A stretch of DNA of 64,000 bases, taken from Heliocybe sulcata. Lineage: Eukaryota > Basidiomycota > Agaricomycetes > Gloeophyllales > Gloeophyllaceae. The notes beneath the pieces are model-generated. The model worked only from the letters and a program-made list of their open reading frames with translations, was not told the DNA's origin and did not search any database. The position numbers and the translations under genes were made by a program. Where the stretch lies: contig ML213513.1 in the NCBI GenBank assembly GCA_004369045.1, positions 1,032,968-1,096,967 of the forward strand, read 5' to 3'. This document shows positions 1 to 64,000 of the stretch, one piece after another; the first letter of the stretch is position 1, and each line of letters begins with the position of its first letter.

Positions 1-598
1 AAAGTCGTAGCCCCACACTTGGCAGCGGCGCGACCGTTCGAGGACTTCCGCTTCGTAGGACGACTCGTAGTTGATTCCTACAGAGTAGATGACACAGTCG
101 GGCTTCTTCTCAATCCGCGAGAGGCCACACGTCCACTTCCCGCCGTCACCCATAGCGCCTGGGCGCTCGATTTCATGGGGGCAGTTGAATGCCGGTGGGA
201 AGAAGTCCCCTTGAGATATCTCGTCGGCATGTATTCGAGTGACACCAAGTTGGGTACTTACAGACGGTGTACGCAGGCCATGGTTCCTGATTAGGCGGGA
301 AACTAGAGGAGTCAAAGCTCAATATACTGCTGAGGACAGCAGGTGCTTTGCATGCTCACGTGGCGATGTCCTTGGGAGTAGGTCCAAACCGCTCAATGAG
401 CTTGTGCCTCTTGTTGAGCATCGCCTGATACGCCATCTCCGACCTCGCAACTCGAGAGGGCAAGCTGGGATCGTATGTGACCACAGACCTCAGTCCATAA
501 TCCGGTAGGCTGTCTGTTGAGAGCATGAACATCGTGCCGATGAGCACCAGCCCGACGAGCAGCGAGTATCTAGGATGACGTTGCAGAACCGAAGGCAT
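1..598 (-). CDS. Membrane-anchored methyltransferase-domain protein, 5' part only
   Basis: Exons on the minus strand are 598-360, 302-262 and 209-1, and the gene runs off the left edge. Splice phases agree. The protein begins with a short basic stretch, then one hydrophobic segment (about residues 11-27), as in a type II membrane protein or uncleaved signal anchor. A lumenal part follows with RFGPTP, EPWPAYTVWDFFPPAFNC and GDGGKWTCGL. These resemble basidiomycete proteins with a C-terminal FkbM-like/Methyltransf_22 domain, in which GDGGKW starts the domain. The family is usually Golgi or secretory and its substrate is unknown. The family call is from memory of these motifs; the catalytic half lies outside the window. 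Confidence 0.7.
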
Positions 599-1172
599 GT
601 TGAATGCGATGGTGTCACGGCAGGAGGAAAGAGAGTGTAGCGCTCGACCAGTCGAGCTCTTGAGAGTAAGAGGAAAGAAGACGGGGCATATGACCGCGTT
701 CCCTCTTTAGTATGGGCATTATCCGGTGTTCTTACCGTTGGACTAATTATTGTCACGAGCGACGGGCGACAATTCGCGAGATTGTTCTTGCTCCACACGT
801 ATCAATCCCCCGCATTCGAGGGTTGCGACGAGATCTGAACATATCGCTATGTTTGGGAATGCAGTGTCTCGCCTTAAATGACCATGGAAATGTGCTTGGC
901 AAACAAAGTATATATCTTGACATCTTGACTATTGGGCTAAATTCGTTTCTGCTGAACAATCGTTTTCGTGCCTGTCGCAGAATACCATGAGCGGGGATCT
1001 CGTGATTTCGATGTTAATCCCCAGGAATCAGAAGCAAGGGGTGGTCCAGGCGCGTCGTCAGTTGCTTCGCCAAGGCAACCCTCTTGGGTACCGCTGTCCG
1101 GCAAAACCCGAGTCTTGTGGCGCGGAAGAAAACATATTTCACGACATACCGCGATTAACGTACATACCCGTT
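599..1172. other. Intergenic stretch
   Basis: This lies between two minus-strand genes and should hold the promoter of the methyltransferase-domain gene and the 3' end of the reductase gene. No further gene or repeat was seen. Confidence 0.5.
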
Positions 1173-2626
1173 TTACCATCCCAGCTGCTCGAGAGTCCAA
1201 CCCCATACCTGACCCTTTGCATCTGCTTTGTTGCACAACCGCTCGCCTCGGTCAAGAGCACTGACTCGCTTGAGGTCTTCTTCCGAGAGTTTCGGTATCT
1301 GCATGGTACTCATGTCATGGGCTGCTTCGCTCGGTAGAGACGGACAGCCCTTACGTTCAAGTTTGACTTCTGATGCTCCGGGTTGGCGCTCTTTGGGACG
1401 GCGACATTTCCCCGCCAGACGTGCCACGCTAATATGATTTGGGCCGAGTTTACACCGTACTTTGACGCAAGCTCGGTGATGGTGGGGTCACTCCTGACCG
1501 TGGCATACCCTACGCACGTTTTTATGTCGATCAGGTCACAGAAACTGGAATATGAACTTCGCGTTGCCACGCACCTGTCGGAGTGTAGGCGATCAACAAA
1601 ATTCCTTTGGACTCACAGTACTCCTTCAGCTCCGGCTGCGCAAGGTACGGGTGCAGTCTGTCAAAAGAAACGACCGTGTTAACGAGGCGTAGTAACAATG
1701 CTTAGAGCACCACTTACTCCACCTGATTCATTGCAGGGACGACCTTTGCTGTCGGGAGGAGTACCTCAAGTCTGTCCAAGAAAGTCAGTAAATCATGTTT
1801 ACGGTATTCCCATCCCAGGTGCGGTGCGCTCGACAGATCGGACGGATTGAACGTACGTCTTGATCGAATAGTTGCTAACGCCGATAGCCTTGGCCTTGCC
1901 TGCAGCGTATACTTCTTGCATCTGAGCCCACACCTCCGGAATAGTAGGGCTTTCAGTCGTCCTATAGTTGCCGTTCTCATCCTTTGGATCCGGGTCACCG
2001 TTATCGTACACATAGCGCTGCGGCCAATGAACGAGATACTGTGAACACGAAAAAGGGTGAATAATCGGCTCTTTGGCTATATGAATATGACTTACCAGGT
2101 CGACATAGTCGAGACCGAGTGCAGTCAAACTCTGGTTCAGAGACTCTGCGACCATGCCCTGGTGGTGAGATCTACCTGGACTGAGTACAGTCCCGCAATA
2201 GGCCTGCGGAGATAGACCTACGGGAGCTTGGTGGTGACCCAGATCTCTTCACGAGGAATGCCGGACTCTTTTATCGCCCAGCCTACTGACTCCTCCGTGC
2301 CTTCAAACCTTCGAGTTCAATAACCTGCTCGTCCGAAGTTGTTTTATACGCACCGTATCCCCAGGCAGTGTCAAGGTGCCTGTATCCCGACTAAATCCTC
2401 AGTGAGTACGAACACACCCTCCATTGGCGTGTCAGCGATTGCTGACCTTAAGGGCTGCCAGAATCCAGTGTCTAGCAGCAGAACGATCCTCCTTGGTCGT
2501 ACCGCCCCAGCATCCGAGGCCTAAAGGGCTCCCTTATTCCCCAGAGATCTTCACGAGGAAGAAAGGCTTACCGATGGCTGGCACCGAAGTACCGTTGTTC
2601 AACTTGAAGTAAGGTACGCCGGACAT
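1173..2626 (-). CDS. Aldo-keto reductase (AKR), 306 aa
   Basis: Ten exons on the minus strand (2626-2572, 2520-2447, 2390-2354, 2300-2222, 2171-2096, 2038-1857, 1771-1718, 1657-1575, 1509-1355, 1298-1173) close on one open frame. The family reduces aldehydes and ketones with NADPH in a TIM barrel, usually in the cytosol. The catalytic tetrad is complete: D50 and Y55 (HLDTAWGYG), K80 (TTKLP) and H111 (LVHWP). NQVELHPYLAQ and the [11 protein letters not shown] cofactor segment are also present. Length fits the AKR2/AKR3-like fungal group. The start is the ATG before [11 protein letters not shown]. In single reading frames it looks broken, but this is only because of its nine introns. The natural substrate cannot be read from sequence. 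Confidence 0.9.
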
Positions 2627-3294
2627 CCTTGCACTACTAAACGGTTTGCAATAGGTATCGCGCAGCACTGCTCTCTCGTACAGACAGGCTATATACCCCA
2701 ACCGACGCACTGATGACTGAGCGCCGCATGATATCGCAAGAAGGGTCATATGATAAGTTATGGTGAGTAAGGATATTTAGAGCGACTCGTCCACTATGTT
2801 ATCGGTACCGAAGAATCTCCGTGCGTGGGTGGTATAAGGGCCTTCGGGTGCCCGATGACGTCTATTAATGATCTAGGTGGCGTCCTCCTAGTCTGCGTAT
2901 GAAGGACAAAACTATCCCAATTGCCGCGTGCACCTGGCCGCCCAACCCCAACATCGTCCGCGTTGAACGAGACCATATTCCCATGATCTCCCCGTCGATG
3001 CTTTGGTTCCCATTTCGTCTACTTCCACCAGTGTGCTCCACCTACGAAAGGGAATATCCAAGCTTGGTCCTATCCAGGCGGTAAATATGAGATCCTGTCT
3101 GAAACAAGAATGAAGATGTTTCAAGAAGGCCTACCATATGAAGAGACACTATGCTCTAGCTCATGGCATCGGGCCTAAGAGCTTTGCATTATAGCGCGCC
3201 CCGGACCAAGCGGGCCTGTTCCCGTTCTTCTTGGAGCAGGCGCTATATTCAGCGCTCACCTCCACCTCCCCGTCTTTCCTCCCACTGCGCTCGA
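2627..3294. other. Intergenic stretch with unassigned coding-like pieces
   Basis: Minus-strand open stretches at about 2794-3124 read with fair codon use (for example DIPFRRWSTLVEVDEMGTK) but could not be joined into a gene or assigned to a family. The promoter of the aldo-keto reductase should lie at the left end. Confidence 0.25.
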
Positions 3295-3549
3295 CTAGGA
3301 CATGGAGACCTTCATCGGTAGCTTGATCCCCAGGCTTCTTCTGACCCATTTCTTCACGGTGGCTCTCCTCACGAGACTGCGGCACGCGTCGCAGTCGGAC
3401 GCATACCGCCTGGCGGAGTCGATGATGTAGGATTCGTAAGAGGAGTCGTTGATCGCGGAGCGAATCAGGCAGGCGGCGCAGCTTGTGGGTGGTGGGGCCT
3501 CTAGAGCTCGCGATTGTCTATGATTAGGGGAGGACGAGTTGGAAGCCAT
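3295..3549 (-). CDS. Small hypothetical protein with two CxxC motifs, 84 aa
   Basis: Open from an ATG at 3549 to a TAG at 3295, with many G/C third positions. It carries SCAACL near residue 24 and DCDACR near residue 54. Two CxxC pairs about 28 residues apart could bind one zinc ion, followed by a basic tail (RRATVKKWVRRS). No family is recognised. The frame is also open upstream to 3723, so the start is uncertain, and an intron near the 3' end is possible. It may be a chance frame. Confidence 0.3.
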   Translation of the reverse strand: MASNSSSPNHRQSRALEAPPPTSCAACLIRSAINDSSYESYIIDSARRYASDCDACRSLVRRATVKKWVRRSLGIKLPMKVSMS

Positions 3550-5033
3550 GTACGATCGCATAGGATGATAATAAAGCGCTGCGTCGGCTTTCGAGGTAGG
3601 AGGGAGCTCGAATGGATGTCTGGGAACGCTGGAATGTGTGCTCCTTATAATGCTCTCATAACGCCACAAAAGCTCAGCTGTCAGCGCTCGAATGCTGTGG
3701 GCCGAGGTCATGCAGCATCGCATTGCGGTCCACGAAAGACGGAGATTGTGTGTCCAAGCGCGGCAGAATATGACGCAAGTACAGGTTCGGTAATACAGTT
3801 GTCAGAGCATCTGACAAGAGGATGCCTTATTTCTATGCTCACTTCTCACAAGTGACAAGAAGATAACAAGGTTATTGTGAGCGCAATAGGCGCCGGTGAA
3901 GGCTCGGCAAAATCCGACACGGCCTTTTCAGTGCAATAGACCTTTCCCTCAGTGCAAGACCTTCCGCATGTCTCACCTTGTTGAAATGGTCACTGGCATC
4001 TTTGCATGTTTTAGACGCGACTACGAGAGGATAGGGGTTGTGCTAGCTTACCTTGGTGGTAGGGGGCGCAAGTCCGTAGGTGTCACCCTCCACGTCACCC
4101 TCCGTACTAACACCCGGGCAGTGCGAGGGCCCGAGTCCGGGTGGTACATGCGATCCTGCTATCACCGACGAATCTGATCTTTTGGTATGTTGACTGGATA
4201 TGTTCCACCTCTGAGAAGATCGAGGCCGTTATACGATGGAAGTCCGGAAGGAACTCCTTCCATGAAGTGATAGACGCCTGGGTAAGTCGCTCTGTCGATT
4301 CATTAGAGGAGCGCTAAGATATGGTACAATGTGCTGTAGAACTTACACTGTCTTCTCTGCCTGGCTCTGTGTCCTTGCATTACAGGATGCGTCGACACAG
4401 AAAAGCCACGCGATTATCACGTCGCACTCGCACGTGGCATGCATCGTCCTGCTCTTGAGCATCATCTCTTCCGAAGTCACCGAGATATCCACAGCCTGAT
4501 CAGTGCACAGCATAGCTCATGTTAATGCACACTCATCACCATGTGTACGCTCCGTGCCTCGTTCCACGACCGGATATGTACCAGGAAGCCTCGAGGCGGC
4601 CGGTCCATTGACGTCAATTAGGGTCGGACACCTTCTAATGAATGGATCCGTGAACGAAAACAACAAACACATCACCATGCTTTGCTGCAGCACGTTCAAG
4701 GTTCCTCAGGGAAGGCGGCAAATCGTACGACGGCGGAGGCGTCTAGAATACAAGGCTGTCGTCGCTATCCCCGAATGCTGTACGGGTGCGTTGTATCTCG
4801 ACAATCGATGCATGCCTTCTTGCTCTAGGGTCCGGACGTCTTGGGGCTCAAATTGTTCTGAAATTAGCCGGGACACTACGTAATGACCATGCTTTTCAAG
4901 CACTCCTCGTTCATTGAACGCAGTCTGGAGTACTTAAGGAGACTGACCGATACGACCCACCTATCGTCCAGTACTCCTTTCGTCAACCTCGCTCCGTACC
5001 TCGTCCTCCCTTACACCTATCAACGACTTGAAC
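3550..5033. other. Intergenic stretch
   Basis: Only short open frames on both strands. No family, RNA gene or repeat was recognised. Confidence 0.4.
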
Positions 5034-5797
5034 ATGCCCGCTTTCTGGCACCTCCGTGTTTTCCTCTACTCTTGCCTAGTAAGCCTCATCTATACAAATT
5101 GTCGAGCGCCGCTTATGTTTACGTACTCCATAGTGGGTGTTCTCAGCAGTGATGCTGGGCCTTACGGCTTGGAGGCTCTGGTACACTACCCACATTCCTC
5201 TTGGTGACCCTCTAAACTCGGGCGTCGACTTCTACGGTACGCGGACACACTGCATCCGTCAACATTCCCGGCCTTACTCTTCCCACTTTCAGACCCTATA
5301 GTAGCGGAACTGTGCGCTACGTCGATCCTGACCCTGATATGGGCTTCATATATGTCAGTATCTACTCTAACATCCCGTCTGCTCTCACTTACCTTCTTCG
5401 ATATCAGTATTCACGTCATCACGGGCGTATACGAGCGCCGCATAATTTCCCGCTTCCGCGGTGAGCTCATTGGCCTCCTTGTGCTCTTTGTCCTATGGCT
5501 CGTCGGAGCCTCCATCGCGACTGTACGTCTCTCTCGCCCTTCGTATGAAAATTTCCACTTATCACTTTTCCATCTCATATTATACAGACGTATTGGGGCA
5601 ACCTCAGGTGGTGCTGGATCTACCGTCCCTGCCGCGTCCTCACCGCGCTCGTCGCCTTCGCATGGATCGGCTGGATCACGATGTTCTTCATCTTCATCAC
5701 GACTCTTATGTTCGCTACGTCGAACAATGTCATGATGGAACCCCTGCACGCTCGGTGGAACCCGAGGGTCAGTATGTTCGGTAGGGGGAGGGTGTGA
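5034..5797 (+). CDS. MARVEL-domain-like four-helix membrane protein, 177 aa
   Basis: Five exons (5034-5078, 5134-5236, 5293-5353, 5408-5522, 5588-5797) give one open frame. The protein has four hydrophobic segments: near residues 5-28, 52-72, 86-108 and 122-146. It has very short ends and a small first loop, the layout of fungal MARVEL/tetraspan proteins of about 160-190 aa. GELIGLLVLFVLWLVGASIAT and the aromatic-rich YWGNLRWCW before the last helix fit that group. Such proteins sit in plasma or vesicle membranes; no enzymatic role is known. The family call rests on topology and typical segments. Confidence 0.75.
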
Positions 5798-6414
5798 GTC
5801 GAGGAGATCGGCGACGTAAGAAGTATGGAGAGTATGAGTCATACACGGCCTGGGGTTGCAGACTGATAATACAGTATTTATTGCCATGTCGATGTAGTGT
5901 AGTTCACAATAATGTCTCCCGGACAACTGTTCTGTATCAAAATGTACGTGCCGAGGAGCTTGCGCATCATGGAATGCAGAGTCCTGGTACAATTCTCTCC
6001 GCTATTTAGTCTCATTTTTATTTAGACCACAGGTCTCGCTGGCATCTTGTCAGACGACTTTTGACCCTTACACCGCCGCGTCGTCCAAACAGTCTAATGC
6101 TCGTTTCCCGATATGGTAGTATTCATGCTTGATATGGGCAATACCCGGTAATGCCCGCGCGCTTTCACTTCTTGCAATGATTCACGCTCTTGCCATACTA
6201 TTCATCATAATCCATGTATAAAACGCTGCCTCGTGAATCGTTGCATATGCAGTCTCCTCTGTCTCCGCACTCTCAATCTGAACGGTCTCGGACCCCAACG
6301 TAAAGCTACAGCGACTCCGTATAATACTCGTGACTGATTGCTAGGCTTGCTGATATATTCCAGCCCAGAACTGCCACCAACTCTTTAAGCAGCTACCGGC
6401 TACCTCTCCATCGA
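5798..6414. other. Intergenic stretch
   Basis: Spacer between two plus-strand genes, expected to contain the terminator of the MARVEL gene and the promoter of the ankyrin-MYND gene. Nothing else was seen. Confidence 0.5.
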
Positions 6415-7794
6415 ATGGCTCCTCCAAAGCCCGGAAGTGGCGGATTTATCGTCACCCGCGAGATGCGGGAAATCCTGGCACAGCCGGGATATCTGAAAAC
6501 AAGGAAGGGTGGGCAGAAGTTGAAAGAACTGTACAGGACACGTAAGTCTCTACGGTGTTAGTGGATATAATCAAAATAACTGAGGTCGTGTTATAGAATC
6601 CTGTTCTTTCAGGGCGACGCTGCTCAATGAGTTTGCCATGAGATGTTACTTCGCAGATCTGACTTATGTGAAAACGGTAGGCGGTAGTTTGTCTTTGGAA
6701 CATACTCCAAATGCTTGCTGACCGTACTATAGGCTGTAGTCTCAGGCGACGCACCGGATCTAACAGGTACTGAAACCCCGTTCGAGTTCAGCTACGCGAC
6801 CATAGTCGTGGCCGGTGCCCAACGGGTCGCCACGATCGACGGCTCGCCCATGCACCACTACGACGTTCTCAAATTCCTTCTCTCAGTCGGAGCTCCTCCC
6901 GACGTGCCCGACATTGTCGGCTCCACCGCATTGCACCACGCGACCATGAACAACAACGCCAAGCTCGATCTTGCCCGGCTCCTCCTCGAGAACGGCGCGA
7001 GCCCTAACTGTCAAGACCGCTCTGGCTGCGTGCCCCTCTTCGGTGCGATGCAGAGCAACCAGGTCGGTGCGGTCGAGCTGCTCATGGAGTTCGGCGCGGA
7101 CGTCAACATCCCAGACGCAGACGGGATCGTGCCAGAGTCGGTTTGTTTGCGGTGGGGGCCGCAGGTGACGGCGGCGCTGCAAAAGTGGATCCGCAAACGA
7201 AATGGGACGGAGGCGCCGATGGAGGAGAAGAAGTGCGATTATTGCGGGAAGGAGGGGGAGAGCGTGAAGCTCAAGAGGTGCGCCGCGTGTCGGGCGACGT
7301 GGTACTGCTCCACTGTGTGCCAGCGTGCGCACTGGAAGGCGCACATGGCTACCTGTCGTCCCTTCTCTGCATGCAACACTATCACGCTTACGCCCTCGTA
7401 CTACTGCGATCAAACGGTCATGCCCCTGGCAGCCTTGATGCGCAACCTCACCGGGATATCCTCCGAGGAACCAAAATGTACTGATGCCAACGCCGTAATA
7501 CCGAAGCCTACTATGCAAGCGAGGAGCATGGTTATCAAGGTGCAGGCGCCGTGGAATGTGGTGGCTTGTTGCCCTGTGAGGAGCCCGGAGACGCCGCTGA
7601 TGGTGTACAACAAGAAGAGGGATTTTGTCTGCTGGGTGGATCGGAAGAGTGACCCGGAGGCGTATGACCGGATTGAGGATGTGGTGAGGAAGAGGGGTGT
7701 TGGTGGCGCGAAGGGGTATTTCCCGGCTGAGCTTGTGAACCCCGGGAAGCTGGTCGTGAAGGTAGATCAGATCCTGGCTGAGCAGCCGTTTTAG
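6415..7794 (+). CDS. Ankyrin-repeat protein with a MYND zinc finger, 422 aa
   Basis: Exons are 6415-6541, 6597-6676 and 6733-7794. Three ankyrin-type repeats span about residues 107-210 (GSTALHHA...LLLENGASPNCQDRSG...LLMEFGADVNIPDADG). A MYND finger follows at about residues 237-275, with the Cys/His order CxxC, CxxC, YCSxxCQ, HW, HxxxC complete. The C-terminal 150 residues are not recognised. MYND fingers bind short proline-containing peptides, so this is probably an adaptor. This architecture is common and much expanded in Agaricomycetes. The start ATG is the first in frame and gives MAPPKPGSGGF; the first intron acceptor was chosen because it is the one that keeps the frame open. Confidence 0.9.
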
Positions 7795-9502
7795 GTTCTC
7801 TGTGCGTCGTGTATGTTGTCTGATCTTTGTTGTAGTATTTGTTGTAGAGCTATAGTCAGGCCGTGCTCGAGCAAGTAGCGTATACGTACGTCCCACCACT
7901 GTAATTCTGTCGGTGTCTTCATGTGTTCCGTCAGGTGCATGATTCCTCGTCTCGGCAAAACAATTCTCCTCGAGAACCCGCGTGGCTGTGCTTCGCATCA
8001 ATCCTCCCCTTTCCTCCATGATGTTGATGCCTGTTGATGCACTCAGTCCATAGTGCGGCCGCAGCGCGGGCGGGTTCTGATGGACGCGTCTGGTGGCGAG
8101 CACGCTGCTTTATTATATATTAGGAGCGCTATAGGGACGCCCGGGGATTTCTTTTCGCTCTCTCGACCGCGACCTCGGACGGCTGGTATTTTCTCTGGCT
8201 CTGGCGGACTGGGCTTTCGCGTTAGGCGTGGGCAAGACGCGTCTGTGGCGATGGTACATTCCGAGGTCGGCTGCGTTTGATCTGTATCGCTGCTGCTTGT
8301 GGGGCGCGTCGGACGACTCTTCACGGCTTTCTTTGAGTGGACTCCTAGCATGGCAAATTCTTTGAACTGGAGCGGTTGGAATAACTGCTCGCAGGCGTAC
8401 ACACGCGGTATGGTACGTTATTGGCTGTCTGACGCGGTCAGGACCTCGTTGGGACCCATTGTAGCCCCTGATGCACGCTCGTCGTTCTCGGACGGAACAC
8501 CCGTTAAATGCGTCAAATCGTCGAAATGAAGCTCGCCGTCATCCGAGACCTGTGTCTGTATCACGGTGTCGGAGAGAGCTTTCTCGCTGGTTGCCTTGGT
8601 CTACACCACCGAACATGAACCAAATGCTGGATTGCTGGTGTTTGACTGTCGCCGCAGACTCGTGGATATTGCGCCGACCTAGGGACAGGCTGAAGGGCTG
8701 GCTTGTGGCTGAGATAACCCGCTCCGACTGCCTGTGCGGGATTTAGAGGCATTGCCTGGTGTACCCGTCGGTACATTGATATTGCGACGCTTGGGAAGCC
8801 TTCATTCATGTTTCTTCGACCCTTCGGCGACGGGAGTGGACAGTTGTCCATCAAGCCACGACTATTACATGTTCTCTGCTATATCCGTAGAAGAATTCGC
8901 GAGTCTTCTCTCAGAAATGGAGAGTATGGGCAGGCTGGAATCGGCTTCCCAGGATCCGGCCAGGAATGGAGGAAGCGTTCGGTGGCTAACAACGTGCATC
9001 AGCAGGCCTTGAAACCAGAACTCAATCTTACCTGCTGGAATGCTCAGGTGCGGTACCCTCTGCATCTGGTATGAAAATTGCGACGTTCCTCGGCTCGGTC
9101 CCGGTATACATGGCAGTACCCCCTGGTGGTCATCTCGTTATATGAAACATGATCCAGCCACTTATGCGCGTCTATCAGCCTGGATTTGGTCCGTCTGTGC
9201 CGATGAGCGTCGAACCCGTCCCGGTAGGGTAGCCTGACGTACTCGGGCAGAGTGAACGTGCTTTATGGATCTTTTACTCTTCATTCTCTACTCACTCAGC
9301 CTGTGCAGGCAAGACTCACGTTCCTCCGCAGGGACCTTCATCTCGCCTCATCACGTGCTGTCAACGACATGTGATCACTCCCAATTAGGCAGGTCATTCC
9401 AGGACCGCCGCAGGGCCGTGACCGAGGCCATTCCCATCTGTCGCCTACATACATACACAGCTCCCTCTATCCCTCCTCCTACATCGCGCCAACCGACCAT
9501 CC
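7795..9502. other. Long intergenic stretch with unassigned open frames
   Basis: Several open frames of 70-100 codons occur on both strands, for example 8734-9012 (+) and 8561-8854 (-). None shows a recognised domain and they overlap each other. A decayed gene or an unrecognised intron-rich gene around 8300-9070 cannot be excluded. Confidence 0.3.
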
Positions 9503-10943
9503 ATGCAGACACAACTGCCACTCCCCGAAATATCGCCGCTCATCATCCGCAAGACCTCATCGCGCACGAACCTGCGGCCCCTCCCACCGCGCCCCGACTC
9601 GCGCAAGGGCGCGCTGCCGAAGATCCAGATTCCGGTGGGGAGGGAGAACAGGTATGGTGATGAGCAGGAGGGGGCGGGCGGGTTTGGGGGCGACGGAGGT
9701 GCGGGGGATACGGTGCGCGCGCAGGGGCAGCCGATGCACTCGCAGGACTCGATGCAGGCGCTGAGGGCCACGATCGCGCTGTCGCGCCAGCCGTCGCGCG
9801 GCCGGCTGGTGGGCGAGGAGGAAGAGGAGGAGCAGAAGGAGTGGTCGGACGAGGTGTTGGTGGAGATGGCAAGGATTGGGGAGGGCGCGAGCGGGATGGT
9901 GCATGCGGTGAGGGACGCGCGGACGGATGTGGTGTTGGCGAGGAAGACGGTGGCGACGAGGGAGGCGCCGATTCGGCAGTTGTTGAGGGAGCTGAATATT
10001 GCGACGACGGTGCGGCACCCGAATATCGTCAGGTCGTATGGAGCGTATATTAGTCCGAGCAGTAGTGAGGTGAAGGTGTTGATGGAGTTTTGTGAGGGGA
10101 GGAGTTTGGAGGCTGTTGGGAAGAGGTTGCAGCAGGCGGGAGCGAGGGTTGGGGAGAAGGTTGTGGGACGCTTCGCGGACTCAGTGAGTAGCGTGTTGCT
10201 TTGTGGCGATTATGCTCTCATTCTTCTTGCAGATCCTGCAAGGTCTTGTGTACCTCCACTCCCAAAAGATCATCCACCGCGATATCAAACCGTCCAATAT
10301 CCTCGTCTCCCGGCAGGGCGTCGTGAAGCTCTGCGATTTTGGCGTATCCGGGGAGCTGGTGAACTCGGAGGCTATGACGTTCACTGGGTCTAGCATGTAC
10401 ATGGCGGTACGTGCGCCACGTCGTCTCGCTGATATATCCTCTCATGCACGTGTTTTCGTTAGCCTGAGCGTATTCATGGTCAGAAGTACAATATCCGGTC
10501 GGACGTGTGGTCGACTGGCTTGTCTTTGCTGGAGTTTGCGATGAACCGGTTCCCGATTCCTGTCAACGACCAGGCGCCCATCGAGCTCATGGTGTCCATC
10601 ACGAGAAACGAGGTGAGCTCGTATTGGCTCTATCGCACAGACGCACGGACTTACCCTTCTCCTTACCCTTCTCCCCAGCCTCCACAGCTGGAAGACGAGC
10701 CCGGTCTCGTGTGGAGCGACGCCATGAAGGACTTTATTCGTCTTTCGTACGCATCCTTGCCCTTTCTCTACGCGCTGCAGATCGCTGAGCCACTTTTGCA
10801 GGCTCACCGTCGTGCCCTCAGACCGCCCGACACCAGAGGAGCTCGTCTCGCACCCGTGGATCACGCAAGTGCGACAGCGGCCCATCAACATGGCGGCATG
10901 GATAAGCGAGGTGTGGGGATGGTCATCTCCGGGGCGCTCGTAG
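9503..10943 (+). CDS. STE7/MEK-type MAP kinase kinase, 404 aa
   Basis: Exons are 9503-10183, 10233-10406, 10463-10612, 10679-10746 and 10802-10943. It is a dual-specificity protein kinase that phosphorylates a MAP kinase. Visible landmarks are the glycine loop IGEGASGMV (about 125-133), the ATP-binding lysine in LARK148, HRDIKPSN (242-249), DFG (262-264) and the activation loop from DFG through NSEAMTF to YMAPE, with the S-x3-T phosphosite spacing of the family. The N-terminus is basic and proline-rich, with [10 protein letters not shown] as a possible MAPK docking site, followed by a glycine- and glutamate-rich linker. The loop SGELVNS points to the pheromone/filamentation STE7 branch or the cell-wall MKK branch rather than PBS2. 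Confidence 0.92.
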
Positions 10944-11880
10944 GAACGATAGTCTGAGTGAGTTTGACATGTACGCCCCCTCGGCCGCTCTAGGCGATCC
11001 GCTAACTCGAAGCGTGCTTTTAGGTCGCGGCGCTGGCGCCCGTATTAAGCTCCTCGCTCATTTACTCATTTATTGGGAACACTGTTGGAGTGGAATTTAA
11101 CATATGCTACGTGATATACTACCAGTTCGTTGTATTGTGATATAGTGTCGTATACTAATTGTCCAGGGTGCGGTCAATGTACAAATACACTCGTTTGTCC
11201 GACGTGGCGGTGTGTGAGATGGGGCTGGACTGGGTGGGAAGGTGGGTTTGGTTCTGGCTAGTTCTCGTGGAAGGATTGTTCTACCGTGGTGATGTGGTGA
11301 GCTTTCTGGGCTGGAGAATCGACTGGGAAGGAACTCGGGGTGTCGGTTTTGACTCGTTTTCGAACAGGATATCTGGTTGCCTCGCGTTTGCCCCCAGGAC
11401 TACGGATTATGAGAAGTGTTACGTTGAGCGCCTCCTGCATGACCATGTTCCCGCACTGTTGTGCAGGGCATTGTATTGGCGTTGTATGTGTCGTCTCAGG
11501 CGACCATTGAAAGCTTTACAGAGGCAAGTGGGATTGACAGGGTCGCTGGAACGTATTTCAACTGACATCAATTCCGCGCTCAAATAGTAATCTGTTGCCT
11601 CAACTCCTTCCTGGCTTGCCGTACATTCTGGGCAAGATCCACCCCGACGCGGACTCTTTCCGGAGAGCTGTCCTATTGTCCACGACTATTGATTGCTCTA
11701 GTCGCAATGCAGAAGTGCCTCTCCTCGATGCATCCAGTTGTGACTCTCCATTACTCCATCGGACAATCTAAGAGCTCGGGATTCTGCGGGAAGCACGGGT
11801 TGTAGACGGTACTAATACTCGGATTAGGGTCGAGAGGGCCGGGCGTGTTCACAGTCTTGCTACCATCCCTGTCTCTTACC
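10944..11880. other. Intergenic stretch
   Basis: Contains one open frame at 11159-11587 (+) rich in Trp, Arg and Val with no recognised domain, judged to be a chance frame. Otherwise it should hold the kinase terminator and the promoter of the DUF6534 gene. Confidence 0.4.
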
Positions 11881-13792
11881 ATGGTCCTCCATAACGCGTA
11901 AGTGCCACTTGCATGGCGGGGCTGTTTCATTGACAAGGACGCGATGTAGGATTGGGGCTATCTTCATTGGGTCGGTTATATCGACCACGTGAGTCTGGGG
12001 TCTTGGATCGTCTCGTTTGTGTATATTAACAGTTCGAGGCAGGTTGTACGGTGGTAGGTCTGCTGTGTATGCTTTATAACCTTCGACGCGTTGAACGTCC
12101 CCCAAGTTTCTTGGGCGCAGGTCTACTACTACTTCGGTCATTACAAGAAAGATCCTTGGTATTTGCGGCTCTTGGTGAGTCACTCTATACGTCGTCAAAG
12201 GGTCATAGGCAGATCGCTCCTTCAGGTCCTTGCCATCTGGGCAGCAAACACTGTCCATCAAGCCTTGATCTCGCATACGAGTCGGTACCCGCATGGTGGT
12301 CTGAACGAATATGAGTCTGATGTCGTTTCAGCCTACACGTATGCTATCACGAACTACGGCAACGAGATGATGCTGGACGCATTGGTTCGGTGAGTAACGA
12401 GCGCTCATCTCGTACGAGAAGCCTCCCATGCTCATGTTTCCAGGTCGCTGTTGGTGAGCCTCCAAGTGGGGGCTGTGTCGATTGCGTAGGAGGGCTAACT
12501 GCATCATAGGTCCAATTCATGTTCACAGTAAGGCTTTATTTACCATGTTCTCCGCTTTTACGTCGCTTAGTCGCGCATTGCAGGCTTTCACGGCTCTGAT
12601 GGCGCAGAGGTCAGTCTGAAGATATCCTTACCAGCCACGTCCTACTCATCGGCCTGTATATATCTTGCCAGTTTCTTCATCTATCATGTATGGCAAAGTG
12701 GGCCACTATCTCCCCTCCTCCTTTTGTATTCTCACCCGCCCCGCAGAGAACCCCAAAAATAACGTCCTTAGCGCAGCCATGGTGCGTCCGGTTCTCGCTT
12801 TTCCGAGATGCGCTGGTAGTCTTAACAATGTATCTGTAGCTCGCGATGGTTCTCGCTGGATTCGGTGAGTTTGGTCCGCCACTGGCGAAGATCTCAATAG
12901 TTGACTGTTTTGATAACGCTTCTAAGGCACTACTATTGGTGCGTTTCCATTCTCTTCCTCGGATGTCCGTGTTCTGAGCAGCTCTCAGTCTATGCCGCCC
13001 AGGGGTGCGTTACCTCTCTTCATCCTCTACCCTCCTATCTGACTCCATCCGTAGCCTTGAGATGGAGACGTTTCAACAACTCTACGCGTACAGAGTGAGA
13101 TGCTCTTCATATTGAGAAAGCGAGGGACGGCTCAGATGTTGCCCTAATAGCATCTTATCTTGGCCGCTAATATCTTCTCGGCGATTCCGAACCTCTATAT
13201 CACGGGCGCGTCGTGTTGGATGACTCGGTTCCAAAGGGGTGCGGATAGGTGCGATCTCGAAATGCTTAGTTGACATTGTGCTCATGTGGGATGATGATAA
13301 GTGATCCATTCGTCATCAACTCCGTACGTTGTTGCATGTGCAGATGATGCTTCGTCTTACCGCTCATGCAGGTTGTACTCGCCCTCGAGACGGGTCTGCC
13401 GTTTACGTGCGTCATTCTCTTCTTCCATGTTTCGTTTTACTAACATTTTACTTTGTAGCACTTTCTCAATACTCATGATGATAATGGTACGTCCTCATCC
13501 TACCATCCCGAACTAACGTGCAAGCTCACTTGCCCAGGGAATCGCCCTCCGCAACTCAATGGTCTACGTCTCCTTCCTCTTCATCCTAACCCGCCGTTCG
13601 TCTCCCCCTCTCCCGCCTCCTCGCCCCTTCTCACTCCATCCCTTGCTAGTCTACGTCAACTGCACGCTCTTCGTCCTCAACGCCCGCAAAAGCTCAAAAA
13701 GCGGGTCAGGGAGCGAGCCCGAAAAGCCCTCCATCTCGCGGCACAGGACGCGGTTGGACGGTCGGGTAGGTCTTACAGCACTGCCCGTGTAG
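11881..13792 (+). CDS. DUF6534-type seven-helix membrane protein, very intron-rich, one junction unresolved
   Basis: Exons are 11881-11897, 11938-11988, 12043-12064, 12121-12174, 12226-12280, 12332-12389, 12444-12453, 12510-12527, 12584-12609, 12672-12697, 12747-12781, 12840-12864, 12901-12938, 12982-13004, 13055-13094, 13151-13248, 13372-13406, 13459-13486, 13538-13595 and 13650-13792. The order of motifs is that of the family: GAIFIGSVISTTLYG, VYYYFGHYKKDPWYLRLLV, ANTVHQALISHT, YAITNYGN, AFTALMAQ and a final VYVNCTLFVLNARKS. These proteins are common in mushroom plasma membranes and their function is unknown. Phases agree everywhere except between 13248 and 13372, where a piece reading MMLRLTAHA seems to belong but does not join cleanly. 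That could mean an odd splice site or a frame break. Confidence 0.72.
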
Positions 13793-14137
13793 GCAGGGAT
13801 CGGCTGACCCCGCGCGTTCGGGCAGAATAACCCGGGCAATATCGCCATTCGGATCGATACGGTCCAGGAGTTCGCGCAGGATACAGGGGTGAGTGGGTCC
13901 CCCCCTCCGTGCGTGTGCCGTGCTGGAAGTTAATGATGGTTTTGTGAAGTCCCCTTTGGAGGACCCGTTCAAGCATTCGGTGCATACGCAGAGTGCGTAG
14001 GTTCACTATCACGCGGAAGACAAAAGCACGCGGCGAGGAAGCGCTCGCATATAGTCGAGGGGATGGTTAAGTCTCTCATTCTTGTCCATACAGCATTTGG
14101 AATACAAGTACAATATTGGTCTAGCGGAATCGTTGGG
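13793..14137. other. Convergent intergenic stretch
   Basis: Tail-to-tail spacer between the DUF6534 gene and the AKR7-type gene. Nothing further was seen. Confidence 0.5.
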
Positions 14138-15804
14138 TTAGTGGAAGTACGGCGCCGCGTAGGGCTTCACAGAGAGCCACGCTTCGTCCAAGACTTGCAG
14201 GACATCATCCGCTAGCCAACACCACCACGTCAGTACTAGCCAAGCACCTAATTCTAGTAAGACTTACGCAGCGGGCCTTTCTCCAAATCCACCAAGTTCT
14301 GCGTCACGGTACATCAGATCCGACGGTATCAGTATGGGTGGCATAATTTACCTGCTCGATGTGCTTGACGCTAGACGCGCCGATGAGCACGGCGTCGCCG
14401 TACTCGCGCTTCATGAGGCTGTGGTGCGAGACCCAGCGCAGCGCGATCTCGGCCATCGTCAGGTTATGCGTGGCCGCGACAGCTTCGACGGCCTCGAGGG
14501 CTTTGAAGTAGGGTTCTTTCCAGTACCTGGTCGCATGTCAGTATCATCCTCCGGGGACTTGAGGTGAGGGGTTACCGTTGGCGGTAGCTCTAATGCGCGA
14601 TATATATGTGAGGATGAGATGGTGAAGATGGGTGGAAGGTCGGATACGTACCCTGCCCTGGCCCTTCTCGGGGTCGAATCGGGAACCTGGTTCGACTTGG
14701 TTATCAGAGGACTTGTATCGGCCGGTGAAGAAGCCGCCTCCGACTGAAGGAAAGGGAATGCAGGTCAGAGAAAACGGTTGACTTCTCTGAGGGTGGGCGT
14801 ACGCGGGTTGAACTCGTAGAACGCGATACCGTATTTGCGGAGACAGGGGAATAATTCGGGCTCGACGCTCCTGCGAAGAGACGATTGAGTGAGGCTATAG
14901 TCGGGGTACTTGCGTATGCTCACCGGTGCATGGCGTTGTATATGCCTTGATAAGCTGTCGGTTGGATATATCCATTCGCCCTACAGATCGCCACCATCTC
15001 GGCCACTTCCCATCTGCAGAACACGTGAGACATTTGATAGCGGGATGATACGCGTAGCTCACGCCATGTAGTTGCTGATACCGAAACGCTTGAAGTAGCC
15101 CTCTTTGTAGAGATCGTTGACTGCTTTCAAGGTGACGTCGTATGGAGTGGTGCGGTCTGGGCCGTGGAGGTACCACATATCAATTTGGCTTGTGCGGTAT
15201 ATGAGGTTTGGGAGAAGATGTAGTCGCAGGTGGAGTCTTACTTTGTGTTGAGAGCTTTGAGTGAGGCTAGCAAGTGGGTCCGCAGATCCTGGGTTTTGAT
15301 CAGTATCGGGAGCAACCAGAGGAAGGAAGAGTAGAATCACTTCCGGAGCATGAGTAATCACTGCTAGGCCGTCCCTCTTCATCCGATGTTGGGCGGCCTG
15401 TGCAATCTGTTAACGCAAGTAGAACCCATTTCTTGGTCCCCTTACCGCACTAGGGTACAACTTCGTATCCATGACCAAGCCACGCTTCTGCCAGTTGATT
15501 TTACCCAAGTATTCCTCGCTCGTTCCACCACAGTAAACGCGCGCAGTGTCGATCTGCGTACCAGACTCATGAGTACTGGCCTGCAACATGTTATTGGCTG
15601 GACGATACCTCATAATGCCCGTGTGCTTGAAACACGTCCAGGATAGCCTCAACGTCCTTCAAATCATGCACACGAGCTTGTTCCTTTCCTTCCTCTCCGA
15701 AAGTCATAGCGCCCTGAGGTAGTTTCGAAATCAGGCTAGCTCTGATAAGAGCGATCTCTGGCGCTTGCCATGACAATATTGAGAGCGCTCTTCTGGGTCG
15801 CCAT
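14138..15804 (-). CDS. AKR7-type (aflatoxin aldehyde reductase-like) aldo-keto reductase, 333 aa
   Basis: Thirteen exons on the minus strand (15804-15769, 15713-15609, 15553-15446, 15397-15362, 15288-15242, 15188-15063, 15013-14924, 14870-14803, 14743-14652, 14589-14576, 14526-14352, 14298-14268, 14211-14138) give one open frame of family-typical length. Landmarks are D49 and Y54 (IDTARVY), K78 (TKLYP), H119 (WYLHGPD), FKRFGISNY, PTAYQGIYNAMHR and LIGASSVKHIEQNL. The enzyme group reduces dialdehydes and ketoaldehydes with NADPH. Intron 1 starts with GC rather than GT (GCAAGC, 15768-15714, ending CTCAG). The only residues that look unlike the family are the 12 encoded by exon 4, which stand where other members have a helix-linking segment. 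Confidence 0.88.
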
Positions 15805-16917
15805 GATGGAGGTGAGAGGGAGCGCATAACTCTGCACGGGCCGCTATATATGCAGCGATAAGACGCGGCTTGTTATTCATGGCGTCGGCAGCCGTGCTGG
15901 AATGCGATTCGGAGCCTATGTATAACGAGCATATCACGTGCTGGAATGCGCCGTGACAAGTCGCGATTGTGACCTGCCTATCTTCAGTGCCACTGCCACT
16001 TAAGACAGAGCCGGGGGTGCCGTTGACGATACAGCTGTGCAGTTACCGTAGAATCGCTGCAAGCCAATATTGAGGAACGAGTGAAAAACCACATACTGTA
16101 ATGTGCCACCCCGTCCTATCGTGCACTAGGTCAGATACCCACCATATGCCACATCCCTCGAGTTCGTCATCCTGAGCTTTCGTACTAGACGTGATAATAA
16201 ATGACCTGAAACATTGAACATGACGCGCACGTAATAGCCCTTCCAGACCGAGCATATCTTCATGCAGGGTAGGCGAACGTGCCTATCGGGGTGCGAGATA
16301 TTCTTCAGCTCCCTGATGGTTCTGGTAGATAATCAGTACAGAGGTGCTTTGACGGTATATGTAGGCGACCCACCTGATTTGGAGGAGCGAGTGCATTTTC
16401 TGAGTAAACGCCTGACAGGGCTAGAGACGGGATACCGGGGTTATGCGAAGCGAGGAGCAAATGCCCTGGCTATACAACGGCGAATCAAGTGTACCAGTTC
16501 TCACTTTTCAGTAGGGATACTTGCGTAATAAAATTGTGATACCGTTCCCAGTCCAAATGTTGGTCGGAGTTGTCGGAGTTCCAAGCCCTGACATCAGGGA
16601 GCTGACTAGTGACGGGCCTCAAAACGGACAGCCCAGATATTTAAGGCACTTTAATGCGACTCGTTGCACACATTATAGAACAGAACCCCTTGGAAGGTAC
16701 AACTAGGAGGACTGTGCAGCGTTCATCCTCGCATATCCGCCGTTGTCTGTCATGTCGGAGTTGTATGGGTTTAATCTCCGATAGGCCAAGGCCACATTGT
16801 GATGGATCGGTGCACGGTCCTCCTCTGCCTGTCCTTTGACACATCCTCGTCCAGCTCGCATTAGAACCTTTCTTGAAGTACTCTTGCGCATATCAGAAGC
16901 ATAGCCATAACTTCACA
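15805..16917. other. Divergent intergenic stretch
   Basis: Head-to-head spacer between the AKR7-type gene and the first cyclin-like gene, so it should contain both promoters. An open frame at 16262-16528 (+) has no recognised domain. Confidence 0.45.
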
Positions 16918-18713
16918 ATGCCACCCAAACGATCCCTCTCCGATGCCTCCGACGCGACTCCAGACAAACGGCCACGGCTCGAGACAACGTTGGGTCCGTG
17001 CGGATGCTTAGCCTTAATATGTGCCTCCCGTGGGCCGGAAGATGAAGAAGACGAGGAAGAGCATGCAGAAAAGGATGTTGAGAGCGACTATCCCAAAGTC
17101 TTCCACCCAGACGCTCGCGACCTCTTCCGCCTGCTAGACGTCGGTATCGATCATCTTCCTTACCAAGGAATTGAACTAACCTGAGATCTGGCATCGCAGA
17201 ACAAGAATACCAATGCCATGCGCGGCATGGAGGATAATGGAGTGGACTTCGAGAAGCGAGCCCAGACGGTAGACTGGATCATGCAGATGGGAGTCGCCTT
17301 GGAACTTTTGCCAGAGGCCTTGCATTTGGCGATCTGCGTTCTGGATGGGTTCCTCTCAAAGGAACATGACCAAGCTGAATCAGCGGATGCTGAGGCTGAC
17401 CGGGTCGACGACAGACTCCTTGGATGCGGTTGTTTGATGGTGGGATCCAAGATGGTCGGGGGAGCAGCCAAACCCCTCAGTGTGAGCAAACTACTTGCCT
17501 GCTGTGAGAAGACAGGTGCCGTGCTGTACGAGCCGGAAGAATGCATCATGATGGAGAAGAAAGTATTGATAGCCATCAGATGGGCCGCACGATACCTGAC
17601 GATCCAAGAGTGTCTTGATGGTCTCTACACCACGTACCAGCTCGAGGAGGAGAAACTCCAGCGGCTTTCCATCTTCCTCGGGCTCCTTACGACGATCTAC
17701 GTTGGATTTGTGGAATACCGAGTTTCCGTTGTGGCACATGGAGTGCTACTCCTTGCGTCGCGAATCCTGCAGTTGCCACTCCAGCTTTGCGAGGGAGCTG
17801 CGATGATGGCGGACGAGATTGCTTTCCAGTTGAAGGACTTCCTCTTGTGGGAACACTTCGAGATTAGGCCGGGGCTGCGTACAATGGACGCGAAGACATC
17901 AGAATTCTTGTTAAAATACATCTCGGGTGGGTTGATAATCTTGTTACTTGCGCCTTGACCTCTAACTGCTGTGCAGAGTGCAGAGCAGCCGGCGAAAGAT
18001 CGACGGATGACTCCAACGAGGAACAGTCACATGAAGCTGTAGCGGATTCCGAAGATGCGGTAGACAGCGTTGTCCAGCAGACTGGAAATCGGGAAAACTA
18101 CCATGATGAAGACTCTTCCTCCGCAGCGACCCCAGCGAACTCGCAGGCAGAATCTATGGACGACTCCCAGTCAACCACAAATTCACGTGCGAGTCGCGAA
18201 GGCGCCGCAGTCCCCAATAACGGCCCTCATGACTCTGACTCACGCAATGATACGGCGACTGAAGAATACAAGACAGAGGTGCCCAGAACAGTGGACGTCA
18301 CCTTGACAAGATATGTAAGCCGCGGGACCGAAACACCTCGCCTCGTCGCTCCGGTTGAGACACCTGCGGTTTGCCCCACTGTCATTTCGCTCTCAGGAGA
18401 GGAGAAGCGTCTTTTGCGCCAAGATGAAGAGCTATCGGACGCGCTGTCATCAGAGGTGGAGGTCGATGAGCGTCGGGGCGCTTCTGGTCAGAGCGGGGAA
18501 GAGGCTGCAAGGACTGCGCGGCATCGGGAGGTTGGAATTCAGGCGTCTTGGGTCGAAGTGCAAGACATAGTTGAACCACTGAAGAGGAGCGACAACAAGG
18601 AAGATGCCACTGGGAAGCCCATGCAGGAGCTTAGGCGCCATGGAGGTATCATCGCCGTCTCAGCAGCCATAGACGATGGGATGGGAGGCAGCAGCGAGTT
18701 AGCACTCACCTGA
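16918..18713 (+). CDS. Divergent cyclin-like protein 1, 561 aa
   Basis: Exons are 16918-17139, 17200-17926 and 17977-18713. The N-terminus is MPPKRS followed by an acidic stretch (EDEEDEEEHAE). A cyclin fold follows at about residues 82-200: KRAQTVDWIMQMGVALELLP, ALHLAICVLDGFLS and LMVGSK. A second fold-like part (YLTIQECLDGLYTTYQ, VVAHGVLLLASRILQLPLQL) runs to about residue 310. The remaining 250 residues are a disordered acidic, Ser/Thr-rich tail. Cyclins activate CDKs. Here the lysine of the usual KFEE motif is kept (GSK) but the acidic residues after it are not, and the MRAIL patch is replaced by KRAQT. CDK binding is therefore uncertain. The first intron (after codon 74, phase 0) matches the other three long genes of the cluster. 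Confidence 0.75.
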
Positions 18714-20702
18714 GCGCCCTCTATACGCAAACGACGTAGTAGATCTAATAGCCCTCCCCTGGTCCGTCGGATGTGCTTGGTTGTGGTGGGCGTGTCCATG
18801 GGAGCATGATTCGTGGCGGCGAATGGTAGACGCCCAGTCGCAAAGACCTAGTGATCGTGGATTAAGTACCAAATGTTGTGTTAGCATTCGAATGGGACTT
18901 CGTTGAGTCGGTCAAGACACTTTTCTCTCGTTCCAAAGCATGTAGCATGTGCAGGGAAGCAGTGGAAACGACGCTCGGCGCCTATTTAAGAGAAAAACCA
19001 CGGCTGTTGCCGAGACATGACCGCACATCTGATAGGCTCGTTGATCTACCACTCCCATTCCATTATTTGGGCACAAGACAGTAGCTGTTACGGTAATACT
19101 TTGCTATGACAGTAGAACGGTTATATGACTGCTCGCGCCAATACAACCGAGATGATTCAAATCGTCTGGCTGCACATCAGATAGACGTGAGTTAGCCTGT
19201 TAGCCATTCTTCAGACTTCCGGATCTTATATCGTGGCACTCCTGATTCTTGCGCCCTTTACAATTATGTGTCACTACTGGTATTGACACAATGTTTCACA
19301 GTATTGTGATCCGTGCACAACGGCTGTGGCTCACTGGCCCGTTGGCTGATCAAGCGCCTGATGTGCCACAGGGGCGTCACTTATCAGAACGACGCATCGG
19401 ACGCGCGATTACATTGGTCGCCTCCCTTTGCATTGGTCTCCCTCCCCCGCCCACTCGACATCCAGGAATTACTGTTCATCTGTTCACGTTCAATCTAGCA
19501 GCTCTTCCAGGAATACAGGACCCGTGGCTGTTGCACGCCGCCTCCCATATCGAAGGCACATCAGAATCGCGCTGAGCGTCATGGTCCACATTTATTATAG
19601 TGGCGAATCCGTTGAACGCGTAAAGCTCCATAAACAAGAGCGAGTCATCTCAGTCCTCGTGGAGGACAGCGCCGACTGATGGATGCTTTTCACCAGGCGG
19701 TCTCGCTGCCCTTGTACTCTAGACATGATGCACGTCCCCGTCGCCACCGATGAGTTCCACTGAATGAGTAGACAAAGTAAGACGTCTGCTTTGTGGCTCT
19801 GAAACGTGCTCACCATCGTCTCCCTGCTGTAGGAAGTCGGAGGTCCACTTGGAGAGGCGTTGTGGTATGGAGAAAGCGCTCTGTTTTAAGCGAGATAACT
19901 GTCACTCCCGTCATCCACAGTATGATCTTCTAACCACGATGTTAAGAGTGGTGGCTTAGATATTACACGGCAGTCTATCTCTGCAGGCGACCGTTGCTGT
20001 ATATGATGCTTGCTTATGACGCAGCCTATCTGGACCAGCCTCTCCGGGCTTACGTTCAATCAAATGTGAGTCCCGTTGCCGCTTTCTCTAAGTCCCGGAC
20101 ATGAATTGAAAGAGCAATCTGCGTGACTCTATTCTTCAGGAAGCATTATCTCCCACAGTATGCTGGTATATTTCTTAATATTCCAGGCGCAAGGAGCTTG
20201 TACACTTGCACTGTCTTCCTCTGACCCGGGTATACATGTCCAAAACCGGCTTGACGAATGAGCAAAACGCTCCGTCGGTGCCACCCTGAGTATCGCGTAG
20301 CCTGATCTCAAGATCTTATGCACATCCTGAGACTGGTAATGACCCATCTCAACCCAAGCGTCGCGTAAGGTAACTTATGAAGCCTTTTCTTTGCCATTGA
20401 ACGTGGGAGATAAGCGGTGGCAGCTGGAAATAATCAAACTGCCGGTCATTCCCCAGAAGCGGCGGTAGAAATAAAAGGAAATGATATCTAGCACTACATG
20501 TGCACATTCACTACTGTACAGCCGAATCATACAATGTTCAAACAACAGTCCCAGCCGTCCTACATATTTGATGACATAAGATATACTAGGAAGTAGCACT
20601 TCGGCCACGCCCGAGGTCTGGCTCTCTGCCTGCGACCATTGTCATTGTTCATCTCTGGCCACGCCAGGACCTCCCCACTCCCCACCACGTCTCATACTCG
20701 CA
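18714..20702. other. Long intergenic stretch
   Basis: Two kilobases with only short open frames on both strands. No family, RNA gene or clear repeat was recognised. Confidence 0.45.
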
Positions 20703-21847
20703 ATGAGCGACCATTCCTCTGACAACAAGCGTAGAAGGGAGGCTTCCCCTCCTCCGTCATCCAATCAAAAGCGGCGACTTGCCTCGGATTGTTGCTCAGA
20801 CGCGCTCTCATCGGCGTCGCCGTCAGTCGCTATTGACGAAAAGCACGAGGACTTTGAGCGACTCACAACGGACCGAAAGAACATGTTACATTATATGCTC
20901 AAGACGGAGGTTCGTACTCCATCGTTTGTGGCACGACCGGAGGGCTGAGGCCAGTCATCCTCCAGAGTAGATACGTCCGCACCAAAAACACAGTGACCAT
21001 GCATGCTACTCTCGACTTTCCGCTACGCCAGGCCGCAATTAATTATGCGTTTCAAATACACCGCAGACTCCAGCTAATGCCCGACGTCCTCTTCCTCGGC
21101 GTCAACCTCTTCGACCGGTTTCTCGCTTCCAAAACATGCCACCCGCACGAGCTTCCCCTGGTAATGGCTGCATCCATATGGATAGCAGCGCATTTCCTGC
21201 AACACGAGGACACGGAGCATACTAATGAGGACATCAACTTTTATTGCCACCGGGACGCGATCGTGCCCCTGCTTCCGGGCTGCACAAAGCGGCATCTGCT
21301 CGACATGAAGCGTGAAATCCTCCTGGCTCTCGATTACAGGCTTCATTGCCCCACTGTCTTAGATTTTATTGCCGTGCTAGGAGAGGCAAGGGATCAGGAT
21401 GAGGACGCCGAAGCGCTCACGATGTTCATAATCCAAATTACACTGTACAACTATGACTTTATCTCTATCCGTCCCTCGGCAATCGCCCTCGCCTCGTTCT
21501 ACCTCGCCGAAAGGATCTGCGGGAACATCAAGGCTTGCGCTTTATTTCTCACGGACGAGGCGAAGGAGGTCGTAAACGTGCTGGAACACTTCATGGAGCA
21601 CCATTTTGTGTACGCTGGTGAATGTCTGCCAGGATACTTGGTGGACAAGTTTAGCCATCCCGACTATCGCCGCGTGGCCGTTCTGGCTAGGCACTACTAT
21701 AAGAGGAGGTGCAGGGAGTTTAATAGATGCATCTCCATTGTACCTCTGCCGAGATGGGCAGTTCGTTCCTCGAAAGCGCTCGGTATGGAAGAGAGGGTAG
21801 CCAAGCCGGAACCGCAGGAAGTTGGTGGTGGGCACGAACGTACTTAA
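20703..21847 (+). CDS. Divergent B-type cyclin-like protein 2, 362 aa
   Basis: Exons are 20703-20909 and 20966-21847. After a basic, Ser-rich N-terminus (NKRRREASPPPSSNQKRRL) the first cyclin fold reads IHRRLQLMPDVLFLGVNLFDRFLA (about residues 100-123), then MAASIWIAAHF. The helix LDMKREILLALDYRLHCPT is the usual helix-5 block (ExxIL...L.....P.). The second fold reads RPSAIALASFYLAERICG (about 220-237). The pattern is closest to B-type cyclins. The lysine expected after IAA is His, and no KFEE-like acids follow, so CDK contact may be weak or lost. The intron after codon 69, phase 0, matches the paralogues. Cell-cycle control is the family role; the role here is open. Confidence 0.78.
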
Positions 21848-22266
21848 TCGGCTGTACGGGGTAAAGGAGACATTGAAGCTTGTGTGTTGTGGATGTATTA
21901 ATGCTTCGTATGTAACTGCGTATGTAAAAGTATATGTACTTCGAGTAGCTTGTAGAGTCTAGACTTCGGGTTCCGTGTATGCTTCTCGATCACATCTTTT
22001 CGAGACCATACTCTATATGCAACAAAGTGCCAGGAGCTCGCAATATTGTTGTGCTCGATTGGCTGAGCTGTGGCCAGGCGTTGGGGCGTTGGAGATATAT
22101 ACGACACGCGACACATCACGTGTCACCGTGATTCCCGCTAGCCGGACAGGTCACGATCACATGACACGAACCACGGCGTGTCGCAGCAACTCGCGTCTTC
22201 GTCCGCTCCTTGGGCCTTGGGCCACATCCTCCAAGTGCACCGGCGCTATCCGCCTACCAAGCCATC
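21848..22266. other. Intergenic stretch
   Basis: Short spacer between two same-strand genes of the cyclin-like cluster. Nothing was seen beyond the expected promoter. Confidence 0.45.
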
Positions 22267-22854
22267 ATGGATACGAGTGCCTTTTCAGGCATGCATCCCA
22301 TACTGGAAGAGCTCAACCGGATAGACCCATCCATCGACCGCCAGCTCCTCGAAGACGGCGTCGGCATCACCGGCCACAAATCCGCTGAAGGCTGGCTCCT
22401 CGACTACGCCACGCACGCAAAAGACACGTCCTACATAAAACGCGTAGCGGCAGTCCTAATCTCCTTCACATCGAACTACCACATCTTCCACCCCTGGCCG
22501 CCCGACATCATCGCTCTGGGCGCGCTCATGATGTCCAGGCACCTCTGCGGCGCGGGGCGGGGCCCGCCGATGAAGCAGGACGAGGAGGCGTTGGAGGTTA
22601 TGACGACGATTGATAGGACGCTTAGGAACGAGCATAGCTTGATGCCTGAGGAGGTGTATGAAGTGAATCCGAGGAGCAGCCATTGGGAGATGCTGTATCG
22701 CCTGGACGAGTTCTATGAGGATTGGAGAGACGAGCTGGAGCCTGTGCCGAGGACTTTGGAGATTTATAGGAGTGGGCCTACGTCTGCGGATTATAGATCT
22801 GGGAAGGCGAGGAGACCGGCTGTGACGCTTATGCACTTCCCGGATCGTATTTAG
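22267..22854 (+). CDS. Short protein resembling the C-terminal cyclin fold only, 195 aa
   Basis: Single exon with good codon use. At about residues 57-100 it reads YIKRVAAVLISFTSNYHIF, then PPDIIALGALMMSRHLCG. This follows the same order and spacing as the second fold of cyclin-like protein 2 (MFIIQITLYNYDFISIRPS, AIALASFYLAERICG). No first-fold motif precedes it. The C-terminal 80 residues (LMPEEVYEV, YRLDEFYEDWRDELEPVP) match the minus-strand gene at 28512-29171 in pattern. My reading is that both come from a cyclin-like ancestor that lost the CDK-binding first fold. A separate uncharacterised family is the alternative. Confidence 0.6.
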   Translation: MDTSAFSGMHPILEELNRIDPSIDRQLLEDGVGITGHKSAEGWLLDYATHAKDTSYIKRVAAVLISFTSNYHIFHPWPPDIIALGALMMSRHLCGAGRGPPMKQDEEALEVMTTIDRTLRNEHSLMPEEVYEVNPRSSHWEMLYRLDEFYEDWRDELEPVPRTLEIYRSGPTSADYRSGKARRPAVTLMHFPDRI

Positions 22855-23539
22855 TCGACTCGCGGTCAGTGGGTGTTTTCTCTGCACTTTATCGTGCAGC
22901 GTGCTCATAATCTTTTAGAGTGTGTGCTGCCACCAGGAGCATCTGCTCCTTTCCGTGGATTGTTCCATCCAAGGTTAGCGGCCATCTATCAGGTTCTGCC
23001 GGAACTGAGTGAATTGATCGTACATCTAACACTTTCAGATCGCTGTACGACATCCATTATGCTTCATCTGTATTGCGTCAAGATCCCCGCCGACGCTTTG
23101 AATTTCTCGTGAACACGTCTCGCTTGCTCTTGATCCAATTGCGTAGTCGTCTGCGTAGCTGTAGCCATCTCCCTGCCTATGTTGACATTTACTCTCGGAT
23201 CTCACTTGTATTATAATGTAGTGTGTACAATTCCTAGAGACCATGTCTGTACACGATGTGGCTCGCCATATACTTACCCGAAACAATCAAACCAAGTATC
23301 CACACAGGCATCATCTTATGTGAGCGCACGTTCAGGCAAGAGATTGAGTCAAAGACCGGTTATGACCAATTACACAACGGTAAATTACAGCAGACCAAAT
23401 ATGTCCAAGAAAAGAGTGTAGTACGACAGGAGTGGGGGAGAGCGTAGTTGCTCAAGTAATCCGGGTGCTCAGTCCTCGATAAATCCGCAGCGACAAATAG
23501 AAGTCGTAGTCCTCGTACACGGTACCGCCAAGCTCGTGT
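22855..23539. other. Convergent intergenic stretch
   Basis: Tail-to-tail spacer between the short cyclin-fold gene and a secreted-protein gene. Only short frames were seen. Confidence 0.45.
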
Positions 23540-24277
23540 CTAGTAAGAACCGGCCATATGAAGCGTGACAGCGTAGCAGCTGTCATGGTCGTAGGCATCG
23601 TTACCAGTCGTCGCATCATAGACGAGGATGTCCTTGGCAATGGTCGAGCTCGAGTTGGCGCTGGCGCTCTCGCGGCAGATGGAGAAGAGGTCCTCGTGCG
23701 TGTTCAGCGCAAGGATGGGCAGATCGTAGTGCGCGTTGCTGGTGCTTGGCTGTCAAGCCCGAAGTTAGAGATCTCAATGACAGTGAGGAACCGCAAGGGG
23801 ACGTACGATGGCGCAGAACACCTGCGCGGGGGTGGCCGGGGCGGAGCAGTTTCCGGAGAAGCTAACTGGTGCCCCAGCGTCCGCGCCGAGGGACATGGGC
23901 GCACAGTCGGGCGCGCTGGGCTCGTTCGCCCTCAGCGCTCCGTGGATGAGGGTGAAGTTCGGGAAGCTTCCGATGGTGCTGGGTTCAGTATCATAGGTCT
24001 GCATCTCTCCGCTCAACCAACCACTCGCCGTATAAGAAGGTAAGCAAGCACTCACCGCAACCCTGAATATCCCAGCGCCGGCCCCATCGCTCGCGGGGCT
24101 CAGCACGATCTGCGTCCCGACCGAGTCGGTGGAGGTGTTATGGGCCTCCAGCGTGAAGTTGTACGCCACGTCGTAGGCGGCGCCGCCGAGGCCGTCGCAC
24201 CATGCTCCGCTGGATTGGCGGGTTTTGAGGGACGCTGCGACGAGAGGTGCGGCTGCGAGTGCGAGGAGAGCGAACAT
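23540..24277 (-). CDS. Small secreted protein A, 207 aa
   Basis: Exons on the minus strand are 24277-24056, 23998-23807 and 23749-23540, all joined in phase 0. A signal peptide is clear (MFALLALAAAPLVAAS). The mature protein starts with GAWCDGLGGAAYDVAYNFTLEA. It has several N-glycosylation sites (NFT, NTS, NCS) and six cysteines after the signal peptide, and ends near DHDSCYAVTLHMAG. It is not a family I can name. The gene 0.6 kb upstream encodes a clear paralogue with the same three-exon plan. A secreted or wall-associated role is inferred from the signal peptide only. Confidence 0.78.
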
Positions 24278-24864
24278 GTTTGGGCGAGGAAGAAGGGTGA
24301 AGATGAAGATGGAGAGATGGAGGAAAGGATGATGGAGATGGAGATGGACAGAAGGATGAAGATGAAGCGTTGGAACGGATCAGAGCGAGCCGGTTAGGCG
24401 AGAACTTTATAGGCGATGGGTCGAAGGCGCCAAGAGTATCGGAGCGTTTACCTCATGATCACGCTCTGTCAACACGGTGCAGGTCATATTCGTGGAGGCG
24501 CACAAGTCCACGGGGTGAGTTGAATGGCGAACAGTTTCTGGTCAGAGGCAATAGAGTTACATACAAGCTTGCGTTAGACCATGGCGGTCGTTTTTGATGC
24601 CAGACACGTGGCAGCCATGACGACGTTGGGGTCACGCCCCACTTTCGCGGGTTCGTTCACAGATTTATATGTTTTATTCGAATGATGATGCACAACTCTA
24701 TCTCTACAGGAGGTAGCCGTATTGGAGCAGTTAAGTAGGGAAGTTTGAACGCAGAAGGATCAATATTGTCGGTCACTGGCAAGAGTCCATTGCTCGTAAT
24801 TGTCCTACACCGTACACCACCCTACGCGGACGCTTTCATTTTGACAACCGACTACTGCAAAGCG
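24278..24864. other. Intergenic stretch
   Basis: Spacer between the two secreted-protein paralogues. A TATA-like site for protein A lies inside it; the first 100 bases are rich in GA on the plus strand. Confidence 0.45.
24405..24412 (-). promoter_or_regulatory. TATA-like box upstream of secreted protein A
   Basis: CTATAAAG on the minus strand, about 130 bases before the start codon. The same octamer is found upstream of the paralogue, which supports it as a conserved promoter element. Confidence 0.4.
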
Positions 24865-25597
24865 CTAATAGTCGTAAATGAGGTGCAAAAGCACAGCGTA
24901 ACAAGAGTTATAATCGTAAAGCGAATTTTCGGAGCTGGCGTTGTAGATCAGGAGGTCGGCATTGCCACCATCCGTCTGGTGACATATGGAGAACTCGCTC
25001 AGATTGTTGTATAGAGCGAGTAGCGGGCGGCCTCCTTGCTCGGGATCAGTGTCCGCCTGCAGGGTGATCGTGAGCGGAGGTGTAGTTGTAGACGTGACGA
25101 ATACTCACTACTCCACAGTAAATCTGGGAGGCGTTGGTAGTGTCTGCGGTGAAGACAACTGGGCCCCCATCTTCGGTATCAACACCAACAGGGGATAAGG
25201 TGAGGTCTGTGGGGTAGTTCGCAACCAGTGTTCCGTGGTCGAGAGTGAAATTGGGCCAGATGCCCATGGTGTCGGGCTGACTGTGGTACGTCTATTCAAG
25301 GCACGATATTAGACGCAATAGCTCCTGAAGATCCGGTCAAGAAATACTGACAGCCACATTGTATATCGCTTCTCCCGACGAATTCTGACCTTGTGGGTTG
25401 AGGACCAAGGGAGCACCGGTCGTGTTTGCGTTCGGGAGAGTGGTGTTGACAGCAGTCAAGTAGAAGTTGTACGCAAGGTCATATGCGCCGCCTCCCAGGT
25501 CGTCACACCAGGATCCCTCAGACCGCTTTGGAAGTGAAGAAGGTAGCGACGAGGCGAGGCGAGCTGCGAACAGAAGGAAGAACGCGAATTGAAACAT
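24865..25597 (-). CDS. Small secreted protein B, 206 aa
   Basis: Exons on the minus strand are 25597-25352, 25291-25109 and 25056-24865, all phase 0. A signal peptide (MFQFAFFLLFAARLASS) leads into a possible dibasic processing site (PKRSEG), then WCDDLGGGAYDLAYNFYLTA. This lines up with protein A along its length: the shared blocks are WCD.LGG.AYD.AYNF, TM/IG.(W/F)PNFTL.HG.L.AN, and YD.(N/D)SCYAV.LH. N-glycosylation sites are frequent. Function is unknown. The two genes are a tandem duplication in the same orientation that has diverged well beyond simple copies. Confidence 0.78.
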
Positions 25598-28511
25598 CGT
25601 CGAGGTCGTCGTTAGCGGAGGAAATTATTCGCTGTCTTGGGTGACAAGTGAACTGCGCGTAACGGTCTTTATAGCCCTGCAGTTCAACATAATAGACTTG
25701 TCGAACACCGCCATAACGAACGGATGTCAATAGCCTGGCCTCGATCCAGCTCGGCGCTACCAAAGCCGTTAGACGTGCGTCACTGGAGTACCTTGCGCGA
25801 ATGCCATTCGATTAACATATCGCAGCGTGCAGCTCCCACTGTGCGATCACAATGGTATTGAAGAGACCATCGCGGGAGCGGAAGCTCCCAGCTGCAGACC
25901 AGGATGCGCGGCTCCAAACCGGCACTTGGGCGGGAGGACTGCCCGGAACAGCGCCACAACGCCACGCCGGCACCGCTCGCCGTGATTCGCTGTCGGCTTT
26001 TCCCGATGCTCTGTACGACGATTGGCGCAGACCTTGCTGTTTGAGTTCTTACTTTTAGGTTTCCGGGCGGTATTTGCCACCATAAACGTGCTTAGTGCGA
26101 CGATCTCTGACGCTGCTATGACTCGCCGAGCTCCTCAAGAATTGTCGTCTCGCCTGGATCTGAGCCAATTATCGCTCTCCTAATCGGTCGCCGTCCGCGT
26201 CGGGATGCTTTTCCTTCATCTCAAAAGGACTGCTTCACAGGCAGTATAATGGCTTTATCGATGCGAGCATGAGGGAGGTGGGACATAATCGCCGAGAAGG
26301 AAGAGTAGGAAGAACTAGGCCTCGGGCCTCAGCGGAACCTTCTAGTTCATTCATGCAGAGTCTTTGGATTGGAGTGAACGCCTGGTACCGAGGTACCTCC
26401 ACTGAGACGCGGCCACCGGAGGGCTTCACGTCATCCCGCGTTTATGTTCTTGGGGCTTCCATGCAGAGGTCTCGAGCAGCGATATGAACGCCTCGACATA
26501 CTCAAGGAAGACCATGGCCACTCAGTGTCAATCGGTCTGGATTGCTGCCTGAATATCGAATACGGGTTGGTAAAGTTCCACCGGCAATGATAGAAGCTCT
26601 TCCGACGGGGCCGACGGAGATACGCCGACAGGCAGACTATTAATGGTCTTGATGGCTGGCAACATTTGTAGATCGTGCGTCTGCACATCGCATCCCCTCT
26701 TCTCCTACATACATCGAAGGCGTATGCTCAATTCCAGGGTGCTAGAGTACCATGCGGTACGCATTCCACCGACACCTGTCTGTTCCATATCCACCCTAAC
26801 TGGCTACCTTTCGCCTAGTCGATATGTGCTACACCAGTATTCAGACGACCGGGGCCACGCCCAATTCTTTTTCTGAATGACTCTTGATTCAATCTGTCCA
26901 CTAATCAGCGCATTTCAAGTGGGCGAACTTATCCTCGCGCGGCTCGGGAAAAACACATTCTGCATCGTATCTTCCGTGTAGCGCTACCAGCTCAGCTCGC
27001 TTTTATACCCATAGGCATATGTGAGCGACACGACATCTTCCGATTTGTGCTCTGATCGACTGCAGCTCATTTTCCCTGACTATGTCGGCGTGTAACTGAC
27101 ACTGCAGAGATTACTTTCTGTGCAATCATCGCCGCGCAAGTACTGCTCGATTTCGGACGGTCCTCGGGGTGTAGCAGGAGCATCTTCAGGCGGCCGTATC
27201 AGTCTGGGAGAGTGCATCAGCCACGTAAGATGACGGTTCCTCGCTGAAGCAGCACGGACTTGTCATCTCGACAGCAGGTCGATTCTGATGGGGAAGAGGA
27301 ACGGAGCTTGGCATGCTCGACCCGGAAAATCCTCAGATTATCTACGCGTCTCCAGCATCCTTTCAGTTCCGCCGGTTGGTACAAATTTGAGTTAACATCC
27401 GCTCAAGCTCAAGAGCGGCGAACCCTTGCGAATGCATAGGATAACGCCCAAGGTACGATCGTGACTATTGGTTGGTCGGCCGAAAGTCTCATCCTGTTAC
27501 GTGTTGGTATGAACAGCCCGTTGTTCGTACGTAGAGCGTTGTGCAGATGTCAATAGAGGTGAACTGAATCCCTGATCTGCATCCAACTCCCGCTTACGCT
27601 CGTTCTTTAGGCTGATCTCATCTAGTCGCTTACAGAAAGCACCTTACGCCGAACAACGCATCTCAGCTCCTGTGACCTACCACTTCTCAGATCGTATCGG
27701 CGAAGTCCCTCTAAAAGATAGAACTCCATCTTGCGGGCCACCTTCGAATCGACCAGTTCGTATCTGCCATCGTATCAGTCATCCCTGCAAGCAGCTGTCG
27801 AGAGCCCCCGCGTCACTAAGCAGCGCATCATCTGAGCACTTGCACTTGGTCAGAGGTATGCGGAGGCCCCGATGCGCCATCGGTGTGGTAAGTGATGCCG
27901 TGCTTTGGTGCCACGACATGAACAACTTCATAAGCTGCCTTTCGCCAGCTAAGTACGTGTCTTGCAGGTCCTCGTCCTCGCTGATCTATGATCCAGGACT
28001 ATGAGGTTCACGGCGAAGAGTCTAGTCACCTGCCTGCCGAGTTGGTGTAACTGAGAGCCGTGTGTCCAGAGCGGACAGGTCTGGGACGTTGAAAGGCCAG
28101 GAAGCACGATGCAATGTATTCCGTAGGACATAGCAAATCTATTCTGGATCATGATACGAGAAAGAGAGATCCAAGCAACCTCGTACAAGCGTATTAGTGA
28201 ATAAGGAAGAGCAGTGTGAAATGTGAGCGATACAAGCACGATTATGAACGAAGAAACGAGAATGAGTGTGGAAGGCAGATGGTACAACATCGGTCTATAT
28301 ATATATATGTCCTACAGATAGCTCCCCGGGGCACTGTTGTCGACGTAATGAGGACAGGACACGTACAGAAGACAATGATGCTTACCATGCAAAGTTGAGG
28401 TCTTATTACAGCATATGAATCACGGTCGACGGATTGAAGCAGCGCGTGTAGCCTGTCACTCGCAAGGATAAGTATAACTACGATAGCCCATAAGCTAGAA
28501 GGGGCACACCT
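25598..28511. other. Long intergenic stretch with unassigned coding-like pieces
   Basis: Nearly 3 kb without an assignable gene. Weak coding-like pieces occur near 26430-26690 (-) and 27280-27360 (+), and a hydrophobic open frame at 27949-28290 (-). None was joined or identified. A short TA run lies near 28297-28306. Confidence 0.35.
25667..25675 (-). promoter_or_regulatory. TATA-like box upstream of secreted protein B
   Basis: GCTATAAAG on the minus strand, about 70 bases before the start codon. It shares CTATAAAG with the site upstream of secreted protein A. Confidence 0.45.
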
Positions 28512-29171
28512 TCAACACCTTGAATAATCATGCCGTCTGTTCCTCATATCCCTAGGCTCAAGGGGAACCCGCTCATACTCCTCCATAGTAAGGGGAAGCC
28601 TGTTCATAGACTTCCTCGAGTTTTTATAGAAATTGTCCACTTCTGACCATAGTATAGTGTAGTCCCACTCCTCCGGGAGACGGTAAGTGTCCATCTGGCA
28701 GAAATGGTCCAGGAGATGCATGGTAATAAGCCCAGTCTTCGTCTCCCCAAACGGTGTCCTCCCCTTCCCCATAATAAACCTCACGAGCATGATAGCTCCC
28801 ATGGCAATCTCTGCCTCCTTGAACATCTTCCAAATATCGCATTCCATGGAGTAGCGCTCGTCATAGAAGTAGAGAATGGTTCTTGCCATCCTTCTCTCAT
28901 CGTGCTCTGGTAGATTACCGGGCGCGGGATCGCGGTCCAAGCCAAGGTAATCACTAACGGCATCGTATAAGTTGGAAGAGATGCAGCCGGGTGAACACGA
29001 TCCGTCCAACTTGATGTCGTTCATCTTTTGTGCGAGTATTGAGGCGGGGTCGATCATGGTGAGCGCGAGGTTGCTCAGCTCTTCTGCTAACGAGAACTGG
29101 TCCGCCGGGTTTACGGCAAGGTCGAGGGAGCGGAGCTTTGCTGCCAATGAGGCCAGATCGGTGTTGCTCAT
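28512..29171 (-). CDS. Short protein resembling the C-terminal cyclin fold only, 219 aa
   Basis: Single exon. The N-terminal 60 residues are predicted helical (LASLAAKLRSLDLAVNPADQ). At about residues 93-140 it reads MARTILYFYDERYSMECDIW, then EAEIAMGAIMLVRFIMGKGR, matching the 22267-22854 protein (PPDIIALGALMMSRHLCGAGR) in position and spacing. Both continue with an acidic linker, LPEEWDYTILWSEVDNFYKN, and a basic end. The frame is open upstream of 29171, but the ATG before SNTDLAS sits best and gives a normal-looking N-terminus. It is inverted relative to its relative at 22 kb. Function is unknown. Confidence 0.6.
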   Translation of the reverse strand: MSNTDLASLAAKLRSLDLAVNPADQFSLAEELSNLALTMIDPASILAQKMNDIKLDGSCSPGCISSNLYDAVSDYLGLDRDPAPGNLPEHDERRMARTILYFYDERYSMECDIWKMFKEAEIAMGAIMLVRFIMGKGRTPFGETKTGLITMHLLDHFCQMDTYRLPEEWDYTILWSEVDNFYKNSRKSMNRLPLTMEEYERVPLEPRDMRNRRHDYSRC

Positions 29172-29888
29172 GATGAAAGGAGTTGGTTTTGAATGAGCTG
29201 AGGAGACTGGATGTGGCCAAGTGGTGGAAGCAGTGAGAGTGGCAATTGACAGCGGGGACAGCGCGGCGAATCGCACGCGCGACTCGTCACATGACCGTGC
29301 TGAGGTTCTCATCAAGCCACAGAATGACGGTATATCCTGCGATGACCTGAGCCATCGATTATCCCACTACAGTGATGTACATGTAGTCCTGCAGGGTGCA
29401 GTGTGCACTACACGCCATCTTTGCCTTGAGATGCTCACGGCGCGATGCCATCCTAACAGATGGCTCATAAATCGGTATGCGTCCCAATAACACGGGCTCC
29501 AGCCTTGATTATTATTTGATAAGTGATACAGTCCTCATACTGTAAGTCAACAGACTCGCTATACCTATGTCGCTGCATGCAGCCAACGCTTATACGGTCG
29601 CACTTGCTTCGCTCGCCCAAGGATGGTCACTTTGCAGCATCAAGCATGCCGCACTTAAGGAATATACATTGAATTCCTCGAGAAACACATGCTGGATCTA
29701 CTGCCGTAGTCTACCAAGCATCGTCAAACCTACCTGACATGAATACATTCGCAAGCGGACAGTACTACTTTACAATCATCAGTACTCTACGATATTCCGG
29801 TCCAATTACCATACTGCATCGACATCTATGAACTGATAATGTACCAGAGATACGGCAGAGCAATGAGGAATGTGTGAAGTGGAGGGAA
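29172..29888. other. Intergenic stretch
   Basis: Spacer between two minus-strand cyclin-like cluster genes. Nothing beyond promoter and 3' sequences was seen. Confidence 0.45.
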
Positions 29889-31231
29889 TTATGTCATGAT
29901 GCGGGCACGTCCAGCACGCAGCTCGAATTCCGTACAACTTTTAGCCCGCGAGAGCCTAATAGACGGCATGCGAGACTGGCAAGACGCACATCCGGTAGAG
30001 GGTGCGCAGCCAGAGCCCGAGGTGCAAGACGGCCTCGCGCTCCCTCCCACACGGGAGCTCCAGCTCGATGGAATCGCAGGAAGTGACTTCACCCTCATCC
30101 GCCGATGAGATGAATCGTCCTCCAACAGTTCGGAAGACACAGGATTAACTTCGGGCGCAGGATGTCCTCCGTCAGGTTCCACTCCAGTGGACGAATCGTC
30201 CGTGGTTGGGTCGATGTTAAGAACCTCGAGGCGATGCAGAGGTCCACCGTCTTCATAGGCCTCCCGAACAGTAAATGCAGCATTGTACCTGTTCGGCTGC
30301 GACCACTTGACGACGATGAACTTGACTGAGTCTTCCGACAGGCCGCGGAGCATGTCGTCAAAGGCGTAGAGGCATTGACAAACCTCTACAGGCTCCTCGG
30401 ATAAGTCCACCTCTCGACCGCATATCATTCGCGCCAGGATGAGCGCAGCTTTCGCTTTGCAAGACGGTAAGACGGAGATGAAGTTACGGACGGCCAGCGA
30501 AAGTTCCAGTATATATGAGGCCGGCTGCAAGATCTCCACGTCCTCATTCTTGTCAAACCAGAAGGATCTGAGCTGACTAAACGCATCAGGACGCTGGCAG
30601 CGCCAGTCCAGCGTCTGCAGGATCTGTTGCTCCTGATATTGGAAATGTTTCGAAGACCAGCTATTGGAGCAAGCATGCATCAAGTCTTTGATCGAAATCT
30701 CTTTCCAGAGGACTTCAGCGCTCTTGTTCGCAATCCAGAGCGCGGTAAATGCGACGGCGCGATAATGACGGAGTGCGACTCTTTTCCTTGCCATATAGCG
30801 GTTGAGGAGATCGACCGCTAGGAACAGCGTCTCGGAGCGGAGTTTCCACTCATGGTGCCATGCGACGAGGTTGTCGATCAAGGCAGGTCTATCAGACCAT
30901 TGGACTTCGTCCTGGTTTTGGTCGATTTCGTCGGCAACAGGCGTCAACGAGGGGTCAGCCTGAATGACAGACACGGTGAGTCGCGTCAAGAAAGAGTAGA
31001 CGTAGAGCATACCTCTAACTCTGACCGCCATTCTGCAATCTCTGCTCCGTACTCCATTTGTACCTTCACCCATTCGCCCAATAGCTCTTCTGGTTCCTCC
31101 TCCTCTTTCCCCTTCTCCTCCTCCAAGTCCTTTCTCTTGTCATCTTTCAGACGCTTCAGGATCTGCCTTACAACATACTCCTCCTCCTCCTCGTCCTCCC
31201 GTTTTCGCCTCAGGCAAGGATGAGTAGACAT
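29889..31231 (-). CDS. Divergent cyclin-like protein 3, 429 aa
   Basis: Exons on the minus strand are 31231-31013 and 30959-29889, joined in phase 0 after codon 73 as in the paralogues. The N-terminus is highly charged (KREDEEEEEYVVRQ, then EEEKGKEEEEPEELLGEW) and probably a coiled coil. The first cyclin fold reads LIDNLVAWHHEWKLRSETLF, LAVDLLNRYMARK, then AVAFTALWIANKSAE. The helix before the second fold reads EQQILQTLDWRCQRPDAF, and the second fold KAKAALILARMICG. The lysine of the KFEE position is kept (ANKSAE), with one acidic residue after it. The last 100 residues are rich in Ser, Pro and Arg. CDK partner unknown. Confidence 0.78.
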
Positions 31232-34200
31232 ATTGACGAGTACAGGGATGTTTAGAGGACGTGTGGGGGCAGCCACGAAGAAGGTAGCGAAATTCTGGAC
31301 GTCACAAGTGTGACGCTGCTCCTGCATCTCCCGCATGAGTATACTCCCACGATGCTCCCAACTCTCGGGGACGTATAACACTGTCCTCGACCATCTTATG
31401 CTGCGCTAGAGTATCTTTTCTTAAGGGCCACTTTCATGTCCTGTAGAGCCTTCAGCACAGTCTGCCACATTATTGTTCAAAACGCGGCGTACCTGGCCAC
31501 GCTCCTTCAACCTAGCAAGCGGCCGAATTGCAAGAGCATTTAGTCTGCCTAAACACGCAAGACTATCAGTCGGTGCGCAGATGAATAGCTCATGACAGTA
31601 TGACTTTAGACTCACTGAGCCAGTAGAACCCGTCTCGAGTCGATAAACGATATGAGCCACTCCGAGTGTCGTCTGCGGGAGGAGAGAAAGACGGGTATGT
31701 CAAAGAACGTCTCTTGTCTCATATGGTACGATGCCCTTTGCAGGTTGCTGGTGCCACTTCACGACGCCACTCCCATGTGCCACTTGTGTCTTGCACCGTG
31801 CCACTGATGGTACCGGAAATACTGCACAGCGTTAAGCGCGATGCCTCCTCAAGCTCGCCACTCACAGCTCCTACCGGTCTGAAAGAACTTCCTGCATGAT
31901 CATCGCCCGTCTACGACTGAACACCCATGTTTATAACCTCGCTCCGTCACGCACCTCTGGATCGTCTCCAGGAGCGCGTCTTGTGAGCTCGGCCGCTCGA
32001 GGCAAGAATCATACGCGCTCACATTGTTGCATGCAGCAGCTCCTCTGCCTGAAGACAACTCTCGTCAACGCGCGGCCGATCACTGGCATCCTCAAGCGTT
32101 CGGGAGCGGAGAGCGATGTATAGCCGCGACGTCAAGCTTGGGTCGCGAGGAGTTGATGCCGCTGTGGCACTCTGTCCTGAAGCCCTGCGTCGTTTACATG
32201 GGAAAAACGAGGATTTCTCCGATTGTTGTTATGTCCAGACAAGACAGTCGTCGAAGGATCGGAGGTGAGTAACGCGCAATTTCCGCTGTGATACAATGAC
32301 TGTAAATTGACGTCTATTGCTGAGCTAGGCGAGAAAGTGGAAGCTAAGCCAACGTACGGCGGAGCCACCTGTCTGACTCCTCATTCTTATGCGATGCCAT
32401 GGCGTTCTTCTTGGCAGGTAACGCAAGGTCGTTGACATAAGATTATAGTCCTTATGGCGTCCTCTGTTTGAACAGGACGCGGCCAAGTCGAGGACGATAC
32501 CGTCAGGGTAGTACGTGGCGTATGTAGTAGCCAGTGGAACATCGGTGACGCTAACGTTGTTTTCTAGGAATGGCATTCTCGCATCTGATGATGGGGACCG
32601 TGCTCAAATCGTGAGGAGAAAACCCGCAGGCTCCAAGCTCAGTTTGTCGGCGCTCGAACGCCTAGAGTATCAGAGCAGGATATAAGACACGAAGCAGACA
32701 AAGCCCGAATACGATTAACGGAGTGACAGCCTCCTGCTTCGTAGTAGAACCAGCGGGAAGTACTCCGATATTCGTCCTCGTGCTCTGAGGCAATCGCGAC
32801 AGGAAGGTAAGCGAGATAAATCAGAGCTCAGCATGTCTCTCACGCACTTTATAAAATGTGCACGGCACTTCGTCCGCACAGCTACCCTGTCACCACAAAC
32901 AGGCTGCTCTGGGCTGATCCAAATGACGAGAGCAACAGGAGTACATCGTACGAACCGCTGGCCCTCTGCCGTAGTCGGGGCCCGTCGACGGAGAACAATC
33001 CATTCACGCACAGCACCTCGATAACAACGTCCAGGACCGCAGAGGGCCAATAGAAGAGCGCCACAACGGTGAGCAAAGCTACGATAGATACTGTGACTCA
33101 ACTGAGACCATTCTTAGACCAATACGTTCCGTATCTCTCTCCCTCAGCATGGTACCGTGGCTCACGTTGTGCAGCAAAGTACCGATCCTCCAACAGAAGT
33201 CTTCAACGTTGCACAAGTGTTGCAGTTCAGCGAATGTGTTCGTCCGCTGCTCCCAGTCAGGCTTCTCCAGCAACCCAAGGCCAAGTCCAAGCTCACGAGC
33301 GCGCATGCCTATCAAGTCTACAGCAGTGGGAGCAGCAGGGACTTGAAAAGATGTCTCAGTCGTCCATGGCCAGCGGAAGAGCGTCGTGACGACAGCGTCG
33401 GGTAAAACCGGCGGAGTCCGAAGGTCCCGGGCGGGCGGCGCTTGCAAGTTGAGACTGTTGGATTCCCAGTGAGTCGCATGACAGACATTAGAGCGTAACA
33501 ATATTGCTCATGCTTTATGAAAGGATACAGTAGACGCACTCTGCCCAGGAAGAGGAAGTGTGCGTGCTGGTGGTTGGGTGTCTCTCGAACCTCTCCACTT
33601 GTCGCCGCGCCGCGCCAGCGATCAGGTCAGTATTCAGCGCAGGCTTTTCACGCTCCTGTCCTTTACTTATTTGAAGAACAGGCTAGGCCATAAGTAATCA
33701 TCAACAAGTAAATTTACGGCCAAGGAGACCGTAACGAGTGCAGGGAGTCCCGACATGCGTGTACCATTGGTTGAGATTCTTACTATGGTGACCCTGTCAC
33801 GATCGCTGTCCAATGAGAATGAGCAGAGACTATTGTGAACCTTGAAGGTAATTGCCAGCTCTGTGATTTACGGTTGTCGCTTGCACCCTCTGTCTTCCAC
33901 GACAGGGATGCTGAACAACATGCACGAAATGGATCACTCATCCGCGTTCAACGGTACGTACACTAGTGCTTGCTTGTGACATTCCAGTGATAATGGGAGC
34001 CAGTATAGACAGGCGAGCTCGGGTATACTCTTATCGTCGCAACAGGGTAACGGAGTAGATCTGAGGGCTGAACGCTCTTGGCATACCGGACTTGCTTTCG
34101 TAGGGACACACAGGCATTAGTGAGCGCCGTTGGGCTGCTTGACCTGCATGGTTCCGTCGAAAGACTCGCAAACTGTTTGTTGGGAAGGAATAGCTTCAAT

Positions 34201-34630
34201 ACCTTTCGTCTCCCGTTGTCTTATTTGCTCTGTTATAATCTTCTTTGCGCGTGGAGTCTATCTAGATGCTTATCCTTCCACGGCTCGTATTGTATAGAGG
34301 GCTCTGACGATGCTCTTTTACTAGTTACATCTCATATCATGCTCTCCGCATCCCGCCAGGTCGAGTGATGTCCGTAGCAACTGGAATATCTATCACAAAG
34401 ACTACTGACTGGTCCTATGCCATTCGTCTCTGTTAATGTGTAGCACAAGCGCATAGACCTCGAATGTTCTGAAGCGTGTGAATACGGCGAGGCATGGACC
34501 TCCGGTTCTCTCCTACTTTTTCCTTTCAACCCGCCACATCACCTTGCTTTCCGCCTTGAGGAATAGACATCTCTTCTACATCCACGCCTCGTTCTCAGTC
34601 CAGTCACACAGCTCTGTTTTTCAGGTGAAA
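31232..34630. other. Long intergenic stretch with unassigned open frames
   Basis: Over 3 kb without an assignable gene. A 140-codon minus-strand open frame at 33079-33501 is listed separately; its neighbourhood reads hydrophobic in places (about 32885-33076, minus). No repeat family was recognised. Confidence 0.35.
33079..33501 (-). CDS. Unrecognised open frame, possible exon
   Basis: A 140-codon open frame with a composition more protein-like than its surroundings (for example DWEQRTNTFAELQHLCNVED). No family is recognised and no consistent flanking exons were found. It may be a remnant or chance. Confidence 0.25.
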   Translation of the reverse strand: MLRSNVCHATHWESNSLNLQAPPARDLRTPPVLPDAVVTTLFRWPWTTETSFQVPAAPTAVDLIGMRARELGLGLGLLEKPDWEQRTNTFAELQHLCNVEDFCWRIGTLLHNVSHGTMLRERDTERIGLRMVSVESQYLS

Positions 34631-35994
34631 ATGCCATCAAAGAGGAGCCACCCCGATCCTGAATCGAACGCGGAGAGTCAACGCAATGTGCGGCAGCGAG
34701 ATATGAAAAAAGAAGAGCCACCAGTCTGCAGTTGCTACTCTGCCAGCTGTCACTCGTGGGTTTCTATGAATGACGATGAAAGGGAGGAGTACGAGGCGGA
34801 GAACAGAGAGTATCTACTAGATTTAGAAGTAAGTGACGGGATTTTTTCCATCAGATAACCGACTGATCCTATCCTCCAGGCCAGCAGCGCGCCAGAATAT
34901 TCAACTATGATGTCACTCACGAGAGCCGGCAAAATTGACTGGAAGCGTCGCAACGAGATGGTGGACGTTATTCTCTTGCTTGCTTCTAGGAAGCGGATGG
35001 GCCACGTCCCCCTACATCTGGCCATTAACTATCTAGATTGCATTCTCGCAAAAGTCGAGGTGAAGGGACACTTTTTCCTGCTCACAGCTCTAGCCTGTCT
35101 GTCGCTCGCGGCAAAGGTGCACCGAGACGACTGGCCTCTTCCCCAAACAAAAGAACAACTCAAAGACCCGAGGTTTCATCCCATTTTCACCACATTGGTG
35201 GACTTCAATAACCTTAACATGAAGAGATACGGGTCTATACCGTGCGATGAGAGGCTCCTGATGGTTATGGAGATAAAGGTCATGGGGAAGCTCGAATGGA
35301 AGACGAAGCACACGACGTCTGCGGAAACGCAGGCTGTCATCTTGGACCCCCGCCCGCAAATGCGTCTAGTCAGGAAGCAATACGCGGACTTTTTTGGCGT
35401 CTGCGCTCTCTTTTCTCTGAAACTCCTTACGCGCTACAATGCACGGGATAGAGCCAACGGAGCGGTTCTCCTCGCCAGCGAAGTAATGAGGATTCCTCTA
35501 GAGCTGTGCGACGGCTCTAAGGACGGCGCGCGTCGGTATGCCGATGCCTTGCTTGTGGAGCTGTCCAAAGGCCTCCATCAGCGGTCCGAGGTGTTGAATG
35601 TGACACATGAAGATGCGTTTATTATGCTCATTGATCATGGAATATGTACGTGAACATTTTCTCCTTGTGGTGTGTGCTGGGCGCTGACATTCGCCGTCTC
35701 GTACCAGTGAATCTTTATATTAAAAGTCAAATCCCGAAGACTCCTTTAAAGGAAGTCACACCGAAGCGGAAGATCCAGCCAGAACCCAAGCGCGTTCAGT
35801 CTTTTGGTCTTCTTGACGACTTTATTCGGAGGGAGGTGGCCGAGTATTGGGCCCGGCCTGTCACTATGCCAATGCCCAAGCCTACTCCGGAGGTGATAGA
35901 CTACCGCCCTCGATGGGATCTCCCCAAACCAAGACCGTGGCCTGGGATGGGTAGGGTCGACCTTACTCACAGAGAATGGATCCCTTTACGTTGA
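34631..35994 (+). CDS. Divergent cyclin-like protein 4, 416 aa
   Basis: Exons are 34631-34828, 34880-35645 and 35708-35994. Intron 1 (after codon 66, phase 0) and intron 2 (phase 1, near the end of the second fold) match cyclin-like protein 1. The N-terminus MPSKRS also matches MPPKRS of that protein. The first fold reads WKRRNEMVDVILLLASRKRM, LHLAINYLDCILAK and LTALACLSLAAKV. The second fold ends GAVLLASEVMRIPLELCDG, parallel to GVLLLASRILQLPLQLCEG in protein 1. A lysine-rich tail follows (PLKEVTPKRKIQPEPKRVQ). The KFEE position reads AAKVHRDD: lysine kept, acids displaced. CDK activation is uncertain. Confidence 0.77.
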
Positions 35995-36208
35995 GGGAAG
36001 GGTCAACGTCCACCTCGTCACTATGCTCGATCCCGCCAGAGCCTCTCTTGTGCGGAGCGACATACAACAACGTATAGCAGCGGTCTTCATTCACGTTTAC
36101 ACCATCTCTTCCCCTCCTCATCTCCGTTCACCCGAGCCCGTTCTTCCCGAGACTACTCTAACCGACCAGCCGCTCAGCATTTCCGTGGGACGATCGCATC
36201 CCATTCCT

Positions 36209-36244
36209 CCCTCCGATGCATCCCTGCCCTCCGATGCATCCCTG
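36209..36244. repeat. Two tandem copies of an 18-bp unit
   Basis: CCTCCGATGCATCCCTG occurs twice in direct tandem, apparently without mismatch. It is short and probably replication slippage. Confidence 0.7.
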
Positions 36245-37123
36245 CGGCAGAGATAACTTTGTACAGCGTGCGGGCAGTCCCACATGCGCTGTCCGACCAA
36301 GAGTTCTGCTTGGGTACAGCACTTCCATAGTCATGCTTTATATCGTAGCTCTGGGAGTATCAAGATTGTAGTAGGTTTGACATGGCGGGATTTGTAACAA
36401 TATAACGCAGTGTTAAGCTTCATGGTACTGTCGAAAGCACAATAACGCAACCAGGCGCAGGCGTCTTGACCCGTAACTAGAGAAAACAGTAAAAAAGCGA
36501 GAGAAGTATAGGAATGGCGGGGATAGTTGTCCTTGAAGAACTCTTACAGGTCCAACGCTGCTGTATCCCGCATCACCGGGAGAAAAAGTGGGCATCATAC
36601 GCTTGATGGTGTACAGTACGCTAGCAGTTTAGACCAACTGCTACCCAAAGCTCATCGTTAAGGATTAGAGTCGGCGCTCAGAGACCCTGCCCTGGCCGCT
36701 CCATCTGATTCACGCAAGACGGTTCTTCCCGTGGCTAGCAGACATAGACATCCAAACTACGAACCTCATCTCTGCAGAAGGCTCTCGTCGACTACCGCAG
36801 AGACATGTAAATATCTCGGGATGGATACGGCCCGCGAGTCCGGCGCGTCTTCTCATATGACCATCCTCCTCCTTTCCATTCCTTCACCAACTGCTCGACC
36901 CAGGCGGATGCTCGAGTCAACCGCTTCGTCGTCTCCTCCATTCCAAAGCCAGCACAAGCACAATCCAACCGCAACAGAATATCTACGCACCGGGACGTCA
37001 ATAACCGACAAACCGGGAGGATCGTCCCAAACCGATGAGAACAGGTTCAGAACCATGCATACGTACACCTACAGGAAGGTCCTATGACCCTACAAACCAA
37101 ACCCGCCGCATCCCAGCCCATCA

Positions 37124-37130
37124 TATAAAT
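37124..37130 (+). promoter_or_regulatory. TATA-like box upstream of the SGNH esterase gene
   Basis: TATAAAT about 40 bases before the start codon, in a C-rich stretch typical of strongly expressed fungal secretome genes. Confidence 0.4.
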
Positions 37131-37167
37131 ACCCGATCATCCACCAACCAACTCAGCCGTGCCCACC

Positions 37168-38313
37168 ATGCGCCCCTCCTCCCTCCCGCTCTTGCTCGCC
37201 GCCCTGCCCCTCGCGCTCGCCTGGCCCACCGGCCCCGAGCCCAACCAAATAACAACCCTCGTCACCTTCGGCGACTCCTACACCGACGCCGCCAACCCCG
37301 CCGACGGGGGCTCCGCCTGGCCCACCTACGCCGCCGCCTACGGCCCATTCACTCTCCTCCCGTACGCCGTCTCCGGCGCGACGTGCTCGAACAACCTCAC
37401 CTACCGCCCCGTGTCGCCCGTGATGGAGGGCCAGGTCCCGCTCTTTATCGAGGAGGTGAGGAATGGGAGCGTGCAGGTGCGGTGGGAGGACACGGCGGTG
37501 ACGCTGTGGATCGGGACGAACGATGTGGGCGTGCATGAGCTCTTGACGGGGGGGCAGCGACCCGGCGTGACCCTCGTGAACACGACGCGGTGCGCGGTCG
37601 ATTGGGTGCGCGTGATGTACGCCTACGGCGCGCGGACCTTCGTATTCCAAAACGTACGATTCCATTTCTTCGACTTCGACTTCGATTCCAGCTTCCTCAC
37701 CGCACCTGCGTCTAGATGCTCCCCCTCCAACTCACCCCGCTCTACTCCGCCTCGTCCTACCCGAACCGGTACTGGTCCCTCCAACGCAACGCCACAGAAT
37801 GGAACGTCTTCATGACCGAAATCACCACCACCAGCAACGCGCTCTCGCGCCTCATGCTCGAATCCCTCGCTCCCGCCTTACCCGGCGCCCACATCGGTCA
37901 GATTTTCCCCTACGCAGGTACGCCGACGTGCCACTGACAAAATCCCCTTGACTTCCAGGGATATTCGACTCCTACGCCCTCTTCAGCGCCATGCACGCCG
38001 AGCCTTCAGCGTACCTCAACGGCACCGCCCCGCTCAACGTCACAGGCTGCGTCAACTCGTGCGTCTTCCCTCTAAACGCGAGCGTCAGCGACACGAGCAG
38101 TGCGCGTTGTACTGTCGCGGAGGGCAGCGATAGGGATAGTTTTCTTTGGTATGTTTGTTTTCTTAAGAGTGGCGGGGAAGGGAATGGCTGACGGAGGGTG
38201 CGAAAAGGTATGATGAGCTGCATCCGTCGGAGCAGAGCGATAGGGTCGTGGCGAGGGAGATTACGGCGGCAATTAAGAGGACGTCGGAGCAGTGGATCAC
38301 GTGGCTGAGCTAG
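37168..38313 (+). CDS. Secreted SGNH/GDSL esterase, CE16-like, 327 aa
   Basis: Exons are 37168-37653, 37716-37917, 37959-38148 and 38208-38313. A signal peptide (RPSSLPLLLAALPLALAWP) precedes block I TFGDSYTD, with nucleophile S37. WIGTNDVG gives the block with Gly and Asn, and DELHPS near the C-terminus supplies the catalytic Asp and His. The order, length and several NxT/S glycosylation sites fit carbohydrate esterase family 16, acetyl esterases that remove acetyl groups from xylo-oligosaccharides. This suits a plant-litter or wood decayer. The CE16 assignment is from motif memory, so another SGNH lipase-like subgroup is possible. Codon use is strongly C-ending. Confidence 0.88.
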
Positions 38314-40007
38314 GGTGGCGGATAAGCTTCGTACCGGTTTGATGGAAGCGAGGGGCGCGACGAAAGGTCCTGGGGAGTGTAGTATGCTCATATGCATTGT
38401 CTGGGTCTTGGGCCTCCAACAATCTGGACATCCAAGAATGTGACCGTGGTCAGCAACTGTATCACTGGGGTATGACCCCACTACAAAGACAGTGTCCCGT
38501 CTCTATGATCCTGCTATACCGCACGATACTTGACCGCGGAGCGAGAAACACACGCGGAAGACGTGTCCCTATCAACTGCGAGTGCTTAGTGGGATGGACA
38601 GACGCGGTCACCGCTCACATCACACGTCCAGCCCGCCAGACCTGGATGTGCGAAGTACGAGTAAAGACGCCCCACAGAGAGCGGTTGGTCTCCATCAGGG
38701 CATAAAGGAGCCTTGTGGTGTAGTATAGAGCGAGGGGATGAGCGATAAATGAGAAAGATACTCGTGAAGGCGGGAGAAATTGATTGAGACTACCGGCCCG
38801 GCAAGCCGCCTCTTCGAGCCACCACCTGCCCGCGCGGGGGAAGATATCGCTCGCACAGGAGGCAGGCCGGGACGGGGGAGGATGAGGGAGGACATACGTG
38901 GGAGAGGAGGGAGCGGAAACGGAGAGATGGGAGGAGGATCAGTCAGCGGAGAAACTAACACTTTAGATCCAGGAATGCGTCTCCCGCCTCCCGCGTCTTT
39001 AGTGTGGATGATGAGATGGAGAGAGGGGTATCAGTTGCCGGGTAGACGGAGAACAAGAGGGAGGTTGACGCGTCTTTGTCCACACACCGGGGCGCCAGTG
39101 GGAGGAAAAACACGCGCCTGCACGTGGTAGAGGAGCGGCAGATCGAGTGTCGTCGGCTGAGGAGGCGGACGAGGGTCTGTACCGTTGGCGAGGAAGTGCC
39201 GCTGACTGAGGAGAGGAGCAAGTATCCAGGTATCCAGGTATCAGGATCACTCGCCGGGACGGAGGAGAGACGGGAGAGGAACCGAGCCCGTACGCGAGGA
39301 GAGAGGCACGGAGCGGAAAGGAGACATGGGGAGAAAAGACGGCTGTGGAACCTTGCGCGGTGAGAGAAAAAATTAGTGTCTCTGGACTTAGGGACAGGGG
39401 AGGGGAGATCAGTTGTCTTTCGAGGTCGGGAAGGGATCGGATGGGTAGAGAAAAGAGAAGCGGATATAGGGGGACCTCGGTGGAGAGAGCGGCGGAGAGG
39501 ACAGCATACTGCAGCGGTGCGAGGGACGGCATGTAACGAGGGACCAGTACTGGTGAGACAGCGGAGAAAGGGTGATGGACAGCGTACAGTGGAATGAGAG
39601 CGGGCGGCGTGCAGCGTACGTCGGGCGTACAGGTCAGAGCTGGCAGCATATGGATAGCCAGCGCACGATAGGGGTGACGACGGCTGTGTATTGAGGATAG
39701 AAAGATGCGAGGCTGAGGGAAAGAGAGCGCCGCGCGTCCCTGCCCCATGTCATGTCGTCGCAAGCACATAACTGAGGTGTGCGACAATATGACTGGGGGA
39801 GCAGGGAGGAGCGGCGGGACGATGGGGAAATGTTTTAGTGGGACGGTGCGGAAGGACGAGGACGAGGACGAGGAGAGAGGGGGGCAGGGAGAAAGCGGAA
39901 AGGAGGTCAAGGAAAAGCCCGGCGCGGAACGGGACAGAACGACGTGGAAGTAGTTTTGCTAACACAGTCAACGTCTCTCCATATATGTACGTGCTCACGA
40001 TATCTGC
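38314..40007. other. Gene-poor stretch with a long purine-rich tract
   Basis: From about 38800 to 39960 the plus strand is dominated by A and G (many GGA, GAG and AGG runs), so the minus strand is C/T-rich and stays open for 303 codons at 38999-39910. That frame encodes a Ser/Pro/Leu-rich string with no domain and is not called as a gene. Confidence 0.6.
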
Positions 40008-40092
40008 GGGCACTTGGTGTAGTTGGTTTATCACGCCCGCTTAGCATGCACTAGGTTGCGGGAGGGGACCGGTTCAATTCCGGTAGTGTCCA
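40008..40092 (+). tRNA. tRNA-Ala (anticodon AGC) with a 10-nt intron
   Basis: The acceptor arm GGGCACT pairs with AGTGTCC, followed by discriminator A. The third pair is G3:U70, the alanine identity element. The anticodon stem CCCGC/GCGGG encloses TTAGCA, with anticodon AGC. A 10-nt intron (TGCACTAGGT) sits at the standard position one base after the anticodon. The T arm ACCGG-TTCAATT-CCGGT is complete. Confidence 0.95.
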
Positions 40093-40681
40093 GTGACATG
40101 CTATTGTGTGTTTTTTGCCAGTTCTCCCGTCGGCTTGCAATCATTTTACATCCTAAAACACTCCTATACCACCAAAATTTCCCCCGTTTTTAATTCCACG
40201 CGGCCTCTGTAGCGGTTTCTCTCCATCATGATCATAGTACACATCCAAGTGGAGGCGCGCGTATTAATTGCAGTCGTACGATCTCGGTCATGTTCTGTTC
40301 ATTCCCCGAGGATTCAGAGATCTCGATCGAGGCGAAGTGGCTGTGCACAAAATGCTTCGGGCACATGCACTTTGTCTCCGGTGTTGGTTCGTCCTCGAGA
40401 GCATCGTGCACCCGCTATTAACCAGTGCTATCCTTTCGACGACGAGGTTGTTGCATGCTTTCGTGTACTAACCGGCAGCGGCAAACTATCCCATCCCCGA
40501 GAGATCAGAGCAGCTCCACGGCCCCACGCGCGCGTCTCACCGGAAGCCTCTGCCGTTGTCGGACGTCGGTGGCTGAGCGATGATGGGATGACTTCATCGC
40601 GGGCTTCGTTTGCGTACTTATCGCCCTCCCCGTCTGCCATCTTACCTGATCCCTCGGCTGGCGTGCATACATATACCCGCC
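40093..40681. other. Intergenic stretch
   Basis: Between the tRNA and the transporter gene. Contains the Pol III terminator and presumably the transporter promoter; nothing else was seen. Confidence 0.5.
40111..40116 (+). terminator. RNA polymerase III terminator of tRNA-Ala
   Basis: A run of six T residues 18 bases downstream of the tRNA, the usual Pol III stop signal. Confidence 0.8.
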
Positions 40682-42746
40682 ATGGCGACACCTCAGCCTC
40701 AACCCACCTCCACTACGTCCGCCAGGATGAGCGACGACGCGACCATGGCCTCTACCAACGACACCGAGAAGCGCGCAAAGATGGAGAACGGCGTCAAGAC
40801 GAACGAGTTTGATGTGTACGGCGATGAGGACACCGCGGACAGTGCGCAGTTTCTCTCGATGCCGGCAAACCTGCGTACTGACCCTCTTCCCAGTCAAATA
40901 CCGCACCATGCACTGGTGGAAAGCCGCCGCCCTCATGCTCGCAGAGACAGTCTCCCTCGGCATCCTCTCCGTCCCCTCCGTCTTCAACGCCCTCGGCATG
41001 GTCGCAGGGTGTATCCTCGTCATCGTGCGTCCTTTAAATCAATTTTCGTGCTGGGGGTGGCTGAACTGGCGATCAGTCACTGGGAACGATCGCGACCGCG
41101 ACGGGGTACACGATGGGCCAGTTCAAGCTGCGCTACCCGCACGTGCACAATATGGCAGACGCCGGGATGGTCCTCGGCGGGCCGGTGTGGAGGGAGGTGC
41201 GTTTGGTCAAGTCGCTCCAGGGGGACCTGCTAGATCTGCGGATCAATGTCGTGCTCTGCTTCTCTCCTCGGCGTGCTCCCCCTCTTGCGCCTCACCTGCC
41301 TCGTCCCTTCTTCTTGCTCATCACGCGCATAGATCCTCGGCACAGCCCAAGTCGTCTTCCTCATCTTCATATGCGGGAGCCACGTCCTCACCGGCCTCAT
41401 CGCCTTCGACACCAGTGCGCCCCTCCTTCCTTTTTCCTTCTCACATGTCCCCAGCTCACCTCCCCCTCTCGCCCACAGTAACCAACGGCGCATCCTGCTC
41501 CGTCGTATGGGCCGTCATCACCGCCCTCGTCTGCTTCCTCCTCACCATCCCCCGCACGCTGAACGGCATCAGCTACCTCAGCGTCGCGAGTTTCATCAGC
41601 ATCATGGGTGCGCACTCGTTTCTTCTCGGGAGGGCGGAGTTGGTACCGACATTGACGGTGTTTCTAGCGGCGGTCCTGATCACCATGATCGGGGTAGGCC
41701 AGATCGGGCACCAAGGTGGCGTAGGCGTAACCAGCCACCTCAACTTTGCAAACGGCTTCCTCGCCGTGACCGACATTGTACGCCTCCCGCTTTCTCCTTC
41801 CCACTGACGTCCCTGACGTTTCAGTAGATCTTCGCCTACGCAGGCCACGTCGCTTTCCTCACCTTCATCTCCGAGATGCGCGACCCGCGCGACTTCCCAA
41901 AGGCCCTCTACGCGCTGCAAATCGCCGACACCACTCTCTACCTGATCGTGGGCGTGGTGGTGTACGCGTTTGCGGGGGCGGGGACGGTTAGCCCTGCGTT
42001 GGGGAATACGGGGCACGTTTTGAGGAGGGTGGCGTATGGCGTGGCGTTGCCGACGATTGTGGTTGCGGGGGTGATTAATGGGCATGTGTGTGCGAAGCTT
42101 GTGAGTGCTCGATTCTTCTTTTCATAGGGGTGAGTGGGGGGCTGATGCGGTGGGGTGGGTAGGCGTTCGTGAGGGTGTTTAGGATGGACGATGGGAGTGT
42201 GAGTCGACATATGAGCAGTCATACGCGGACGGGGTGGGTGACGTGGATAGGCATATGTGCGGGGATCTGGGCGTTGGCGTTTGTGATTGCGGAGGTGTAC
42301 GTTTTTTCCGTCCATTTCCCCTTTCATTCTCAACTTGTTGTGATAGGATCCCGTTTTTCAACGACCTCCTGGGCGTCATCTCTGCGCTGTTCGCGAGCTG
42401 GTTTACCTATGGCATATCTGGGATATTCTGGTTCCACCTCCATCCTCGCGGGTCGCGGCCGAGAGCGCAGGCGGTGTTTTGGGGCGCGATTGTTTTGGTG
42501 CGTTCTTCTTTTCCTCCCTCCTTCTTTCCTTTCCTTGTGTCTAGAGAGGAGAAAGAAGCTGATGAGACGGATAGGCGGGCGCGTTTATTATGGTTGCGGG
42601 GTTGTATTCGAGTATATATAGTATCGTGGAAGGTGAGTGGGGTTTTCTTTTCTTTTTTGGAGGGGAGGCTGATGGGGGGATTGGTAGGGTATCGGAGCGG
42701 GTCGTTCCCGAGTCCGTTTAGTTGTGTTAATCGGGCGTTGGCGTGA
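40682..42746 (+). CDS. AAAP-family amino-acid transporter, 468 aa
   Basis: Eleven exons (40682-40841, 40894-41024, 41077-41196, 41333-41414, 41479-41607, 41668-41777, 41828-42100, 42163-42296, 42347-42497, 42575-42632, 42688-42746) close on one open frame. A charged cytosolic N-terminus of about 53 residues is followed by IKYRTMHWWKAAALMLAETV, LGILSVPSVFNALGMV, YTMGQFKLRYPHVHNMADAG, SYLSVASFISIM, FAYAGHVAFLTFISEMRDPR and ALPTIVVAGVINGHV. These are hallmarks of fungal neutral amino-acid transporters of the AAAP (Aa_trans, PF01490) family. About 10-11 membrane helices are expected. It moves amino acids with protons across the plasma or vacuolar membrane; direction and substrate are not readable. 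Confidence 0.9.
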
Positions 42747-43214
42747 TGGGGTTTTGGAGGAGGAGAGAGGAGGAGGGAAATGGACATCTTGACCATATGC
42801 TACGCTGATGTTAAAATAATTGGTACGAGTTGTTGTTTGCTGGTACCTTTGTAATAGTATGCTATTAATTTATTGGTTGTTGGAGGCTGTGAGGGTGATG
42901 TAAGGCGGAGTTGGACGTAGGCGGTTTTATTTCCTGTCGCTCTGCATCTACCGGATAGCAGACAGCAACTCACGTATGCGTGAGGTTTCTTCAGCGGTCG
43001 CGGGATGCGTGGATACGAGCTTAGAGATGGTGAGACATGCAGATTGCGGGAAGGTACGAGATGTACGAGATACAGGGCGAGTAGGTACATGTAACTCGAG
43101 AAAAAAGTGGGGCAAGTGGAATCGAGAAGTGGGAGAAACGAAAGGTACGTCCTGTGACAAAGGGCGCATGATGTGACGGCTCGTGAGTTCCCCCATTCCC
43201 CGCCCCTGTTGAGG
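42747..43214. other. Intergenic stretch
   Basis: Downstream of the transporter gene. Nothing was seen beyond 3' sequence. Confidence 0.45.
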
Positions 43215-43725
43215 CCTAGGGATATGGAGAACGTCTGGTCGACGGCGTTCGCGAACGCCTTCAGCGAACGTCAGGCACAAACGCCACAAGCCACGTGAGG
43301 CCTCGACGTTCGCGCGCGTCGCGGGCCTTTACCGTGACCCACTGAGCTTGCGTTCGGCGTTCGGAGCATGGACTGCTTCGGGCTGCCAGTCCTACACAGG
43401 CACCCCGGATGCCATTCGTCGGTGGCACGGTCCCGTGGCCTTCTACCGTGCTGTGGCACGTACGTGGCCTTTCGACACTTCTTCGTTCTGCGACCATCAC
43501 CATGCTCCGTTCCGAGCTCGCCCGCATCCTCGAAGTACCATGAGCTCGGAGTGGCGCAGAGAGAAGCCACACTAGTCAGGTCGGCGCAGCGCGGTTCGGG
43601 GCCTATGTCAGGCAGCGTGATTGTTCTGTCCGGTAACATCCGGTGGCATGCGAAACCTCACGTGTAAGCCGGCTGGCGCCGGCGTTCGCGTTCGCCGTTT
43701 GCGAACGCGTTCGGCGGACGTGACT
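43215..43725. mobile_element. Possible small non-autonomous element with degenerate terminal inverted repeats
   Basis: The two ends carry related sequence in opposite orientation. Each has clustered CGTTCGCGAACG-like palindromes followed inward by ACGTGAGG(C/T)(C/T)TCG (left near 43298, right near 43659 on the other strand). The left end includes a perfect 16-bp palindrome, GGCGTTCGCGAACGCC. The inside is GC-rich and has no convincing gene. This resembles a MITE-like DNA element of about 0.5 kb. No target-site duplication could be fixed by eye, and the superfamily is unknown. Confidence 0.4.
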
Positions 43726-43759
43726 GTCGATCCGACTTTCTGAGGGATATTGCCTCGCC

Positions 43760-44326
43760 AGAGCTGATTCGAGGTACGCTCTTCAGTCGCCTCGCCTTTG
43801 ATTTCTCAAAAAAACAGCAGTAGAACTGGCCCGTAACGTACCGCGCTGAATGGATCTGAAGAAAAGCCGCTGAGCTCGTATTTGCGGAACGTTGCCGAGG
43901 CTGCTTTGAATGCGCATGAAAGCCTTGGTCTGATTTGTGGTACGTCCTCCGCCTGTCTTCGTATCGTCTCTGAGATCTGGTTACTCAAAGCGACTTTAGT
44001 AGAACAGGTCCGTAACGCGGCGTGCTGAACGAATCCGAATTAGAGCAGCTGAGCTCCTATCTGCAGGACATTGCCGACGAGCGCTGCTTTGAACGCGTTT
44101 GTCGTACGTCCTCCAGCCGTCTTTGTATCGTCTCTGATCTCTCAAGGTAGCAACAGTAAAAGAGGTCCGTAATGCAGCGCGCTGAACGAACACCAATTAA
44201 GCCCCCCTATTTGCAGAACATTACCGACGCTGTTTTGAACGCGTTCATCTGATTTAAGGTAGGTCCTCTAGTGCTCCTTGTGACGTCTCTGATCTCTCAA
44301 AGCAACCGATAGAGAACAGGTCCATA
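43760..44326 (+). repeat. Degenerate tandem repeats of an F-box gene's promoter and start region
   Basis: Units of about 155-175 bases begin near 43796, 43970 and 44134. A fourth unit beginning near 44289 runs into the start of the F-box gene, and a partial unit lies at 43760-43795. Shared blocks in each are CT(C)TGATnTCTCAAA, CAGGTCCGTAA, GCGCTGAACGAA, ATTTGCAGAACATT, GCCGACG and GGTACGTCCTC. In the third unit the block around the start codon is kept as GTCCGTAATGCAG, close to GTCCATAATGCAA at the real start. Each unit is thus a copy of the promoter plus the first codons. Confidence 0.8.
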
Positions 44327-45923
44327 ATGCAAGCCGAGCGAAGACGGATTAGGCGGCAGATGGCCCATCACGAGCGCGAATTGGTCAAACTCAAGAGACA
44401 GTACAACGACCTGCTCCCCATCGCGCGTCTCCCTCAGGAACTCCTAACAGAGATCCTACTCATCGCATCGCACGGGTATTCGCGTCCCCCAACCTTTGGT
44501 TGGCTAGCGCTTACGCGCATCTGTCATCGCTGGCGTGAAGCTGCACTGGGCGCCCCTGCCTTTTGGTCCAGATTCGCGAGTGGTGAAAGGCTGAAGCGGA
44601 CGGGTCTAGCGTTCCACAGACTCATGCTTGGAAGGTCTGCGCAGTGCGACTTGTCGGTTTATCTGAGCATGCACTTGCACCACTTGGAACATGCAAAAGA
44701 GTTGTGCCTCGTGCTGGCCAACGAAACGCATCGCATCCGTGACTTGGAGCTAGCCAATTGCACGAAACGTGGACTCAAGTTCTTCGAGCAGGAATGCTGC
44801 TGGGACGTTTCGCTTCTGGAGGTTCGTAGTCTTTCCATCAGCAAGAAAGACGCCATTGACGAGCCTCTGCCATGGCTATCAAACTTTCCTACTTCTCGAC
44901 TCTGTCGACTTTCGACTTTCGGCATCTCTCTTAATGCGTGCCGACGTCTGTTTGTCCCGTCGATCACATCATTGGAGCTATCAGGGGAGCCTGGGTCCCC
45001 AATAGCTTCAATGACTGTGATGTGTTCCGTTCGCCGTGGTCTTCCTGCATTGTGCAATCTCAGAATTTTCCTGGGCCCTCAACCGGCGGGACGGAGGCCC
45101 TCTAGAACCAGTCGACCAGGACACAGACGCTCTGCACCAGCTACGTGAGTTATATGTCGACGAGAGCATGGAGGCCGCGGCAGCATTGACGGGCCATTTG
45201 GCGACACCGGACCATGTCGACATGAAGCTTATACTCGGTTGGCCAATCGTTGAATGGCGCAATAGCGAGGCTTGGAAATTCATCCTCGCCAGAATAGACA
45301 AAGTGGTCGCGGCGAATGGTCTAGACGCCGTTCGAGTTGACCAAGATTTCCCGTCGTACGGCTGGTCCCGCATAGAGATGTGGGCAGCCAGCGGACCCTC
45401 AGGTGTATATCCCGAAATACCCCCGCCAAAACTTGTTCTTGGATTTGCGACGGGACACATCCTCGTGTCCGAAGTCGCTGCCAATATCCCCTCGTTGAGC
45501 CGCGCTGTCCATCTCTCCATAACGGGATACTGGTACCACATTGCGGACACAAACAAGATAATGCAACACATGGCAAACGTGACCACACTTCACGTCTTCA
45601 ACCTCCCTTTGGTCTCACACCCGAGGACTTGCAACTATACTGTTTCGCCGCTGGTCGAGAACCTCATTCTGGAAGGAGATGTTGTGTTGGAAAACACACG
45701 GGAGGCAGTGCGAGATACCGTGCAGCGATATTTCGGATCCTGGAGGACAGGGAGCGGAAAGTTGCACAGTCTTCATATCCGTCAGACTGTGGACGTCAGC
45801 GAGGACGTCGTAGCTGGAATACAGGAATTGGCAGACAAGGTGACTTGGGATAGGCATGGACCGTATCAGCCACTACCGCTGGAGGATGATGACCAGGACG
45901 ACAACCCATCAGTCGGGCATTGA
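44327..45923 (+). CDS. F-box protein with a leucine-rich C-terminal part, 509 aa
   Basis: Exons are 44327-45038 and 45106-45923, with a 67-nt intron that moves the reading frame correctly. A basic coiled coil (AERRRIRRQMAHHERELVKL) leads into the F-box at about residues 32-80: IARLPQELLTEILLIASHG, then LTRICHRWREAALGAPAFWS. F-box proteins bind SKP1 and recruit targets to SCF ubiquitin ligases. The rest has irregular leucine-rich segments as in the basidiomycete F-box-like/LRR group, which is lineage-expanded with unknown targets. If the intron is not real, the gene would instead carry a frame break near 45040-45105. Its promoter region is tandemly repeated. Confidence 0.78.
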
Positions 45924-46463
45924 TAAGTTACGGAGGCGTAGAGGCTGAAATCGTGTGTACCAATCTCCTTGTTATCGTTGCGGCCTTGGGTTCACTGTAG
46001 TCAAAGACGATGGCAACCCTGTCGTCATGAATCGCAGTATGATTTCAGTAGGCCTCATCGACGAGGCCTCTCTGACCGCTTGTGCGACTTCACAACAGCA
46101 GTGACAACTGTGAGTTGGAGTAGGGCTGCGGCAACGCGCGCAACAGTATTACCTGTTTTTAAGCCCGAATGACGGCTGCCTGATTCGCCTTTCTGCTGCA
46201 TTGCAGGAACAGTTGCGAACCTCCTCCACCTGTGGGAACGTGAATCGGGCAGTACTAACCGACGGCAGTTGGTACGCGATGGAAAGTGCCAGAAGTATCG
46301 AGTAGCGCAGATACTGCATGTTTCTACAAACCGTTCATACAAGCACATGATACAACCGATACAAATAAAAAAATAAAGAAATCCAACAAGGAAACCGCGA
46401 TCTAGGATGTGATTTGCTGCGTGGCAGAGCGCCGAGCGGACCGTCTGGCAGTCGTATTCGTCT
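45924..46463. other. Convergent intergenic stretch
   Basis: Tail-to-tail spacer between two F-box genes. Nothing else was seen. Confidence 0.5.
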
Positions 46464-47708
46464 TCATCCATCTTCTGACTTCTTCGACCTTCTGAGAAGA
46501 TAGAGCAAGAACATCAGACCGAGCGCGAAAACAAAGATCAGGCGAAAAGGCGAACCAACCTTCATTCTGTCCGTGACGAGCTGCTTCCTGCATTCGATGT
46601 AGTTCTCAAGCTTCAACTGGCCCATCTTGCGATCCTTCTCGACGATGTCCAGTAGCCGACCCAGGTTGTCATAAACAGTATCGTGTTCCTTCGCCCAGCA
46701 GAACCATAGGGCAAAACTCCACGGTTCCGAGAAGTCGTCAAACATGGTCCCTGAACCGTGGTTGTGGTCAGCACGTGCGCACTCCATAGCCAGCGCAGCT
46801 TCAACTCACAGTCTCCCCAGGTTATGAGGTCCTTCGTATTGACAGTCGTATCCGGCTTGATGAGTAAGACGTCTCCGGGAGCTTCGTTATCCACGCGTCT
46901 CGCGCTACATATATAATATAAGTTTGGAATTCACAGGAAACAAACAGGAAGGTCTTACCTTCGGCTCCTACACGGCAGGCAAACCCTGCGCCCTAACACG
47001 GTGGACGTGACGGGTGAACAGGCCGCCCCGCTCTGTCCACACAGCTGTAATGGAGAACAGGTTATAATACTTCCCATGCGAGATTTCATCGTTCACAACA
47101 CACCTGGCATGTACGTCCGAAAAGGACATTGACCCAGCATACCTCCTTCATGCCTTGCGGCGGTTCCGGCGCACACCACGCAATTCGAACGGATCGCAGA
47201 ACACCTTCAGTTATGATACGTTTGAACCTCTTACTCACCTGTCGAAATGCTAGAGCCTCGACGGGGTCCATATGTTTCAATACCTGCGAAGCATGTAGAT
47301 CAGCACTGATGGAGACCGGGATGATGAGTGTTACTGACTTCGACCATGAGCTCTTCCGGTAACTGGGAGAACGGAAAGTGAGATGCCTTGCGATATCTCT
47401 TCTTTCCTACCCAGAAGATGTTAGTTCTGATATGACGACCACTCACATCAGAGCGCGCGTTGGTATCTACTTTCCGCCGAGAAATGTCACAGGGATGTCC
47501 AGAGTCCAATCAAGGTGGCAGACTCACCATTATTTGTCCCAGTGGGGGCTTTCAAGGACAAGGCGGTGCCTGTCGAGTTGGATCGTGCCAGTTGTCTCTC
47601 TTCTACGGCGGTGGCCTTCACAGGATCTGACTGGGCTTCGGGCCAGCGATCTTCACCCGGAGTCCATGGTTTGGCAGGGAAACGCATATAGAAAGTCTTT
47701 GGAGTCAT
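46464..47708 (-). CDS. F-box protein with zinc-ribbon-like motif and C-terminal membrane anchor, 298 aa
   Basis: Exons on the minus strand are 47708-47528, 47406-47339, 47283-47104, 47044-46959, 46904-46810 and 46750-46464, all in agreeing phases. The F-box lies at about residues 73-108: FSQLPEELMVEVLKHMDPVE, then FRQVSKRFKRIIT. Next comes CWVNVLFGRTCQLCGQSG...RRVCLPC, two CxxC pairs as in a basidiomycete F-box group with a zinc-ribbon-like segment. Unusually, the C-terminus ends in a hydrophobic helix (FRLIFVFALGLMFLLYLL) and a short basic/acidic tail, the layout of a tail-anchored protein. An upstream in-frame ATG at 47756 would add 16 residues. Target unknown. Confidence 0.75.
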
Positions 47709-48229
47709 ATTGAAAGGTAATCGAGAGGATCGGTGAGGAGATGTCTCTTGTGGCAAGATGTGGCCGGAGTGAGAGTCGCGAATCTATCTCGACGCGTGAT
47801 CGCGCCGCTCATAGACCAAACATGTACAAACAACCTCTGACCGTCGTCTTGTCAATTAATTCCTTTCCTCGCCCCTGCAGGGGACCTGTCTGCTCTCTGA
47901 GCATGTTCAGGGCTGCACGGTCCTCCGAGGCATCACTACAACATGACTTATTTTCAAGGGAACTCTCGCAAAATCGAGGTCTTCCTCGTGTCGGATGCTT
48001 CATATCCGCTTCTCGCAAGCTGGAAATGGTTCTCACTACTATTTCCAGGTAATACTGCTTTGAGCGCGTGCAGAGGAACCGTTTGCTGTTGGTATAGATG
48101 ATTAGCGCTTAGCTACGGGTACAAAGAGCCTTGTGACGACTGCATGTAGGTTTCTCGTCGCTCTGTCTTCGCTACTCGCGCTCATCCTTTCCACGTCCAA
48201 ACAGCAGGTACCCGTTGCCGCAGCGCAAC
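47709..48229. other. Intergenic stretch
   Basis: Spacer upstream of the tail-anchored F-box gene. Only short frames were seen. Confidence 0.45.
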
Positions 48230-48530
48230 GCGCACCAACGGCACAATATGCAGCCACCGCCAAGGGCTCGCGCAGGAAGCCGGACGAGGTGCCGTCTCCA
48301 GCCCAAGAACCATCCTCGCAGATCGCACACGATAACCACTCTCACACCTGTCGAGATCTTCGCGTCTACGGCCAGTCTGACCTCGAGTCTCTCTGCTTTG
48401 GGTTCACGATGCCACCTTACTCGTACCTACTTCTGGCGCGCGTTGGCGAGAGATTGCTCTATGGACGCCTCGCCTGTGGACCAACATTCATCTCAGCAGC
48501 GATGCGCAGCATCCCAACGCTGAGAACGCG
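48230..48530 (+). pseudogene. F-box gene fragment (relative of the gene at 53660-55405)
   Basis: At DNA level this matches the 5' coding part of the intact F-box gene at 53660-55405: the part encoding RLQPKKHRRR, the segment after the F-box, and the block around REVALGTPHLWTD. For example, GCGTTGGCGAGAG(A/G)TTGCTCTA(T/G)GGACGCCTC is nearly identical. Frames are broken and much of the F-box itself is missing. It forms a composite with the oppositely oriented NmrA-like fragment to its right. Confidence 0.7.
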
Positions 48531-48674
48531 GATGAAAAGTCATAGAATGCTTCTTATCTCTTATCAGCATGTCAGTCACGTCAATCTCCAACGACACATC
48601 GCATCTCTGAAGACATTGACACCTTGAAGTACTCGGACGTGGTTGGTGCGCGGACCGAGCACGGCGAGGGTGAT

Positions 48675-48747
48675 TCAGTGACTGGGCCAGCAGCACGTCA
48701 ATGATAGTAAAACCCTGGACTCTGGTCGCACCAACGACTTGCGCCAT
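48675..48747 (-). pseudogene. NmrA-like NAD(P)-binding fragment
   Basis: Reads MAQVVGATRVQGFTIIDVLL, the first strand, dinucleotide loop (normally GATGxQG) and first helix of NmrA-type regulators. The first-loop glycine pattern is altered (GATRVQG) and the frame has no continuation of the domain. Only the N-terminal 25 or so codons remain. A matching fragment lies at 55876-55950. Confidence 0.6.
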
Positions 48748-48749
48748 TG

Positions 48750-49934
48750 ACGATGATGGTTTCTTAGAAAGGCCATAACGAAGATGGTGCGCTTTTACTG
48801 GGTTTTATGAATGGGTTTTGTCCTTGTCAGTTATACGTGTCAGCTTAGGGCCCTTGGTAAATGCCTCGGGAATCAGTTTGAAAAGCAAATGTCCCACTAG
48901 TTTCCATATGGCGCTTAGTACACTGTGCCGCACGCCCGTACTTGTTGATAGCTGAAACAGATACTTTGCTTCCAGCCTGGATCCTCGGACATGTCTCGGA
49001 CAGATAACTAACGTCCTCGTTACAGACAGCGATACCTGTATTAAGCATTCACCAGGATCCTTTCAATCAACTGTATTCGGTAAGAACACCCCTATGCTCT
49101 TGTACCATGGTCCTGTGAGGCGCTTCTGGTAACTTGCAGTATCGTGAGCGCCCTGTCGGAGTATACGCACCTCCTTTCTTCTTTCTAGGGTGCTCACTGA
49201 CCCGCTCTGAATCATGAAGGATTAAATATGTATTAGTCTTTCTCCGGTGAAACGAACTATTGCTCACTACGAACGTCGCAGCGCATCTTTAATAGCCGGA
49301 TGCCGCTGTGCGTCGGCTTTCACCAGGTAGTCCGCGCGGCAGGCTATCTGACAATACAGCTCATTCATTTGTACAGTAAGCATTCCCCAACTGGCCATGA
49401 ACAGAGTGCTGGAGGCAATTCTGCGGTAACATTGGATTCTGCGTCGATCGTGCATATTGAGACGGAATATCACGCCACCCGGGGAGGACGAAGATAATGA
49501 ACGAAGAGACTGCCTAATCCTTCCGTACCCTGTATATCTCTGCTAATACGCTGATACGCTATAATTAATTGGCTTGTTCTTGTGCAGAGTGAAATGGTGA
49601 TGCCGTAACAACCGATAATGCATGGAGAAGGTTGCATGCAATTCATAGACCACTCCGCTCGCTTGCGCACAGCTTCGCAGATTATTCCTAAACCATCCAA
49701 CTGCTTTCATATATTTGTACCAAGCAATGGCCTATATAAGAAGTAAAGCCTTGACCCCTGTTGTTTCCGTACTCTAGATGCCACAAAGAAGACGTGGCTC
49801 CGGTCATGTGACCGTCTGAGTATAAAGTCCGCGATGTGGCTCGGGCAGCCACTTCTTTCCAACCACGACCTTGCTATCCACTCCAAGGGCACAGGCGGTA
49901 TAACTCATTTTGCCTGGAACTTTCTTATACCGCT
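48750..49934. other. Intergenic stretch
   Basis: Over 1 kb with short frames only. No family or repeat was recognised. Confidence 0.45.
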
Positions 49935-50883
49935 ATGGCTCCTCGTGGCTCCTCTTCTCGCCGTGGCAGCAAGGCCGCCAAGACCAAGGCTCCCTCTCCC
50001 TCATCAAAGATACAAGAGGATCCCAAGCCACATCCTACCGCACATACCGTCTCCTCCCACAATACCACTACCATTAATGCCAATCACAGTCAACAGGGTG
50101 AGAACACCATCGACGACGCTCTCGTTCCGACTGAGGTTGAGAAGAACACCTCTTCGCCACAAGAGCAACTACATGAACGCTCTATTCATCGGTCGTCTAG
50201 GATAAAAGTCGCGGCCAAAAGAACGGCTGAGGTGACCATCAGAGAGAGGTCAGGGTCTCTGCGCCCGCGGGCAGTGCTGAAGCCGTCGTGGAAGCTGCAG
50301 GGGCAGCCACCCGTCATGAAGACCGAGAGGGCCGCCGACCGTGCCACGGACACCATAGACATGTCCCACGGACAGCAAGGCAAGAGCTCTACTTTGAGCG
50401 ATGCAAAAAGGGACCACGAAGTAATCACACAAGGGATTGAAGATGACGCTAGGCTCTTTCTGAGTTTCGTGTCCAGCTTCTGGTCCAATCCGCATGACCA
50501 AGAGAGGCGGCGCTTCGAGTGGGAGGCAGCCAATATAATGCTCGACTTTTCCTTCAATGCTGTCGTACGTCCGCGCAGCGAGGCGACGGTCCACGGTGAA
50601 CGTGTTCAACAAGAGAAGCAGCTCTCACAATGGGAGGCTGCAGCTATTTTGGTGACAAAGAGTGGGATAGCTCCTCACGACGAGCATGTTCAGGAGGACG
50701 AGAACGGTGAGTGCTCTCTATACATACAGCATATCCATTGTTTCTTATTGAGTTTCAGAGAGTTGCTCCTCCCTATCCCGTGATGCCACGAAGATAGACG
50801 AACTGTCCAACGACAGGACGATCAGCCCCGGGCGGAAGCGCTTCGTGTTCGGAGGTGCTGATAATCACGAATTCTTTTTCTGA
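49935..50883 (+). CDS. Hypothetical basic/disordered protein, 298 aa
   Basis: Exons are 49935-50706 and 50759-50883. The start is the ATG giving MAPRGSSSRRGSKAAKTKAP; the frame is open further upstream but that part overlaps the likely promoter. The first 190 residues are rich in Lys, Arg, Ser, Thr and Gln, suggesting a disordered, DNA- or RNA-binding style region. A more ordered segment follows (DDARLFLSFVSSFWSNP, then EWEAANIMLDFSFNAVV). The end, SPGRKRFVFGGADNHEFFF, is aromatic. No family is recognised. The clean open frame and a good intron support a real gene. Confidence 0.5.
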
Positions 50884-51391
50884 CGTCTTGAGTCGTGCAG
50901 ATAAATGTGATCTTGCAGATATAACAACAGACACACATAATCAATCCATAGCTGTTCTGCGTAGGAATGTGGTGTACCAGATTATCAGATAGTGCTTTCG
51001 AAATCGACATAGATAGTTGGCGGTCAACATAAATACGAAACAGAACAAAATGAGCAGTGCATCAATATTGATTGCTGTGAAGTGAGCAACGCCCGGGGCA
51101 GAAAACGGCAGCCCTTAGCGACTTCCCAAGCAAGCTGTGGCACGCTCTGTGGCCTCCCGCTTCTTCGCCACATCTTATTATGACGTCATAGTCTCACGGC
51201 AGTCGAGCCAGTCTTCATCGATTATCTTGATCATAAGTTACGGTTCTCGTCGTCGATTCGTCGCTGTAACTGTAAAGTCATTGGTATGCAGCGTTTGCGA
51301 ATAAACTCACCGCCACAGTAAGTAGTCATCTCTTGATTGATTATGGCTTATCCTCTTCGTGCTGCACAGGTCTACCCTCGAGTCGCCTGAT
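50884..51391. other. Intergenic stretch
   Basis: Promoter side of the next F-box gene. Nothing else was seen. Confidence 0.45.
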
Positions 51392-53099
51392 ATGACGATC
51401 CTGACGAGGCGAGCGGAGATCGAGGAACAAATTCGACTCTCAGCTGCTCTTCAAGAGAGGGACGAAGTCATACGTCTGAAGCGTGTTCTGAATAGTCTGG
51501 TCCATATAGCATCTCTGCCGGATGAGCTCTTGATAGAGATCTTCGCGCTCTACCCATACGCTGAAGACTCGTCCAGAGCTGAATTCGAGCCCTTACTACC
51601 GGCACCATACCACTGGCTACGGTATACCCACATCTGTCATCACTGGCGGCAACTTGCGCTGCAAACACCGAGTCTCTGGACAGATATCGTCCTGACGAAC
51701 CGAGTGGAATGTATTCAAGAGATGCTCAAGCGTTCCAGCCTCGCAGCAGTCACAGTATCGAATGCACCAGGACGATCAGTGGCACCGCATATGCTGCAGC
51801 TATGTCTGGGCGGGCTTCATCATGTGCGGACTCTAAGAATTCGGATCTCAGTAGGACTTCTGAAGGCGCTCGCAAATACTGAGTATCGGAACGATGGCAG
51901 CATCGAGAACCTCACCGTTCTACTTGAGCCTGCCTGCCATCGGGAGCCAGATGGCAGCGAATATGCGCACGCGCTTGGAAGATTCCTAACTACGATCGGA
52001 TCACATGGGCTCAAGAAACTCCAAGTCACTAGCATTCTTCTGTTCCTGCACTTAATGCCAACGCTGCCGTCCCTGACTTCATTTATTTGGACCAAGCCCT
52101 GGAGCTCCAGCGGACGCGCTGTTGTCATATGTGCAATTGATGCCGTCCCTTCGGGTTCTGAAACTTTGGGACGTCTTGTACCTTCCCGCAGGCATATCGG
52201 AGCCTGAGTCGCTGGTCGATCTTCCTTGTCTAAAGGAACTTCACATATCGAATGGGATCCATTCATGCGAGTACCTTCTTCGACATCTGCGTATCAGAAA
52301 AGATACATCCATGAATCTGCACGTGCGCAATGTGCTGAGCATCGACGAGGTCCAGCACTTTGCATCTCTGCTGGCCACGTCCGCCTTGTCAGACAGTTTT
52401 CTGACTATCGAGCTTATGCACTCTGACGACGAGTGTGTGGAGTTCAAAGGGTGGATGGAAGTACTCCCACACGAGGCAGAGCTTGGGCGAGCTGCACCAG
52501 TTCCAAAAATGCGCCTCATCATAGATACCGATGCCCGCTTCGACAATATTCCACAAGTCGGAGATCTGCTCCTCGAAGTCCTGCCTGTGGCAAAAGTCGA
52601 CTATGTGCGCCTCGGGACGCTCTTGCCTCATGGATCTACGATCTCGCCGATTTCAGCAAGGCCGGAAGTGCTGTCGTCAATGCGACACGCTACAAAGCTG
52701 TACGTCCGTGGAGACCTCCACAGTATTATACCCTCCGTCCTTAGATCCAACTACAACAACGACGCAAGCCATCAAGATAAATCACATTTTCGGCCCTTTC
52801 CTTACCTTCGTTATCTGAGGTTGGAGGAACAGGAAGCGCAGGATAGGACAATGCCCCTCTGGAGCGCGGAGATTTGGCCGGACAGTGCAGAGGGGCTCAT
52901 ACCGCATCGTACACAAGGATCAGTCTCGGGACCAGATTTTGGAGAGGCGCTCGCAGCTGCATTGAAGTCACGCAACATGGGAGGTGCGAAGCTCGAACAT
53001 CTCGACATTCGTGAAGCGAAGCATCTTTGTGGTTCCGCCGTAGATCAGCTGAAGGAGGTTGTGCAGAAGCTGACCCTTAGCGAGGAGGCGGATGAATAA
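51392..53099 (+). CDS. F-box/LRR protein with a frame break, about 570 aa
   Basis: The first part (to about 52110) has a coiled coil, then the F-box SLPDELLIEIFALYPYAE and YTHICHHWRQLALQTPSLWTD at about residues 45-100. The second part continues in another frame from about 52112: DALLSYVQLMPSLRVLKLWD, then typical leucine-rich segments to LTLSEEADE. Both parts are clearly coding, and no intron with a usable phase was found between FIWTKPWSS and DALLSYVQ. A one-base indel near 52100-52115, real or a sequence error, would explain this. If real, the gene is probably inactive or makes a truncated protein of about 270 aa. Confidence 0.7.
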
Positions 53100-53659
53100 A
53101 TGGACGATGTGGCGAAAGGAGCTTGGCAGGTAAGACTTGATCTGACCAGTCGGGCGGTCTTCTCATCAAAGGATTGTTAGGCCGAAGCCAGAACGTCTTC
53201 CCTCGTTGACTACGTCGATTATAGGCCCTCAAACGTCTAGGCATCTCTCTATCCACCCTCGTTTGATCCGTCTCCACACATCCCGAGTTTTAGAAATGCA
53301 CTCGTCTGAGCCTTGCCCAGAAGACGCTCGCTTTTTCCCCTCCGGCGGCATTTCGACGAATAAGAAGCAGTCAAATATTGGCCATGATCGGAAATCGCTG
53401 CTCTCGTTGCTTTGACTAATCCGTACCGAGAAGATTATTACCCACGACGATGTACCATGAAGTCCAATATGACAATAATTACCACAAGAACCGGGAACGT
53501 ATCCAACATGGTAGATTGGAAAAGGTAATATATTCAGTTCCACATACGGGCAACGCAGCACAGTACCGGAAACCTTGTGCGAGGCGCTGGACTGCTGGTT
53601 GGACGCGAGGTGAACAGGAGATCACTCTAAACTTGACCAGCCGAAGAATAAAGCCCGTG
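53100..53659. other. Convergent intergenic stretch
   Basis: Tail-to-tail spacer between two F-box genes. Nothing else was seen. Confidence 0.5.
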
Positions 53660-55405
53660 TCAAATCCCAGGCATCTCCCTCCAAGTAAGCGTCTGAACGG
53701 TTCCAGCCAATCTCGAGACCACGCCAAAGTCGTGGAAAGGCTTCAGAGCGAGTGGCAGCTCAAGCTGCTCAAGCCGCCTCCCGCACGCTTGTCTCGATTC
53801 CAGTACCCTGATCAGAGATTCCAGGTACGCGGTCGGAGACATATGCCCGTCCGTATGATCGATGACGAGATACTTGAGGCGAGGAAGCAGGATGGCTGCT
53901 TGGGTGTTGATGTCGCCATGATCATTGGAACTGCACGCGTCGGCTGCTAGAGCAAAGCAGAGACGGCGCTGGTCCGTTCGTAGAGCGGACACGTTGCGCA
54001 TGTGCGCGAGCCATTCTTTCCATCCTTCAAGGTCTTCCGTCGAGGACACTGTGAGACTCTCCACTTGTTCTGCAGGAAGGATCCTGCCGATCATCATCAT
54101 TGCAGCATGCTCGGGTTGTACGAGGCCTGATTGTACGTTTGTATGGTACGACAGGTCGATATCAAGCACGGGCTGTGGGACCATGACTTCCTGTAGAATG
54201 AACTGTCGTGCTCTGTAGCACACTGTCAGGGGCATGACGCGGATCTCGATATCCAGAGCACAGTTGGACCAGTACGTCTGAGCCAAGGTTGACCCGAGAG
54301 CTTGAAAATGCTGAAGAAGGTGGAGCGATCCGCTCGTTCGAATGTGAACAATCGTGTCCTGCGTCCAGGATACGTGATCCACCAAGGCTGCGCAGAATGA
54401 AAGCGGAGCGTCCAGGTACAAACGCTGCAGCTGTGGACGGTCGGTCTGCTGCTTATGCGCGAGGTGTTGGGCGGTAGGCTCTAAAGGCCCACGCAGCTCC
54501 AGCGTCCGCAGGGATGGTACCTTGCAAAGGAGAGACATAAGATCAGGGATTGCATAGATTGTATAGTGATCCAGGACAGGATCCATGACCGAAGTAGCCT
54601 CCAAGGCAGCCTTCCACGAAAAATGAACCAGGCACGGCAAAATTGGCATGTTTTTACAATCAAAGTTGACGCCCGTGATGGTGAGAGCCCGTAAGTGTGA
54701 GAGATCTAGCCGGTGCAATGGTGCCGATGGTGGCTGGTCCCATGGGGGACGGACATTGAGCAACTCCAAAGAGCGCAACTGCAGACCCTCTGGGACGTCA
54801 TCGATCCAATCCACGGTATTAATACAGAGAGCAAGTCTTCGCGCACGTGAGAAGTCGGCAGCGAGGTCTTTGAGGAGACTTATTCTGTGTCCGATTATTC
54901 TTAACGGCAAGCTTCCGGAGCGCCGTAGACTCTGTGCGATTTCGTTGGGCTGCGCGTCGTTGCTGAGGTGAATGTCCGTCCATAGATGAGGCGTCCCTAG
55001 AGCAACCTCTCGCCAACGCGAGCACACGCGTGCCACCGTATATTGCAATAACAGGTACGGGTTGGGTAGCTCCGGCCGGCCAAAGCGGAAGGAGCTGAGG
55101 TCATGCTCGACGTTGACGCCCGCGTAGAACGCGAAGATCTCCACCAGGACCTCGTCTGGTAAGAGACCGATAGGTGTGATGTCGTTCATCCTCGCCTTCA
55201 GACGCACGATCTGCTCGATGATACGCCGACGATGTTTCTTGGGCTGTAGACGGTTGAAGAGCGTCCCGTCGTCCAGCTTCCTGCGCAACTCCGCGATTTC
55301 CAGCTCAATACCCTGCCGGAGCACTGCAAGCTCTTGAGGGTGTCTGCCTATCGTTCCGCCGGGGATCGGTTGCACTGCAGCCATGGATACCTGCTGTATG
55401 GGCAT
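53660..55405 (-). CDS. F-box protein with leucine-rich C-terminal part, single exon, 581 aa
   Basis: An uninterrupted frame. The N-terminus has a coiled coil (LRQGIELEIAELRRKLDD), then RLKARMNDITPIGLLPDEVL, VEIFAFYAGV and VARVCSRWREVALGTPHLWT as the F-box (about 77-145). The rest has repeated leucine-rich segments (LQLRSLELLNV, LSHLRALTITGV, VPSLRTLELRG) with a calm codon pattern. It would be the substrate-binding part of an SCF ubiquitin ligase; target unknown. The 5' end and upstream region were duplicated into the flank at 56.1-56.75 kb, and a further fragment is at 48.2 kb, so this looks like the surviving member of a small local family. Confidence 0.85.
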   Translation of the reverse strand: MPIQQVSMAAVQPIPGGTIGRHPQELAVLRQGIELEIAELRRKLDDGTLFNRLQPKKHRRRIIEQIVRLKARMNDITPIGLLPDEVLVEIFAFYAGVNVEHDLSSFRFGRPELPNPYLLLQYTVARVCSRWREVALGTPHLWTDIHLSNDAQPNEIAQSLRRSGSLPLRIIGHRISLLKDLAADFSRARRLALCINTVDWIDDVPEGLQLRSLELLNVRPPWDQPPSAPLHRLDLSHLRALTITGVNFDCKNMPILPCLVHFSWKAALEATSVMDPVLDHYTIYAIPDLMSLLCKVPSLRTLELRGPLEPTAQHLAHKQQTDRPQLQRLYLDAPLSFCAALVDHVSWTQDTIVHIRTSGSLHLLQHFQALGSTLAQTYWSNCALDIEIRVMPLTVCYRARQFILQEVMVPQPVLDIDLSYHTNVQSGLVQPEHAAMMMIGRILPAEQVESLTVSSTEDLEGWKEWLAHMRNVSALRTDQRRLCFALAADACSSNDHGDINTQAAILLPRLKYLVIDHTDGHMSPTAYLESLIRVLESRQACGRRLEQLELPLALKPFHDFGVVSRLAGTVQTLTWREMPGI

Positions 55406-55776
55406 AGTGGCGCTGGAAAGGGACGAGCTCGAGTAGCTGGGACAGTTGCATGCAGTCGCGCTCGATAGAGCCGTACAAGGCCATGACCGTAGGAATATTC
55501 AACAAGGCCAGGAATAGCGCGAGGAACCATCGTGATGGACAAGATCGCAGCAATCCAGCGGGGAATGGTTGTGATTGTTGGGACTCTAATATTGGAAGAG
55601 CCTAAGATCTGCTATAAATTGAAACAGATTGTCAGCTGTCGAATGTAGTGCACCGCGACGTTTCAGCGACCTGACGAACGGAGCCGCCATAGCGGAATCG
55701 AACGTTCACATGACCAATCGATGATACATACATGCTGACAGTCCAGATATGCCCACAATATAGACGACGACGCACG

Positions 55777-55868
55777 TTAGAGCTCCTTGATGTCCCTCTT
55801 AACAGCAGTCTCCGTCGCGAGCGCGATGAACTCCGCACAAGAAGCCGGAATAGCACACCTGGCCTTTC
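55777..55868 (-). pseudogene. 3' tail of the secreted-protein gene (duplicate)
   Basis: Reads CAEFIALATETAVKRDIKEL then stop, nearly the same as the end of the intact gene at 56683. It marks the first copy of a tandem duplication whose rest was lost. Confidence 0.7.
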
Positions 55869-55875
55869 TAAGAAA

Positions 55876-55950
55876 ATCAACCTCGTCGCTGGCGCGACCG
55901 GAATCCAGGGCTATAATGTCACTGACGCGCTGCTGGCCCAGTCACGGTGA
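55876..55950 (+). pseudogene. NmrA-like NAD(P)-binding fragment
   Basis: Reads INLVAGATGIQGYNVTDALL and then stops. It keeps the GATGxQG loop of NmrA-type Rossmann proteins but only about 24 codons. It matches the minus-strand fragment at 48675-48747, and the similarity continues past its stop into a shared spacer and F-box fragment. Confidence 0.6.
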
Positions 55951-56095
55951 GGTAGCCTAGCGCGTAGCATCAATTACGTCCGCTTACTCCAGCGTGTCGA
56001 TGCGAAATGCCCATAGGAGATGGGCGGGACTGACGTGCTGATCAGAGATAGGGACCATCCGATGACTTTCCATCCGCGTTCTCAGCCTTGGGAGG

Positions 56096-56560
56096 TTGCG
56101 CATGGGTGCTGAGTTCACAGGCGAGGTATCCCTAGAGCAACCTCCTGCCAGCAGCAAGTACGGGCCCGGTGGCGCCGTGAACCCAAAGAAGAAAGACTCG
56201 AGGTCAGGCTCGACCGACAGGCGAGAGTGTTCGTCCTCGCCTTCAGGCGTGCGATCTGCGACGATGTTTCTTGAGCTGATGAGCGTCCATCTTCCTGCGC
56301 AACGCCGCGATTTCGAGCTCGATGCCTGCGAGCTCGTGGTGGTGTCTGTCTATCGTGCCGCCAGGGCTCGGTTGCATTCCGGCCATGGATACGTGTCATA
56401 TGGACGTAGCGGCACTGGAAGGGAATGATCCAGAGTGACGAGAGACATACATGCAGTCGTGCTCGATGAAGTCTATGACAGTAGGAATGATCTACAAGGC
56501 CAGAATAGCGCGAGGAACCATCTTGATAGACCATTGTCTGCTGTCGAATGTAGTGCACCG
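56096..56560 (-). pseudogene. F-box gene 5' fragment (duplicate)
   Basis: Decayed copy of the 5' end and upstream region of the F-box gene at 53660-55405. The block around CCATGGATACnTG...GGCACTGGAA and GGCCAG(A)ATAGCGCGAGGAACCAT is shared with 55380-55535. Frames are broken and the F-box core is partly deleted, as in the 48.2 kb fragment. Confidence 0.65.
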
Positions 56561-56682
56561 CGACTAATGGAGAGCGTTTTAGTGGCCTAACAAACGGAGT
56601 CGTCGTAGCAGAATCGAATATTCACATAGCTACGTGCATGCTGACAGTCCGAACATGCCCGCAAGATAGACGACAACGCATG

Positions 56683-57232
56683 CTAGAGCTCCTTGATGTC
56701 CCTCTTAATAGCAGTCTTTGTCGCGAACGCGATGAACTCCGCACAATCGCCCGCCGCCTCGAATGTCTCCTTCACCGCATCCCAGCTTCCAAACAACGTC
56801 CCGATCCTCACGATATCCACGATTGCGACCCAGTCCTTCGGATTGAGCGTACACAGCCCACTCCCGATGTAGCAGCCTGCGTGCGTGTCGAACGCAGTAT
56901 CCAGCAGCTCTTGGCATGTCATTTGCACCTCGCCTGTGGCTTCGGGAACCAGAGCCGTCTGGAGACAGTGCATGGTGTTGAGCATCCAGGTCTGGCCTGC
57001 GGGCGTCAGTTTTGACCGCTCTTGAGAGAACTTGGTACAGAATTTGAGACCGTAGCCGAGAGGGTAGCCGTCAGGACCGCAGTGAAAACGTGATTCCAAG
57101 CATTCCAGGTAGAAGGCGCAAGAGTCGTAAGGTGGACTGGCGCAATCAACAGGTACGGTTGAATTGAATAAGGAGTCGGCTTCGGCGATGGGAAAGGCGA
57201 GGAAGATAAGGGGGATAGTAACTCTGGGGATT
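56683..57232 (-). CDS. Secreted cysteine-rich protein, 5' end unresolved
   Basis: The minus-strand frame from about 57232 to a TAG at 56683 reads as a hydrophobic signal-like start (VTIPLIFLAFPIAEADS), then VDCASPPYDSCAFYLECLES, FHCGPDGYPLGYG, and a cysteine-rich domain with YCxx-spaced helices (CLQTALVPEA, TCQELLDTAFDTHAGCYIGS, FEAAGDCAEFIAF). About ten cysteines are regularly spaced. The arrangement is like stanniocalcin-like secreted proteins of Agaricomycetes, though the family name is uncertain. No in-frame ATG was found before the signal-like part: the start lies in an unseen upstream exon, or was lost. Its 3' tail is duplicated at 55777-55868. Confidence 0.6.
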
Positions 57233-59740
57233 GTCTTACAGGTTTGTCGTGTAAAATGTAAGTAGGATTCTTACTGCGTTAACTTCATTGAAAGCTGCGA
57301 GAGGCGCAAGTTTTCCTCGCGCTCGACGTCGTCTGAGGTGGGAGAGATGACAGTCGCAGTCAGCTTGCTTGTACATTAGAGTTCTGCCACAGAATTGCAT
57401 CCAGCACCGGAAAAGATGTGTCTCGAAATGGGCATGAACAATGTTGGGGAAGAGGTGCACCGATGACGTCACTGTCACAATTCCCAACATAGAGCTCGGT
57501 TCTCGCCGACTGTCGCCTCAACATCGTCTAGATATTCGTGACACTCCTCCTCGCCTCACGTTTCACCACACTCTGTTCACAAATAAAACATTGACATCCA
57601 GACAATGTCCCTGCCGCGTCTGTCTCGCCTGAGACCCTGGACATCGATGCTGAGGCCGATCTGTGTCTTGACATCATCTAGTGCGAGGCTTCGTATAGCT
57701 GCAGTATTTTAAGAACTTTCATCGACTCCTGGAAGCCTGTCAGTACCAGACGGAGGTATCTGATTCAGGCGTACATAGGCCCTCAATGTCTCCTTGACAC
57801 CACTGCTCATCGCGGGATGCATACAGCGCAAATGTGTGCTTCGTCGCATCGAGACTTGTAGCTTCTTCGCCTCGAGGAAGAGACTAGCAGAGACTGCGAA
57901 TGAAGCGTAAGTCCGGTGCGTGCTCTGCGGACAAATTTGGTAGAGACGTACCAAGGGCATATCCCTCGCCTAACGGACTGTTGCATTGCCCGTGCGACGA
58001 AGCGGTACGTTCACAATCGACGCAGCGTAAGAAGCGGACGAGTATCAAGTGCCCAGGAGGACGTCTCGCGTATGACACAAGAGCTGCTTTGCGAAGGACA
58101 GATGGGGCGTCACCGGTCGCCAGGCTAACTCTTGCGGCGGCGGCCATGGTCCGTATCCAAGTCTTGTGTTGATGTACCGAAGGAGACTTTGGACATATGT
58201 ATAAACAAGCCCGAGTACCACATTGAAATCGGTGATAGGACGAAGTTCGCGGTAGTCTGGTCCCAGTTCTGAGTAAATGTACCCGTTTGCCCGCTCCGTC
58301 ATCGACAGAGCCGCCCGATCACGACACCAACTTCAGTTGTATATATAGTTGTAGAAGTCTGCGCGGTACCCGTGCAGATGCATCAGACAACCGTAACGAG
58401 GTCTGCGAGTTGCTCATGCGCACCTGGACCACTCGCGATGGCTCGCCAGACCCCGGATCAATTTGTAATTTCCCAAATGGAAGCAAGAATATGTTATGCA
58501 GTGATCGTGTGCAGTGCTGAGGCCTGAGGACGGGAGTTTAGCGCTAGCTGCAGATCTCTCGGACCAGCGTTAGCCTACAAACGATCGAACTAGTATGGCT
58601 TAGTACGATAGGCAGGGCCTTCGTGAATGAACATGACGTAGTAGTAGTAGCTCTTAATCTAACATGTTGCGCAAGGTACGCACGAGCGCTCGAGAAGAAG
58701 AGGTAGAAAGCGAGAACTAGCATTTCCATACCTCTCGAGGTCAGGGGACACGTTCGTGCACGTAAAAACCTAGTGTAGCGTGATTCACCTTCGCAGGGTC
58801 CGCAAGTCGCGCGATACGATGGCCGCTCACCCTGACTTTCGGCCAATGATAAATCACTATTCAGTCAGACCGCCAATAGAAAGAAAGGTCTGTGTATGGA
58901 CCCAGGAGTATGGCGAAATGCAAATGTACCCGCGATCCGATAACAGCGCGGTCACTGAGTACTGAGAGACAAAATCCAAACGGCAGTCGTCCTCTCCCAG
59001 GTTAGATAGCGCCGATTCAATTGCTGGGCCGCAAAGCTTGATCGACAAGAGCTGGCCGCCGCTCAAGCTTGGAAGCCTAAAATCCTCGATGGTGGAATAC
59101 CTCAAGGGCCGTCCGAGAGAGGAACAGTGAGCTCTGAGTCGGTATCGGAACGGTGGCGCCGTCGAATAGATGGAGAGAATACCGTAATACGCCCTGATGA
59201 GAGAACGTTAAGGACGAGAGCCTCTCGGTGCCAATTGTGGTTGCCAACGAATATCACCAGGATAAAGACGCTCAGAAGAACGTTTGCCGACCGTCCAGGT
59301 GCACCTGCGAAGATGATATATACATGAAGTTTAGACGACGCCAGCTCAAGATGAAGAGAGAAGAGATTTGAGGCGTGGGTACCGGAGCACTAATTGTACT
59401 CACGAATTTGCCCCCGAGAGTGGTGACGGCCATCAACGACGCCTCCGCACCGTCGGGCTCTTGCAACCTCATGAGGCAGCGCGCTAAACGAACCCTCTTG
59501 AAATAATCTCCAGGATCGTAAGGATACGGAGGCCTGGATCAGCTTCGCGAAGCTTAGATGCCGGGCCAATAAACACTTTTCACCCACCGCGCGCCCGCCC
59601 TGAGCGATGGGCCGAATTCAATTACCAACTCAACGTAAACGTCGTCGTCGTCGACTACTTTTAATGTGAAGGCCCTGCGTACGCCTTTTCTTCCTTTGAC
59701 TGGTGCAGTATGGGTCAGTTTGACACTACTATAGGTGAGC
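57233..59740. other. Long intergenic stretch with unassigned coding-like pieces
   Basis: 2.5 kb without an assigned gene. Minus-strand frames at 58045-58302, 58857-59105 and about 59400-59850 read as protein-like but could not be joined into a known family. Confidence 0.35.
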
Positions 59741-59847
59741 ATGTCGTCGATGTCGGATTTGGGACTTGACCAGAAGAGTATTTCCCGTCTGATAGGAATC
59801 CTCCTTTTGGGGATCATTTGTGAGTCCCACATCATTCGTCGAAACAA
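59554..59847 (-). CDS. Possible exon of an unrecognised minus-strand gene
   Basis: A frame reading DIDDMLTYSSVKLTHTAPVK and VVDDDDVYVELVIEFGPSLR has a domain-like look. A second plausible exon, YDPGDYFKRVRLARCLMRLQ...AVTTLGGKF, lies at about 59407-59530 on the same strand before a good GTGAGT donor. The two could not be joined with confidence and no family was recognised. It starts close to and divergent from the DUF6534 gene (59741, +), overlapping its first exon, which argues for caution. Confidence 0.25.
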   Translation of the reverse strand: MFRRMMWDSQMIPKRRIPIRREILFWSSPKSDIDDMLTYSSVKLTHTAPVKGRKGVRRAFTLKVVDDDDVYVELVIEFGPSLRAGARWVKSVYWPGI

Positions 59848-61162
59848 GCTTCAAGCTAATACCCAACAGTCAATACCTATCTGTACGGCCTTGTGTCCTG
59901 GCAGTTTTTAATTTATCATACAACTAGTATGTATCCGCGTCACTGGTCCTGCACGACAAAGCCATTGATGACCGAATGCAGAGTTCAATGATCCCTGGCG
60001 AGTCCGGTGAGCTCAAGATAATCTCTTGTGGCCGCGTATGCTGTCCACTAACTTTCATGCTTCGACAGGGCTGTTGTCGGAACCCTCTTCGTTCTCGACA
60101 CGCTCCACTCAGCAGTGTGCGTTTCATGATACTGAATGGTAGGTACGATGCTGATAGGCTCCTCAGTGCCGTGTACGCCGCATGGGACATGTGGTATGTT
60201 CAGCGAAAACGATTTGTGATTTTATATTCACGGCGTCTCGCCCGCTTAGCGTAACGAACTTTGGCAACCCGGCCGTTATCCTCAGTGCGTCTCGTTTCTC
60301 CTACATGTGGTCTCCGAAACCCACTCAGCACCGTCTTCTGCTCAGCTGTGAGCTGGGAAATTCCTTTCACGGCGGTCGCCACCTCTTGCGCGGCTATTAT
60401 TACCCAATTCTTCCTCGCACACCGGTGAGCCCTTTTGCACCCTTCGCACTGCCCATTCTCCAATACGAACATAATCACCATAGCGTCCTTCGCCTCACGA
60501 AGAGCTGGATTATCACAGGATTCATCTGCCTGTTAAGTCTGGCGGGGTTCGTATTCGGTGTCGTAGCAGGCGTCCGGTCCGGGATCATCCAAGAGTACGC
60601 CCGTCCCCTCTACCCCGCCTTCCCAACTCTAACCACCCATCCGCGCACACACACAGCGTCTCCAAGTTCTCAGTTCTTGCACCCCTGGTTACCTGCTGGC
60701 TAGGCTTTCAGACGGCTGCCGACTTATCCATCACGCGTGCGTTCCGCTTGCCCTGTTCTCCGAGTCGGCGGGGCTTATACTGTCTTCGCTGTAGTCGCTT
60801 TAACTGTAGCGCTGTGGCGCTCACGCACTGGTATCCGCAAGACGAACACTATCCTGAACCGCCTCATTCGGGGCGCGGTGCAGACAGGCCTGTTTGCATC
60901 CATCTTTGCGCTCGGTGATTTGTTTGGGTTCCTCTTGCATCGCGATACCAACCTATACGCCATGTTCGCGTATCCGATTGGGAGGATATATACGAACGTT
61001 GGTGCCCCGCTCTCATTTTTTATGTATCGTTATTGAAACCGGCGGGTTGTACAGACACTCCTTGACACCCTCAACTCCCGTATCACTCTCCAAAACATCT
61101 CCCAATCAGCCGTCGACTTCGACACCGAGGTTCGTCTCTCAACGTTCATCTGCATCACATGA
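59741..61162 (+). CDS. DUF6534-type seven-helix membrane protein, 276 aa
   Basis: Ten exons (59741-59819, 59870-59930, 60069-60116, 60167-60193, 60250-60284, 60346-60424, 60484-60594, 60657-60736, 60795-60997, 61055-61162) agree in phase throughout. Typical family landmarks in order are LIGILLLGIIFNTYLYG, VVGTLFVLDTLHSAV, VTNFGNPAVILT, TSCAAIITQFFLAHRVLRL, SKFSVLAPLVTCWLGFQTAA, RSRTGIRKTNTILNRLIRGA and IYTNTLLDTLNSR. Seven membrane helices are expected. The family is abundant in mushrooms and its function is unknown. The stop at 61160-61162 follows DFDTEVRLSTFICIT; a longer tail through another intron is possible. Confidence 0.85.
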
Positions 61163-61988
61163 ACCTGAACCGAACGCACACCTTCTTCCCGTTGAACCAC
61201 TCTTGGTTTCTTGGTCTCTCGACGCGCCATCAGAGCAACGCGCTGCGCTTCCGCGCGACGGAGACGAACGTGAGCAACAACATCCGCTTGCAGGCGATGG
61301 ACAACAAGCTCCGCGGGTCGCGCCACACGGACGAGACAGTCAAACCGCGTGGAGACGACGACCCCGAGGGGCTGTATGCGAAGGGCGTAGCCGTTTGAGT
61401 CTCGTAGCTGCAGAGCAAGGAGTATATTGTGGGGAACCCTCGGTTATCGTGCGTGATGTGGATGCTGTATTTGCGGCCCCAGTCGTCACATATTGAATAG
61501 ATAACTTGTTTATGCATATGCTATGTCCACTTCGAGGTCACTTATGATAATCGTTCCGGTCCGCCAGCTCAGTGATGATCCCAGGGAAGAGCAGACTGCC
61601 TGGGACAGCGCTCGGGAGTCGGGACAGCGCTCGGGAGTCGGGACAGCGCTCGCTGCCCTAGACGAGGTACCTCAGGGCAGATAAATTGCAGTAAAATCGG
61701 CAGCGTACTTCTTGTTACTTAACCCGCATTGTTGACGCTGATCAGAGAGAGTAATACCAATGCGCCAAATGGGAGCCTCGGTCGGAATGAACAGGCGATG
61801 CGTGATGGTGTGACTTTCGACGTGATTGGAACGGTGTCACGACTCTTAGCACTGCTCACCGTCGTCTTGATTTGCTCCCTCCGTTCGAAACTGTTTACTC
61901 ACCCCGTAAGTGCCTGTAGCTGAGCCCGGATGTATTAAGGTACTGAAGGTCTCCATCTATTCTTTGCTCCGTCCTCTTACCCCCTAAC
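61163..61988. other. Intergenic stretch
   Basis: Contains a short tandem repeat at 61597-61656 and an open, Arg/Gln-rich continuation of the DUF6534 3' end in another frame. No separate gene was seen. Confidence 0.4.
61597..61656. repeat. Short tandem repeat, 19-20 bp unit
   Basis: GGGACAGCGCTCGGGAGTC occurs twice in full, followed by a partial third copy. Confidence 0.8.
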
Positions 61989-63632
61989 ATGATGCCTTCT
62001 AGTCAGCTGTTGAGAATGGACGCCTCGCTTACCGGTGCAAAAACCAGTGTGGCAGCGACCCAGCAAGAGCTTCAAGCAGAGATGAAAGAACAGAAGACAG
62101 ATACTGCTATCATGAATGCCGATTTGAAAACTCAATCGCTCCCATCGCTCGTCTGTCCCCTGAGATCCTAGGCGAGATCTTCGCTGCTTTCCTCCCCAAG
62201 ACCCACAAGAAGATCGACTACCAGCCTTATTATTATTTCTCACTGGTGTCATGTGCCAAAGTTTCCCGTCTGTGATACGACATTGTTATGGATCATTCTC
62301 ACTTGTGGGCGGTCGTCCTCACTGCCAGCCCCGCACGGATCGTCCGCGAGCTACTCACTCGATCCAAACAATCATCTCTCCGTGTGCTTTCTACATATGG
62401 ATACGGTGGCACTTCGAGAACGACAGGGAAGTAATTGACCTGATCCACCGCGAGTTTCATCGCATACACAGCCTTCACCTCAACGGACAAGACCTCGCAG
62501 CATTTTCACAATTACAGCCGAAAGCGGCCCCGGAGCTGCGTTTCTTGGAGCTCCACGGGTTTTACGACCGGCAGACCCAGCAATCATTCCTCCCCAATCT
62601 GTCGCATTCTGCACTGGACGAAGTCGAAGTGAGGCACTACTCCCTTTCCCTGTTTAGAGAGCTCCTCCTGCCATCAGTGACATCGCTCACTTTGAAGGAT
62701 TGCACAGATGCACCCGTTCCTATTCTACTGGCGCTCCTAAAGAACATGCCGTTGCTGCGCGTACTCTCCCTCAAGCACAGCTCACCACGTTTTCAAGGCA
62801 GGCTTGCTTGGAATCCCGAGTGGGCTGTGACGCTGTCTCACTTGCAAGACTTGGAACTACATGACAACGATCGCCGGTGTGCCGTCATTCTCGCTCACAT
62901 TTCATGCCCGTCCTTGCGGACTTTTCATCTACAAGCCTCTCAGCCACACGATGAGAATGCGGAAGCCACGGTGCTTCCGTGATGTCTTTTATCCAGCCAT
63001 TCTGTCTCAATCATCCTCTCCGCGCCCTCGCCATGGAGGGCGGCCGTTTTGATATAAGCGAGACGCTCTTCGAAGGTCGGGGCTACAGCGTGCCCATGTC
63101 AGCACGCGGCGGTAGAGATCCGGAACTTGAAGTATTTTTCACGCAAAAGCAGGTGGGCGAAAAACTCATCAGCCGTATCATCAACGTAATGCATGCATCC
63201 CATTTAGAAGATGTCTCTCTAAAGTGGTTGCATGGGCAGCCTCCATGGGAGATGTGTGTCCAGAGCATGGAGAGTGTAACCAGACTGCCCTTGGACGAGG
63301 TGACAAGCGACTGCTGCCGAGCACTCCTCAAAATACTTTCATCGGATCACGGCGATGTCCTCCCTCTCCTGAGATAGCTCTGCCTGACCGGCATGGACTC
63401 TTTTGAGGACCATGATCGGCCCACAGACAGCGATCTCTACGCGGTACTAGTCGGGGCACTACGATCCCGAGATGATGCAGGCAACAAGCTGAAGGATCTC
63501 ACGATTCGTAGAGCTTGGAACTTGGCGAGGGAGAATGCGCAGGAGCTGGCGGATGCCGTAGTTTCCCTAGCATGGGACGGACTCGTGCATCTGGTGGGGC
63601 CGGAAGAGAGAATGGTGGTACGTGCGACGTGA
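61989..63632 (+). pseudogene. F-box/LRR gene, broken
   Basis: A coiled-coil N-terminus (MDASLTGAKTSVAATQQELQ) is followed in another frame by a good F-box: NSIAPIARLSPEILGEIFAA, then VSCAKVSRL-stop-YDIVMDHSHLWA, where the tryptophan expected in SRLWYD is a TGA. Leucine-rich parts follow in further frames (VIDLIHREFHRIHSLHLNGQ; LLPSVTSLTLKDC; LEDVSLKWLHG), with another in-frame stop at 63375 before LCLTGMDSF and the end ERMVVRAT. At least three frame changes and two stops are visible, so it is called a pseudogene. Its parts remain easy to read, so inactivation may be fairly recent. Confidence 0.75.
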
Positions 63633-64000
63633 GCACCCGCTTGCTGTCCCGATACTGAGTGGAATTCCGTGCAACGAACGGGACTAGGAGGACGCTGAGG
63701 ATTCAAGGTTAGAGCAACATTAAAGTCGTGAAGCTGAAGGAGGCTTAGAACCACCCATGGCAGTCGCGCAATATCTCGTGTCGGGATTGAACGGCGAGCA
63801 AGCGGTCTATGAGATTTTGGTACTGCTGTAACACTATGATATGTAGCCATAATGGTGTCGTCTTGAAGCATATCTTGCATCACTGATCCATGGCCATTTC
63901 TCGTCGCCTGCATACCGTTCCCTCTGGGCAGCTTCGCGACCAGTCGATTCAAGGGTATCGAGCTGCTGTTATAGCGACCATAGACACCTTCAGCGGTGAC
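63633..64000. other. Right edge of the window
   Basis: Nothing assignable was seen here. A minus-strand open frame at 63437-63952 overlaps the F-box pseudogene and shows no domain. Confidence 0.4.

Follow-up and report, generated by a model that had tools for sequence, protein, structure and literature searches.

Basidiomycete Cln1 is known, for example, from Cryptococcus neoformans, for which the pertinent part of the published study (PMC8510536) counts three Cdc28-type cyclins in all and makes use of the yeast cln1 cln2 cln3 rescue assay. Another fungal cyclin expansion is that of the PCL (Pho85) cyclins, as the relevant section of PMC10406608 describes it; it likewise enlarges the cyclin set, but it concerns a different subfamily and is the older expansion. 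When compared to the three Cdc28-type cyclins given in that part of the Cryptococcus neoformans study, the locus analysed here holds an extra cluster with four very divergent copies (c1-c4) together with single-lobe forms (h1-h3). The cyclins c1-c4 as such are already in the public annotation, while neither the cluster nor the half-size family is described in the parts of the literature that were searched.

The window, which is the whole stretch of 64,000 nucleotides that was analysed, lies on contig C11 of Heliocybe sulcata, a wood-decay mushroom of the order Gloeophyllales; the preliminary description had spoken of related polypores. The names Cln1, Clb1 and Clb2 for other genes of this genome were given in the present analysis, and Cln1 was named from its sequence.

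Results

Cluster and gene models

Among the at least 13 Cyclin_N matches listed genome-wide, 4 fall within about 18 kb (c1-c4, positions 16918-35994 of the window). If 13 sites are placed at random, only 5e-7 such quadruples are expected against the one seen, which bears out the local expansion proposed earlier. Together with the single-lobe genes h1 and h2 in the window and h3 outside it, the group takes up about 38 kb of one contig. The other nine listed matches were judged by eye: one gene is of the Cln1 type (contig C1), one is a Clb gene (C12), a Clb gene and a second Clb2-like gene lie 12 kb apart on C14, and C22 has a Cln1-like relic with stops; the remaining four (on C2, C5, C10 and C22) are of other types. 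Repeats that would point to recent duplication in the window were absent among the cluster genes, and the single pair found is in other genes. Table 1 summarizes the coordinates.

Table 1. Coordinates of the cluster genes, their introns and the reference cyclin genes. Positions are those of the window unless a contig is named.
Feature	Position	Exons (incl. stop for c1)	Strand	Size	Remarks
c1, cyclin	16918..18713	16918-17139, 17200-17926, 17977-18713	+	561 aa	public P0007
c1, intron 1	17140..17199		+		phase 0, GTCGGT..TCGCAG
c1, intron 2	17927..17976		+		phase 1
c2, cyclin	20703..21847	20703-20909, 20966-21847	+	362 aa	public P0009
c2, intron 1	20910-20965		+		counterpart of c1 intron 1
c3, cyclin	29889..31231	31231-31013, 30959-29889	-	429 aa	public P0008
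c3, intron 1	31012-30960		-		counterpart of c1 intron 1
c4, cyclin	34631..35994	34631-34828, 34880-35645, 35708-35994	+	416 aa	public P0006; most divergent
c4, intron 1	34829-34879		+		counterpart of c1 intron 1
c4, intron 2	35646-35707		+		counterpart of c1 intron 2, phase 1
h1, half-size	22267..22854		+	195 aa	419 bp downstream of c2, same strand
h2, half-size	28512..29171		-	219 aa	717 bp downstream of c3, same strand
h3, half-size	C11:1030778-1031392	plus a small last exon			2.2 kb left of the window, 18.4 kb from c1
Cln1-type gene	C1:2503089-2504174
Clb gene	C12:545867-546388
Clb gene	C14:623920-624459

The spliced models of c1, c2, c3 and c4 are identical, letter for letter, to the public proteins P0007, P0009, P0008 and P0006, respectively. 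The gene starts, ends and introns of the preliminary description stand. The Pfam check that it called for gave Cyclin_N (PF00134) above the cut-off of 23 in all four cases (c1 58.7, c2 62.5, c3 80.1 and c4 45.3 bits), which confirms its reading of the four long genes as cyclins. For Cyclin_C (PF02984, cut-off 22) the outcome is mixed: c2 (42.4 bits) and c3 (27.0 bits) pass, c1 at 21.8 bits is 0.2 under the cut-off, and c4 has no match. In its second-lobe stretch, c4 aligns with c1 without gaps up to intron 2, with 18 of 70 residues identical. According to Pfam, the N-lobe is the better conserved lobe in c1-c4. The copies are distant from each other, the identity to c3 being 28% for c2, 20% for c1 and 17% for c4. 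Among PDB entries, cyclins B1 and A2 came first for c3 and c2. An AlphaFold model of c4 has a mean pLDDT of 47, and its match to cyclins partly reflects the input, since ordinary cyclins were in the input alignment. Judged by sequence profiles and alignments, c1-c4 are cyclins.

Introns

Intron 1 follows codons 74, 69, 73 and 66 in c1, c2, c3 and c4, always in phase 0 and just past an acidic residue. The first donor of c1, GTCGGT, is unusual. The site and phase reported earlier are thus right, and the same site in the same phase also occurs in all five other A/B/Cln-type loci examined, one of them unproven. The intron is required in Cln1, Clb1, Clb2 and the relic on C22, where the frame is shifted or stopped between exons 1 and 2; the second Clb2-like gene has a GTACGT donor at the site, yet its frame is open through it, and here the intron is unproven. 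Intron 1 and a conserved arginine are 19-23 residues apart in c1-c4; for Cln1, Clb1 and Clb2, whose exon starts were set by eye, the figure is 20. Since the site is common to these other loci, intron 1 is ancestral; from the sequence comparison it is a mark of membership in the A/B/Cln family and not of descent of c1-c4 from one another. For the same reason it was discarded as proof that c1-c4 are paralogues.

Intron 2 is the telling one. As described earlier, c1 and c4 share it in phase 1, and in both it comes exactly 55 complete codons past a common LLAS motif. Cln1, the gene taken for this comparison, lacks an intron at this site and its second exon runs on. As far as gene structure goes, intron 2 sets c1 and c4 apart as a pair. 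The pairing agrees with the tree below (90/92), in which two long branches meet at this point and a false join is possible.

Relationship to Cln1 and Clb

In searches of its own genome, c3 was nearest to Cln1 (30% identity, 110 bits, against 79 bits for Clb2), and of the four it is the one closest to that gene. Elsewhere in the genome, c1 was also nearest to Cln1, at 37 bits. For c2, Clb1 (60.8 bits) and Cln1 (59.7 bits) were tied, and c4 matched only c1, at 21.6 bits; a search of the genome with Cln1 did not find c4. The Clb B-type cyclins have the same fold and intron 1 site as c1-c4; when set against Cln1, they score lower for c1 and c3 and equally for c2. The original comparison with B- and A-type cyclins was therefore not the best one to make. 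Basidiomycete Cln1, compared here through the gene of this genome, is like c1-c4 in having Cyclin_N and the phase-0 intron site, and with c3 it further shares the sequence ALW(L/I)A and an MRAIL motif that reads RP instead of RA.

A tree was built from 12 rows: six Clb/cyclin B sequences, c1-c4 and two Cln-like sequences, namely Cln1 and the unnamed protein P0010, which shares 45% identity with it. The Clb/cyclin B sequences split from the rest at 84/91 (unstarred), a branch that is no proof of descent from Cln1 because it merely separates the Clb rows from the others. Within the tree, c3 groups with Cln (67/43) and c1 with c4; c2 sits nearer to the Clb side (63/60). The end branches of c1-c4 carry 1.9-3.0 changes per site, those of c1 and c4 being the two long ones that meet. 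Of 200 bootstrap trees, 1% united the four, and a single clade of them was not rejected (p-AU 0.122). On weak to moderate evidence, Cln1 appears to be a closer relative of the family than the A/B types are, and descent from Cln1 is likely for c3 and c1, the two copies to which this claim is confined.

Kinase contacts and docking patch

The contact sites of c1-c4 and Cln1 were compared against cyclin B1. We take the lysine of KFEE and the downstream glutamate to be the charged pair that matters most for kinase contact, and MRAIL-W to be the hydrophobic substrate-docking patch of A/B-type cyclins. The lysine of KYEE and the downstream glutamate are both kept in c1, c3 and c4, while in c2 both are replaced (lysine by histidine, glutamate by lysine). 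None of the four has the MRAIL-W patch unaltered, and for this reason c1-c4 were not filed as A/B-type cyclins. The Cln1 of the same genome has MRPCL for MRAIL, KFED for KYEE and F for W, so that a change in MRAIL says little where G1-type cyclins are concerned. Altered KFEE and MRAIL letters in all four genes had been observed correctly; as a sign of lost CDK binding, they were rejected because of the kept pair in c1, c3 and c4 and the altered letters of Cln1. The earlier suggestion that canonical CDKs are no longer bound lacks support for c1, c3 and c4, which by their residues can still be kinase-binding. It appears likely for c2, which is probably a pseudo-cyclin, and CDK binding is likely lost in the single-lobe proteins as well.

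Half-size genes

With BLASTP, h1 matched residues 106-199 of its own genome's Cln1 exon 2 at 51.2 bits (32 of 97 identical), the best of 200 shuffles reaching 22.3; h2 matched residues 142-199 of Cln1 at 36.2 bits, against a maximum of 24.6 in 200 shuffles. Taken over h1-h3, the scores against residues 106-213 of Cln1 exon 2, in the C-lobe, were 36-51 bits and the shuffle maxima 22-25. Chance likeness to cyclins is ruled out, as the Cln1 scores lie above all 200 shuffles. The two half-size relatives first proposed thus hold up, and h3 adds a third outside the window. By sequence similarity, h1-h3 are shown to be real relatives, homologous to the C-lobe of the genome's Cln1-type cyclin. Pfam found neither Cyclin_N nor any other cyclin match in the three (h1 and h2 had no match at all, and h3 had one chance-level cEGF match), and we therefore call them cyclin-derived and do not file them as cyclins. 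The genes h1 and h2 were no closer to the adjoining cyclin than to Cln1.

Both h2 and h3 have relatives in Neolentinus lepideus, forming one family with P0005 (48% over 149 aa) and P0004 (55%), respectively. Both proteins carry the public name 'hypothetical protein', and among eight cyclins tried Cln1 was the best for each (42.4 bits for P0004 and 41.6 bits for P0005). No Neolentinus lepideus relatives of c1-c4 or h1 were found in the homologue searches, which scored 6,489, 7,996 and 7,992 candidates sharing exact words; an absence established among such candidates is weak evidence.

The predicted model of h2, with only half-size proteins in its input alignment, has a mean pLDDT of 61.6. Foldseek gave 53 matches for it at E <= 10 and none at E <= 0.001; in a second-look alignment, cyclin-fold chains matched first. 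A profile of the half-size family had no match among PDB sequences at E <= 1, and against cyclins it reached a probability of only 43.7%, with the alignment at the right place.

Upstream boxes

In the six stretches upstream of c1-c4, h1 and h2, a search for MCB/SCB boxes found no ACGCGT and one CRCGAAA, before c4. The 1-kb stretch before exon 2 of Cln1 has one CRCGAAA and one ACGCGT.

Discussion

We give about an even chance to the reading that the locus is a local, fast-diverging cluster related to Cln1, with c1, c3 and c4 as Cdk1-docking cyclins, c2 as a pseudo-cyclin and the single-lobe genes as derivatives. According to this reading, c1-c4 would stem from Cln1. The kept lysine and glutamate would let c1, c3 and c4 dock a Cdk1/Cdc28-type kinase without the B-type substrate-docking patch, and these three may be specialised G1-type cyclins that direct this kinase to different substrates or stages. 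In c2 the loss of both charged contacts would have produced the pseudo-cyclin. The single-lobe proteins are without the lobe on which the main kinase contact sits and, if active, would probably serve as decoys or adaptors competing for a surface to which the C-lobe of Cln1 normally binds.

The same divergence could be that of relaxed duplicates heading for loss, with the half-size genes as truncated remains. The very long branches of c1-c4, the contacts lost in c2 and the whole lobe lost in h1-h3 would all fit, and the genome does hold a Cln1-like copy on C22 that is clearly dead, with three TGA stops and a CpG value of 0.20. In the cluster, however, CpG is normal (0.80-1.06), and all six frames in the window (c1-c4, h1 and h2) are intact despite the high divergence, the chance of no stop being 5e-11 to 5.5e-4 for each. 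The GT-AG introns also yield full-length products, and the relatives of h2 and h3 have been kept in another genus. Since the frames are open, the CpG content is normal and h2 and h3 are kept elsewhere, decay is the less likely course, and we consider loss through drift rather improbable as an account of the cluster. The preliminary description had raised the idea that these cyclin-fold proteins left CDKs entirely and bind other partners. This would suit the altered MRAIL and KFEE letters of all four, the absence of both charged contacts from c2 and of the N-lobe from the single-lobe proteins; but MRAIL and KFEE are missing from normal Cln1 too, the charged pair persists in c1, c3 and c4, and the N-lobe is the part that Pfam finds better conserved. 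We regard such a departure from CDKs as unlikely.

The placement of h1 and h2, each of which follows a full-size cyclin gene of the same orientation at a short distance (Table 1), would agree with split cyclins, in which a single-lobe protein joins its two-lobed neighbour (h1 with c2, h2 with c3) and replaces or supplements the C-lobe. On the sequence features at hand this seems very improbable, as c2 and c3 each match Cyclin_C themselves and h3 stands alone, far from c1.

Within the reading of a fast-diverging cluster related to Cln1, we tentatively propose, as a possible but rather doubtful extension, that Gloeophyllaceae keep working 'hemicyclins', which consist only of the C-lobe of a G1 cyclin, have lost the kinase-binding lobe and, alongside a diverging cluster of full-size G1 cyclins, would serve as trans-acting decoys or partners of Cln1-Cdk1. 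More generally, the clustering of divergent cyclins with half-size genes suggests that a family of cell-cycle regulators is evolving fast at this locus. With four fast-evolving extra copies and derivatives of the C-lobe alone, such a cluster would offer a natural experiment to tell the parts of a G1 cyclin that serve kinase binding from those that serve targeting.

Other open frames in the window and the contig end

The features are collected in the table below. Between the cyclin genes lie two neighbouring open frames whose starts resemble signal peptides and which have in common a WCD-LGG-AYD-AYNF stretch (54 nt, 80% alike); no match to either frame was found in the Pfam search. The window's right part carries three F-box-like open frames. 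The near-cut-off Stanniocalcin score of a further frame is unexpected in a fungus, and its product is perhaps a secreted cysteine-rich protein. The contig, C11, ends 7 kb beyond the window's right edge, and its last 10 kb (L009, C11:1094063-1104062) contain no telomere repeats (TTAGGG 0, CCCTAA 1).

Features in the window and on two other contigs (C14, C22) of the genome; L042 and L044 label the stretches on C14 and C22
Feature	Position	Strand	Remark
Open frame	window 23774-24379	-	between cyclin genes
Open frame	window 25337-25624	-	between cyclin genes
F-box-like open frame	window 44258-45148	+	Pfam 21.1 bits, below 24.3 cut-off
F-box-like open frame	window 51341-52207	+	Pfam
F-box-like open frame	window 53660-55498	-	Pfam
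Open frame	window 56683-57270	-	Pfam Stanniocalcin 22.7 bits, just below 23 cut-off
Second Clb2-like gene	C14:611300-611836 (L042)	opposite to Clb2	12 kb from Clb2
Cln1-like relic	C22:195492-196244 (L044)		38% identity to Cln1

Cyclin-like copies on other contigs

The second Clb2-like gene has diverged fast; the K contact is retained in it and the E contact is replaced by Q. Within the Cln1-like relic there are three in-frame TGA codons, and its CpG observed/expected ratio is 0.20, compared with about 1 elsewhere. The relic looks like a mutated, silenced copy within a CpG-depleted stretch.
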